A stretch of DNA of 64,000 nt from Ochromonas danica (lineage: Eukaryota > Sar > Chrysophyceae > Chromulinales > Chromulinaceae): NCBI GenBank assembly GCA_015146655.1, contig VKHL01000128.1:1-64000 (forward strand). The letters are read 5' to 3'. The translations under genes and the position numbers were made by a program. The notes below the pieces were generated by a model, which worked only from the letters and a program-made list of their open reading frames with translations, had not been told where the DNA came from and made no database searches. Shown piece after piece: positions 1 through 64,000 of the stretch (position 1 is the first letter of the stretch; each line of letters starts with the position of its first letter).

Positions 1-2
1 CC

Positions 3-242
3 AATTTTATCGCCACCATTGTTGAAGCGATGAATCTACCCTCACCAGTTCAAGTGGCATATCCATATGTTTCGTCTGTTTCTATTGGGGGTCGTCGTGT
101 CAATATCCAGTACGTGGAATGCTTAAAAAAATCATCGAGCTTTGTTTATAAGGTGGAGGTGGTAGCTGATGATGAATTCAAAGCCATGCTTCCTCAATTT
201 TTGACGGTGAAATATGTTGCTTTGGGGACTTGCTGTCAGTGA
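3..242 (+). CDS. C-terminal end of an unrecognised protein (partial)
   Basis: The frame is open from the first bases of the window to a TGA at 240-242, giving about 79 residues; the gene starts upstream of the window. An internal Met (position 30) should not be taken as the start, because the frame is open before it (it reads NFIATIVEAM into that Met). The segment alternates hydrophobic and polar residues (VAYPYVSSVSIGGRRVNIQY), suggesting beta structure, and ends in a short Cys-containing tail. I do not recognise the family. Being a last exon, it could also be cut by an intron I cannot see. Confidence 0.45.
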   Translation, partial: NFIATIVEAMNLPSPVQVAYPYVSSVSIGGRRVNIQYVECLKKSSSFVYKVEVVADDEFKAMLPQFLTVKYVALGTCCQ

Positions 243-665
243 CTATCCTATTGTATTACTACATAATTGTAAGTTATGATAATCACTAACATACTCTACA
301 GAATCTATATTAGCTGAATGACTTCTCTCTTCTTTTTATCATTACCATAGTGAAGGTCTCTTCTATGAGAAACTAATCCAAACAAACACGATCTATTCTG
401 ACTAAGTGATGCTTTAAAGGATTGATTCATTTAATATGGTAAACTAATCATCAAAATGTCTAACTTAGTTCTACGAGAAGAGCAACAAGGAGGGGAAGAC
501 AAGCAAGACATAATAATAAACACAAACATTATTATAGCTGGACTATGATACAATTTGTAGAATTAATGAAGGAAGACAAACCCTACATAACAACCAACAA
601 CTTGATTCATCAACAACATCCTTCATCTGCTAAGCCTAGCAAGGTCCTGATAGCCGTTAGTTAGA
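243..665. other. Intergenic, convergent 3' ends
   Basis: AT-rich spacer between the end of the first gene (+) and the end of the arrestin-like gene (-). It must hold the two 3' untranslated regions. I see no gene, RNA or repeat in it. Confidence 0.5.
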
Positions 666-3575
666 TCAAGCTGATTTGAAATATAATGGACAATACATCA
701 AATCCACCTCATTCTCAACAGTGAAATCTTCTTCAGGATCACGAATTACTCTCTGTGTACTACTTGATACAATTTGTAAACCTTGGAAAGCAGGATTACT
801 CTCTGGAGCATGGAAATACTCATTATCTCCACCACTTGAAGGATTAGTAGTCTGTGATGGTCGAGCTGGTGCTGGTACTGCAATGGGTGGATCAACAACA
901 CCCATTGATTGTGCTTCTACCACAGGTAGATTAGCATAACTGGCTGAAGAAGCACCGCTATAGTTCACAGAATTGCCGTAATTCGCTGTTAATGTCTGAG
1001 TAGATGGACTGGATTGAGCAGCTTCATGGTCATGCTGAGATGATGATGATGGTTGTGGTTGTCGACTCATTGGTAAAGCTGGTGTTTCTGGTGAAGCATA
1101 TTCCACACCAATGACTACACCATGACTGATTGGTAGACGTTGTGGTGTCATATAGATGTTATTGTTTGGAGTTGGACGAGCTTGAGGTGTGGAATTAATA
1201 TTTGTAGGATAAGATGGATATGATGATTGTTGTTGTTGTACTTGTGTTGATTGCATTTGTGGGTAAATCATTCCAACAGATGGTGCACCATAGCCATTAT
1301 TAGTCATCATGAAATTACCACCACTAACACCACTAACACCACCTAATCCAGAAATCACAGTCATTTGCATATGAGGAGTTTGTTGATTGGGATATCCAGG
1401 CATGGTAGACATTCCAATCATCATCTGCTGACCAACCATTCCCATTTGAACTGTAGTAGGATATTGCATTGAATTACCCATCATAACCATAGGATATTGT
1501 TGATGTTGTACTTGTGGTTGTTGCATTTGAATCATTTGATGCATCGCAGGAGGAGCAATTTGAGGATGTCGTGCCGCTTGCATTGCAGCGAAGATATCAC
1601 CACCTCGTTGCATATAATCATACACTGCTTTAGGCACTGTCGTCACTGACAATGGTATCATATAACTAAAGCGACGTGTTCCTTCACAATCCAACAAGCC
1701 AGGCACCCTCACTATTAACTCCACACACAGCTCATAACCCCACACGATGGGATCAAATGTCTTCCTTGACCATACTCCTCCATAGCGAGACACCTCGCCC
1801 AGCCATGTACTGTCTCGACCCAACCCTCCTGCATAGCTCGGAGGAACCACTGGAACCTGACTCACTATCTCTTGAACCAACATACCAGAACCCATTCCTC
1901 CCCCTGAGCCGTTGTTGAACACCACCGCTGGCATCTGCAGAGGTCGACGATACGTAAACGTCCTGCCATCCGCCCAACAACTCACCACCTGCTGAAATGT
2001 CACCGACAAAGACCGCCAATGCACAGACAGCTCTTGCCACTCCGATGAGATCTCCACCCGCAAACACACCTGCTCTCCAGGAGCATATGCTGATCGAGGT
2101 AACGACAGCTTCGTCGCCAGTCGACCTAAAGGACCCAAACACACCAAAGGACAGCACAACACATGCTGGTAGAACTCCACATGCCGATCCACCTGCTCTC
2201 GAGGAGTCACATATAATCCTGGGGCCTGGTGCTGCATCACTGTGAAGAACCGTCTCGTGGAGGGATCTGCCTTCCAAGCGATGTCGATATAGGCATACAC
2301 ACTATAGGCGATGTAGTCATCTCCCGAAAGACTCACCATTGACGATGGCAGATCTCGTGGCAGCTGGAAGGAGAAAGGAATGGAGAAGTGGCCTGCTGGC
2401 AGTTCGATCTCATTCACAGGCTCAGGCAGCGCCTTGCTCGTCGACACCATCTCTCCTACTGGCACTGCATAGGCCTGATCATCAACACCCCACCATCATG
2501 CAAACCAAAGCAGCAACCACATCCCATTACACACAGAGAGGGACAGAATTAGCATTCATCATCATATGACATCATAGGAGAAGCTATAAGAGAGAAGAGC
2601 GATATGAACTACCCTACCTGAACATAGACATCATTCTTGCTGAACCAATCTGCACTCCGCAGATTCAACGCCTTCTGAAGTTGGATGCGCAATCCCCGCA
2701 GCGGCTGCCCATGGACATCTCGAGGCTGAAGGCTGACCTCAACATCATCAATATCATCATCATCGTTAGCAGACCAATCAACACATAGAGACAGCCTAGC
2801 ATGGCATGACAAGGTATGGCATGGTAGTAGTTAGTTACCTGTCATCATAGTCCAGACGGAAGACCAGCGAGCTCTGCAGCTGTTGGCCTTTGCGGAACAA
2901 GCGCAGCTCCACACTCTCCTTGCCCACATGGTCTGCCACCCTCACCAACACCTCCCCCAACAAGTCATCCTTCTTGCACCAATCGTAGTCCATCACGCGA
3001 AGAATGACATGGTCACTTCCAGGGGGTAACCCCATGGACAGCAGCCCTTCGTCTGGAGCCCAAGGAGGGCCAAAGATCGCATTGCTGCCTGCATCTCGAA
3101 TCACTGCTGTCTTATGCACATTGCCAAAGACAGTTCTCTTGCAATTGCTATAGAACTGTTTATGACTATGACTTTGACGATTATCACCTGATCCAGTTTC
3201 AAAATAACACGATCCTTTGCCTTGGAGATGAATACGAACACCTCGACATTTAACAGATGTGCTTGAATTTAAGAGAAGTTCCCCCTAGGTTAGTAAGGAA
3301 GGGTCAGTGTATGTGTTATTAGTACGTGTGTGTCAGTGTGTGTGCGTTGATGTTTGTGTATGAATCAGTGTGTAAGTGTATCAGAATGTATCAGTACGTG
3401 TGCATTAGTGTGCGCATCAGTGTGTGTGTGTGTGTGTGTGTCAATGTTAGTGCATTTCACTTACTTTTAGTGTATCGCCAGGGAAATAAACATCACGTTC
3501 TAAGAGAACTTGAAAACGATCTGGTCGATATCGTACTGCTGTTTGATTTGATCCTATGAAAGGTATAATTCTCAT
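666..3575 (-). CDS. Arrestin-domain protein with an inserted C2-like domain
   Basis: Four exons: 3575-3465, 3284-2839, 2795-2618 and 2474-666. All phases fit and give 847 codons. Seen: an arrestin N-domain opening (RDVYFPGDTLK, then GELLLNSSTSVKCRGVRIHL after the first intron), a C2-like insert, then the rest of the arrestin N-fold (LPAGHFSIPFSFQLP) and an arrestin C-domain (LPRSAYAPGEQVCLRVEISS). The last roughly 330 residues are a Gln/Met/Ser/Pro-rich low-complexity tail. Arrestin-fold proteins of this kind are usually adaptors for membrane cargo and ubiquitin ligases, and C2 domains bind membranes, so a trafficking adaptor is likely. The frame stays open for some 40 codons upstream of the chosen ATG (3575), so an extra 5' coding exon is possible. 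Introns are 180, 43 and 143 nt. The first holds a TG microsatellite. Confidence 0.85.
3419..3440. repeat. TG dinucleotide microsatellite in an intron
   Basis: An uninterrupted run of TG, flanked by degenerate TGTG/AGTG-rich sequence from about 3306, lies inside the first intron of the arrestin-like gene. The long open frame it produces on the + strand is a repeat artefact. Confidence 0.85.
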
Positions 3576-4071
3576 GATAATCTCACGATAAGCTATAATC
3601 AATTTATTATCAGTAAGCTTAGTATGATGATTATTGATGAAATTTTCAAAATCCTCTTCGTTGGCATGAGATGAAACGGAATCGATTAAGTTAACAAGGG
3701 ATGTTTAACTTAATAAATTCTTGATAACCACTCAGCGCCGTGGGAAGTTAAAGGAAGTGGGGAAGTTAAAGTATTGGGTACGAGAAGGATATTATTGTGG
3801 TTGCGTGGGGAAGTAATTTGTGTGGCAGGGCAGGCAGCCATCACTCTAGCCATCACATCGTTGAGATTTATCACAGACAGCAAAGGTAAGAGAAAAGAAA
3901 AATTAATTGAAATGAATGAGATATAGAAAGAAAGAGAGCGACCTTGTTTTGCTATGGTGCTTTCTTTTTGTCGTATCTTTTTGTTTTCTTTCTGTTCTGA
4001 TCCTTTCTGGAAAAATACCAAAATTCTGTTTTCACTGTATTGACTGATTGTATTCTGTATGATATTTAGCA

Positions 4072-4321
4072 ATGGGAGGAAAGGCTCTTCTGAACAGTCA
4101 TCCTAAGAAGGAGAACGGCTCCAAGGGCGCTCGTCGCTGCAGAGTTTGCGGTAAGACCGTTCTCTCATCTGTCCTTCTCTCTCACACTCACTCACCTTGG
4201 TGACAAACACTTTCCCTCTATAGGCAACCAGCAGGCCATCATCCGCAAGTATCACTTGAACATGTGCCGTCAGTGCTTCCGTGAGAGAGCCCCTGATATC
4301 GGATTCATCAAGTACAACTAA
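4072..4321 (+). CDS. RPS29: 40S ribosomal protein S29 (uS14)
   Basis: Two exons, 4072-4150 and 4224-4321, with a 73-nt GT-AG intron, giving a 58-residue protein (the family is usually 56). It begins [13 protein letters not shown] and carries the zinc ligands CRVC and CRQC, then ends [11 protein letters not shown]; this is the eukaryotic uS14 signature of the small subunit head. A second intron appears to sit in the 5' leader (donor GTAAGA at 3886, acceptor TTTAG just before the ATG), a layout common in ribosomal protein genes. The ATG is only two bases after that acceptor. Upstream, GTTAAC/AAGTTAA motifs lie between this gene and the divergent arrestin-like gene. Confidence 0.96.
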
Positions 4322-4594
4322 ATGGATGTTGATGTTGTCACTGTATCTCTTTGTATACACCACACTCAACTGCCCTTCTCCACTGCCCCCTGGCTTGTGC
4401 TAAAGTGATGCTAAGTCTAATTCACCACAATAACAACGAGCTAACTCTTTCTTTCATCTACTCGATCTCTAACCCTCCATCACACAATAACCAACTAACA
4501 CTGTGACCCCAAGCCTTTCCTGTTCAATGTCAAGTCAAAACATCAGGAGAGAAAGAAAAGTGATTTGATTTGATAGTTTAAGTTAGTCATCCAT

Positions 4595-5653
4595 TCACAG
4601 AATTTTAAAGCAATACTCGCATTCCAAAGCTCCATCTTCGGGTAAATCTGTGCAGTGAACAGCATTGAGAATTCGATCAATACCATACTTGGCACGTAGT
4701 GAATTGGGTCGCAGTTCTTTGGCAAGGTCAATGTCCCAAGGACCTGCAGTAACACGGAATGTCTCCACAGCCTGTTGTGCTCGCAATTCCAAAGCAATAG
4801 ACAATCCTGTCGCCAATTGAATGACATGGTCCCCATATTCAGGAACCACTCCTTTATAAACTTCATAAAACTCTTCCGCTTGGCTTTTGTCAAAGAGTAA
4901 TGATCGTGCCGCGGAGATTTCATATCCCTGGCTAATAATCTCATCAATGATGACCCCCACCTGCTTAGCCTTGACTGCATGCGGTTTAATCAAACAACAC
5001 GTGCAACTATCTAATGTTGCCGTGACACCTCCTTGTCGAGGATCCAAGACAATCCCTTGTAAGGCAGAAGTCTGGTAGACATTCTGACTAACCCAGAAGG
5101 TCAGCCCTTGTTGTTGCTTGAACTTCTTCTCCAGCCCACCTGCCCTATTTATACCATCTTCTCCTTGAACAAGGACTCCAAGAGCTACTCCATCTGTTAA
5201 AGGACGCAATGAAGAAGAAGAGACTTCCAAAATCTGTCCCAGTCGATCCACTTCATTCGGTGAAATGAGGAAAGTCTGTAATTGAACAATTTGTAACTCT
5301 TGCTGTACGACATTTAAAATCTTTCCCCATTCTGAATAGGTAGTAGCAGGGAGAAGAAAGAGAGCAGGTTGACATTGTTTATCTAATCGTTCTTTGGTCT
5401 TGAGGTCACCATAGTCAATAATATCCAGATCGCGGGAATACAAAACAACTTTCCCGCCAACAAAGAAGTCCTCCCGTGTTAGATGAGGTGGACAAGGTGA
5501 TTTCTTGAGGAAGATCTTTTTCGACTTGAAGTCAATCATTTCAGCCATTTGTTGGTCAGGGAAGTATTTCAAGAGATATTGTTTCTTCATCTGAGGTAGT
5601 GGGTCATACCATTCCACTACAAAGAGTAAAGAATCATCATTACGAGCTGCCAT
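4595..5653 (-). CDS. NME7: Nucleoside diphosphate kinase 7-like axonemal protein
   Basis: A single exon of 352 codons. The ATG at 5653 (MAARNDD) is preferred over in-frame upstream TTG/GTG codons. The N-terminal ~90 residues are a DM10 domain (FVVEWYDPLP ... YSRDLDIIDYGD). Two NDK units follow. The second is well kept: CLIKPHAV near its start and the active-site His in NAVHCTD followed by LPEDGALECEYCF. The first unit is degenerate, with no KPD and no active-site His segment that I can find. NME7 binds the gamma-tubulin ring complex and lies inside axonemal doublet microtubules, so the gene points to a motile cilium. It converges on RPS29 with about 270 bp between stops. Confidence 0.93.
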   Translation of the reverse strand: MAARNDDSLLFVVEWYDPLPQMKKQYLLKYFPDQQMAEMIDFKSKKIFLKKSPCPPHLTREDFFVGGKVVLYSRDLDIIDYGDLKTKERLDKQCQPALFLLPATTYSEWGKILNVVQQELQIVQLQTFLISPNEVDRLGQILEVSSSSLRPLTDGVALGVLVQGEDGINRAGGLEKKFKQQQGLTFWVSQNVYQTSALQGIVLDPRQGGVTATLDSCTCCLIKPHAVKAKQVGVIIDEIISQGYEISAARSLLFDKSQAEEFYEVYKGVVPEYGDHVIQLATGLSIALELRAQQAVETFRVTAGPWDIDLAKELRPNSLRAKYGIDRILNAVHCTDLPEDGALECEYCFKIL

Positions 5654-6125
5654 CGTCACCAATGTCTGACTTGTTCTAAAGCTATTTTATGAATTGGAAT
5701 GACCTAGGAAGGTTCAGCTAATGAGCTAATAAGACCGAAAGCAATATTATTGTACTTTGATTTCAGATGAAAACGGTCAGGTTATAATCAAAAACTGTTT
5801 CTTCCCCGCGGAAAACTGCTTCTCTGTAGTCCACCTCATACACAACCACATTGAACCCAAAACTTAACCCACATTGATCAAGAGAGAATTTTGCAAAAAT
5901 GCCATCGTTTCGCATTGCGAGCAAATTGGCTGAATTACACACCTATTGAGATAAGCTCCAGTCGGATCCAATAGTATTTTAAACTGTCTCATTATAGTCT
6001 TTAGATTAGCGCCACTACAGCTTAAATGAAAATAAAGGTTTGTGCAGAGGATACATAGCAGATAGCCACTGCATCAAACAATACAGTGTCATTGTATACC
6101 AGATACACACAGAGATACATGTGGG
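5654..6125. other. Intergenic
   Basis: Upstream region of NME7 and downstream region of the small spliced gene. AT-rich. A 16-codon ATG frame near 5899 is too short to support. Nothing else seen. Confidence 0.4.
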
Positions 6126-6361
6126 CTAGATCTGACTGGAGAGGTAGTTCGTCGCGAAGTCCATACCCATGTAGCGCAGATAGTCTTCAACATTGAGGTC
6201 AGCGAGGTACTGGTCAGTGCAGCGTTGCAGAGCACTACTTTATGACAGCTTACCCTCAGCGTTGCAGTCTCCACTTGTTGGAGTATTCCTCCACGTAGAA
6301 GACATCGTAGGGCATCTAGCGACTCCTCTGCCAGGTCATCATCTGAGGGCATAGTGTGCAT
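6126..6361 (-). CDS. Small unrecognised protein, two exons
   Basis: Start ATG at 6361 (MHTMPSDDDLAEESLDAL). Exon 1 is 6361-6254. A 44-nt intron (GTAAGC...CCAG, 6253-6210) joins in phase to exon 2 (6209-6126), reading YLADLNVEDYLRYMGMDF and ending at TAG. The product is about 63 residues, acidic and helical. Without splicing, the frame runs into a basic, unlikely sequence, while exon 2 in the spliced frame has ordinary composition, which is the main support for the intron. No family recognised. Confidence 0.5.
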
Positions 6362-6424
6362 CTGATAAAATGCTAAATCAAAATTAAATCGGTTCGATGC
6401 GAACGAAATAACTATAAAAACTAA

Positions 6425-6939
6425 TCAAGTTTCCGCGCAAGAATGACGATCTCTGCCAATTAAACCTGGTCTCTCCAGCAAAGTTTGAATCCCAGCCTTC
6501 ACCTCGACCATGTCAGCCATCACCTGGGTTATGTCAGCCTTCACCTGGGTTATGTCAGCCTTCACCTGGGCCATGTCCTTCTCGAGTTGCACGATTCTCT
6601 TGAATCCGTCTTGGCCAAGAATAGAACACTCTCGTTCCAGCATGTTTCTCAGAAAACGTCCGTGACGGAGGCGATGAAGACATGCCAGCTGGTCGTACTA
6701 ATCCCCAGTCTCGAAATTCGAGGTTTTCTCCCGAGAAAGTCCAGAAAGACGGGTTTCATCAAGTGTGAAAACCAACGGTTTTTAAAACATTCTTTTTCAG
6801 TGTTTTCAAAGAGCAATTTCTGTCTTTTCCAGCTTCTCCTGCCAAAATCTATTTGTTGTCTGATTGAAGCATTGATATCTTCTGAATCTTGTTTAGGTCG
6901 CCGAAATGAGTGAGTAGGTCCAAGGGCTTCATTATACAA
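6425..6939 (-). CDS. Possible small coiled-coil gene, structure uncertain
   Basis: Two open frames in different phases. The downstream one (6643-6425, ATG start, 72 residues) is a heptad coiled coil with near-perfect 7-residue repeats (KADITQV twice, then variants) encoded by 21-bp tandem repeats at about 6505-6577. The upstream one (6939-6649, 96 residues) is basic and has no recognised domain. They could be two exons of one gene or unrelated. I could not find a convincing splice pair. The repeat also opens the antisense frame, so coding is not certain. Confidence 0.3.
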
Positions 6940-7243
6940 TTAAACCAAAAGAAAGGATCGATTCAGAAATTTCTTTCGTTACAACGAAGATAAAGCAAAT
7001 GTTTAAACAACTGTTTGAAAATTCGCGCAAATAATAGTCAAGGATTAACAATAAAATGTGATTGAAGAGAAGTTGATTTCGAAGATATTTTCACTGTGTT
7101 TGTGCCTTTGCGGACCGCTCGACATTCAGTAGATTACAACTCAACTACAGTCGCTATCGATTGTAAACTGTTTAACGAAGAAAGATTCAATTCAATCATT
7201 TATCAAACTCATCCATGAAAAATTTGCCCATCAGCCAGCTTAA

Positions 7244-10200
7244 CTAAGCAACGACGATACTATTCCATTCACGACCTTGCCCATTTCCGAAGTCGTACTG
7301 CATGGTCATATCATAAGCACCACAGCCTCCAATCAAAATCCAATCTCCACTTTGAATCTCACATGGAAGCATCAATCCAGATGAACCCAGACCACAGCTG
7401 CCCACTCCAGCACCATTCATCCAGCCATTCGTTTTACCGACGAGTATGTCAAACTCCATGCAAGTACGTCCCCAGATTTCATCTTCACCCAGTCTTTCCA
7501 GCTTCAACCATTGACTTTCAGCCTTCTTGTTCGAAGAAGTATGAGGTCGCCAAAAGATTGGATGGATATGAGGAATAGATATCTCAGCAATAGACGCATC
7601 GACGATTATAGCACGACTAATAGCTCGACATGTTCCTTTCTCCCCGTTACACGGAATAGGAGCTCGAGTCACATCAAGCTCGCGTACTTCCAATACTCGA
7701 CAGAGAACAGATGCAATTGGTTCAGAGATACACTTCCCTAGTTCATAGAAGATAGTCAAAGTATGATCGCCAATCTTGGCATGTTCCACAAGACAGTCTG
7801 CAAGTAAATGTTGCATTTCATGTTGCGCTACAGTCTCTGCTTCCAAAACATTGGGTTGCCACCCTCCTCCAAAATCCATCACTTCTAGAACTTTTCCGGA
7901 AAGCACGGCAATACGTTGAGCAAGAGCCCAAGCACCGCGAGCAATAGACTTCCACTTGCGACTTCCCATTCCAGGAGCAGAGGAAGCAAAATGAACTTGA
8001 CCACCAAATTTAACACCTTGAGGAAGATGATCTCGCAAGAGACTAGCAACCGCAAGAATAACTTGCGGATTACTACCATCTATACCAAAACGAGACTGAT
8101 TACTGCTATCTGGCGGTTGAAATCTTACTCCAACGACCCCCGCCCTTAGATAATCATTGGGGTCATTAATTCGTCTGAGGATCGTTTTCAGATCCCCTAT
8201 AGAGTCTGCAAAGATTGCCTTCAATCTCAATCCATCTCGCTGGCATTTATAATTGTTCAGAACACTTCTCGCAGATGGTGTCTTCCCTTCCCAGAACTTT
8301 CCAGGACCAACCAGGAGAATTTGATTGGGTTGATAACCAACATCTAAAGCAGCCCCCACTTCAGCCATAGAAATGCATTCTGCTCCGTAACCACGATCTC
8401 TTGCTTGAGATAGAAGTAATCTATGAGGCTGAGTTTTCACAGAGATATGAAGCTGAATCGCGAGAGGTAACGAAGGTGCGCTGTTGCTCACATTTGTTAA
8501 CATAGTTTTGAAAAGCTGATCATAGGATTCCAAGGATCGCGTGGCCAATTCACTAGAAATCAGATATGTTGGTGTAAGCAGGCTGCCTTGCCGCGCTTCA
8601 TAATCAGACAATAAGTGATCTGTTGATTCCAAAGCAACTTCCCACCATTGTTTCGATAATCTATTGCGATCTAGTTCACTATTGTCTGATGATAATAAAG
8701 AGTTGATAGCTTCATTTGGATACTCTATTGCTCCGTTTTCTTTTGTTGCAGATAAATTATGAAAAGAAAGCACCACCTCTTCATGAGCGATACTACTGCT
8801 GCTTGAAGAACAGCCTCTGTTGATTGCTTTGGTAGTAGAGCAGCTCCCCAAGTTTGACAAAGAAGCAGTGATAGGAATCTCAATATGCTTGACTTCTTGC
8901 TCATATACAGATCGTGTGAAACTAATAGGCAGTACTGAGGCATACTTTTCATACGACCATCGACCTTTGCCTTCTTTCCGATAAAGTAAAGCATGCTCAA
9001 TTAAGTCTCCTGGTAAATTACAGCCCGCCAAAGATCCTCCAAAGATCCATGCAGGAAAGCGAGGGTTGAAGTCAATAATGTACCATTTGTTCTTCTTATC
9101 ATCCAAGCCTTCAGCCAGAACTTCAATAAACTCCAATTCTCCCCCACCAGTCCAATTAGAAGATCGTACAAAATAAGCCAATGTTGGAATGAAAGACTCC
9201 TCCACGGCTTCCACTCGTGCTGACCAGACCTTCCCGCCATACGTGAGATTTATTTTTCTAATCTGGACACATCCTGTAAGTTCTCCTGAAACTGCTGCGA
9301 ACGCAATTGTCTTTTCTTGCCCTTGTATATATTGCTGAATAAATATCTGACCATTTTGATCGTGAGATAGAAAATGGAAAAGCTCTTGCAATAAAGTGTT
9401 CCAATCAATGCAAACCTTCGCTTTATTCACTGAGGTCTTCAGCAGAACAGGAAACGAAACTTGCTCACAAAACTTATTGATATCTTGTAAGACTTCAACG
9501 AGAGGTCGATCCATCATTTCAACAATAAGATAATCAGGAATAGCAAAGCAGCCCATTCCAACTGCCCCTTCAATGATTGGCTTCTGTACTAGAGCTATTA
9601 CAGCTTGATCAGGGCACAAGATTCTTTGACAAGTATTGCGATAGAGGGACATCTTATTTTCTTTCAAGTCACAGTCTTTGAGAGAAGATAAAGCTCTTTG
9701 CAAAGCACTTTTCTTTGCAGAGAGGAAGTAAACATCGCTATCTGAGCACTATCAAGAACACACAGTTGGGTAATGCCTGTCCAACAAAAGTTTTGCCAAA
9801 ACATGTACACAACTCACCGGAAGAATAAAGCTATCAAAGGAACAATCAGAGGGAAGAGCAATAATCCTTGATGGTTCATTGACCATCATCATGATAGATT
9901 CCCACAGTTGCTCCTCCGCAAGTTCATCTTCACGAAGCTCTTCGATATGATTGAAATTGCCGAGGCGGTAAAGAGGGGCTTCGATGGTAGGTAAATATCC
10001 TGAGGCCAGCTTTCTATAACAGCTCAAATGGACAATATCATCGAAAACGGGGTCCTGCAAACCGCTCATAGGGTTGCCTTCAGCATCATCAATACCCACA
10101 AGAAGAAGATTATCTTCCATATTTGACTTTTTCTGCTCCTTGAACCAAGCTTTCAAACACCGGGCAGTACCCACACCTGGCATTGGATTATTCCCCATAT

Positions 10201-11011
10201 TACAACCAGAAATGAAAACAATGAGTTGTTTTGGAGTCAAAGAGACTTCTTCACTATTACCAACACAGTTGCAGTGCTCTTCTAAACCTAATGCTCGAGG
10301 AATATTGAGCCACTCCATAATAGGCAGCCTCAGCTTTCCATCCCACATAACATATTCATTTATTTGTTTAGCATGGACAGGATTTATTCGAACGGCCAAG
10401 ACACTATCAAGACATCCAATCTGTGAAGGACACATAATCCATTTACCATAGTCCCAAACTCTTAAATGACGTGAGATCTGCGAGTAAATACCAATGCATT
10501 GGTGATAAGTAGCTCTTTCTCGCAACCAATGAGTATAGAGATGTGCATTAGCTCCATACTCTCTCTGAACGGTCTGTTCGGTCAGTGCGTTATCACGCCT
10601 ATTCCCAACTTTGATTAACTGTACGCTAGCAAAAGCCAAATTATCGAACGCACTGCTATCAGGGATCGAAGAGAAGGAGGTGCTTTGATGATGATGATTC
10701 TTCCAAATCTTGAGTGCTCTCAGAGCCAGAGCTGTCATTGCTCCACAATCCAAATCATTCGGAAATTGTAGCATATGGCACAAATATTTTTCAAAATGTA
10801 TTCCCCATTGGAATGAAGAGGAGAGATAGGTCAAGACACCTTGTATACCATCCTGTGACTTCCCACCAGCAGAAATCACGGCAGCTTCGAATGCGCCCAT
10901 AGCAGCAGCACAACAAGGAGCCATGGTACTACCTTGAAAATGAAAACACACATCGAAGTTAGGCAAAAAATCTTCTTCTATTAGTTCCTTAACAGCATCT
11001 TCTACAGACAT
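7244..11011 (-). CDS. Multi-domain enzyme: transglutaminase-like, ATP-grasp and PLP decarboxylase
   Basis: Two exons (11011-9818 and 9748-7244) with a 69-nt GTGAGT...ATAG intron in phase, 1232 residues. Seen in order: residues about 10-215 have a Cys-His-Asp pattern (LDCGAMTAL, TYHQCIGIY, RVWDYGKWI) like transglutaminase/papain-type folds. Residues about 255-400 resemble a pre-ATP-grasp domain (FISGCNMGNNPMPGVGTA, LVGIDDAEGNPMSG). Residues about 400-690 are ATP-grasp (PVLLKTS, QQYIQGQEKTIAFA, metal ligands IIDFNPRFP). Residues about 770-1225 are a fold-III PLP decarboxylase of the ODC/DapDC family with the PLP lysine in HISVKTQP, HFASSAPG, DFGGGWQP, YELGKCISEP, catalytic-type Cys in GRTCMEFD, and GGCGAYDM. 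The combination suggests amide ligation plus decarboxylation of an amino acid. The substrate is unknown. The ATG at 11011 is used, not an upstream GTG. Confidence 0.85.
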
Positions 11012-11448
11012 GATCACTGTAGACTGAGTAGAGGGATAGATTGTGACCAGATGCTCTTCATCCTGCGCTTCTACATCTTCTCTTCTGCTGACGGTCTTCC
11101 CAGAGCAAAGAAGAAAATTCTGTCAGTGAAATGTCTCTTCGAGATACCATACTGTGCTATCAGAGGAGGAGTTTGGTTTGATGCTTTTCACTTAGTCTAC
11201 AGAAGACAGAAGGGTTTCAATTCCATGGAATATTCCACAACTCTTCATGGATTTGATGGAAGGCTCTTCATTCCATGGAACTGAGTCCATCTAGACCTCC
11301 TTCAACAACAAGAACAAGAAGAAGAACAAAAATACCAAACACTCACCTCTTTTTTGCTCACATCTTATGTTGTTCCATACGGCTGAGTTCTTGATTACCA
11401 TGTCAGAACCTTTCCACACAATCTAAATACTGTTAAAAGGAAGAAGTT
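11012..11448. other. Divergent promoter region
   Basis: Lies between the starts of the multi-domain enzyme (-) and the Dabb gene (+). It contains a motif at about 11253-11281 (GATGGAAGGCTCTTCATTCC followed by ATGGAA) that recurs with few changes at about 13495-13530. An open frame at 11051-11284 has no recognisable product. Confidence 0.4.
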
Positions 11449-11801
11449 ATGTTGCACCACATCGTCGCCTTCAAGCTTCGTTCAAGAACATTACCGCTGA
11501 AGAAGCGGAGCAATTCGTGGCAGGTATTGAGAGCTTGCAGCAAATTGACGGCGTGATCGGCATCCAGTGCGGAGAGATCACCAAAACTGCCTACCCCAAT
11601 TACAATGATCGCACCAAAGGTTATACTCATTCTTTGTCAATTCTGTTGAGAGATGTAGATGCTTTGCAGAGGTTTGACAGCGATCCCTTCCATGACGAGG
11701 TAAAGCAGAAGTGGATCCTCCCTTTGATTGACAAGCAGGCAGATAGTCCTGTCTTGGTTTTCGACTATTTCGGCAAACTGCCTGAAGTGGTGGGGAAGTA
11801 G
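11449..11801 (+). pseudogene. Dabb (stress-responsive A/B barrel) gene with a frameshift
   Basis: The ATG at 11449 begins MLHHIVAFKL, a classic Dabb start. The rest of the domain (FKNITAEEAEQFVAGIESL ... CGEITKTAYPNYNDR ... YTHSLSILLRDVDALQRF ... YFGKLPEVVGK) is in another frame, so one base is missing (or two are extra) near 11480, around CTTCGTTCAAG. No intron of plausible length fits there. Everything else looks intact: about 117 residues, near the family norm, ending in TAG at 11801. Dabb proteins are small dimeric beta-barrels, some of them enzymes. This could be a young pseudogene, a base-call error, or less likely a programmed shift. Confidence 0.7.
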
Positions 11802-12370
11802 TCAGCTGGAATGACTCTCGCTGATGTAATGCTGTTATTGGTAGATTGCGGTCTCTTGTAGTCACTACCTGTTATGTAAATGCTGTTTAGCAGCATCTCT
11901 TAGTCGTTAATTCTGTAAAGGATCATAGTCGTTGCCAGTGATATGGTCTAGTGGCAGTAGATTATAATTGCCTAGTAATTATAAATCAGCGTATTACTTC
12001 TTTTCTTTGTTCTTTACTTCATTATTACATCCCACCATCTGAAAAAGAGAAATGAGAATTCTTTAATGTGAGAATGTTGAAATTGCCTAATGTTATTTTT
12101 GGCCAGCAAGGCAGTAGATTCATCAATTTCCTTACGAACTATCAGGAGAGGGTCAGGACTCTCATGATACCCTGTCTCTCTGTCTTTTCATTCTTGTGGC
12201 GGTTCTCTTACACTGCCTCTGTCTCTTCATAAGTCAACGAGTATTGCTTCTTTCTAACGACTTACTGCTTACTATTCGTAATGTTTGGAATAGATTTGAA
12301 TCTTGTTGCTATAATTGCAGCACATTCACGCAAGGTTTTCATTAAATTAGATTTCTTCTCTTGGCTACTT
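11802..12370. other. Intergenic with methyltransferase relic
   Basis: Apart from the relic at 12062-12170, this AT-rich stretch between the Dabb gene (+) and the next gene (-) shows nothing I can name. Confidence 0.4.
12062..12170 (-). pseudogene. Relic of a SAM methyltransferase gene
   Basis: Read on the minus strand, the segment encodes EIDESTALLAKNNIRQF, closely matching EIDESTGLLAKSNIEKF of the intact methyltransferase 2 kb away (13839-14741). The preceding codons also align (DPLLIVRK against RPFLMTVG). The nucleotide match is equally clear. Outside this stretch the similarity fades. It is a broken duplicate of about 35 codons with no start or flanking domain. Confidence 0.7.
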
Positions 12371-13719
12371 TTAAAAGAGCATTGTTCTGCGAGAAAACTT
12401 CTTGAAGTATTCCTTGAAGGCTTTTTCATCCTCAAATCCTTTACGAATTCCAAATATTTTCTCCATGGCAGGTGCAATATCATGTGAAGTGCATACCTCC
12501 GTGATTTGGCCTTTAGAGGAGAAAAGAATTTGAAAACTTTGTCGTGCAGTAGCTCCTGATGCGGTAGGAAAGTTCAATAGAAAATCCAATTCTGTGGACG
12601 AAAAGTAACGATTGCTCATATAGTATTCTCCACCATACCCTTGCAAACGACTACTAGCTTCCTCATTGAAATGCATCAAATCATAATGAAAACACTTCAG
12701 ACGCAGCCAAAGGTCAACATTGTTATGTAATTCTATTAGCCTTCTGTCACGATTTAATACGTTTTGAAATCGAGCAGATATGTAGTCCATGAAGAGTGTC
12801 TCTTTGGGGTTTCCTCTCAAGAGACATTTCATCCAAACTTGTCTGGTTAGCTTCACTTCTTGCCGTTGATGATTTTGATCTTCAGATGTAACGACCACAT
12901 CAAATGGGCTGATTCCTTTCTCAGCATCTGCTCGGATTGATTGTAACAATGATTCAGCATGAAGACATAGTCATGGACCAAACAGTTGGTCAGATTCCTG
13001 CTGAATCACAACCATATCATCCATATCATCAACTTCTTCCATTTCAGCTGCAGAAAGAGCCCACGCAGTCTCGGGGGTGTCCTCTATATTAACGGTTGGA
13101 GTCAACTGAGGCGTCGTTGCATTTGGGGATTTGTTGCTGCTTTGAAAGCGCAATTTAAACACATTACCTTCTCTACAGCTGTTTTCTTGTATTAATAATC
13201 TTAAAACTTCAATTCTAGGCACTCGAATCCAGACCTTTGTCATGCTGTCCTCTAACCAGCAATTAATCAAAGGTCGCTGACCCAGGATAGTGTCAAAGTT
13301 GAGTGGGTTCATGCTTTCCTGCAAACTGCATTCATAGATTGCTCCTTCATAATCTACTATTATAAGCATTTTCTCGTTGATAAGCAAGCACATGTTGTTG
13401 ATAATATCGCGTGTGATGAAAATTGGCCCGTTGTGCAGTCCCTCCCAGACATCTTGAGTTGCAGTTCCCTTCTTAAGTTAACACTAGGATGGATTGATGG
13501 AAGTCTCCTCATTCCATGGAAATGAATGAGTTAATTTGACCTTAGAGATAATCTAAACCACCTCCAGCAAAGAAGTCAAGGCAAAGGAATGTCTGCACAA
13601 GATCACTCACTATGAAACCAACTAAGGTCAAATGTATTCACACAGAGAACATAAACACTGATGTTGTTTGGATCATAATTAACAATAAGTCTTCCTTGTA
13701 GATTCAGAACAAGAGGAGC
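12371..13719 (-). CDS. Unrecognised multi-exon gene with an in-frame TGA
   Basis: Three coding stretches in order on the minus strand. About 13719-13630 reads VLNLQGRLIVNYDPNNISVY. About 13450-12974 runs from WEGLHNGPIFITRDIINN through MLIIVDYEGAIYECSLQE to QQESDQLFGP. 12970-12371 contains AEKGISPFDVVVTSEDQ and ends FSRRTMLF. The last two are in the same frame and are separated by one TGA (12973-12971). A 51-nt intron (12978-12928, donor GTCCAT, acceptor GAGCAG) would remove it in phase, but GTCC is unlike the other donors here. The first half has beta-propeller-like strands. No family recognised; the 5' end was not found. It may be a live gene with an unusual intron or a decaying one. Confidence 0.5.
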
Positions 13720-13838
13720 ATGCCTTACAAATCACTTTTCAAACATTTGGCTCCCCTCTTCTTCGGAACTCAACTCTTACAGAACAGTTGCTTAGTAACG
13801 TACGCAAAGATCAACTAATTGAAAACACATGACCAACA

Positions 13839-14741
13839 CTAGTCATCCCTCACAGAGTTGACTGCGTAAATATAAACATGAAAATTAGCTCCAAAAAAGA
13901 GACTAAGATAGGGAGCATCATAAACAAGATTGATGCCAGGAATTTCTTGAATCGCACGAAGTGCTCCACCACAGTACAGACTGGACAAGAAATACACGAT
14001 GTAGAGTGTGCTACAGTTTGAAGCAAATCGACGTAGAATTCGTGCATAGATTCGATGTGCTTCATTTTTCTCAACTGTCCAAAGTGGCTCATACATGAAT
14101 AGAATTGTCTTACAAGATCTATCTTTTACAATCGATGGAAGTTGATAATTCCCCATATCCATGACTTGAATTGTAATCGACTGGGACTTAATTAAATGCT
14201 TTCTCTCCATATGAAATTTCTCAATATTACTTTTGGCCAGCAAGCCAGTAGATTCATCAATTTCAACACCAACTGTCATTAGAAAGGGTCTCTGGATCGC
14301 AGTTAGCAAAGGCCAGCCTACTCCACAGCCAAAATCAATGAAAACAGCTTTGCCATAATCAGTTATGAGACCATCGAGCTGACCCCACATTTGTTCAATT
14401 GCTGATGAACTCAAAGGGAAATGAGCAGTGTTATGTGTTTCGTTCTTCTCAAAACCAAGCATTCTACTGTTGCCATTATCCCCATTCATATCATAGACTT
14501 TAAACTGACCTGTAAAATCCATCAAGCCCGGATAAGTAGTCAATTGATGTGTATGAAGAAAATAGTAATGTCCATAACATGCTTTGGAAAACTTCCATGA
14601 TCCGCTATAGAAGTTAACAACAGTCTGCAAGGCTAAGGATAAGAAGTAACAAAAGTCATGCCAATAGAAGTGAAAGTGGTTTTGCACTGCAATGTAGAGA
14701 CATTTCATCACCTTGAACACCAAAATGACTTTCGCAATCAT
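13839..14741 (-). CDS. Class I SAM-dependent methyltransferase
   Basis: A single exon of 300 residues with ATG at 14741. Motif I is clear (VFIDFGCGVGWPLLTA), followed by the acidic end of strand 2 (GVEIDESTGLLAKSNI) and a motif like IQVMDMGNYQLP. The post-motif region (TILFMYEPLWTVEKNEAHRI) resembles DOT1-like and general Rossmann methyltransferases, but I see no specific DOT1 landmark, so the substrate is open. The N-terminal ~90 residues are aromatic-rich and unassigned. A relic copy of its core lies at 12062-12170. Confidence 0.75.
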   Translation of the reverse strand: MIAKVILVFKVMKCLYIAVQNHFHFYWHDFCYFLSLALQTVVNFYSGSWKFSKACYGHYYFLHTHQLTTYPGLMDFTGQFKVYDMNGDNGNSRMLGFEKNETHNTAHFPLSSSAIEQMWGQLDGLITDYGKAVFIDFGCGVGWPLLTAIQRPFLMTVGVEIDESTGLLAKSNIEKFHMERKHLIKSQSITIQVMDMGNYQLPSIVKDRSCKTILFMYEPLWTVEKNEAHRIYARILRRFASNCSTLYIVYFLSSLYCGGALRAIQEIPGINLVYDAPYLSLFFGANFHVYIYAVNSVRDD

Positions 14742-14865
14742 TGTTCGGATTGATTATTCATTATGAGATTCTTGCTTTACAAACATTTGACCCTTCGAAG
14801 GCGTTATTATTCAAACCTTGGCAAGCATCAAGTCAAATAATAACTCCCAACTGCCTGAATCCTTC

Positions 14866-16552
14866 CTACCAACATCTTGATCGTTTGGTTATCGTTATTT
14901 CATCAATTACTTCGACCTCATCGGAAGCATCAGAATTAATTGTAAAAGTGGCGGTGTTATTATTCATACGACCAGTTCGCTCAATTACTTTAGGAATCGT
15001 TGAATCCGTTGAATTAGCACTGCCAAATCGTTTTGGATGCTTTGATTTACGAGCAAAAGACTTATCAAAAGACTGGTGAGTTGACCTGGAAGATTGTGGC
15101 TGACTTGGTGACTCTTTTTCATGAGATGACTCCTCAGTATAGTTCCTCAAGACAGAGATTGTGTTTCCAGCACAAAGCAACGAGGTATTCTGATCTTTCC
15201 ATTGAAATGATTGCTCTTCATCAACTTGGTTTTCATTGGTAGTCCCATTCATAGGCTGATTACTATGGAGGTGAAGATGTTGGTAGTAATGATGAAGGTA
15301 CTTATCCATACTATTTGATTTCTCCATGGTAGATGGAAGCAAGTCAAAAACAAGATGTTTGTCAACGTTCAGCTGGATCTGACCTTTCAATATTAATATT
15401 GATGATGTTAACTGGGATTGTCTCACATTGTTCACAGTGGTGTTATTGGTGTTATTAACGGCAGCATGGCTATTATTAACAGCAACATCCTCCATCTCAC
15501 CAAATTTAATGCGAGCCTGACGACGACGAAGACCATTACTATCCACTGTGTCTTTATTTATTTCATATTCTCCATTTCCATTTCCATTATTACCATTTCT
15601 ACCATGATGACTACTCCCAATAGGCTTTTCTCCTTTTTGTGAAAGGATTGTCTCTTTCTCATCAATAGATTTTAATTTGTTCTTTTCTTTCTCAACTTTC
15701 TTTTTTTCTTTCCATTGTGTTTTCATTTCTTTTAATAAATTCAATTCTAATGATCCATCAAATCGAAAATTAATGCACTTGGCGACAAGATTAGATTCAC
15801 ATGCTTCAAATGCAGTTTGAAATTCCATTTGAAATACAGTATTTGGATATTCCAATCCTGCCACTTTACGAATATTCTTATCCTTTTCAAATGATTCTAA
15901 ACGAAATGATTCCAGCCACACACCATGATGATATGGAGACGTGAACTTATTCAATTGTCCACAGGGACGGATATAGATTTTCTTTTCTAACTTTAATTCT
16001 GCTATTCCTATATCATTTTCAATGGAAGGTTGTCGAATATAACCTATGGAGGGCCAATAAGGAAGTCTATCAGATAGTTTAGCCCAAAGTTTGACTTGTT
16101 TGGTGAAAGTTGATTCTGGGAAGATTCGTTTACTATCTTTGATGTCTTCATCATAGGAGTCACCCCAGCCAATATAATGAATTCGATAAACAGGCTAAGC
16201 ACGAAGCAAGAATAACAAATTGATTAAGAAAAGCAGAACTGCCATGTCCAAGAAAGGAGGTTACCTTTCCTCGCACTTGTTTTATTCCCACGATAACAGC
16301 TGGACAATAGACAAATTCTGCTGACAAAACATCAATGAGATCATCCACTTTCCAACAAGGTTGAATGCCAGCTTCAAATCCTTGCTTGCTGTTGTGTCGC
16401 CCTGGGACGTGACAGAAGAAGCGCCAGTCAGCCTTTTTCAAGGAAGGAGCACGCGCTGGGGGTGAAGAAAGATGACACTCATTCTTAATCTTACCTTCAC
16501 TCACAGCTTGGACAGGATCCAATGGGTGACTAGTTGAGAGAGTGCTAGCCAT
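14866..16552 (-). CDS. Chromatin reader with chromo-barrel/Tudor-knot and PWWP-like segments
   Basis: Two exons, 16552-16265 and 16194-14866, joined in phase 0 across a 70-nt GTAACC...TTAG intron; 538 residues. The splice rebuilds a chromo-barrel: CWKVDDLIDVLSAEF ... VIVGIKQVRGK joined to PVYRIHYIGWGDSYDEDI. It is followed by a PWWP-like start (VKLWAKLSDRLPYWPSIGYI). The rest is a charged, Asn/Gly/Ser-rich, probably disordered region with a Lys/Glu-rich coiled coil (KEMKTQWKEKKKVEKEKNK). Chromo-barrels bind methyl-lysine or RNA and PWWP domains bind methylated nucleosomes, so a chromatin-complex subunit is likely. ATG at 16552 (MASTLSTSHPLDPVQ) is chosen. Confidence 0.78.
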
Positions 16553-16890
16553 TTTGTCTGTGTTGTTTTGTCTTTTTGTTGAGGAAGCCAAGCCAAGCCC
16601 ACGCAACGACCAACCAGTGCACCACAGAGCAAAGGGACTGAGTCCTTTGCATTTGTTCCTTTAAAGTGTTGGATCAAAACAAGGTGCTTCTGTGAAGATG
16701 TTGCCAATCGATTAGCACGTTCAGTTCTTCTCACTATTCTCTTAGTTGCCAACTTTCCATTGCAGTAATGCTTTCGAAAGGATCAAAAGTGAGACATGCA
16801 GAGGATAGTCTAACAAGCAAAGTTTACATTTGGCACCGTCAATTTAATATAACATATCTAAAGTGAACAGAGAAAACTACCATTGACTCG
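16553..16890. other. Intergenic
   Basis: Upstream of the chromatin-reader gene. A GC-richer patch at about 16580-16640 gives overlapping open frames with no support. Nothing else seen. Confidence 0.35.
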
Positions 16891-17656
16891 TCAGAAGGAA
16901 TGAGATACAGAGGCCTTGTTAATCCACGCTGTTGTATTTTGAAGCCAAGCCACTTGATGTTGAAAAACACTAATTTCTTCTTTAATACTCCTTTTCAATA
17001 GTTCCCCTTTCCATGTGAACTTGGCTTTTAGAAATTTTAAAGGTTGGATAGCATATCGAATAGATTCTTTGTGAGATGTATCTATCAAGCGTTTTTGATT
17101 TTCAATACGTCTTCATAAGTCTGGCAGTAACGTAGAAAACTGTTCCTTGCAATATCGGAGACATTGGGCTTGTGCAAAACAGCTGCAGGGTATGATGGCA
17201 AGCATCCGATTTGTACATTTGTGAGGCACTGTAGATAGCAAAGTTAAGCAGTTAAAATGTCCAATTTCCCAAAAAGACAGGTTGTACTCTGCCCTGCGAG
17301 AGCAACGAGGAGAAGAAGAGTCAAGTTACGTTTAACTGCTGAAATCTTCCAAGAATGGCGTATTTTACAAAATTTGCTGACTTCCGACTTGCGATCTTCT
17401 TCGTTGATGGAATCGAACAAGTCGAAGGGGGGTCACAGCAGCACCGACTGCTGACAATTCCAGTTTTGTGCGGGATTGATTTTTCAGCAGAAGTGGAGCT
17501 CGGCAGTGCTTCAGACAGAGCAGTGCCTCCATGGCTGCCCCGAAGAGAAAATAGGAGGTGTTGGTCTATGCCAGCTGACCATGTCTCTGTTTTGTTGCCG
17601 TTGTGGAACTGAATGACATTATCATAAGTAATTGATTGAAGTAAAACAACGAGCAA
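16891..17656 (-). CDS. Unresolved small minus-strand locus
   Basis: Several pieces look coding but do not join cleanly. An ATG frame near 17550 (MEALLCLKHCRAPLLLKNQS, Arg-rich, like a mitochondrial presequence) can splice in phase (GTAAAA...CTCGCAG) to AEYNLSFWEIGHFN. A good acceptor (TATCTACAG) at about 17229 opens a frame reading PAAVLHKPNVSDIARNSF that ends KIKNA-stop near 17090. A third frame, 17088-16891, reads RYAIQPLKFLKAKFTWKGEL. These may be exons of one gene or chance. No family recognised. Confidence 0.28.
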
Positions 17657-17664
17657 ACCAAACC

Positions 17665-19796
17665 ATGCATAAGAAGAAAGATACTAACAAAGCAAGATTT
17701 CTTTACATTTATGCTCTTGGTAAGATTATGAAGGAATTGATGTTGTTTTTTGTCTTGCCTGGCGTATGTCCCTCATGCTGTTTCCTTGCTTAGGTGTTTG
17801 TGTGATGTGCGGAAGACAAACCTTTCAGTGGCATATTGGTAAGTGGAACATAACCACATACCATACATACACCCCCCATGTGATCGTGATCACTGACTTG
17901 TTAATGGATGTGATGACAGGCTTTGGAAAGTATGACGCTTTTCTCTATGGTATGGCGGTCCTGGTGTACGTTGTCGCCTTCACCATGTTGACCTTCAGCT
18001 TTGTTGAGCTGATCTCCATCGTTCCCTTCTCTGGTGGATGCTATGGCTACTCTCGTTGTGCGTTGGGTCCCGCTGTGGGTTACGTGGCTGGCATGTTCGA
18101 AACAGCGAAGTACATTCTCTATGCCACATTCAACATTCGTCGTTTGGGCGACATCTTTCATAACATCTATGGTTTTGAGGAGAAATATGAGATCATGATT
18201 TGGCTAGCCTTCTTGGTCGCCTTCAATCTCATGCATCACTTTCAAACAAGGATGCTGTGGTGGACGATAGCTTTAGTGGGCTTCGCGATCTTCGTAACTC
18301 AGGTGATCTTTATCATGGGATCGACGAGTGCAGGGACGGTGACGAATCTTAGTGCTTCTCAGTGGGACAATAATCCGGCCCACTTTGTGGAGGCCCTACC
18401 ATACGCTACCTACATGCTGTCAGCTCTTGATGCAGTTCGCACATGCGTGGATAATCAGGTAGATGCCATGTGATTTGATGTGGATGCTGCTGTCACTTGT
18501 TGTCTGTACATTAGTTTGTTTTGCTGACAACAACACTATTTTCTCACTCGTTTGTTAGCAGGGAAGCGATATTGTTCCTAGAGCTTTGCTTCATATATTG
18601 GCTTGGTCGACTGTAGCTGGTGTGGCTTCCATTGTGGCTCAAGCCGCTTACGTTCATGATGACGAATCTCTCATCAATGAGCATTATGCTTATACTGTCG
18701 GGTTGAGGATGGCGTTGAACCTCAATGCTGACGACAAGTTCGTGACTCTGTTTGCTTTACCAGGTTCCTTGGGGTGTTGCTTGGGGTTTCTGTATTGTGC
18801 TTCTCGTCAGGTTAGATCGATGGCGAGCTCAGGTTTGTTGCCTCCTATCCTGGCCAAGGGAGGGGGTCAGAAAGTGAGAGACAGCAGTCAACCAGTAGCT
18901 CAAGCCAGTTCCGTTGTGCCTGGTGACGGTGCAGAAGTGAGAAGGGGCAGTAACCATGGCAGTACTCAGAGAGGAGGTGCAGACGCACAGGACTTCTCCC
19001 ATGGTAGCAAGCCTACGGTGGCGGTATTTGCCTCTTCTGTGTTGTGTTTCAGCTTGTTGCTTGTTGGCCACTTTCTCATAACCGAGTACTGGGATATTTA
19101 TACCCAAATGGGCCAGCTATTGAATTCGTCTATGTATCAATTTCTGATGATATCTTATGTTGTGTTTTCTACCCGTTTTTCGAATATGGAGAGAGGAATC
19201 AAGAGTCCCTTCGGCATCCCTGGGGCCTTGCTTGCTATGGGCTTCTTTCTATTGCTATTTATTGTCTGTCTGCATGACAATCCCAAAACTAATACAGGAT
19301 ATGGGATTACGTTGGTTGTGTTCACAGTGTCTATCTTGATTTATTACGTTGTGGTAGTTCAGCACCGTCAGTTCTTCTCGAAAGAAGAACAGGAGAAGTT
19401 CATGAAGGCCTATGTTGTGAATGGTGAGTATCTTTTTTCCTGCGCTTGTCGTTGTTTGTTACATAGTTGTAGTATGATCTAAGAGCGATGGGTTGTAACG
19501 TGTTGTTTGTTATGTGGTGTGTGTGGATGTGTGTGTCTTGGATAGCAAACAAGACTCGCAAGCGAGGCAAGTCTGGCAGTAACAGCAGACAAAGCGGCAA
19601 AAGTACGAGTGTACTGGGTATTCTTGCTGGAGCTGCAATGCTTTTCCAGCCTAACGCTTCTCGAGGAGTGAGTAATCGCAGTGGCAGTCGTGGATCTTCG
19701 ATGTCTGGTCAAATCAAGGCATCAACTAGTGGTAATGTCAATGTTGGTCGTAATAACACGGTAGTTCCTGCTCAGCTGACGGGAAGTATTGAATGA
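17665..19796 (+). CDS. APC-superfamily permease, ethanolamine/amino-acid type, copy 1
   Basis: Five exons: 17665-17719, 17794-17838, 17920-18458, 18562-19423 and 19546-19796. The phases sum to 584 codons. The start region reads ALG then VCVMCGRQTFQWHIG, FGKYDAF, the APC pattern of the first broken helix, followed by SFVELISIVPFSGGCYGYSR and FETAKYILYATFNIRRLGD. About 12 membrane helices are visible. A hydrophilic loop (GGGQKVRDSSQ to FSHGSKP) and a basic Ser/Gly-rich tail are extra. Closest family I can name is the ethanolamine permease-like branch of APC, which takes up ethanolamine or amino acids by ion coupling at a membrane. The first intron is 74 nt and not a multiple of three, unlike in the other copies. 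Confidence 0.88.
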
Positions 19797-20623
19797 TCGT
19801 TTCTGTACGCTATTCGAATTATTTGTTTGTCAGACTGCTTTGTCAGTCGAGAGTTGCAGCGAGGAGTGTTTTGTTCCTTTGGCTATAATGTGCTGATAGT
19901 ACCCCTCTTTGCATTGTATTGCTTTTCGCTGTTCTCATTCTTTCCTGTTTTTGTTGAGGTATTGCTTTTCACATTTCATTCTTTGATATTATTTTGGTAT
20001 TATGCTAGCTGCAAGCTGGGTTATGAAGAAACTTTTATCATATTATATCGGTAGATTGGTTTTCAACTCTCGTTGAGTAACGCAATTATCCTTAAATCAA
20101 ATTTCTTCCTACAACGACTTGGCAAAACCTTCTTTTAATGTTAGTTAGAAAGTATATTAACTAAATTTACTGTTTACTGGTAGTTTGGTACTGTGCACCA
20201 CCTGGTCAGATTACTAGTTCCATCCCTGCGATTTTGGACAGATTCGAATTTCCCATTCGGAATTCAAAAAGTCGGAGGTCTCGGCGTGTCGTTTGAAGTC
20301 CAATGGATGAGAAGAAAACTAGAAAATGGCAAAGATTAGACTATTCCTATTTATTCGCTGTAGTTTGGACTTTGGAAAGAGGAAAGTCTAAAACCAAGTG
20401 TTTAAAGTCTAAAATCCAAGACCATGGCTTTCTCTTGTTTTCTCTTGTGCTGAAAATTCCGGAATTGCAGTTTCGCACATTGCTGCTCTGTACAGAATAT
20501 TTGCAGAAGCGAAATAGGCAGTGACCCTGACCCTCTGATTCTCGTTGTCACAACAGAAATGACACAACTAAATGTCATTATCATAAGTAATTGATTGAAG
20601 TAAAACAACGAGCAAACCAAACC
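19797..20623. other. Spacer between permease copies 1 and 2
   Basis: Holds the 3' region of copy 1 and the promoter of copy 2. It contains related short blocks (GTCTAAAACCAAG, GTCTAAAATCCAAG near 20388-20423). Short open frames here have no support. The same spacer recurs at 22733-23559. Confidence 0.6.
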
Positions 20624-22732
20624 ATGCATAAGAAGAAAGATACTAACAAAGCAAGATTTCTTTACATTTATGCTCTTGGTAAGATTATGAAGGAATTGTT
20701 GTTGTTTTTTGTCTTGTTTCCATGCTCAGGTGTTTGTGTGATGTGCGGAAGACAAACTTTTCAGTGGCATATTGGTAAGTGGAACATAACCACATACCAT
20801 ACATACACCCCCCATGTGATCGTGATCACTGACTTGTTAATGGATGTGATGACAGGCTTTGGAAAGTATGACGCTTTTCTCTATGGTATGGCGGTCCTGG
20901 TGTACGTTGTCGCCTTCACCATGTTGACCTTCAGCTTTGTTGAGCTGATCTCCATCGTTCCCTTCTCTGGTGGATGCTATGGCTACTCTCGTTGTGCGTT
21001 GGGTCCCGCTGTGGGTTACGTGGCTGGCATGTTCGAAACAGCGAAGTACATTCTCTATGCCACATTCAACATTCGTCGTTTGGGCGACATCTTTCATAAC
21101 ATCTATGGTTTTGAGGAGAAATATGAGATCATGATTTGGCTAGCCTTCTTGGTCGCCTTCAATCTCATGCATCACTTTCAAACAAGGATGCTGTGGTGGA
21201 CGATAGCTTTAGTGGGCTTCGCGATCTTCGTAACTCAGGTGATCTTTATCATGGGATCGACGAGTGCAGGGACGGTGACGAATCTTAGTGCTTCTCAGTG
21301 GGACAATAATCCGGCCCACTTTGTGGAGGCCCTACCATACGCTACCTACATGCTGTCAGCTCTTGATGCAGTTCGCACATGCGTGGATAATCAGGTAGAT
21401 GCCATGTGATTTGATGTGGATGCTGCTGTCACTTGTTGTCTGTACATTAGTTTGTTTTGCTGACAACAACACTATTTTCTCACTCGTTTGTTAGCAGGGA
21501 AGCGATATTGTTCCTAGAGCTTTGCTTCATATATTGGCTTGGTCGACTGTAGCTGGTGTGGCTTCCATTGTGGCTCAAGCCGCTTACGTTCATGATGACG
21601 AATCTCTCATCAATGAGCATTATGCTTATACTGTCGGGTTGAGGATGGCGTTGAACCTCAATGCTGACGACAAGTTCGTGACTCTGTTTGCTTTACCAGG
21701 TTCCTTGGGGTGTTGCTTGGGGTTTCTGTATTGTGCTTCTCGTCAGGTTAGATCGATGGCGAGCTCAGGTTTGTTGCCTCCTATCCTGGCCAAGGGAGGG
21801 GGTCAGAAAGTGAGAGACAGCAGTCAACCAGTAGCTCAAGCCAGTTCCGTTGTGCCTGGTGACGGTGCAGAAGTGAGAAGGGGCAGTAACCATGGCAGTA
21901 CTCAGAGAGGAGGTGCAGACGCACAGGACTTCTCCCATGGTAGCAAGCCTACGGTGGCGGTATTTGCCTCTTCTGTGTTGTGTTTCAGCTTGTTGCTTGT
22001 TGGCCACTTTCTCATAACCGAGTACTGGGATATTTATACCCAAATGGGCCAGCTATTGAATTCGTCTATGTATCAATTTCTGATGATATCTTATGTTGTG
22101 TTTTCTACCCGTTTTTCGAATATGGAGAGAGGAATCAAGAGTCCCTTCGGCATCCCTGGGGCCTTGCTTGCTATGGGCTTCTTTCTATTGCTATTTATTG
22201 TCTGTCTGCATGACAATCCCAAAACTAATACAGGATATGGGATTACGTTGGTTGTGTTCACAGTGTCTATCTTGATTTATTACGTTGTGGTAGTTCAGCA
22301 CCGTCAGTTCTTCTCGAAAGAAGAACAGGAGAAGTTCATGAAGGCCTATGTTGTGAATGGTGAGTATCTTTTTTCCTGCGCTTGTCGTTGTTTGTTACAT
22401 AGTTGTAGTATGATCTAAGAGCGATGGGTTGTAACGTGTTGTTTGTTATGTGGTGTGTGTGGATGTGTGTGTCTTGGATAGCAAACAAGACTCGCAAGCG
22501 AGGCAAGTCTGGCAGTAACAGCAGACAAAGCGGCAAAAGTACGAGTGTACTGGGTATTCTTGCTGGAGCTGCAATGCTTTTCCAGCCTAACGCTTCTCGA
22601 GGAGTGAGTAATCGCAGTGGCAGTCGTGGATCTTCGATGTCTGGTCAAATCAAGGCATCAACTAGTGGTAATGTCAATGTTGGTCGTAATAACACGGTAG
22701 TTCCTGCTCAGCTGACGGGAAGTATTGAATGA
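20624..22732 (+). CDS. APC-superfamily permease, copy 2
   Basis: Same five-exon structure as copy 1. Exon 1 is 20624-20678, and later exons are shifted by 2936 bp from copy 1; the predicted protein is identical over the aligned parts. Its first intron is only 51 nt (GTAAGATTATG ... CCATGCTCAG), in frame and free of stops, so unspliced RNA would still be translatable through it. The same holds for the 81-nt second intron. The spacers on both sides are the same as those flanking copies 1 and 3, implying a very recent duplication or ongoing gene conversion. Confidence 0.88.
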
Positions 22733-23559
22733 TCGTTTCTGTACGCTATTCGAATTATTTGTTTGTCAGACTGCTTTGTCAGTCGAGAGTTGCAGCGAGG
22801 AGTGTTTTGTTCCTTTGGCTATAATGTGCTGATAGTACCCCTCTTTGCATTGTATTGCTTTTCGCTGTTCTCATTCTTTCCTGTTTTTGTTGAGGTATTG
22901 CTTTTCACATTTCATTCTTTGATATTATTTTGGTATTATGCTAGCTGCAAGCTGGGTTATGAAGAAACTTTTATCATATTATATCGGTAGATTGGTTTTC
23001 AACTCTCGTTGAGTAACGCAATTATCCTTAAATCAAATTTCTTCCTACAACGACTTGGCAAAACCTTCTTTTAATGTTAGTTAGAAAGTATATTAACTAA
23101 ATTTACTGTTTACTGGTAGTTTGGTACTGTGCACCACCTGGTCAGATTACTAGTTCCATCCCTGCGATTTTGGACAGATTCGAATTTCCCATTCGGAATT
23201 CAAAAAGTCGGAGGTCTCGGCGTGTCGTTTGAAGTCCAATGGATGAGAAGAAAACTAGAAAATGGCAAAGATTAGACTATTCCTATTTATTCGCTGTAGT
23301 TTGGACTTTGGAAAGAGGAAAGTCTAAAACCAAGTGTTTAAAGTCTAAAATCCAAGACCATGGCTTTCTCTTGTTTTCTCTTGTGCTGAAAATTCCGGAA
23401 TTGCAGTTTCGCACATTGCTGCTCTGTACAGAATATTTGCAGAAGCGAAATAGGCAGTGACCCTGACCCTCTGATTCTCGTTGTCACAACAGAAATGACA
23501 CAACTAAATGTCATTATCATAAGTAATTGATTGAAGTAAAACAACGAGCAAACCAAACC
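22733..23559. other. Spacer between permease copies 2 and 3
   Basis: Same sequence as the spacer at 19797-20623 as far as I can compare. Confidence 0.6.
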
Positions 23560-25668
23560 ATGCATAAGAAGAAAGATACTAACAAAGCAAGATTTCTTTA
23601 CATTTATGCTCTTGGTAAGATTATGAAGGAATTGTTGTTGTTTTTTGTCTTGTTTCCATGCTCAGGTGTTTGTGTGATGTGCGGAAGACAAACTTTTCAG
23701 TGGCATATTGGTAAGTGGAACATAACCACATACCATACATACACCCCCCATGTGATCGTGATCACTGACTTGTTAATGGATGTGATGACAGGCTTTGGAA
23801 AGTATGACGCTTTTCTCTATGGTATGGCGGTCCTGGTGTACGTTGTCGCCTTCACCATGTTGACCTTCAGCTTTGTTGAGCTGATCTCCATCGTTCCCTT
23901 CTCTGGTGGATGCTATGGCTACTCTCGTTGTGCGTTGGGTCCCGCTGTGGGTTACGTGGCTGGCATGTTCGAAACAGCGAAGTACATTCTCTATGCCACA
24001 TTCAACATTCGTCGTTTGGGCGACATCTTTCATAACATCTATGGTTTTGAGGAGAAATATGAGATCATGATTTGGCTAGCCTTCTTGGTCGCCTTCAATC
24101 TCATGCATCACTTTCAAACAAGGATGCTGTGGTGGACGATAGCTTTAGTGGGCTTCGCGATCTTCGTAACTCAGGTGATCTTTATCATGGGATCGACGAG
24201 TGCAGGGACGGTGACGAATCTTAGTGCTTCTCAGTGGGACAATAATCCGGCCCACTTTGTGGAGGCCCTACCATACGCTACCTACATGCTGTCAGCTCTT
24301 GATGCAGTTCGCACATGCGTGGATAATCAGGTAGATGCCATGTGATTTGATGTGGATGCTGCTGTCACTTGTTGTCTGTACATTAGTTTGTTTTGCTGAC
24401 AACAACACTATTTTCTCACTCGTTTGTTAGCAGGGAAGCGATATTGTTCCTAGAGCTTTGCTTCATATATTGGCTTGGTCGACTGTAGCTGGTGTGGCTT
24501 CCATTGTGGCTCAAGCCGCTTACGTTCATGATGACGAATCTCTCATCAATGAGCATTATGCTTATACTGTCGGGTTGAGGATGGCGTTGAACCTCAATGC
24601 TGACGACAAGTTCGTGACTCTGTTTGCTTTACCAGGTTCCTTGGGGTGTTGCTTGGGGTTTCTGTATTGTGCTTCTCGTCAGGTTAGATCGATGGCGAGC
24701 TCAGGTTTGTTGCCTCCTATCCTGGCCAAGGGAGGGGGTCAGAAAGTGAGAGACAGCAGTCAACCAGTAGCTCAAGCCAGTTCCGTTGTGCCTGGTGACG
24801 GTGCAGAAGTGAGAAGGGGCAGTAACCATGGCAGTACTCAGAGAGGAGGTGCAGACGCACAGGACTTCTCCCATGGTAGCAAGCCTACGGTGGCGGTATT
24901 TGCCTCTTCTGTGTTGTGTTTCAGCTTGTTGCTTGTTGGCCACTTTCTCATAACCGAGTACTGGGATATTTATACCCAAATGGGCCAGCTATTGAATTCG
25001 TCTATGTATCAATTTCTGATGATATCTTATGTTGTGTTTTCTACCCGTTTTTCGAATATGGAGAGAGGAATCAAGAGTCCCTTCGGCATCCCTGGGGCCT
25101 TGCTTGCTATGGGCTTCTTTCTATTGCTATTTATTGTCTGTCTGCATGACAATCCCAAAACTAATACAGGATATGGGATTACGTTGGTTGTGTTCACAGT
25201 GTCTATCTTGATTTATTACGTTGTGGTAGTTCAGCACCGTCAGTTCTTCTCGAAAGAAGAACAGGAGAAGTTCATGAAGGCCTATGTTGTGAATGGTGAG
25301 TATCTTTTTTCCTGCGCTTGTCGTTGTTTGTTACATAGTTGTAGTATGATCTAAGAGCGATGGGTTGTAACGTGTTGTTTGTTATGTGGTGTGTGTGGAT
25401 GTGTGTGTCTTGGATAGCAAACAAGACTCGCAAGCGAGGCAAGTCTGGCAGTAACAGCAGACAAAGCGGCAAAAGTACGAGTGTACTGGGTATTCTTGCT
25501 GGAGCTGCAATGCTTTTCCAGCCTAACGCTTCTCGAGGAGTGAGTAATCGCAGTGGCAGTCGTGGATCTTCGATGTCTGGTCAAATCAAGGCATCAACTA
25601 GTGGTAATGTCAATGTTGGTCGTAATAACACGGTAGTTCCTGCTCAGCTGACGGGAAGTATTGAATGA
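23560..25668 (+). CDS. APC-superfamily permease, copy 3
   Basis: Matches copy 2 base for base as far as I can compare, including both 3n stop-free introns, up to the stop at 25668 and a little beyond. Its 3' flank then departs from that of copies 1 and 2. This copy therefore marks the old right-hand end of the array. The terminal residues are TGSIE, as in the others. Confidence 0.88.
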
Positions 25669-26350
25669 TCGTTTCTGTACGCTATTCGAATTATTTGTTT
25701 GTCAGACTGCTTTGCCAGTCAACGTGGAGTGTGTTGTTGCATTGACTATAATGTTCTGATAGTATCCCTCTTTGCTTTGTAATGCTGTTCTCTCCCCAAC
25801 AGTTGTTGGGTTGTTGTTTTTTATACGTCATTCTCTAATATCACCCCTCAGTTCCCTATCTCCCTGCAGTTGTTGTGATGTTGTTTTTCACATTTCATTC
25901 TTTGATATTGGTTTGGTATTATGCTAGCTGCAAGCTGGGTTATGAAGAAACTTTTATCGTATTATATCAGTAGTTTGGTTTTAAGTCTCATGAAGTTATA
26001 GTAGTAGTAGTAACGTAATCATCCTTTCAAACAAATTTCTTTTAATGTCTTGGCAAAACCTTCTTGTAGTGTTAGTTAGAAAGAGCATCAACTAGATTTA
26101 CTAGTAGCTACCACATGGTTAGGGTTAGGGTTACTGTAGGGGTATTATTAAGGTTAGGGTTAGGCTAGTGTATTCTGCAGAATAATATGAATGATGCTAT
26201 TTAAATAGTATAGTGATAGACTCCTATACTATTTGTGCTCCCTATACTATAGTAAACCATAGAGAAGGACTGTTAGACTGGGTCAAGTTAAGTTAATCAA
26301 TGATCATAGCTAACAATAGAGAGAATAGATATAATACGAGATGTACTCTT
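25669..26350. other. Diverged 3' flank of the array
   Basis: Up to about 26100 it aligns loosely with the inter-copy spacers (GCTAGCTGCAAGCTGGGTTA, and the AAACCTTCTT block), with insertions and substitutions. It then passes into telomere-like repeats and a palindromic AT-rich patch (CTATTTAAATAG, CTATACTAT) at about 26190-26255. No gene seen. Confidence 0.6.
26117..26165 (+). repeat. Interstitial telomere-like TTAGGG repeats
   Basis: Two short runs, GGTTAGGGTTAGGGTTA and AAGGTTAGGGTTAGG, are separated by a degenerate stretch (CTGTAGGGGTATTATT). TTAGGG is the telomere unit of many eukaryotes. It sits just beyond the right edge of the permease array. Confidence 0.75.
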
Positions 26351-28078
26351 TTATGGATAGTTACTATCTTCATACACATCTAACATATCATCTCCATTCT
26401 CATCATTATTCTCATTCTGTAAACGATTGAATTTTAATCGTACTAATGGTATAAAAACACCTTTACTTTGTAATGATTGTCTCTCTGTAAAGACAGCCTT
26501 TTGTAACGATTCTTCTTGTAAGACAACCTTAGCAGCAGCTTCTAATTCACTAGAATCAATATTATTGACAAACTCATTGACCATCACTCGTATAGTAGAT
26601 TCATCTGTTGGATCACTAAAAGGTTGTTGACTATCAACATGATAGACAGGTAATCCTCTTCTAACCAATTCTTCAATTAATTCTTGATTGAAAATAATTC
26701 CAATACAATGAATAAACTCTAATGGAAGTAAAGCCAACAAACGCTTGTAAATATCACTTTCTAGGACATTCATATCATTCGCCATTTTGAATAAGTAATT
26801 CTGATCTTTATAGATGAAAGGTTGTGGTCGCCAGAGATTTCTTCGCCAATATTGAATTGCTTTGATGACATCTAAAGAAGCACATCGAACTTCATCTAAT
26901 GCCATGATAAGTTCTTCTTTCCAAAAGGCTTGAATACCACTTCCAATAGGGATATTCTCTAATTGCATAGCACGTGATAGCATCGGTGTTGAAGTGGATG
27001 CATCATTATTCATCATGTTTCGTCCACTTGTCATACTAGGTTGAGTATTAATAGTGAGTCCAGCTATACCCATCCCATTACCATTACCATTACTATTCCC
27101 ATTACTAGTATATCCTACTAATTGTCGATCACGATGTAATGCAATAATTTTCGTATATTTTCGATTTAATGCCAACAGAACATCATAACATCGTTTAACT
27201 GCTTTCTCTCTTGCTTTAATAGCTAAGAGAACATGTTTTGTTGCTACTTTATGACTTTCTAAAGCATCAACATAAAGTGCTAATTCTTGACATTGTTCTA
27301 ATGATTGACTTGGAAATTTACATAAAGATCTTCGATAAAATTTTCGTTCACGTTCAGAAATTTTCAATTCTATCCATAGATTTTCTACACGTCCAATAAG
27401 TGTATCTAAGATGACATCTATGAGAGTTGGACCATCTTGTGCATTTCCTTCATGATGTGATGCTGAGGATGGTGAGGAAGTTATTGTAGCATTGGCAGTG
27501 GTAGTGGGTGTACCATGTACTAGAGTGTGAGATGAGGAGAGCTTGGGTTGTGCAGAGTGAGGTCTAGCAGGTGTATGGACACCAACCCCATTAGTATTAC
27601 CATTATCACTCTGACCCTGACCCTGACCATTACCACTCTGGCCGTTAGTAGTACCACTGCTAGCCGTGCTGATGTTTTGTTGACTTGTGAAGAACTCTTT
27701 CCAACTATGTGACTTTAATACTGTTACTGCAGGATCTGTTCGTAATGACTCTAACTTATTGAATGTAGATAATCCAACAGGAATAATTGGTGCACCTGCT
27801 GATTCTGTGATTTTCTTCATTACGACATATGCTGCTTCTACAGGTAGCTTACCTTTAGTAGATTCATTAGGTGTTGCTGCACTTTCTTGTATGATCAAGG
27901 CAAGACGATGTAACATCTTTTGATGTGTCTTATTAGCAGAGAGTAAAGGTTGAGCTGCACTAAGTTTTGCTAAACGAACACGAATAGAAGAATTTAAAGA
28001 AGAAGATGAAGCTTGACGATGTATAGAATGAACACTAGATTGACCATGATGTGAATGAGGAGTAGAAGGGGCTGACAT
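26351..28078 (-). CDS. Unrecognised 575-residue protein
   Basis: Single exon. ATG at 28078 (MSAPSTPHSHH) is chosen over an in-frame upstream TTG. There is a disordered Ser/His-rich start, then a helical region with a second low-complexity insert (Asn/Gly/Ser/Thr). The conserved-looking core includes SERERKFYRRSLCKFP, a long helix with HKVATKHVLLAIKAREKAV, and KAIQYWRRNLWRPQPFIYKD. The spacing of these Trp/Arg-rich and helical blocks looks like a real conserved family, but I cannot name it. It ends with an acidic tail. Codon use is AT-rich. The sequence upstream holds the GTTAACTTAA motif discussed in the findings. Confidence 0.7.
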   Translation of the reverse strand: MSAPSTPHSHHGQSSVHSIHRQASSSSLNSSIRVRLAKLSAAQPLLSANKTHQKMLHRLALIIQESAATPNESTKGKLPVEAAYVVMKKITESAGAPIIPVGLSTFNKLESLRTDPAVTVLKSHSWKEFFTSQQNISTASSGTTNGQSGNGQGQGQSDNGNTNGVGVHTPARPHSAQPKLSSSHTLVHGTPTTTANATITSSPSSASHHEGNAQDGPTLIDVILDTLIGRVENLWIELKISERERKFYRRSLCKFPSQSLEQCQELALYVDALESHKVATKHVLLAIKAREKAVKRCYDVLLALNRKYTKIIALHRDRQLVGYTSNGNSNGNGNGMGIAGLTINTQPSMTSGRNMMNNDASTSTPMLSRAMQLENIPIGSGIQAFWKEELIMALDEVRCASLDVIKAIQYWRRNLWRPQPFIYKDQNYLFKMANDMNVLESDIYKRLLALLPLEFIHCIGIIFNQELIEELVRRGLPVYHVDSQQPFSDPTDESTIRVMVNEFVNNIDSSELEAAAKVVLQEESLQKAVFTERQSLQSKGVFIPLVRLKFNRLQNENNDENGDDMLDVYEDSNYP

Positions 28079-28669
28079 GATGATAACTGACAATATAGTA
28101 GACTAGTCTATCTGGTGGACTTTGATTTGTTTGTTGTGGGATCGGATCGGTAGCAGAGAGAAAAAACGAAACGGTCACTGTTAACTTAATAAGAATATAA
28201 GATAACTAAATTTACAGTGCTGGAGTGGACTACATGTATACAGTAAGATCACAACAGGCTAAGAAGATACCAGCCTCAACAGCTGTCGGAACAGAATAAT
28301 GATACTAAGATTTGCTTAGCATCATAACACCAAGCACTATAAAATCTTTCGCTGCGCGAATGTGTATTCTGTTTTTTCATTTTGTCACAAAATGTCTGCA
28401 ACCGCCTTCACAGTGCAACTGCAAGAGTAACACCGTCTATTATCATCTGCGGAAGAGGTACCATGTGTGTGTGTGTGTGTTGATAAGAACGAAGGAAGTT
28501 GATAGAGGAGTAGCTTGTACGAGTATATCAAGTCGCCTACTCAGCGGAAGAAAAGTTAACTTATTCTCTCTAACATTAAGACACGAAGCACATATAGTTT
28601 TCTAACCATCTTCGAAGAAGGTCGAAGCACAGAAAGCTGCCGCAAAAATTTCAACCAGGGAGTTTCTTT
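28079..28669. other. Intergenic
   Basis: Promoter side of the 26351-28078 gene and 3' side of the SulP gene. It contains GTTAACTTAA-like motifs at about 28178 and 28556 and a short TG run near 28465. A 97-codon frame on the + strand has no recognisable product. Confidence 0.4.
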
Positions 28670-30763
28670 CTAACGATTGCGTTGCTTGATGTCAGAGATC
28701 CATTTCTCATAACAACATCCATTAGCATCCAACGTCTTGAAGAAATCATGCTCTTCGAACATATGACGCAAGCGGGAGACACCATCCACAATGACTCTCT
28801 TCTTCTTCTCTTTAAAGATGCCGATCATCCCTTCCAGAGCATCCACGCCATCGAGATCCATACTCCACACTGTGCGCAAACTGATCACTACCGTATCAAA
28901 TCCATCCAAACGAGACACAATCTTCTCCGCACGCTCCATGTGAGATGATGCATTGATGTAGGTCAACTGTCCCGCAATGCGATAGACCAAAGCATACTGC
29001 ACATCTTTGGATGGGAAGAAATAGGACTGCTCAGATGAGTTGCCATTGGGCATCAAGAGAGGGAAAAGGTGTTCCTCACGACCAGTTGCACGTCCACTTC
29101 TGCTGCTCAAAGTGCTATATTCCACATCACCATTCTTCTGACTAACTAAGGGCGTGACTTCACCATTTTCAACATCATTCTCACGTGCCACTTCAATGGC
29201 ATCATCACCAACACGTCTCTCCCATTGCATTCGATGGTATTCTTCAAACAATCTAGCCAAGTGATCTGGAAGAGCACATGAATCCAACTTTTGCACATGA
29301 ACCTCCGCAATGAATTTCTTTTCGGCCACAGTAGGAACTTCCAAGTAGATTAACATCTCTGACATTCCATGCGAAAGATTCTCAGCATAGATCAAGAGAG
29401 ACACGATGGAACCCAGAATCAAGCCAGACATAGTGTCAACGGAAATGCACAAGAAGGCTGTGAACATGGCGATGGAAAACTGAGTCTTGTCATAAACATA
29501 AAGGTGATGGAGATGGCTGACATCCACCATGCGAATAGCAACCATGGTTAGAATTGCGGCAACGGTGGCCATGGGCACAAACTTGAAGTAAGGAAGAAGA
29601 ATGTTTGAAAGCAACAACAAGACGAACGCATTTAGAATGCCAGAAATTCTGGAAGTTGCTCCAGATTGGACGTTCAAAGAGGTTCTTGCTAAAGCAGCAG
29701 TGGCAGGGATACCACCAAACATTCCTCCCACGATGTTTGCCACACCCAAACCAACCAATTCCTTGTTACGGTCATGGTGAGTTTTACCGTGCATTTCATC
29801 AGCCATGCGTGCAGATATCAAAGTCTCCAGGATACCAATGAAGCTAATAGCAGCCGCATCAGCAAACACACTGTAAGACAAGACTCCCTCAGACCAAACA
29901 GGTAAAGTAAAGAGCTTCAATGACAAGTCAATCCCAGCAAAGTGTTGGCCCAAGGTAATGAGGCGATTCAATGGATAGATATCATGCAACTGTCCCAAAA
30001 TACCGAAAATCGCCCCAACGATACAGTAAATGACAGGCCACGGAACACGGGAATAGTGCTTGAACAAGTAGCGTAAAGTGAAAACTTGGAAAAGGAAGAA
30101 CAAGAATGGCACTGGGGAGGGGACTTCTTGTACATGCTTCAGGGAGTCAATGACCTTCTCATAGAAATTGAGAGAGTGATCATGGTGAATTTCCAATCCA
30201 ATCGCAAAGTCCAATTGGCCCAAGCCAATGATGACAGCCACTCCAGCAGTCTACAAAATCAAGCATTACGTTAGAATATCACGGCGGAAGCGGATGAATC
30301 ATGCAGAAAGGACTCACAAATCCATGCACCACAGACGAAGGGATGACCATCAAGTAATTGACCAAATCAAAGAGCCAAACAAGCAACGAAAAGGCTCCAC
30401 CAAAAATGCTAAGCCATGGTAGAATCAGCGGGTTATAAGCAGAGGCAGCTGCTGCTAAAATACCACTGAGAGCACCAGTTGGACCAACGATGTTGAACTC
30501 GGACCCACCCAACACGGCACCAAACAAACCACTCCAAAAGGCTGTCACAATACCAGCCACTGGGCCAGCACCTACTCAGGAAAAAGACAGATCAAGATAA
30601 TTGATGATGACATTGAATCAATCAATCAATTAAAAAAAATAGAAGCTATACCTCCGGCAATTGATAAGGAAATTGATAGTGGAACATTTACTAATGCTAC
30701 TGTACAACCCGCACGAAAGTTATTTTTTAATTCTTCAGCATAAAAAGCCAAATGCTCCAACAT
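28670..30763 (-). CDS. SulP/SLC26 anion transporter with STAS domain
   Basis: Three exons, 30763-30652, 30571-30318 and 30250-28670, in phase for 648 residues; introns are 80 and 67 nt. The N-terminus (GCTVALVNVPLSISLSIAGG then AGPVAGIVTAFWSG) and GGSEFNIVGPTGALSGIL are SulP hallmarks around the anion site. About a dozen membrane helices follow, including ISFIGILETLISARMADE. The C-terminal STAS domain runs from VQYALVYRIAGQLTYINASS to RVIVDGVSRLRHMFEEHDF. A charged 90-residue loop separates the two. The family exchanges sulfate, bicarbonate, chloride or similar anions. The sequence looks closer to bacterial-type SulP than to animal SLC26, but the substrate cannot be read from it. Confidence 0.93.
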
Positions 30764-31085
30764 GATGACAAGACCAGATGAAGGAGATCAAAAGCAAGGT
30801 CAAGTTCAACCGATCGATCACGGAGGAGAGAGAGAAGAGAGAGCGAACCAGAAGGACGAGGGAAAGACCGACGAGCAGGGAGGAGTTTATTCGCTTGTGG
30901 CAGAATAGAACATGGAATCGAACTCAGAATGAGGACACCACCTCCTTGCACTGCTGTGAACCCAAGGCCATTCCATGGAACCCCGTGCCAATGCCACGGA
31001 ACAGCAGGCGATGCAAGACAAAACAAAACTGTGAGAGAGAAAAACTCAACACCGCTCGTTTTTTTTGCGCATCTCCGGAGTGGGG
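30764..31085. other. Divergent upstream region
   Basis: Lies between the SulP start (-) and the GC-rich orphan gene (+). Purine-rich (AGAGAGAGAAGAG) then progressively GC-richer. It contains CCATGGAA-type palindromes near 30970. No gene seen. Confidence 0.4.
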
Positions 31086-32378
31086 ATGGCACAATCAAAC
31101 GTGACGGGGAAAGGAGCTAGTATGTCGAACAAACGCATTGGATCGCGAGACGCACAGCTGCCGTTCAAGATGCCGCAGTTAAAAGATCCTCCCGACCTGT
31201 ATTACACAAACCCGGGTTGCTCGCGACCTTTCATTCCGGCTGAGGAGATGCACGACCAGCGCACCAGTTCCTCGTCCAGCATCGCGCAAGGGTCCCGTGG
31301 CCTCCGCACACCCATTCCCTCCCACAAGTCGCGTTCGACCCAACCCCGGCAGGATTCCAGCGCGTCAGTTTCACTCCAACATCCGTTGGAAGATTCCGTG
31401 CCTACAACCACTCAATTTCAAAAAGCCACTCAGCCTCTTGCGCTGGAGTCCGCGCCCGTCGTCCCCCATGCAGCGTTGCCCCCGCAACGAAACGACGCGC
31501 CGTCGCGCTTGATGCGCGTCGCGGCCGCCATTCCCGATGCAGTGCCGCCCCTGCCGCTGAGCAATGTGGACGACCGCGGCGCGTCCCTTTCGACGCACAG
31601 CAACGAGACGCTCCTGATCGCGCAGCCTTCCAAGAAGCCGCGGTTGATTAAAAGAAAAGCTGGGGATGAATACAATCCCCCCAGCGTGTGTCACACCGTG
31701 CCAGGTTCCTCGCAAGCCTTCATTCCTGCTCACGAGGTGCACTCCAGGCACACGAGTTCCTCCTCCAGTATCGCACAAGAAATCCCGATGCGCTCTGCAA
31801 AGAAAACGCGACCCGTCAACTTCACGACTCAGCCCCTCGTGCAGAAGTCCGCGTCCGTCGTCCCCAAACCCGTGCAACCGAACGACGACGTGGTATTGTC
31901 CCCGGTCGCGGCCGTCATTGCCGATCCAATGTTGCCTCCACAGCTGACCAACGCGCCGCCCGCGGGGGGCGACCGCGACGGGTCCTCGATCGATCCGGCC
32001 CTGTTCGATCGTATGGTGCAAATGATTGTGGCGCGGTCTGCAGAGGCGGGATGGGCCATGGTAGGTTCCAACGCTTCCGCCGCGTACAACGACGGCCCTA
32101 TCCTTGCCATGATGACCTCGGTGATGAACCGCTGCAACACGATCGACGTCACGATAAGCAACCAAAACGCGCGCATCAACTCCATGGTCGGTACCATTAC
32201 CCGGATAGTGACGATCTTACGCCAAATGACGTCCGCGGATGCCGGGATTCAGCGCAGCTTGCAAACGGTCACCAGGATTCAGCGCAGCTTGGAAACGGTC
32301 ACCAGCAACAACTTGGCGTTCTCTGGCATCACTCTTCCTCCTCGGCACACCGCCACTCCGCCGCCAGCCAAATCGTAG
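31086..32378 (+). CDS. Orphan protein in a GC-rich island, internally duplicated
   Basis: Single exon of 430 residues, ATG at 31086 (MAQSNVTGKGASMSNKR); an upstream in-frame TTG is ignored. Base composition is strikingly GC- and CpG-rich compared with both neighbours. A module occurs twice: RPFIPAEEMHDQRTSSSSSI and QAFIPAHEVHSRHTSSSSSI, each followed by a Pro-rich stretch (ESAPVVPHAALPPQ against KSASVVPKPVQP, then AAAIPDAVPPLPLSNV against AAVIADPMLPPQLTNA). Basic patches (KKPRLIKRKAGDE) could be nuclear signals. The C-terminal ~130 residues are helical with SVMNRCNTIDVTISNQNARI and a repeated QRSLxTVT. No domain recognised. The contrast in composition suggests an insertion or foreign origin. 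Confidence 0.55.
   Translation: MAQSNVTGKGASMSNKRIGSRDAQLPFKMPQLKDPPDLYYTNPGCSRPFIPAEEMHDQRTSSSSSIAQGSRGLRTPIPSHKSRSTQPRQDSSASVSLQHPLEDSVPTTTQFQKATQPLALESAPVVPHAALPPQRNDAPSRLMRVAAAIPDAVPPLPLSNVDDRGASLSTHSNETLLIAQPSKKPRLIKRKAGDEYNPPSVCHTVPGSSQAFIPAHEVHSRHTSSSSSIAQEIPMRSAKKTRPVNFTTQPLVQKSASVVPKPVQPNDDVVLSPVAAVIADPMLPPQLTNAPPAGGDRDGSSIDPALFDRMVQMIVARSAEAGWAMVGSNASAAYNDGPILAMMTSVMNRCNTIDVTISNQNARINSMVGTITRIVTILRQMTSADAGIQRSLQTVTRIQRSLETVTSNNLAFSGITLPPRHTATPPPAKS
32246..32305 (+). repeat. 30-bp tandem duplication inside the orphan gene
   Basis: Two adjacent 30-bp copies (GATTCAGCGCAGCTTG..., differing by C/G at one position) add ten in-frame residues, giving IQRSLQTVTR then IQRSLETVTS. Confidence 0.9.
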
Positions 32379-33494
32379 AACTGCGATCTGGCGCTCGAAC
32401 TTCAATCAAGTTTAACCACCAACGATGTTGGGCACTCGCTACTGTGGATTGATGAATCCTGTTTAAGATTGATGAATATCCATATATGCACTTTTCAATA
32501 CTTTAGCAATTTAATAAGCACATGTTGCTAAGCATACAAAACGGACGGGAAAGTTTGTAGCGTTTAACCATGCACTGGGTCTCATTCAACCATAGAATCA
32601 TCGCGACATTTCAGCAAGCTGCAAATGAACTTGGAACTCACTTGTCCAGACTATGAAGGACTGCTATATTCGACTTGAGTCCACAGTATCCCAACCCCTG
32701 ACTTTACACAAAGCGCTGAACAAACAACCCAAGACAATGAGGGCCCCTTAAAAAACCCAGTGGTTAGACCCGAAGTGAATTTGGTGTTTTTGCTAATAAC
32801 TTTTTAACAAAAGCAAGTTAAGTCCTGCAATGTTGCCATATTATTTAACATTAAGATCCACATCAGTACAAGCGATTTTCACCAATTAGTCTTGCTGTGG
32901 CCAGCTCTTAGCCCAAGGGGAAGCCAAGGACTGGAAAAGGGCTCGCATGGGTCTAAATGGCCTTTCCACCATTGTTCTTGCCCCCTGGTGCTGTGCATTA
33001 GCTAAAAGCGGGTTGCTCCTGGGATAGTTTGGTGACCTTGTTTTCTTCAGGCTCATTCGGGATCCTCTTGCGCTTGCGGTTTGGGCGAACGATACAGTTC
33101 CTAGCATGATTGTGATACGAGGAGTCACTCTGGTTACGAATCACTGAACGGTTCATAGCGTGCCCAAGACCCCAAAATCTTGCTCAATTCAAGAAAACGA
33201 TAAACTGCGAAGGCATGGCAAAGCAAAGGGGAATCATAAGCACTTGGAAATCACTATCTCAGCCTTGATTCGAATTTGGTTGTGAGGTCCAGGTGTAATA
33301 TCCAGATATTGCGTTTTTTGCGTTTTTTTTCAACAGTCTCTGAGGTGCTTTTGGCAACAAATGCGTTTCTCCATTTGTAACGGCTTGGTTGGGAACGGAA
33401 GAGGGAAACTGATTTGATTAAAACAAGGGTCGCAGCGCAAACTTTGATAATTAATTTAATTTCTGTAAATTATAAAACAATTTATTAAGAAGAA
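32379..33494. other. Intergenic, 1.1 kb
   Basis: Composition falls back towards AT-rich by about 32450, with a moderately GC-rich patch at 32880-33130 that holds the short frame listed separately. No terminal repeats or other element ends were found by eye. Confidence 0.4.
32998..33156 (-). CDS. Short ORF or gene remnant, 52 residues
   Basis: ATG at 33156 reads MNRSVIRNQSDSSYHNHARN, then a basic run (RPNRKRKRIPNEPEE), and stops at TAA. A different frame just downstream (LANAQHQGARTMVERPFRPM) also looks codon-like. Together these could be the remains of one gene, possibly of a transposase, but I see no catalytic motif or terminal repeat. Not recognised. Confidence 0.25.
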   Translation of the reverse strand: MNRSVIRNQSDSSYHNHARNCIVRPNRKRKRIPNEPEENKVTKLSQEQPAFS

Positions 33495-35159
33495 ATGGGG
33501 CCTAAAAAGAAAGATAAGAAAGGCAAGAAAGTGGAAGAGACTAAAGTAGAGGAATCAGGTTAAGATATTATGTTTTTATGCTGTTCTCATCAATAAGGTA
33601 TTAATGAATAAATCTACACTTGATAGAGTATGAGACCATGGACTTAGAAATGCTTCGTGAAGTTGTTCCTATGCTTCGACAACAACTAGAAAAGTCCATG
33701 TTAGATCGTAACTATGTCCAACTCGAACGGGTGAGTTATCACTCGGGCTTTTCATTTTCACATGCTATGACCTCACCCAACATGCTCTGTTACGTTTTCT
33801 TGTCTATTTAAATTATAGGATGCTATTCAGCAATATTTTGAAAATACTAAACGCGAAGTACGTGAGAAGGAATTGGCCATAGCGGCGAAAGATCGTGAGA
33901 TGGAGTTATTGGAAGATAATCATCGTGTAGAATTACGTGTCTATCAACAAAAGGTCAAGCATTTAGAGTACGAACATCGCAATAGTATTAAGACTATTAT
34001 TGAAGATGGTACCAATCTGCTGGAGAAGGAACAGGTTAGTAGTGGTAATCTCAATCCATAGATTGTCAAACGCACAGCTAAACCTGTCTTTCTTTTCCTG
34101 CAATAGATGACTCATGAAGAGCGTGAACGAAAGCTATTAGAGACAAAAGAGAATTTCAAGCTACAGCAGATGAAGTATGAGTTGATGAATGCAACAAAAG
34201 TGGCTGAAGTGAAACAACAACATGAAAAGCAACTCATCAAACTTCGCCAACAATATGAGGATGGTCTTACTGAACTTACTCAACGCTGTGAATCACGTAT
34301 GAAGCAGTTAGAAGCTGATTTAGAACTTCGTCGGAAGGTTGAAATTCATGAAGTCGAAGAGCGAAAGAACCAACATATCAATGATCTTGTCAAGAATCAC
34401 AAGAAAGCATTTAATCAAATGAAGGTTTATTACAATGAGATTACTTCTGGCAGTCTTAAATTGATTAAGTCTCTTCAACAGCAAGTTGAAGAGTTAAAGG
34501 AAAGAGCAGCGAAGAACAAGAAAGTATTGTACGATTTGTCGCTGGAGAATCAGAAGCTCTCTGAACCTCTTTCCAAAGTCTCCGCAGAAATTGCTGAATT
34601 GAAAACGTTGTTGAAAGAGCGAGCTAAGGATCAAATGGCTCTTCGCAATGCTAATTCCCGCCTTGGAGCTATTAACAAAGCCTCCTCTTCAATGAAAGTG
34701 AAGTTAGAAACATTACAAGAGGAGTATTCAAATGTGGAGAGAGAACGGGATCAATTATATAACAATTATGAGCAATGTATTCAACGTGTTCGTGCGCAAA
34801 CGGACTTCAATAATCAGGCCTTGGAGCAACGTCTTGTTGCAGCCGAGACAAATGTGGAGAAGGCTGCTTTGCAGGTGGAAGAGATTATTCGTGCCGCTAG
34901 TTTGGATAGTAGCGAAGTTTCACGCATGATTGGCGCTTTGTCGCAGATGCTGTCAGCTAAAGACGAAGCATTGAAAGATCTCAAGTTTGAAGTGGTGAAG
35001 TTGCAAAAGAGCTTTAATGATACTCGTGATGCCTATTTGGCCAAGTTGAAGGAGTTTGGCATTCCTGATGATGAAATTGATGCTGATCACTTTCAATTGG
35101 AGAGACTTCCACGTGGAGCTACCACAGGACCGGCAACAACCCTTGTTGCCAAGATGTAA
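33495..35159 (+). CDS. GAS8: Growth arrest-specific 8 / dynein regulatory complex subunit 4
   Basis: Four exons: 33495-33558, 33627-33730, 33829-34034 and 34107-35159, all in phase, about 475 residues. It starts with a Lys-rich head (MGPKKKDKKGKK), then almost unbroken coiled coil. The GAS8 signature is NHKKAFNQMKVYYNEIT, followed by LKLIKSLQQQVEELKE and, near the end, LAKLKEFGIPDDEI. Length matches the family (about 470-480). DRC4 links the nexin-dynein regulatory complex to doublet microtubules and sets ciliary beating, so the organism builds motile cilia or flagella. Introns are 68, 98 and 72 nt. Confidence 0.95.
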
Positions 35160-35616
35160 CTTTGCTTATTTTAATGCGCATATCCTGATATTGAGGAGAA
35201 GCTGACGTTTCTCTGATATTGTAATTTGTAAGTAATGATTTCAGATTGTGCAACGTGTGGTCAAGCAGTTTGAGTTGCTGGGGGTTTGATGTTATCGGCA
35301 CCTCACACCATGGGGTGCGGAACACCGCTGTGCACTTCCCTGGCAGCACACCGCAGCAGAGACCACTCACTCCTCCCTTTCGCACTGCTGGAGAGTCGCC
35401 ACCTCGTCACTGTTGTGGCACGAGCACTGCCCTCTCTCTGTCCCAAGAACCATCTTCTTCTCTCGATCACAACTGCTACACCAGACATCAAAAGCTTCCA
35501 TACGTGATCGTAAAGAACCTTTCTTCCCTCTTGAAGCAAAAAGATTTATTGCTTGGGTTTGCATTTTTCCTTGATTTATTCAATCTTGCCTGATCAGCGA
35601 AAATTAAAAGTAGAGA
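35160..35616. other. Intergenic
   Basis: Between GAS8 and the next + gene. A GC-richer patch at about 35310-35470 has open frames on both strands but no recognisable product, and the codon pattern looks accidental. Could hold a noncoding transcript. Not supported. Confidence 0.35.
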
Positions 35617-36379
35617 ATGGATGAATTCCAGATTGGTATTTTCCGATTTGCTGATACAAATTATCAACAAATCTTGACTTATGCTATCATCATAATTGGA
35701 GCACTTCTGATGATCACTTCTGTTCATTTTGCTGGCTTGCCCAATCGTGCATGGCCTGACTTCATGGTTGAATATGCATGTGCGGACGTGCCCTTGAAGA
35801 ATGCTGAAGACAGACGTCAAGGTTAGTTACCTTTATTTGGTATCTGCTCGCTTCCTTTCCATTATTAATTTTGTTAAATGCTAAATAGATACTAGGTCAT
35901 ACAGGCATGGCTCATCTTCTCATGACGATTCTGATGGCTTGTCCACGTCCTCCACTTCAACAAGAAGAGTCTTGAGAAGGCGCTCCTTCTTTACAGCTTC
36001 TACTGCGTCGCCAATTGCGCGCCGTTCAGTGAGACTATTGCATGACCAAAACAGAAATGTGGTGGAATCGATTCGAATGACAATAGTCAATATGATGACA
36101 GAAGTATATGCTGGCATGACTTCACTTCTGTCGCAACACCATCAACATACTGTAGAAGCCGAAATGTTGAAGAACATTCAAGATCCTTCGTTCTCTATAA
36201 AATATCTGCTCCATCTTGAGCTTAGCAAGAGTTGTTATGATGATTTACTGGAAGATGAAAATGTTGCGAGAGAATTGGATGAAATTTTCCGCGACAAGGA
36301 AGTGGCTAAAGGCTTTCTCGCCTATATAGGCCGCAATAAAGTAGAGTATCTTAAGAAGCTCCTAAAGGATCGAAAGTAG
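35617..36379 (+). CDS. Unrecognised single-pass membrane protein
   Basis: Two exons, 35617-35821 and 35889-36379, with a 67-nt GTTAGT...ATAG intron in phase; 231 residues. The N-terminus is MDEFQIGIFRFADTNYQQ, then one strong membrane helix (ILTYAIIIIGALLMITSV). After it comes a Ser/Arg-rich linker (STSSTSTRRVLRRRS) and a helical, acidic C-terminal domain (DPSFSIKYLLHLELSKSC; FRDKEVAKGFLAYIGRN). No signal peptide separate from the helix. I do not recognise the family. The splice is supported by continuity of the frame and by stops in the unspliced reading. Confidence 0.65.
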
Positions 36380-36796
36380 CATAACGTAGTGAACTTGTTT
36401 ATTTTTCGATCAGAGCTACTTGCTTTGGTGTGTGTGTTTGTGATTTCCATTAGTCGATAACATATCTCTCTTTCTGCTTCTTCTTCTCAAACCTTAAATG
36501 AATGTAACTAAATTGGCTTCATTTTAGTTCTAGCAAGAGTGTAAAAACTGCTCATGTAAAACGCCAATTCGCCACAGAAAACAGCCATTTCTTGAGTTAA
36601 AAGCCTGAATTGGTCTCCTCGCCGCCTTCACCTTCCTTTTCTTCACAAGCGCATCATCTCCTCATCACATCTCTTTATCCTTCCTTTGACCTGCGAGAGA
36701 TTGTAAGGTACTGACTATCTTCCTGCCTGTTTTACCAACTGTTGGTGAATATTCATATTTTTATATCATTAATTATCTTTTGGATTTGGACAGAAA
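36380..36796. other. Intergenic with a probable leader intron
   Basis: Contains the 3' end of the membrane-protein gene and the start of the next gene. GTAAG-like donors near 36702 and an acceptor TTGGACAG just before the ATG at 36797 suggest a 5' UTR intron. Pyrimidine-rich at 36610-36690. Confidence 0.4.
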
Positions 36797-37883
36797 ATGG
36801 AGATCAGTCCCAAAGTGCTCTTTTCTGTTCTGGGATTGGCCACCCTTTTGCGTTTCCTTTCGGTCTTTCTCTATGGTATCTATGCTCGTTTGATCCGTCC
36901 TGGAAAAAATCTCAAGAAGCGCTATGGTGAATGGGGTAAGATCTAACTAACTGAGCTTACACTAAATGGAATAACCCCTTTAATAAGCGATCGTGATGAA
37001 TGTTCTTTGATAGCTCTTGTTACTGGTGCTACCGATGGTATTGGTAAAGCCATGGCTTTTGAATTTGCTAGAAAGGGTCTCAATGTTATTCTTATCTCTC
37101 GCTCTGAGGAGAAGTTGAAAGAGGTCCGTGAAGAACTTCTCAGCAAGTATCACACTGTAGATGTCAAGATCTTAGCTGTTGACTACAATAAGTTCGATGA
37201 GTCAGCTCGCAAGAGAGTTGAAGATCTCATTGCACCTTTGGATTTGGGTATCTTGGTTAACAATGTTGGAATTTCATATCCTTTCACCAAGTTCTTCCAC
37301 GAGTTGGACGATGAGAGAGTCAAGCAGTTGATTACTTTGAACGTTGATTCTACTACTTGGATGACTCGTATTGTTTTGCCTGGTATGATTGAACGCAAGC
37401 GTGGCGCCATTGTTAACATTGGATCTGGTAAGCTAGTCCGTGTGAAAACAATGATCGATTATCGTCTCCTCACGGTTATGTGCTTGTATTTCTTTCATAG
37501 CTGCTGGTGTTTCCAACTCTCCTCTCCTTGCTCAATATGGTGCTGCTAAGAGCTATATCGCCATGTTCTCTCGTGCCCTGCATTATGAGCTCAGCCAGTA
37601 CAACATCGATGTTCAGTGCCAAGTGCCCCTCTTCGTGGCAACCAAGTTGGCCAAGATCAAGAAAGCCTCTCTTACTGTTGCAACTCCTGAAGGGTATGCT
37701 CGTTCTGCTGTTCGTGCGATAGGTTACGAGACTGTTGTCTCCCCTTACTGGTCTCATGCACTGCAAATGTACTTCCTCCTCAATCTTCCCGAGTCCTGGG
37801 TGGCAGCTTTGACCAAGAGCATGCATCTTGATATCCGCAAGAAAGGCTTGAAGAAGGAAGCAGAGGCTGAGAAGAACAAATAG
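36797..37883 (+). CDS. Very-long-chain 3-ketoacyl-CoA reductase / 17-beta-HSD type 12-like
   Basis: Three exons, 36797-36935, 37014-37427 and 37501-37883, in phase for 311 residues, the usual length. An N-terminal membrane helix (LFSVLGLATLLRFLSVFLYG) precedes a Rossmann fold with the cofactor motif TGATDGIGKAMAFEFARKG, NNVG, the Ser of NIGSAAGVSNSP, and the catalytic YGAAKSYIAMFSRAL. The C-terminus is Lys-rich (KKGLKKEAEAEKNK), compatible with ER retention. In this family the enzyme reduces the 3-keto group in the second step of fatty-acid elongation at the ER. HSD17B12 and yeast Ifa38 are the nearest relatives I can name. A steroid role cannot be excluded. Confidence 0.9.
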
Positions 37884-38153
37884 GACGAAGAAGAACTATC
37901 GCATTCTGAAATGGTGTAGTAACTATTGCAATCATTTTCTAAGGCGAGAGCTTTAATGGAAGATGTTATGATAATTAAATCATCCTCATTTTTTCCTTCC
38001 TCAATACATGAACATTATCACATTGTAGTTTGTAAGGGAAAGACTGCTGGCATTGGACCTTACAGTCTCGAATGTTGCTAGATATTATGTTGTTGCGTGG
38101 GGTCCCCCACCATCTCCCCTAAGTCCCTCTCCACACAATCCAATTCAACTATC

Positions 38154-39183
38154 ATGAGTCATCGAAATTCAATCAAACACAAACTAAGTGCACTAAGAAT
38201 GTTCTTTCAGAGTTCTCTCTTTGCTATCTTGCTTCTATCCTATAGAACTCTTCGTGTTGGAGCGATTGAGTTTGATTGGTTGGTAGCCAATACTTCACTT
38301 TGGTTAAGTGCAGCCACCTATTGTGATGTCAGTACATACCTTACACGCTCCTACCTGGGATACTCTGGAGGTTTTATTCCTTATTATGAGATTAATAACT
38401 TGGAAAGGGATGTTCAAGTAAGTGATCTAGCCGTGTTTTCTGTGAAGAAGAGCATTTATGTTGGTGTTTCTCTTTCAAAGGGATTTATAGGAGTGATGCC
38501 TGCACAAAACACAATTTATATTGCTTTCCGTGGTTCGACTTCAGTGATTGATTGGCTCAACAATTTAGATTTCAACCTTACTACTTATCCAATTTCGAGT
38601 TGCACAGGGTGTGAAGTAAATGAAGGGTTTCTTCTTTCTGAGCAATCTATAATCGCCTCCCTGGCACAAAATCTCACGGGACTTGTAGCTCTCTATTCAA
38701 ATCCAAAGATTGTTGTGACTGGGCACTCTCTAGGAGGGGCTTTAGCAACACTAACCGTTGTTGATTTACTCATTGCAGGATTTACTAACATTGAACTGAT
38801 GAATTTCGGTTCACCTAAAGTGGGCAATCTGGCATTTGCGGAATTTGCTTCTAACCTCATTGGAAACAGATATCGCGTAACGCGCTATCAAGATATTGTG
38901 CCTAATTTCCCTGATGACTCGCAGTACGTTCATATTTCCGGTGAGGCTAATGGTATTTGTGGTCTGATTAGGCTATGATGATAATAGTGATTTATTAGGG
39001 GAGTGGTATGAAGATGAAAATGGCAACATCAAACTATGCGAAGGCCTTGAAGATCCGACTTGTTCATCTCAATGGATGTTCTATAACACTCAGGCTCACC
39101 GCAAATACCTGGGTCTTGAGGTCAGCTGTGAGGCAGTCACAACACCTTCAACTCCCCGTGCACATCTATATCTTCGACGATGA
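38154..39183 (+). CDS. Secreted class 3 (fungal-type) lipase
   Basis: Two exons, 38154-38940 and 38972-39183, in phase for 332 residues. The intron is only 31 nt (38941-38971, GTGAGG...GATTAG). Splicing replaces a short dead end (GEANGICGLIRL-stop) by the expected lipase ending (YDDNSDLLGEWYEDENG ... TQAHRKYLGLEVSC). A hydrophobic signal (FFQSSLFAILLLSY) precedes the mature domain. The nucleophile elbow is VTGHSLGGALATL. The acid is the Asp of RYQDIVPNFP and the His is in YVHISG or AHRKYLG. Other lipase_3 marks are YIAFRGSTSVIDWLNNL and NFGSPKVGN. Likely an extracellular or endomembrane acylglycerol hydrolase. It converges on the next gene with 161 bp between stops. Confidence 0.9.
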
Positions 39184-39344
39184 AGCCAGTTTTGTATGAA
39201 AGCAATGCTTACATAAGGAACGTATGCTTATAGGAAGAACATTGATGATCGGTTCATTTACATGGATATATTTGAGACATGAACGTTAGGTTGGAAAGAT
39301 GAAAAGTCATCATCATTCCGCGTTGTAATGAAGTGAACGGAGAG

Positions 39345-40721
39345 TTAATATAGAAAAGGGACGAACACATTTCGATTGCTGGTATAGGTGGGATATTCCT
39401 ATAGAAAAACGTCAGTGGACAGCATAAAAGAGAAAATTATGTCAGCTAACTGACGAGCCTGAAAGTAGATAGTTGTCCTTACCTTTGGGAACGCACGCTC
39501 CAAAGCATCTTCTTCAATCTCGGCAGCTTTGTTCTGACTCACAAGGTTTCAATCAGATACAATTAACTACAAAACAGCTCTTGATACTTACCAAGATTGC
39601 AGCGAGTGCAAGAGTAGAGAAAACCTTGTAGATATGCCCTTGAACCATGGCAACACCGAATGCAGTCAATATGATTCCGCCATACATGGGGTGACGAACT
39701 ACCCCGTAGACCCCAGAAGTTGTTATACGTTTAATTTGCTTGGGAGGTTGCAGAAACAGAGAACAATTCTCTTTGAGCTCCCAAATAGCATTGAGGGTCA
39801 TCACAATCCCCGTGGCTATTAAAATAGAACCAACCAGAGGCAATATAATATTGATAAGAAAGACAATTCGAGGCATGAAGCTGACAAAAATCACGATCGT
39901 TAACAGAAAAGCAGGAATCAAAAGTTCTTCTCCTCTTGTTCCGAAGTCGCCAGTGTTGGCACTTTCCAAGGAAGCCTGGAAAGCACTTCGAAACCCTGGC
40001 AAGGTATCTCGAATTATTGCCTTTCGACGCTCGGCATCTAATAGAAAGGCCAAGAAAGAATCCAATAGCAAAGTCAAAGCTGCTGACGAGCTCTCAGCAG
40101 GTTGAGAAGACGATGAAGACGTGCTCGTGCTGGTTGCACTTGTATCGGATGGAGTTGGTGGTGGCAACTCCCGCTTAGATACATCCACAAAAGTAGTCCT
40201 ACTTGCTTCATCATCATTTGCAATAGATGTGGCTCTACTGTCCGCTATCGATGGTGTGGTCATAGGAGGTTTTACTGACGATCGGTTCAATGAGAGTTGC
40301 AAGACGGTTTCTTCTGTGCTAATGTTGGCATATTGAATGTGCTGTTTTAAAGCCAACTTCCATTCACCTGCTTCTTCTGGACTCGCAGCTTGCATTAACA
40401 TATTATTCTCTCCATTAAATGAGGTCAAATAGATTTGAGAGGCAGTCAGAGAAGTGCTTGACGTGATCTCGGTATTAACCAAGCTCAACTCTCCCTGTGA
40501 AACCACAGCATTCTCATAAGAAAAGGAATGTACAAGGAATTGAGATGACTTACCCTTAGTTCTTCACCAAAGGGATAATCCTTGAGGTCACGTACGTAGT
40601 ATTGAATCTTGCCTGCCATGAGAACAAAAAAACGTTTCTTCCAATTCTTCACAATACCACTTCGACCTTGCTTTGTCATCCATCCTTTCTTAATAGGTGG
40701 TGCACGAACAGACTCAGCCAT
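39345..40721 (-). CDS. PH domain fused to an isoprenylcysteine/phospholipid methyltransferase-like membrane domain
   Basis: Four exons, 40721-40554, 40494-39592, 39533-39483 and 39398-39345, every one a multiple of three; 391 residues. Residues about 10-105 are a PH domain (KKGWMTKQGRSGIVKNWKKR FFVL; end ASPEEAGEWKLALKQHI). A Ser/Thr-rich linker leads to membrane helices (LLIPAFLLTIVIFVSFMP; VFLINIILPLVGSILIATG) and the ICMT/PEMT/NnrU-type core GVYGVVRHPMYGGIILTAFG. The spliced tail restores the family ending (NKAAEIEEDALERAFPKEY then PTYTSNRNVF). ICMT-type enzymes use SAM inside the membrane. The PH domain may direct it to phosphoinositide-bearing membrane. Substrate not determinable. Confidence 0.85.
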
Positions 40722-41207
40722 TTTTAGTAAGATAAAATAGGAATAAGAAAGAAGACAGGTGGCAAGAAGAAGGTAAGAGAACCAGGCATGCAAGGCAAGA
40801 CAACGAGACAACGATCAATCCTCACGCACAGTCTTATTAAGTTAACAGCTAGAGCTGGGAAATCGCACACCCACGTCCAGTCGACTTCGCAGCTTGGATC
40901 TTGTCTATATACACATAAACTATATCTGTGTCTCATTGGGACCTTAAGATATGGTACTATATCTCGTGAAGAAACTTCAATAATGAAATGATGAATAGAA
41001 ATGAATCAATAAGACGACAATAATAATTAACATGGTTAATTTCGAACCTAGACTGCAAACACATTATTTAATACAACACAGATCAATCAGACGGTATCAC
41101 TGGTCATGATACTTGACTACTGCTACTAGACCTAACAGTCAATTGCCGAAGCGACAGTATGAAAGCATCCTCCACGGTGACGACGAAGAGTTAGTTGTTT
41201 TACGAAC
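40722..41207. other. Intergenic
   Basis: Upstream of the PH-methyltransferase gene, with an AAGTTAAC motif at about 40837, and downstream of the RNase T2 gene. No gene seen. Confidence 0.4.
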
Positions 41208-42485
41208 TCAGATATCATTAAATAAAGGAATGTAAAGAGATGCAGGGCATGGTGTAGTGAAGCTGTTGGACGTGGGGGTTGGACAATCAATCATTTCAAA
41301 TTTTGCATTTAAAGAACTTTGAGCGCTATTCCAACTTACGCTCTGCGATTCTCTCTTTTCCTTCATACTGCTTGGCAAGGTGATGTTCCAACATGTTTGA
41401 ATTTCCAAGAACACACCAATGGTATCACTCGTGGATTTTTCTTCCTCTCTCGTTTTCCTTATATTTTCAGGTCGTTTGTTCTTTGCTCCTGAATAAGATA
41501 CTTGTGGATCGCACATAACATTAACTTGTTTGTTATAGATTGAAGCTACCTCACTTGTCGTCACCACAGACCCTGCCCACTGAGCCAGAGATGAGCTGTT
41601 AGCGGAAAGTATTGTATTTAATGCAACACCAGCAGAGAAGTACGCAACTTCTAAGTCTATTGCATCTTCAGCAAGTGGATAAAAAGAAGCAAAGCATGTG
41701 CCATGCTTTTGCCACTCATGATTCAACAGATAACATGTTCCACAGGTCAACCCATCGCACACAGAATCAGTACTTGGATCAAACCAGATAGAAGTCAATT
41801 CTTTATACACAGGCCATTGTTGAACAAGAGAGGGGATTAATGGGGAATAGGATGTCCCATCACTCTGCTTACAACAGATGCTCGTCCCATCATACACATT
41901 CGGCCACAAGCCATGAATAACTAGACGAGGAGTAGATGATAGTACACTATCACTACATAACGACCCTGCTAGGTGTGAAAGTGAAGGATCGTGACCTTTG
42001 GCAAATGCATTGCAAAACTGTGGCAACCAGATCTGATCCATTAGTAAATAGCTATAATCTACACTCTGGCCCAACTTTAGGCTTGTGTCTGGCATACTGC
42101 TTGTGGTTGCAGGGCATATGTCACAACATGTTGTTTGGCTGGTGATATCATCTGATGGCCAACCGGTTAGATTCGTCCAACCTGACACTGGGTCATAGGT
42201 TTGAAGAATATTCGTACAAGAAGGAGCTTCATAACAAGTCGAATCATCTGAATGATGATGTGGTGGATGAATTGGATTGTAATGTAAGACAACCACAATA
42301 ACAATAGCACTAATGGCGGCAAAGGTCACGGCAAAACCAACAATTCGATTGAAATTCTGGGATGATAGGCGACGCCTTCGACTTGCCATTAGTCCATCTT
42401 GTTCACTATGTGCATCAACATCAGGTAGATTGAGATATTTTACTGAAGAGCTTTCTGTACTTGATAACCATTCTACCGATGCCAT
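41208..42485 (-). CDS. Membrane-anchored RNase T2
   Basis: Single exon, 425 residues, ATG at 42485. A cytosolic-looking basic head (MASRRRRLSSQNFNR) is followed by one helix (IVGFAVTFAAISAIVIVVV) and then the catalytic domain, so a type II membrane protein is likely. Both RNase T2 active-site blocks are present: VIHGLWPN (CAS I His) and LNHEWQKHGTC (CAS II Glu, Lys, His). Cysteines are numerous, as in the family. Such enzymes cleave single-stranded RNA in lysosomes/vacuoles or outside the cell. A hydrophilic stretch near residues 330-360 (SGAKNKRPENIRKTREEEK) is unusual for the fold and could be an insertion or an unspliced 3n intron, although I see no clean acceptor. Confidence 0.9.
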   Translation of the reverse strand: MASVEWLSSTESSSVKYLNLPDVDAHSEQDGLMASRRRRLSSQNFNRIVGFAVTFAAISAIVIVVVLHYNPIHPPHHHSDDSTCYEAPSCTNILQTYDPVSGWTNLTGWPSDDITSQTTCCDICPATTSSMPDTSLKLGQSVDYSYLLMDQIWLPQFCNAFAKGHDPSLSHLAGSLCSDSVLSSTPRLVIHGLWPNVYDGTSICCKQSDGTSYSPLIPSLVQQWPVYKELTSIWFDPSTDSVCDGLTCGTCYLLNHEWQKHGTCFASFYPLAEDAIDLEVAYFSAGVALNTILSANSSSLAQWAGSVVTTSEVASIYNKQVNVMCDPQVSYSGAKNKRPENIRKTREEEKSTSDTIGVFLEIQTCWNITLPSSMKEKRESQSVSWNSAQSSLNAKFEMIDCPTPTSNSFTTPCPASLYIPLFNDI

Positions 42486-42703
42486 TCTCTTCTTTATTTT
42501 GCTGTTTTTTGGCTTTGCCGAACAAATTCTCGACCAATACAGCAGGACGGAACCGGGACCGAGCTGTTTTTGATAGTTTCATATGCACTTTTGTGAGTTG
42601 GTGAAAGCGTGTTTCGCAACTCCCCGTGTGCTTGAGCAAGGCAGGCACAGGCACAGGGATGGGCAGAAGAGAATTTCGATCTTCTTGTTGTCCTTTGTGA
42701 ACG

Positions 42704-43881
42704 ATGGTTGAAGATGATGAATGGAATACATGGCAAACATATGTTGCCTTAGGTGGTGCAGCAGCTGGTGCATTGATTTTTGGGAAATATTATAGTGATG
42801 AACTAAATCGTCAAAAAGAAAAAGATGATTTGATTGCTTCAGCTACAACGAAGCTGAAAGATAGTACCGTGATTATCACTGGATCAAACACTGGTGTGGG
42901 TAAGTCTTGTTATGAGATTTTATCTATGTTCACGTAGATTTCTCATCTTATCTCATCTTATCTCATCTCATCGCTCCCATTGTTGTGCTGTCTATAGGAT
43001 ATGCTGCTGCTAAACTCTTTGCACAAAGTGGTGCGAAAGTTGTTTTAGCATGTCGTAATTCTGCAAAAGGCTCTGTTGCAGCTGCCAAGATTCGTAATGA
43101 GACGAAGAATTCGCATGTAACATTTGATCATCTGGATCTTGGCGACTTGAAGAGTATTGAAAGCTTTGCTCAGCGTGTAGACAAATGCCATGTCCTGGTC
43201 AATAATGCTGGAGAAATTATCAAAGACAAAAAGTTAGTTTATGGTATCGAGTCAACCATGCTTTCTAATTATGTGGGACATTGGTATCTCACTAAATTAT
43301 TGTTGCCAAAATTGGCACAAACTTCCATTCAGGATAAGAGAGAAGTGCGCATTGTTAATGTTTGTAGTCGTGGTGAGAAATACAGTGACATTGGACCAGA
43401 TTATTTGGAAAATGGAAAAGAAGCGCTGGATCGTGCTTTTCAAGGTCCTAGCCCTTATCAACCCTTCTTAGCATACTCTAATTCCAAGTTCTTTAACCTT
43501 CTTTTCCACAAGGAATTGTCTCGCAAGCTCGTTGAAAGTCCTCTGTCTATTATCACTCTTAATGCTAATCAGAGCAATCAGAAGTTTAATTTGACTGCAA
43601 CAGCTGTAACTCCTGGTTTTGCCAATACCAACATCTTCAAGTTTGCTCCATCCTTCATGACCAGCTTGACTGCCCCTTTACGTTATTTAACGTTGAAGAC
43701 ACCTGATGATGGTGGTAGTGAGCTTGTTTATGCAGCAATAGCTGAGAAAGGTCATGGTATCTACTATGGCGAAAAGAAGCCTACAGCTTCTTCTGATTAT
43801 GCCACTAACAAAGAACTTAGTAACGATCTATGGAAGTTGACTGACAGCATTGTGCAAAAGATCGTGAAAGGCGAAAAATAA
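42704..43881 (+). CDS. Short-chain dehydrogenase, retinol dehydrogenase/WWOX-like
   Basis: Two exons, 42704-42899 and 42998-43881, in phase for 359 residues. An N-terminal membrane helix (TYVALGGAAAGALIFGKYY) precedes TVIITGSNTGVGGYAAAKLF (cofactor motif, split by the intron after the third Gly), then LDLGDLKSIESFAQRV, VLVNNAGE and the catalytic AYSNSKFFNLLF. The canonical Ser is taken by the NVCSRGEKYSD segment. These enzymes reduce or oxidise retinoids, prenols or other lipophilic alcohols at the ER; the substrate is open. It is not a close copy of the SDR at 36797. The intron contains tandem TCTCATCTTA repeats. Confidence 0.9.
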
Positions 43882-44415
43882 TGATATCCTGGTGGTTTCT
43901 TCTGTTGTAGCTCATGTCTAGCTTAAGCTGTTCCTCTAAGGTTGTCCATCACACAATTATCATCCTCTCTTTGATTCTTCCTTCATTGTTCCACTCATAC
44001 TACTAGTAATGTAATTAAAGAAACTTACCTTGTGTTTGTCTTTGTTTATCAGTTGTTCTTTCTACTGATAAGCTCGCTTTCACTAAATAGATAGAAAGTA
44101 GTCTATTGTTGATGCATTTGCTTGTCTTGACAGTTCGTTTTTCTAGCTATTCCAGCGCATCTTAGTATCAAATCATGATGGCATATCAAAAAGAAACATA
44201 AGATTATGTTTCTAGTAATCTTAGTAATTGGCAAAGGCTGTTAAATACAAGTAGTCTAGATTTTGTTTCAAGGTTTTTTATGATGGGACAATCATCACTC
44301 CGAAATCCGGAACTCCGAAATTCGAAATCCCGAACTCGAAAATCATCTCTCTCATCATCTTCAACCACTCTCATTACTCGTGCTGCGACACCCTTGAGAT
44401 GAGACTTGAGAAACA
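43882..44415. other. Intergenic
   Basis: 3' region of the SDR gene and promoter of the LRR gene. At about 44297-44345 there is a short run of related units (CTCCGAAAT, CCGGAACTCCGAAATTCG) rich in TTCGAA-like palindromes. No gene supported. Confidence 0.4.
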
Positions 44416-46080
44416 ATGAGTGTCTGGCAGTTGAATCGAGATATTCTCCACAGTATTTATTCAGAATGGTTAAGATGGGATCATCTGCCAAGATTAGACA
44501 TAGCCTGTATAGAAAAAACAGATCGAGAAGAATGGTTATCTTCTTTGATTGATTTGAGGATGAGAGGGAGCTTAAAAGAGATGTCACGTAGTAGGTTAAA
44601 GAAATTCTATATGTGGTTAAACACACGTCAAGTATTCTGTGTAGAAGAATTTCCAGTGAGACTAGAGATCTTGCGGGATCTGATGGAAGAGTTGAATTGG
44701 AAATCCCACTGCCCAATTATTCGTTCTATTAAGATAGTGAGAGGAGAACTTCACCACGCCCCAGGTAGTTATAACTTGTCCCTATTGGAGTGGAACCTAT
44801 CTGTCTTTATTAGACTTTGCCATGGTCTACAGGGAGTGGTAATTTCTTCCAATACACACAACAACATCAATGATAATAACAATACATCACCACCACAGTC
44901 AGAGTCGTCCATGGATGACATTGTCTTTCGAATTTTAGATCAAACTTTACAAGAGAATTCTCTTATTAAGATTGATCTGAAAAACTTCACTGGTGGTTAT
45001 AATAAATATGGTGAGAAGATTGCCAACCTCCTGAGAAGACATGCCTCCAGCTTAGAAGAGCTCCATCTAAGTGTGGTAGGTGGAGTTGGTATGAATCTGA
45101 ATCTCATTGAAAATCAGCTTCATCTGAAAACATTGGTCGTTTATCTATGGGAAGGAGGCTTGCATGCGAACGAAACCTGGTTTATTCCTTATCTGGCTTC
45201 AGGTGGTGGAAGGTTATTGGAGACCTTGCAGGTTAAATACTGTGCAAAGACGTCACTAAGTATTGATCATCTCTTGGTCTCTATAGCTGTAGCATGCCCG
45301 AAGTTGACGCGATTGATAATGCAGGATTTCGAACCCGGCGATGGAGAGAACCTACGTCACCTCTTCGAACTATGTCCACATCTTCAATATGTGACTTTTG
45401 ATGGAATTATCAAAACAGATGAGAAGAGAAGATCTGTGTCTATAGAGGTGAGGGGTTCCAATGGAGAATGGGCAAAGGTTTTATGCCTTGCATTGAGGAG
45501 AAGTCAGTACATGCAGGCGACATTAGAACTGAACGATCGCTACCATCGAGTGGAGAATCTCAAGTTCATGTTAGAACCTTACCAACTTCGCTTAGACTCC
45601 GCTACTCGTGAGGTCTATATGATTGCCCTACTAGAGGATCTTCCCCATTTGAACAGCTTGAACTTGAGCTACAAAAGCACCCATACATACACTGATGCTA
45701 CCTTAGCAGCAATCACAAAGCATCATGCGACAAGCTTGACAGCATTGAAAATAGCTGATTCGCCTCACAACTGCTTACGATTTCGGATTTCTGACAAGGT
45801 GTTGAGCGAGCTAATCCAGGCATGTCAGTTGTTGCAGATCCTTAATATTATTGGTTGTGGACTTAAGAGTTTTGTGGCTGTGTCTAATCATACCAGTCTG
45901 CGAGAAGTTGATTTGACTGCTGCACACAATGTTTTGATAGGGCAAGTAGATGCATTGCTGCTTGATGAAAACATAGAGTGGCCTCTCACTCTTGAGGAGG
46001 GGATTGTCTCCGCTTGTGGCAGCCACTTCTATTATAGCTACGACACAGAATCATGTGGCTGGGGCAGAGAGAAATACTAA
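44416..46080 (+). CDS. Leucine-rich repeat protein, possibly F-box-like
   Basis: Single exon, 554 residues. The N-terminal ~45 residues (WQLNRDILHSIYSEWLRWDH) have the length and pattern of an F-box or related helix bundle. The rest is irregular LRR with units such as SSLEELHLSVVGG, RLLETLQVKYCAKTSLS, ACPKLTRLIMQDFEPGD, LPHLNSLNLSYKS and CQLLQILNIIGCGL. An Asn-rich insert (NNINDNNNTS) interrupts it. If the F-box is real it would serve as a substrate adaptor of an SCF ubiquitin ligase; that is inference. It may belong to a lineage-specific expanded family. Confidence 0.75.
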   Translation: MSVWQLNRDILHSIYSEWLRWDHLPRLDIACIEKTDREEWLSSLIDLRMRGSLKEMSRSRLKKFYMWLNTRQVFCVEEFPVRLEILRDLMEELNWKSHCPIIRSIKIVRGELHHAPGSYNLSLLEWNLSVFIRLCHGLQGVVISSNTHNNINDNNNTSPPQSESSMDDIVFRILDQTLQENSLIKIDLKNFTGGYNKYGEKIANLLRRHASSLEELHLSVVGGVGMNLNLIENQLHLKTLVVYLWEGGLHANETWFIPYLASGGGRLLETLQVKYCAKTSLSIDHLLVSIAVACPKLTRLIMQDFEPGDGENLRHLFELCPHLQYVTFDGIIKTDEKRRSVSIEVRGSNGEWAKVLCLALRRSQYMQATLELNDRYHRVENLKFMLEPYQLRLDSATREVYMIALLEDLPHLNSLNLSYKSTHTYTDATLAAITKHHATSLTALKIADSPHNCLRFRISDKVLSELIQACQLLQILNIIGCGLKSFVAVSNHTSLREVDLTAAHNVLIGQVDALLLDENIEWPLTLEEGIVSACGSHFYYSYDTESCGWGREKY

Positions 46081-46706
46081 TTAGTGCTGTTATTGGGCAA
46101 TAGCCGTTGCTACAAGGGGATCGATACGTGGCCTAGTGAAGCTGACCTTTGTATGACGTCTACTTTGCTATGTTGTGTATGAAAGATGTCTTGACTTGAT
46201 GACCTCCATCTCCATAATGCTGGGCAGAGAGTGTCTGTGCTCAAAACTTTGCATGAGAAGGCGGATAGTTGGACTGTTGCTGATAAGATTAATAATAGCT
46301 ACTATTGGTGCTGAATGAGGCTCTATTTCTTACATAATCTTGTGGAAAGGTGGATGGACTTGGGATCCTAAGAGTATTTGATCCCTCCACTAGACTACGT
46401 CTAGGTACAATCGTACGGAAGAGTGCATACACTAATAACCAATTTTAACGGGACAGCATTAACTTTGAAGGGAGGGAGGTAGTTAAGTTAAGAAGCTGCC
46501 CTCCCCTTCCCAATATTAACTTAAAAGGGAGATCGTTAAGTTAAGGAGTTTGTTGGTCTTGGTCACTGCAGTGGAGCAGAAAAGCAGCCAAGCAAGGCAA
46601 CCAACAACAACAAGACAGAGAGGTTCTACAAGTAGTCTGTACCGTAGATCCTTTACCTCCTCTTCTTCTTTCCCTTTTAAGGTTTCTTCATGAGATTTAG
46701 CTTGTC
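46081..46706. other. Intergenic, promoter side of VPS13
   Basis: Contains a cluster of TTAACTT/AAGTTAA motifs on both strands at about 46447-46535 and a GGGAGGGAGG...CCCTCCCC imperfect inverted repeat (about 46471-46508). No gene seen. Confidence 0.5.
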
Positions 46707-49700
46707 ATGTTTGAACAAGGATTATCATTCCTATTAAAGAAGATCTTAAGAGACTTTGTAGAAGATGGAGATAATCTAAATGATAAAGTCCAAGTGGGAG
46801 TTTGGTCAGGCTTGATTGTCTTAGAAGACTTAGTTCTCAAGAACTCAATCTTCAATCTCTTAGAAGCTCCTATTGTTCTAAACTATGGATATATTGGTCG
46901 TTTTGAGTTGCAAATTCCATGGAGTCGACTAGGTTATGAGCCTGTCACGGTCGTGTTAGACAAAGTCTATATCCTAGTCGAACCAAAGTATGAATGGAAC
47001 CCTGGTGCAGCTGATAAACGAGAACAAGCTATGAAACAAACTAAACTAGCAGCTGCAGAACTGTTTGCTAATCAACGTATGCAGGAGCTTTCCAATGGCA
47101 ATGGTAGCAGTGGAGGTAGTGGTGGAGGATATGCTGGATTAGCGAAGAATTGGTTCATGAGTGCTTTGCTAAGTAAGATAGTAGACAAGATCCAATTCAC
47201 TGTTCGTGAGTTGCATGTTCGATATGAAGACAAACTTTCGTGTCCAAGTGAGTTTTGTGTGGGATTTTCGTTTGAATCATTGCATCTGCTTTCTCGTGAA
47301 GGAACAGGATCCTTTGATGGCGAACCATCACCAAGTAATCATCAACAAACCTCTATAATGGATACGGAACGAAATTATGAGCAAGAGCTTAAGATAGAAG
47401 GTGTTGATGCTTGGCATAAATTGGCTGAATTGAACCACTTGGCTGTCTATTGGAATCCATTACATGATAAAGGATTGGATGTGTGCTCTTGCTCGTTCAT
47501 TGGTAGATCTACGCGAGAAATTCAAACATTAATGTCTCGTACAGTAGTTACGCGAGTGTTTAAATCCTATGAGAGACCCCGACATCATTACATTCTCAAT
47601 CCTGTTGATATCAAGTCTTATATAGATGCCACGGTGAATGTGTCGACTGGTTCTGCAAAGGTTTGTTCTCGTTGTATGTGTTTGTAATACTTGGTATTCT
47701 TGTAACTTCTGTCTGTTTCCTTGTAGGCAAGAGTGAAAGTGTTAATATCCGACATCTCCATCTGTCTTGAGGACCAACAACTTCGGGAAATCATCTCGAT
47801 GGCCATCAATATGACCAACTTTTCAAAGCTTGAGAGATTTAGTGAGTATAGACCTATCTGTGCTGTTTTAGAAGATCCTAAAGCATGGTGGAGGTATGCT
47901 GTTTTCTGATGGCTATGATTGTTTTTACATGGATTGTTATCATTTGTTGCATGATTGTTATGGAAATAGGTATGCCATCAATGCTGTTTTGATTGAGCTT
48001 CGTTTAGAGAAGAAGCGAGAATTTAGTTTAAAGCGATTTATGAAGCGCGCGCGTGATAAAGCAGTTTACGTAGAACTTTGGCGAAGTCGTTTAGTTAGCC
48101 CGGCTTCTGCTGTCAATCAACTTGGGCAGGTTAATGATAGTCTACCTCTGCTAGATCGGGAGAACAACCTACTTTATCAACAACTTTTGATAATTGGACG
48201 TAAACGGTTAACAACAGAGCAACGCAAGAGAAGAGCTTCCAAGACGGATTTGACTGTTGCTTCGAGTGCAAAGTTAGCAGATTCTGCGTTGATAACAAGT
48301 GGCTCAGAAATCGATCTGAACGCTGTAGTTCCTTTAGATACAGAGAGAATCCAGCTCTTACAGCAACTAGAATATGATCTCTCGTTTGAAGATATTCTAT
48401 TCTTCCGCTCGTTGGCAGATCTTCATGCACCCGTTGATTACAAACCGACATCTTGGACTGGAAATATTATGGGGTGGATAACAGGGAAGCCTGCTTCAAA
48501 TGGAGATGAAGATCGTGGCAAATTGATGGATGCTTTGAAATATGATCCTGATCATTTGTTTCGTGGAGGAGCAGCTAAAGTCGATCTCAATGAGGTCATG
48601 TCGATTATCGATGTCCACCTTAAGGAAGGGTCGGTGGTGTTGTCATTGTCTGCACCAGAAACATCGAACACGTTCCAAGCAGCTATTCCTTTCTTACAGT
48701 TTAAAATGGAGAAGCTATCTTTGAAGACTATTACTATGGGCGATGGGAGTCATATTAAAGTCTATTGTGCCTTGCAGGATTTTGAAGGATTTGAATTACA
48801 TCCTGCAAATCCTCGAAGCCGAAGATTGGCATCTCCTTCCTCACAAATGGAATTACAACAGCATCGCTTCATCTTTAGAAGAACATTGAAAGTGGAGAAG
48901 TCATCTACAGGCGGATCAGAGTCTAACTTCTCAATGTCTGAGGAGCGCAGTACTCATTCACAAAGTTCTCGTCTTCGTGCTAGTAACATTTCAATTGCTC
49001 CTTTGTTCTCCTGTGTTATCGAAACATTTCCTGCGGGCAATGAAATTGAGATGTTGGTGAAGCTGAATGTGGAAGAATTAGAGATGTGGCTGTCTCCATC
49101 TGCACGATGGATTGATAGCATTGCCATCTTCTCCTCTTGGCCGGAAGATGTGAAATATTGGAGTGAAATGGAGATGAAAGCAATGAATCAGATGGATGAT
49201 TTGAAATCTCGTGTCAATGCTAAGTTGGATTATATGATGAATAATCATTCCAATATCGTCATAGAAGGAAAAGTGCAAGCTCCTATCCTTGTCATTCATG
49301 ATCATCAACCGGATGTTAATTGCAAAGCTAGTTTGTTAGTTGTTGATTTGGGATTATTAACATTGAGTACTCAGAAATTGGCAAAAGCTCAACGCACGAA
49401 AGAATTGGAAGTACTAAATCAAGTGTCTGCCATGATGAATAGCAAGGCAGAAAGAAGTAATAGTAGTCTCTCTTCCAACAAGAAAGCAGGTCCTTCAGTT
49501 AAAGATTGGGAAATCCTACGATCGGAAAGTAAGTCCAATAAAGATCATTTTCCTCAAGATTTGGAGCTTTTGTTCGATGGAGTCAAGATGGAAGACAATC
49601 AAAGTGTCATGGAGAATCCCTTGGATAATACACAACATCGTCGCTCTAGTATTTTCCATAAATATGGAGAACATCCTGGGCAGGATAACCTTCCTGGTGC

Positions 49701-52700
49701 TATGGAATTCGACTCACAAGAAGAGGAATTATTTGATATTTTCATCTCCAAGATCTCTCATATTGAGGTCTACTTTGTCGAAGCAATTGTTAATACCTCT
49801 CTGGATGGGAAATGGAATGTTCAATATGAAATTGACAAGACTGTTATGGTGGAACGTTTTGAAATTAATGTTGAGATTCAAGTTTCTGCTTTACCATGGG
49901 ATATTACACTTCCTCCGCTAAAACTCTTTGTTGATATCCCAGAAATCAATATTGAGCTATCAGATGCAAAGATTTTACGTGTAATACAATTTGTTGCACA
50001 GATGATGAAACAAACAGAAGCCTTGTCTTCTAAGAATCAGCGTCCATTGCCGAAAAGCAAGCAAAAGACGAGTAAAGTGGTTTCGACTAAACCTGAGCCA
50101 ACAAAGAAGCTTGTTTCATTGCCTGCAGGAAGCAAGCCTCCACTTTCTTCACCCGCAACTATTACTCCTAACTTCAACCGAAAGAGAAAGTACCGTAGGA
50201 GTCGTGGTCGCAGTGTGGGAGATACTTCCACGGTATTCTCTGATGCAAAGTCTGTGCTGTCAGCTCATACTGCTCGTTCCATCTCCAATACACGTATAAA
50301 TGAGAATGGGTTGGGTTGGGCGAAAGATCTGTCCGCTTCTAATTATCAGGATGCTTTAGATACCCCATTTGACAATGATAGCGATGATGGGAGTTTTTTC
50401 TCGGTTGTTGAAGCGTTCGATGATCATGAAGATGATGAAGATGGACAAAACAAAAGTCTAAGTTTAGAAGAGCTCAAGTTTGTGATTGCACAGCGAGAAG
50501 CTATGCATACCAATCTATTGACAGATTTGCGTCTGAGTGAACTGGATCCCAGTCGAACTGCTCAACGTGAGAGTTTAAAGCGAGAACTTACTGCGTATGA
50601 GATGGAGCTGCATCAGTTGAAAGTTTCTTATGTAGAGCTGCTGATGAATAGCAAAGATCAAAACACCTTTGATTATGAATCCAAGACCACATCTACATTT
50701 GATCATGACGCCTTTGATGAACATGTCCACAACATGTTGGAGCCCGATTTTGTCAATGCTCACAATAATCATAATACTGCTCGCAAACGAGATATGATCC
50801 AAGCAAGTGTTTTCAGATTATCTGCTGCTGCAAAGCCTGTTGAAACAGATTTAAGCAAAGGTCCGAATAAAGAACTGTTCTACATGAGAGTTAACATTGC
50901 GCAAATCAATGTTGACTTATTGTGTGGTGTGGATGCCACTGATGACTCCTCTTCAATTCAAAGCCCAAGTGCAGCTTTCTTGAGACATAATTGTCCCGCA
51001 TTTGAATCCAGATTAGGATTAACAAACTTTGGGATTAAATTGCGCCATCGGTCAAAAGATACGAAATTGAGCACACGTATTCGGGATGTCATTTTCTCAG
51101 AACAGTTGGCTCCTGGCCCTAAGATGACCATTGATATTCATCGACCACTTACACAGGGTGGTGTGCCACTAATTACTTCAGATCCATCTTACTTTTCCAC
51201 TTTAGGACTTCCAGTGAACTCAAGATCTGCCTATTCTTCATCTCAAAGCTATTCTGACCTTTTGACCATGCGATACGAGATATCATATGGTAGCAATGAA
51301 GGTGGCGAAGAATCCCTTTCAAAACATTGCTTGAATCTCACTTTGGGTTATCTAGCATTGAATTTCGACCAACAGCGGATCGCGCCTCTAATTCTGTGGT
51401 CTCAAGATTTGTCCAAATTGTTGCAAGCCACTATTGGTACCTCGAAGGCAACTGAGCCACCAAAAGACAAACAGAACACTGCCATGTCTAGTGAAGGTAG
51501 TAGTGATGAAGAGATATCTGACATATCTGTTCCGGTTGTCAATGTGGATTTCCGTATGGACACGTTATCCTTGAGTTGGCTGAATGGTCCTCAACCCCTT
51601 GTCAATGCCACGTTTACAGCGATGCGCAATGTGATTCAAACAAATGAACATGAAATTAATGTGGCATGCCGTATCGTTGACTTCTCTATTTTTGATCTCT
51701 CATCAACGATCACATCCAAGCCATTCCACCCAGTTCGTGAAAGTGGGTTTCGTCTGGGATCCAATAACATGATTTTTGGTCGAAATGCGCTCTCAGAAAC
51801 ACCATTCCTAGAGATTCTGAGCAGGATTGAACGACAATGCTGCAGGTCAGATGATGAAACGTTTCGATGGATGACAAATGGGAATGTTAAAGTAGCACCT
51901 CTTGGCTTGGACATACATGCTGCTTTCCTTGCAGCGGTGAGCAATGAAATTTCTAATGGCCCGCTTTTGCCTTTGCTGTCTGATGTCATGGAAGGCGAGG
52001 GTAGTGCAGTTCAAGCAGGCAACAATAATCCTAATGCACCTTCTCTAAACATGTTACTGAAGAGCAGTTTAGGAGAGAGTTGTGGCAATATTGAGGTTGA
52101 AGTCGATGGATTGTTTTTTAAGCTGCGCTTAGATGATGATCGTTTGCAACATAGTCATGATATGTCTTTGATTGTCCCACAAGTATGTTCTTACGTAAAC
52201 TGGGGTGAAGATGATGTATATGGCGATATTGCTCTTTCCGCCCAGTTATCAAACATTGAAGCTAGAGCTTGTGGGCAGCTGATCGTTGATCCTTTTGAGA
52301 TCAGTATGTTTGCCTTTATTGCTGGAAAGGATAGAAGTCGGTCCGTGTCACCAGCACAAGTTTACGCACTCAGAACTGCTTTCCCGCCTGACACTCTTCC
52401 CACATTACGAGGAGAAGAGGTGCAATTGGCCATAGCTGTTAGTCCTATTCGTCTTCATGTTAATAAACTCGTCGTTTCAGCTGCACAAGCTTTAGCAAAT
52501 GCTGGAAATTATTGGGCGAAAATCATTAGCCAAATTTGGAAAGTGAATTCAAACGAGCATATTGATCCTTTGCATTTGCTTGCGGTGACCCCTTTGAATG
52601 ATAACGTCACGTTGCCTTCTTTATGGTTCAAATTATCGTGCAATATTAAACTCTACGAAGTGGCAGCAATATTAGAAGAAATTGATGATCTTGAATGGCC

Positions 52701-55700
52701 CGGTACAGTTCATGAAGATGCTGGGATATTTGAAGATGAGTTTAATCTTGGGAATAAAGCAACACGATTTGTAGCTGCTCTACAGAATATTTCTTCAACG
52801 ACAATATTACCGAACGGAAAGGCCGCTCAAATCTCACCTCACTCTGTGGCGGAAGTATCATTCAAAATTGGACGCTTTAGTTTGGATGATATTGCAACTT
52901 TTCAAGTCTCGCGAACTATATTGAGTGTAGGAGATGAAGGAAATGCTCAAACTCCTTTGCCAAGTCCGGCTAGAAGCGGGTTAAGACCAGTCTTAGGGTC
53001 TAGTTTCGTTTCTGGACAGTTTGATTGTTTCGAAGATGGTCAATATTGTCTCAATACTGCATTTAATCAAGTTTATTTGGTACTTTTGGCTGATAGTCTG
53101 ATCAACTTATATGCAATGGTTGAAAGTCTTTCTCAGAGTGCGATCTCTCCGACATCTTCGGAGCGTCCACTTGCATCTTCCCAATTACCTGGTGGATCAT
53201 CTACAAAGGTCTCAAATTTGGACGATAAGTATGCTCATCCTTCATCAATACCATTGTCACCAGTTTCTTTCGAGGAGACCGCTCCTGTCATTGTCAAGGA
53301 AACAGAAAAGCGTCTGCCTCATCAAATCATCTCTTTTGATGCCATGTGGATGGAAGCAGTCAGTGGCTTGACAGTCGTTGTGGATGTTGTTGGGATAGAA
53401 GTTATTATTCCTACTTGCGGAGAAAGTTCTTCAGCTCATTTATCACTTCGCACTCAACTCAAATCCTCTCTTGTCTATCGTCGTCCTTCACGGAAAGTGA
53501 TTCGCGAGGCATTGGAGGATATTTCAAGAGCCAATATTGATATTCTGACTTGCAAAACAGAAGTTCCGTACTTGCATATCCATTATACGGAGCCATCGGT
53601 AATGTCCCAAGGTATGTCTTATGCTTCAAGTTCTGAAACTTTCCGTGTGGACAGCTTGCTATCATTGGATAGTGCAGCAGCATACTTCCCAACTTCTCCC
53701 TTACACACACCTGGGCCACCTTCTGAACGTAGAAGAAAGTCCTTGAACAGTCAATCTGGAGGAAATAAATTGAAAAGACTAGTAGATGTGGATGCAACAA
53801 TCCAATTCGCTACTTATTTCCAATGCAAACCGAATGAAGTTTCAACATCTGGCCTGTCAATGAAATATACTGATTTTTGGCGAGTGAAAGGATCTTCTGT
53901 TGATGTCATTCTACAAACAAAATTAGGTGTAGAAGTAACCCACTGCCAATTGAATGCATACCTTGACTATAGACCCTTGGTTAACCTGAATACGTTCTTC
54001 GTGGAGCCATTATCTAACATGATACAACAATCATCTCATAAAGCGGATAGTTCCACACCGGCAGATAATATTCCTCAAGAAGAAGAAACTGACACAAAGA
54101 GTTCCCAAGAGCAAGACTATTCAGTTGCTACTTCTTTGCCCATGTTCTTAGCGATTGCAGACAGCATGGCAGATGTGAATCTCTCGGTGAAAATCCAAGA
54201 AGCTTTCGTGCTTGTCATAAATGATGCCTTACCGCAGGCATTAACAGTTTTTCGAATGACTGCATTAGACACTGTGATTACAGCTACTGTTCCATATCCG
54301 ACACGTCCTTTGCATTGGATTATTTTGGAAAGAAATCACCCACAAGCTAGATCTTCTTCCGATTTGCAGTTATTGGCATCCAAGTTATCGCCTATTGCTG
54401 AGACATCTTTGGTTTCTAAAAGTGAAAGTGGGAGAACTCCTTTATTAGCTGCTGCGCATGTTGTGAAGAGAATGTTTACCTCTTCCACATCTTCCAGTGT
54501 GCTCAAAGATGGTGTGAAGCCTCAGTCCTCTAGCTCAAAGAGTGCTACCTGCTTTGTTGTTGTGAATGTTACAACTGCTGCTTCTATCGAATATTTCAAT
54601 CGAAAGCTTCTTGCTATGGAGCCACTTGTTGAACCTTTAGAAGCTCGTCTTACTTTCCAAATTACGAGATCAGCACGTGATGATCATGGTATTGCTCTAT
54701 TTCTGTTCAATGCTGATGAAAAACATATTTATCGTGAAGGAATGCATGGTTTGATTGGTCTCGCATTAACATCATACCCAGTCTTCGCATCTATCCCAGC
54801 ATCAACGGTCATCATTGACACTCCTCCACCTCAAGTTACCATCAAGCTTGATCATATTAATGTGAACGTTACCATGGGACTATTAGAGAATGTCTTTTCG
54901 GTTGTCAAAGCAGTTGATGCAATTGGTAAAATGGGATGTGATGATGGATCTAATAACAATCATAGTTCCTCTAATTTGGTTATTCGCAATGATTCGGGTA
55001 TGCCTATTCGATACTGGAGTCAGAAATCATCCCCTTCAATCATCTTGACGAGCTGTGAGGAACCTCTTGAGCTAGACGATGTTGACAACAAACAATCTGC
55101 AGCACGCAATCTATCAGGACAGCAAACTGGTTCCATGGTTAGGAGCATTAGTCTTGCCGTTCAGAAGTCAGATGGTAATTTTGGTATGACTCATAAGGAT
55201 ATCAGTCTAGAAGGTGTGGGTTATCGCATCATATCATCTCTCGATGATGTTGATAGTAGTAACTCCAGCTCTAGTGCATTTGATGAGAAAAAGCCGAGCA
55301 AAAGGAAGACACAAAAGGGATTAGTTAAGAATCAACCCACTGTTATCCCTCCATTGGTACTAGAATTAACCTCTCGAAATGGAAGCAAGCTTTTGGTTAT
55401 TCGCTCTACCATGAGAATCTTTAATTCAACCAACACAGCGTTCCATGTACGACTTGTAGAGAGTAAGACACGTTCTGCTCAATCCATTCTATGGGAATGT
55501 TACATGCCGCCAGGTCGAGGCTCCTTTATTCCTGCTGAGCTATGCAGTCTTACTGGTGCGTATTTCATGATCAGTGCTAGACCTCGTAAAGGTGAAGATA
55601 GTGTGGAGAAAGTTGGATCTTCATATTTCCCTATTCCTGTTGTACCTGGCTTAGCTGTGTCATCCACTTCAACGTCAACACAAAGTGTAGGGGAGAAGAA

Positions 55701-58700
55701 AGAAGTGGAAGATATTGATATGAATGAGAATGTTACTTCATCACGTCTCAATGAGATAACTTGGAGAAAGAAGATTCTTGATGAGAATAATGTCAATAAG
55801 CTGACCTATTCTCATTGGATTAACTTCAAACAACAGCAATCACCATCTTCATCATCTAATACCTTCTCTCATGGTTATCATGATTCCTCTTATCTCTATG
55901 AAAAACTCTCACAGACTACTACTACTAGTCTGTGTTGTAATATTGCAGTAGAATCTTATGGTATGTCAGTGAGAAAGAATGTCCCTACACCTTGTATGAT
56001 TCGTAATATCAAGATTATGGCTCCTATTCAATTGATTAATCTATTAGCTAATGATATACTCATTACATTATTACCTGATATGGAATCATTTGGTTTTACA
56101 AATGATCTTGATAAGTTATTTGAATTTGATTCTGATTTACAAGATACTATACCTCAATACTATATCAGACCTGGTGAAAGTAAAGAATGTTTACTTTATC
56201 ATACTCGTGAATCATTTCATCTCTCGATCAAATACTCACATGGTACTTCTTCTTCTAGTGCTAAAGTTGGATGGAGTAAGATGTTGAAAATCTCAGGTTG
56301 TTCTGAGGAAGCATCTCAAAACAATATCACCTATTATCTTGATATTCCATTCAAGAATGAATCCATTTTAACACTTTGTATTGATATGGTAGATAAAGGT
56401 GGTTGTCGTACGTTAAGTGTCTATACGCCCTATTGGATTATTTCAACTTCTTTCCTACCTTTACAATTCCAACATGATACTAAACAAAACAATCAAGAAG
56501 ATTCTCATCTTAATGGTGTAGATGGTTTAGCAGCAGATCAGTTTTATGAAGAAACACCAAATGCTACAATGAATATGAGGAATAAGAAGGCTAATATGGT
56601 TACTAGTTTACCACGTGGTATTGGTCGTGCAAGAGGATCAAATGGTATTCTATTAGGTCCTGAAGCACCTATCAAAGGTCTGTCTAATATCTTGTATTCT
56701 AATAGTATGCTTTATCATCGTTCAACTATTAGTGTATTCAATAGTCCTATGAGAAAGACTGTCAACACTACTACTACAACAAGTCGTGGTAGTGTCAGTA
56801 GTACTGGTAATGGTGGTGGGTTGTTGACAACATCTACATTGAATTATCAGATGAGTAAACCTGTCAGTAATGATCACATCATATCATTAGATGGCAGTAA
56901 GTCAGATCAGGCAGGTAGTGGTTCCATGCGAAGTAGACCATCTAAAGTGGGTGGCATTGGACTTACAGACTCCAATAGAGATACATCTACTTGGTATTCT
57001 TTAGTACATTGTGGGTATTCTAATCAAGAGAAAAGAACTGCACGAATTCGTTTTCGTCATCGTACAACTCAATGGAGTAAAGTTATTTCCATTGATGCAT
57101 TAGGTGTTGTCAACGTTTCTTTAGAATCAGTTGGTAAAGGCAGTTGTTCTGTGGATGATTCAAATGGTAGTAATACTATCAATTCACCTTTTTATAAAGA
57201 AGGGAAGAAGTTATTTTCTTTTGGTATTAGTATTCAAACATTAGATGTACCTTATCATCGAACACAAGCTGTTGTCATAGTTGATCAATTTACAATGATT
57301 AATAAGATTGGTCAAAGTATACAAGTTAAACAATATAAACAAGATAATATCTTTACATTACATGGTAATGATAATAATGAAGAAGTTCCATTATGGTGGC
57401 GTCCAGGAGATCAATTATTACAAATTCGTCTAACACGTTATGGATGGATGGATTGGTCAGGAAAGTTTTCAATTTCATCAGATGGTGAATATCCAATTCG
57501 TTTACGTAATAATTATGATAATACTGTCTTCTTTATTATGATCTTTGTTGCTAAATCTGGACCAAAAGTTACTGTTACTTTCAAATGTGGTGATCAAATT
57601 TCACCTTATCGTTTTGAAAATCATACCGTTGAGACATTCCGTATACAACAACATGGACAAAAACAATATAGTAATTTATTACCTTATCATTCTTGTGTCT
57701 ATGCATGGGATGAACCATTAGCACCACAACGTTTTACTATTTCAGCATTAAAAAATGCTTTCCAAACAGAAGATGATTGGCGTGAGATTGGTACATTTTC
57801 ATTTGAACGATTAGAATATCTTCCATCTCCTAAAACAAACTATAATCATTTAGTAATGCGTATTATTGCACATGGTCCAACACGTGTTTGTCAAATTTTT
57901 GATTCTCGTCTTGGTGGTAGTCAACAATATCATTTTCGAGAGAACAAGAAGATTAACAACAACACTAGCAGTAGCAGCAGTAACAATAGCAATGCTATAT
58001 GGATGACACCACAACCAAAACTATTTTCAATCTTAATAGATATTGATCGTTTAGGTATCTCTCTTGTTGATCAAACACCTGAAGAATTGATTTATATTGC
58101 CTTTCGTAAGATTGTGGTTAATCATTCTATGGATAGAAATGAATCTACTACATCTTTAACAATCAATCGTTTACAGATTGATAATCAATTATGGGCAACA
58201 CCTTATCCATCTATTCTACATCCATTACTTCCATTACAATCACCTACTGTTATTAAGAACAAAGAACCACCACCTTTTATTAAATTAGATATTCGACAAA
58301 GTTTTGAATATCCTGGTGAAGTTATTGTCTTACCAGAATTTGCTTTTCATATTGAAAGGTTTGATATTAACTTAGAAGGTACAATTATCTCTAAACTAGC
58401 AACAATGGTATTCAATTGTATGGAGTTAATGGATGAAGCTGCTTTGGCTATACCAGGACAAAGTGCACACAAATATCGTTTCCGTACTAATGAATCATCA
58501 TCATCATCAACAGCAATAGATGGGAATCATTCTAGCAGTACTACTACTATGCTATTATCATCGTATGACTTTGCTGATGCATTATCAACATCACCTTTTA
58601 TGATAGGAATGATAATAAATCATCAATCATCTTTAAATATCAAATCATCTATCCAACATATTCATGATTTATTAGATCAAATCTATCATCATCATCATTA

Positions 58701-60866
58701 TCATCATCGTTCTACTATGACAGAAGATGGTCCTCATCTAGATGAATATGGATTACTATTAGGTAATGGTGGTGAAGAGAGATGGTCAAGACGGACTCTA
58801 ACAGGCAATACTTTAGCAACCTATTATATCCAATCTTTACTTAAACATTATCGTAGTAATGATCCAGCATTTAATTCATCATCTGGTGCAAAAATCTATT
58901 TCCAACGATTTTCCATCTCTGAAATACGATTTAATGTTTCATTTAATCCTGTAGTAAATGAAGTATCAGGATGGACTTCTGGTTTAATGAATAGATTACT
59001 CATTGCTATTGGTAGTCCTGTAGTCAAGATTGATAATTGTTCATTATCTTTCCCACCAGTTGTAGTAGAACATGTTTTTGCTAGTGGGAAAGGTTTTGCT
59101 GATGTGATTTATGCACAATATAGTTATCAAGCAATTAAACAAGCTTTATTAATTCTATTTTCATTAGAATTAATAGGTAATCCTATACAATTAATACAGA
59201 CATTAAGTGAAGGAATATGGGATTTTATGTATCTTCCATTAGAAGGATTATCTTCTTCTCCAAAGGACTTTCTATATGGTTTATTACGTGGTACATCTTC
59301 ATTAGGAAGAAAAGTGATAGCCTCCGTTTGTTCTTCTTTAGGACATTGTTTAAGTTCTGTACAAGTTGGTCTGATTGCTGTAGGAGCAGTTGATAGTTAT
59401 CCTGTCTTAGAAAAAGCTGACACTTCATCATCTTCTTCATCCTCATCATCCTCATCAACTAGTATATCTGATTCTGTTGGAGAACAAGACCATTCAACAG
59501 CCGCAGCAGCAGCAGCAACAGCAGCATTGATTACAGTACGAGAACGATCAAGAAGACCTAGTAATACTCTTGAAGCAATGAATATGGCCATAACAGGTCT
59601 AATCAGTGATCCTATTGCAGGTTATAATGCTGATGGATGGCGTGGTTTATTACTTGGATCTATTAAAGGTAGTATGGGATTATTTACAAGACCTTTGTAT
59701 GGTTTCTTAGGTGTAGGATCGTTGACATTAGAACAAGTCTCCTTCCTTCTTCTACCAAGATATCATGCTATACAGAAATTAAGATTAACACGTGCACGTC
59801 CACCACGATATCTACTAAATCCAAATCAACCATTACAAATCTATAGTGGAGATGAAAATGCAGGATTAGAATTACTTTCTCGTCTTGGACAAGAATCATA
59901 TCGTCTTGAACAATGTCTATGGCATACTTCTTTAGATAATCAAAATAAGTTATTAATGACAAATATGCGGATTATGATCTTAGAAGATAACTTTGAATCT
60001 GTTGTTGTTGTCTGGCAATGTCCAACACGAAGTATCCTCTCTATTGATATTGATTATTCTAATTCTAAAGAAGTAGAAGGAAGTGCAATGGTTGAGAGTG
60101 AACAGAATATGGAAGCATTATTCCGTATGTTGAATGTTCATCCACGTAATAGAGGAAATGGTGGTAATAGCATTACTCGCAGTCGTGGTGGTGATGGTGG
60201 ATTTGCTGGTGTAACCTCATCATCCTCAACAACAACATCATCATCCTCGTCATCATCATCATCTGCTGCTGTCTTGTTTGGAGGATTTAAAAGCAAACTT
60301 ATCGGACAACCTGAATTGATTATCTATCATCAATCACAATCAGATGGCTCTCAAAGGTAAGTAGTCTATCTCTTCTCTTCTCTTTCATCACCTATTTGAA
60401 TAGGTTTGGACTCATTTGGTTTGATTCATTCTGTAGGGACAGAGGAAGGATGAGGAAAGACTTAGGATTGTTACTAGGTCATCGACGTATTCTATTTAAT
60501 TGTCATGAACAACTATTACAATTGTTGTACAAGTTGTTACGCAATTATCCATCTTTAGCCTCAGCTGATATTCTTAGCTATCTACAAGCTGTTGGAGTGG
60601 ATCCAAATATTGCCATGAGTATTACAGGATCTTCTTCAATGAGTGCTTTGAAGAATCCACGCTCAGGTGTGAGTTTGTTTGATCGTACGCCATTGAGAAG
60701 TCCCATGGGATTGGATAACTTCCATCAAGCAACTGCTTCTTATCCTTCTTATTCAGGGTCACGAGATGGAGAAGAGAGTAGTTTGAACGAAACACAAGGA
60801 GGACATAGTCGATCAAGTAGCTTTGCAGCTGTTAGTGACACTTCAAGTCATTTGGGAGAAGTCTAG
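46707..60866 (+). CDS. VPS13: VPS13-family bridge-like lipid transfer protein
   Basis: Four exons, 46707-47660, 47727-47893, 47970-60356 and 60437-60866, in phase for 4645 residues. The chorein start is clear (MFEQGLSFLLKKILRDFVED), with the extended chorein part through ERPRHHYILNPVDIKSYID and PKAWWRYAINAVLIEL. Long beta-rich groove follows, with disordered inserts. The VAB/SHR-BD region lies at about residues 2840-3640 (IRPGESKECLLYHTRESFHL; TPYWIISTSFLPLQFQH; VPLWWRPGDQLLQIRLTRYG). The C-terminal ATG2-like helices (LEGLSSSPKDFLYGLLRG; ISDPIAGYNADGWRGLLLGS) and a PH-like unit (LLMTNMRIMILEDN) end the protein. VPS13 proteins channel phospholipids between membranes at contact sites. The exact paralogue (A/C-like or other) is not decided. 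Exon 3 alone is 12.4 kb. Poly-Ser, poly-Ala and His-rich runs occur near the C-terminus. Confidence 0.95.
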
Positions 60867-61126
60867 TGCAGCTACAGCTGTTGTTTGACTCTTCATGATG
60901 TAATGTAGACGTTGATGAGATAAGAATGACTCTAATCATAACAACTACATTGAAGTCTATGGATGTTCAATAATCAACTACTTGTATCATAACGTTAGGT
61001 TATCAGATGGACAAGAAGCAAGAGAGGTAGTTAGTAGTTAGTTAGCTAGTTACATGATCTTCATTGAATCCAGCCAAAGGAGAAGAACTTGGATACTAAC
61101 TGGTTAGGCCATTTCTTATCAATATC

Positions 61127-61261
61127 CTATACTATCGATAGTAGAAAATACTGTCGGCACCAGCAAGGAAGCATTTCATTGAGAATATAATTTGCCATTA
61201 ATTTTGTTTTCCCTGATCGGTTGTCACCAATCAATGAAACAGATTCGAAGGAATTGATCTC
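61127..61261 (-). pseudogene. Relic with a P-loop NTPase motif
   Basis: A 44-codon open frame on the minus strand reads SFESVSLIGDNRSGKTKLMA followed by NYILNEMLP, that is, a strand, a GxxxxGKT P-loop (GDNRSGKT) and a helix, in the right order for an NTPase. It is bounded by stops and has no start. It looks like a fragment of an ATPase/GTPase gene. Chance cannot be ruled out at this length. Confidence 0.35.
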
Positions 61262-61442
61262 TTAAAATCAGCTTCTTGATAGGTTGTTGTTTATCAATCA
61301 ATTACCACATGCATTACTCCTCGCTAGGCATGAGTGTAATGTATACTCTACTTTCGACAGCTCACATTTTGTAAGTCACCAACGAAGAGTTGAGAAACTT
61401 GTTGGTCGCTCGTTGGTGATATTTCACCGCATAGACCCTTGA

Positions 61443-61486
61443 CCAATCACACCCACCGCAAGCTGAGCTAGGCCATGTATATAAGA
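61443..61486 (+). promoter_or_regulatory. Promoter-like CCAAT and TATA elements
   Basis: ACCAATCA at about 61442 and GTATATAAG at 61478-61486 are spaced like a CCAAT/TATA promoter. An ATG follows at 61526, but its 75-codon frame is not convincing, so the transcript may be noncoding or the leader of the kinase gene at 62325. Confidence 0.3.
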
Positions 61487-62324
61487 TACACTTGGTGGTG
61501 AGAATGAAGTTCGATTTGTTCGGTCATGGTTTTGGCCTCGTTCAGAAGCTCTTTCCACCCACGAATAGTTCAGTGTAGCATTGTATCGGATCGACAGAGA
61601 TTCCCATTACGATCAGTACTTCCTATCATCTTTCTTTTCTTTTGTTGTGAACTTGTGACCAGATTACTCGTGGTAGACTGGACCATCTCTCAACTCTTGT
61701 ATGGCTTCAAACAACTCTACCACCAACAGCGCAGGAATCAACCTCTACCATGATTGTCAAAAGCTAAATTGTTCATTTCATGCTTCGAAATCCAACTGAT
61801 CTGGAGAACTACTCAAATTTCGACCTTGTTCAACATCATCGTCAAATTTGGCATGGAAGTATCACTATTTGAGCGGGAAAGTTCAACCTGGTTTTCGGTT
61901 TTCGTTTGTTCGAATTTTTTGCTAACGGACTCCATTGCGACACAGCAAGAGAGAAGCCCCAAGCCTCCCCACCATAGAAAGGTCACGTACTCATTCACAC
62001 CAAGTCACAGTGACGTTGCTCAACGCAGGGCAAGAGAAGGAGAGAAAGACCTCAACAAGGCTTCGGGGGCGGAGGGGGGAGAACAAAGTCAACATCAACT
62101 CTCTCCCACCCACCCACTGCCTCTGTCATTTGGTCTCTACGCCTTGTCATCACAATCGAATCAACCTTGAAGTACTGGGAACTTCTTCATCATGTCTACC
62201 TCTTCTATCATTCGTTGTTAAATAAATACTGCTGTTATTAAAAAAGGAAATATTATTCATTATTGTTCATTCTGATTATTATGTTATAGAAGAAGATTTA
62301 TAGAAGAAGAAAAAGACTCAAACA

Positions 62325-64000
62325 ATGTGGAAAGCTCCTTTCCTCTTTAATGTGGCGATTTTGTTCGTGGAACTCCCTCTTGCATGCTATCTTTGTTACC
62401 TTGTCATGGATGCTCATAGTAATCCCATTACTTTCATTCGTGGTGCTTTCTATCTTGTTCAGATTTTGCTCAAAGCCATTGCAAGCATAGTCTTATCCCT
62501 GCAATGCTATTATTGCTACTATTCGAAATACTATCAACAGCAACAGGTCGTCCAGGTTGAGCAAAATCAATCTGGCCTTGACCTCAAACAGAAATGGAAG
62601 TCTGTTACCTATGCATCTATCTCATCTTTCGCTATTCTCTATTATGTTGGAGTGTTGTTGAATTTGTTCCAAGTTTGCTTTTTGTGTGACTCCTCCTTCT
62701 CTGACAGTTATGTCGTCCTTTATCATGATGCTTTGTCATTTTCGATAGCATATACCATACTCTATCCTGTTCTTTTCACTGTCATCTTTAATGAGAGCTA
62801 TCCTGAAAACACACCTTTCATCTGGCTCTTGTGGATTCTCTGTGTTGCTGCTGTGACCTGTGTATTGATTTATAAGAGGTCTTTGAGTATGACCTTAGTC
62901 AATGTATACTTCTTGCTGGTTTGCCTCTTGAGCTTTTATGGGGTGCATCGTATGAAAGCGATAAAGACCAATCCCATTCAACAGGAGGAAAGAGAAGAGG
63001 AGGAGAAGAAAGATGATGAGGAGAAATCGACCTTAGCTGCTCGTAACTCCCAAGAACTGCTTGACAATATGAAGAACATGATGGGCAATGTGGCCCATGA
63101 CCTCAAGACGGTAAGTCTTTCTCTTTGCTTCTCGTCTGGCACTGGTTGTCTCAATCTCGCCTCTGCCTGTCATCCCGCAGCCCTTAGCCTCCTTCATGAC
63201 TGGGCTCGAAACTCTCCAGAAAATGCTTCTCGAATGCAAAGTCAAGCTAGATCGTGACGAGGAAAAACATCTTGTGCTATCTTCGTCGACCTTTGATGAT
63301 AGTTCGAGTTCCAATGTTTCTTCTGTGAAAATGCTCCTCAGCGATTGCTTGGAGTGTTTATCGAGTATGTCAGACACGAATGCCTTTATGCTAATGAATA
63401 TCCATCGTTGTATTGACTACGTCAAGGCGAGCAAAGACTTGAAATTAACACCAAAGTATGAGACGGTTTATTTACTGGAGGCCATATCTCTGCCTCTACA
63501 GTGCATGAAGAATATTCAGCAGCGTGTGTCGATCAACTTCCTTCCAATTCAGAAGGATATTTGTAGTCATGTGATCACTGATAAGCAATGGCTGCAAGAG
63601 AATGTACTGTGTCTGTTGAGTAACGCTGTCAAGTATTCTAATGGAGGGTCTGTCCAGGTCAAGATTTCGTTGGAGAAGCAATACACTTGTTCGAATGATG
63701 ACCACAAAGTTGTAAAAGACTCCAAACCTTCTAACATAGATAGTTTGGATTTGATTTCTCCTTCTTTCTCGCAATATTCTCACGGAGGAAATTCTGTGGC
63801 CAGAAAGAAGATTCATCCCGATCCAGATCAACCAACAGAAGTTGCGAAATCGGTGACCGTTCTTCGTGTAGAAGTTGAAGATGAAGGAATTGGCATGTCT
63901 GAACAAGCTATGACCTCTCTCTTCTCAGCTTTCAAGCAGAACCAGCACTTGGCTGGAGGAACAGGATTGGGTTTATTCTCTTTAGCTAAACGCATGGAAG
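62325..64000 (+). CDS. Membrane-anchored sensor histidine kinase (3' end outside window)
   Basis: Exon 1 (62325-63110, 262 codons) and exon 2 (63181 onward) are joined in phase 0 by a 70-nt GTAAGT...CCGCAG intron. The N-terminal ~215 residues form about six to seven membrane helices (LFNVAILFVELPLACYLCYL; YPVLFTVIFNESYP), then a Glu-rich linker. The H-box is MMGNVAHDLKT-PLASFMTG, cut by the intron just after the phospho-accepting His and Lys-Thr. The N-box is ENVLCLLSNAVKYSNGG, the G1-box VEDEGIGMS and the G2-box GGTGLGLFSLAKRM. So both the phosphotransfer and ATP-binding parts look competent. The end, where a receiver domain would sit if it is a hybrid kinase, lies outside. The signal sensed is unknown. 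Confidence 0.92.

Follow-up and report, generated by a model that had tools for sequence, protein, structure and literature searches.

A single-chain fusion of transglutaminase-like, ATP-grasp and pyridoxal phosphate-dependent decarboxylase domains in Ochromonas danica and its paired genes in bacteria

INTRODUCTION

What would an enzyme do that carries a transglutaminase-like domain, an ATP-grasp ligase and an amino acid decarboxylase on one polypeptide, and is such a polypeptide real? The question is raised by a gene in a 64,000-nt stretch of DNA from the chrysophyte Ochromonas danica (the window), for which an earlier note, made from the DNA letters alone, had proposed this architecture. The reading that we favor, tentatively and at slightly under even weight, is a single-chain enzyme that would ligate, decarboxylate and then transfer or release its product. 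Its basis is the conservation, as one fusion, of an ATP-grasp ligase, a decarboxylase that retains its catalytic residues, and a Cys-His-Asp domain whose bacterial counterpart is found beside the gene for the bacterial ligase-decarboxylase.

RESULTS

Gene Model

The 1232-residue protein, with its four parts, is read in a single spliced frame from one two-exon gene (7244..11011, minus strand). Exon 1 (9818..11011, minus strand) encodes residues 1-398, comprising the transglutaminase-like domain and the start of the pre-ATP-grasp domain, and exon 2 (7244..9748, minus strand) encodes residues 399-1232, comprising the ATP-grasp domain and the decarboxylase; a 69-nt GT...AG intron lies between them (9749..9817, minus strand). 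The EukProt protein P0001 is identical to the gene product over its whole length, from Met30 onward, and the alignments of P0002 (41% identical) and P0014 cross the splice junction without a gap. Homologs still align upstream of Met30, which favors the start at 11011. Exon 2 has a single match in the 31.2-Mb genome of the organism; chlorophyll-binding proteins give 47 six-frame matches in the same genome, in keeping with a photosynthetic host.

P0014, which is present in both EukProt and MMETSP and is tagged as a complete open reading frame, carries all of the parts on one chain. Two unrelated neighboring genes are excluded by homologs that have this architecture in a single open reading frame. 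For the family, these homologs refute an artefact of annotation or assembly in which two adjacent genes were read as one, and the probability of such an artefact is negligible given the same order of parts in these homologs, one of them also in MMETSP, and the identity of P0001 to the spliced product. The one-chain architecture of the earlier note is thus confirmed, with its segments placed where they had been proposed.

Other features of the window were recorded in passing. Positions 6493-6597 hold 21-bp-spaced repeats (three good copies and a fourth at 62%), the minus strand of which encodes a repeated KADITQV. At 17724-25354 on the plus strand, a two-piece open reading frame occurs three times in tandem with a spacing of 2936 bp, with 99% agreement between copies across the 300 bp that were aligned; by eye it looks like an amino acid permease, and the triplication may reflect either recent duplication or faulty assembly. 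On the plus strand, positions 47872-60360 form one uninterrupted frame of 4162 residues, and the open reading frame before it looks VPS13-like by eye.

ATP-grasp Region and Linker

Together, the pre-ATP-grasp and ATP-grasp domains span about residues 262-690. The Rossmann-like pre-ATP-grasp part begins at residue 262 (9818..10228, minus strand). It has the pattern VFISG...NPxPGVG...ARxLR, which is also found at the N terminus of the bacterial fusions described below, and VIA matches it weakly to Rossmann domains and to the L-amino acid ligase RizA. The ATP-grasp domain proper (residues 399-690; 8873..9748, minus strand) contains Lys502, Glu604 and Asp624/Asn626/Arg628, which we take to be the ATP-grasp lysine and metal ligand residues; the last three belong to the sequence IIDFNPRFP (9053-9079), and N-P-R-F-P and the lysine are conserved.

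This part of the window protein has no Pfam match, and its direct match in NCBIfam, to the ATP-grasp model PRK12767 (E = 7e-7), lies far below the cut-off. A profile of 11 bacterial relatives searched against the PDB matched a biotin-dependent carboxylase subunit (E = 1.6e-6), and the split bacterial version at locus L071 matches ATPgrasp_Ter above the cut-off (1.5e-11). The ATP-grasp segment of the earlier note is placed by profile through its bacterial relatives and, weakly, directly. It is followed by a variable, Ser-rich linker (residues 691-769; 8636..8872, minus strand) that aligns poorly, differs in length among homologs and has low pLDDT in the model of a homolog.

Decarboxylase

The C-terminal part (residues 770-1232; 7247..8635, minus strand) is a fold-III pyridoxal phosphate (PLP)-dependent decarboxylase, as had been proposed: PF02784 matches with 36.5 bits against a cut-off of 23.4 (E = 4.6e-9), the sole Pfam match above cut-off in the whole protein, and structural matches of the P0014 model agree. 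The C-terminal model PF00278 is below cut-off (E = 0.09). The window protein has Lys836 (8435..8437, minus strand), His984, GGG from residue 1025, Glu1067, Cys1161 of GRTCMEFD (7460..7462, minus strand), Asp1165 and Tyr1210. Their equivalents are invariant or at least 90% conserved over 41 aligned rows, those of Lys836 and Cys1161 being invariant. We take Lys836 to be the PLP lysine, Cys1161 the catalytic cysteine, and the others to include the stacking histidine, the GGG motif and the phosphate-binding E-x-G. In P0030, a GNAT-acetyltransferase-like stretch seems by eye to be inserted between the decarboxylase halves, and an insert is present there in the alignment.

Rankings by sequence and by fold disagree on whether this decarboxylase is of the citryl-amino acid type (FigC, SbnH, AcsE) or of the diaminopimelate/ornithine decarboxylase (DapDC/ODC) type. 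Decarboxylation might come first, on a free amino acid of the ornithine, lysine, diaminopimelate or arginine type, with the ATP-grasp part then joining the resulting amine to a carboxylate and the transglutaminase-like domain modifying the amide. That order, which we consider less likely than the favored one, is supported by the Foldseek search with the P0014 model, the first matches of which are DapDC and D-ornithine/D-lysine decarboxylase, by the tie of DapDC and ODC with SbnH by Z, and by NCBIfam, in which lysA scores above FslC in the three proteins compared. Against it, the profile search ranks the N-citrylornithine decarboxylase FigC first among solved structures.

N-terminal Domain

Residues 31-237 (10301..10921, minus strand) are the counterpart of a separate bacterial gene. 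A hidden Markov model (HMM) built solely from that bacterial family matches the domain with E = 3.4e-12, and the domain was further examined by AlphaFold2 and VIA. Since pairwise BLASTP of exon 1 with its Streptomyces counterpart is weak (E = 0.53), the homology is drawn from the profile. By sequence search neither exon has a significant hit in the PDB, and exon 1 has none in Pfam or NCBIfam either; the curated Pfam transglutaminase and peptidase models match neither the window protein nor 10 bacterial counterparts, and a profile of the bacterial family finds nothing significant in the PDB.

In the transglutaminase-like superfamily, the Cys opens a helix, and His and Asp come next, on subsequent strands. 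The N-terminal domain has this arrangement: in the AlphaFold2 model Cys89, the presumed nucleophile (10745..10747, minus strand), starts helix 89-110, His170 (10502..10504, minus strand) lies within strand 167-177, and Asp187 (10451..10453, minus strand) ends strand 182-187. Cys89 and His170 are invariant in 46 aligned rows and Asp187 is at least 90% conserved, consistent with a catalytic triad. Residues and topology thus agree with the transglutaminase-like call of the earlier note; no profile library made that call, and the fold match by itself, to LapG, transglutaminase and arylamine N-acetyltransferase-type (NAT) folds, has a middling Z. In the bacterial versions (L013:6159-6827 and relatives), HH, an N-terminal CC and a WC pair (C91) occur besides the catalytic Cys and are a possible metal site; the window protein is without the two His and keeps Cys33, Cys34 and Cys78.

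The predicted domain is most like LapG, a bacterial transglutaminase-like proteinase, but is only ~10% identical to it over the aligned part and has no Pfam match. LapG and PeiP, the top-ranked fold neighbors, are both peptidases, which points to a variant of the favored scheme in which the domain is a deprotecting hydrolase and a free amine results from ligation, decarboxylation and deprotection. Butirosin biosynthesis uses both transfer and deprotection, according to the title of a reference in PMC2922099. We regard this variant as a credible minority reading: the transferases transglutaminase 2, NAT and the GdmF amide synthase are also neighbors, with somewhat lower Z, and the fold is unable to distinguish transfer from hydrolysis.

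A Gene Pair in Bacteria

Bacterial relatives were collected at 79 loci (78 and a plasmid), on which the HMM was run in all six frames. In 64 of these, a transglutaminase-like open reading frame lies directly downstream, on the same strand, of an ATP-grasp-decarboxylase fusion. Two of the remaining 15 have no room for it (L022 and L056), eight (L071, L073 and L075-L080) are distant versions with ligase and decarboxylase on separate genes, and five (L057, L061 and L065-L067) are without it. The genera represented include Sphingomonas, Collimonas and Streptomyces.

Across 60 genomes of the bacterial family to which L013 belongs, a set that contains the starting genome, the transglutaminase-like gene was found in 10 and the fusion in 11, with 10 shared and the places adjacent. 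In one (G132) the match to the fusion is confined to its decarboxylase half, in another (G126) a stop lies inside the transglutaminase-like match, and in the eleventh fusion genome (G129) the fusion is an 88-residue fragment. Among 80 genomes of the phylum, the starting genome alone has the transglutaminase-like gene, so the bacterial pair is patchy. Each of 20 cassette-bearing genomes has one copy. The bacterial transglutaminase-like family has at least 742 members, and among the 120 family matches listed none has a Pfam domain or a function-bearing name.

Two kinds of neighbor recur. A urea transporter-type gene is beside or near the cassette at 24 of the 79 loci (L004, L008, L010, L023, L026, where it is weak, L030, L034-L037, L039, L040, L047, L052, L053, L064, L071, L073 and L075-L080); Pfam UT was confirmed in both of the neighbors scanned, and the gene at L071 also encodes a peptidase M23 domain in the same chain. 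Possibly the pathway consumes or yields a small solute that resembles urea or an amide. A family of ~250 residues with HRDH and a distal NQYHG...SFSIRVDG motif occurs at 22 of the 79 loci (L007:1161-2668 and L016:73-915 among them), in several as two neighboring copies. The two proteins scanned (L007 and L016) have no Pfam match; from the motif by eye, we read the family as resembling 2-oxoglutarate oxygenases. The two kinds of neighbor co-occur only in L026. A search of the O. danica genome for oxygenase-like and urea transporter genes gave no match and, being without a positive control, carries no weight.

Distribution of the Fusion

A search for the same fusion elsewhere, as the earlier note had suggested, recovered homologous single chains, P0002 and P0014 among them. 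A tree was made from 68 sequences, none dropped (the window protein, P0001-P0044 and 23 chosen bacterial loci). The branch that parts the bacterial sequences from the 30 others has an ultrafast bootstrap value of 100. A detectable fused N-terminal domain is present in P0001, P0002, P0014, P0015, P0018, P0030 and the window protein, all on the non-bacterial side, of which P0030 is the first branch (97). This distribution fits one fusion early in the non-bacterial clade. The eukaryotic-side chain has the same parts as the bacterial pair with the order swapped.

A eukaryotic source label is attached to P0001, P0002, P0014 and P0015 (EukProt/MMETSP) and to P0010 (Ectocarpus fasciculatus); the rest of the non-bacterial side comes from other sources and bears no such label. 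No N-terminal domain is seen in 23 of the 29 database sequences on this side, most of them shorter than 950 residues, although P0016 and P0017 are long and yet are without it. A search with an alignment of nine eukaryotic-side proteins returned three proteins, one of them the first row of the query, and did not widen the distribution. As to a viral origin, viral contigs gave one weak partial relative, with 27% identity over query residues 1-375.

Siderophore and Carrier Protein Genes

Likeness of the decarboxylase to FigC and SbnH raises the possibility that the protein supplies a citryl-amine building block to an NIS-type siderophore pathway. NIS synthetases differ from ATP-grasp enzymes. IucA/IucC was found in only six of the 20 cassette-bearing genomes, all draft assemblies, and in all six on other contigs. 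With no IucA/IucC on the cassette contig in any of the 20, the cassette is ruled out as an NIS siderophore locus, and we consider a role of the protein in such a pathway highly improbable. Among the matches listed for the same 20 genomes, no carrier protein domain (PP-binding) is encoded less than 50 kb from the cassette.

DISCUSSION

The O. danica gene encodes a real, conserved enzyme fusion that includes an unclassified transglutaminase-like family and is a variant of a ligate-and-decarboxylate logic. No enzyme of this architecture is described among the matches listed in the open-access literature, in keeping with the earlier note, which knew of no named one.

Three known systems share parts of it. 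Vibrioferrin biosynthesis combines an ATP-grasp enzyme, PvsA, and a PLP decarboxylase, PvsE, in one pathway, their separate genes lying beside those of NIS synthetases; the cassette contig, by contrast, is without an NIS gene in the 20 genomes. Butirosin biosynthesis has BtrJ as its ATP-grasp ligase and has BtrJ, BtrK and BtrH on separate genes. The likeness lies in the set of ATP-grasp ligase, fold-III decarboxylase and Cys acyltransferase. BtrK is a fold-III enzyme that decarboxylates conjugated glutamate, and BtrH is a papain-fold Cys acyltransferase (passages of PMC2922099); the system employs a carrier protein, BtrI (passages of PMC7857480). BtrK ranks only sixth among the solved sequences in the decarboxylase profile search. 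In rhizoferrin biosynthesis, as passages of PMC7857480 describe it, an amino acid is first N-acylated by an ATP-dependent ligase, and the alpha end of the conjugate is then decarboxylated by a PLP enzyme of alanine racemase fold. The likeness to FigA/FigC (FslA/FslC) is the order of ligation and then decarboxylation. The differences are that a FigA-type ligase is an NIS synthetase and that the rhizoferrin enzymes are separate proteins, and these passages mention no transglutaminase-like part.

For the favored sequence of ligation, decarboxylation and transfer or release, we infer substrates and step order as follows. The ATP-grasp part would activate a carboxylate and couple it to an amine, leaving one alpha-amino acid end free. 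The decarboxylase would act on this conjugate and not on a free amino acid, like the citryl-ornithine and citryl-diaminopropionate decarboxylases and BtrK. Cys89 would take the product as an acyl-enzyme, for transfer to another amine or for hydrolysis, and the fusion would hold the intermediate between sites. Such a chain would suggest a self-contained route to a modified metabolite.

More broadly, we put at close to even probability that bacteria and algae share an undescribed pathway to an amino acid-derived amide, the work of which would be divided among an ATP-grasp ligase, a PLP decarboxylase specific for the conjugate and acyltransferases of a new, transglutaminase-like family, and which eukaryotes would have acquired from bacteria once, welding the pair into one enzyme.

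What the earlier note could not show is that fused chains form a family on the eukaryotic side and that many bacteria encode the two halves as adjacent genes. The fusion in one group and the close operon linkage in the other argue strongly that the parts act in one pathway, and jointly they connect a ligase and a decarboxylase with a protein family that has at least 742 members. Because the bacterial pair is small, is present in genera of which strains are in culture and should be amenable to expression in Escherichia coli, its reaction is directly testable, and that reaction would also indicate the function of the algal protein.
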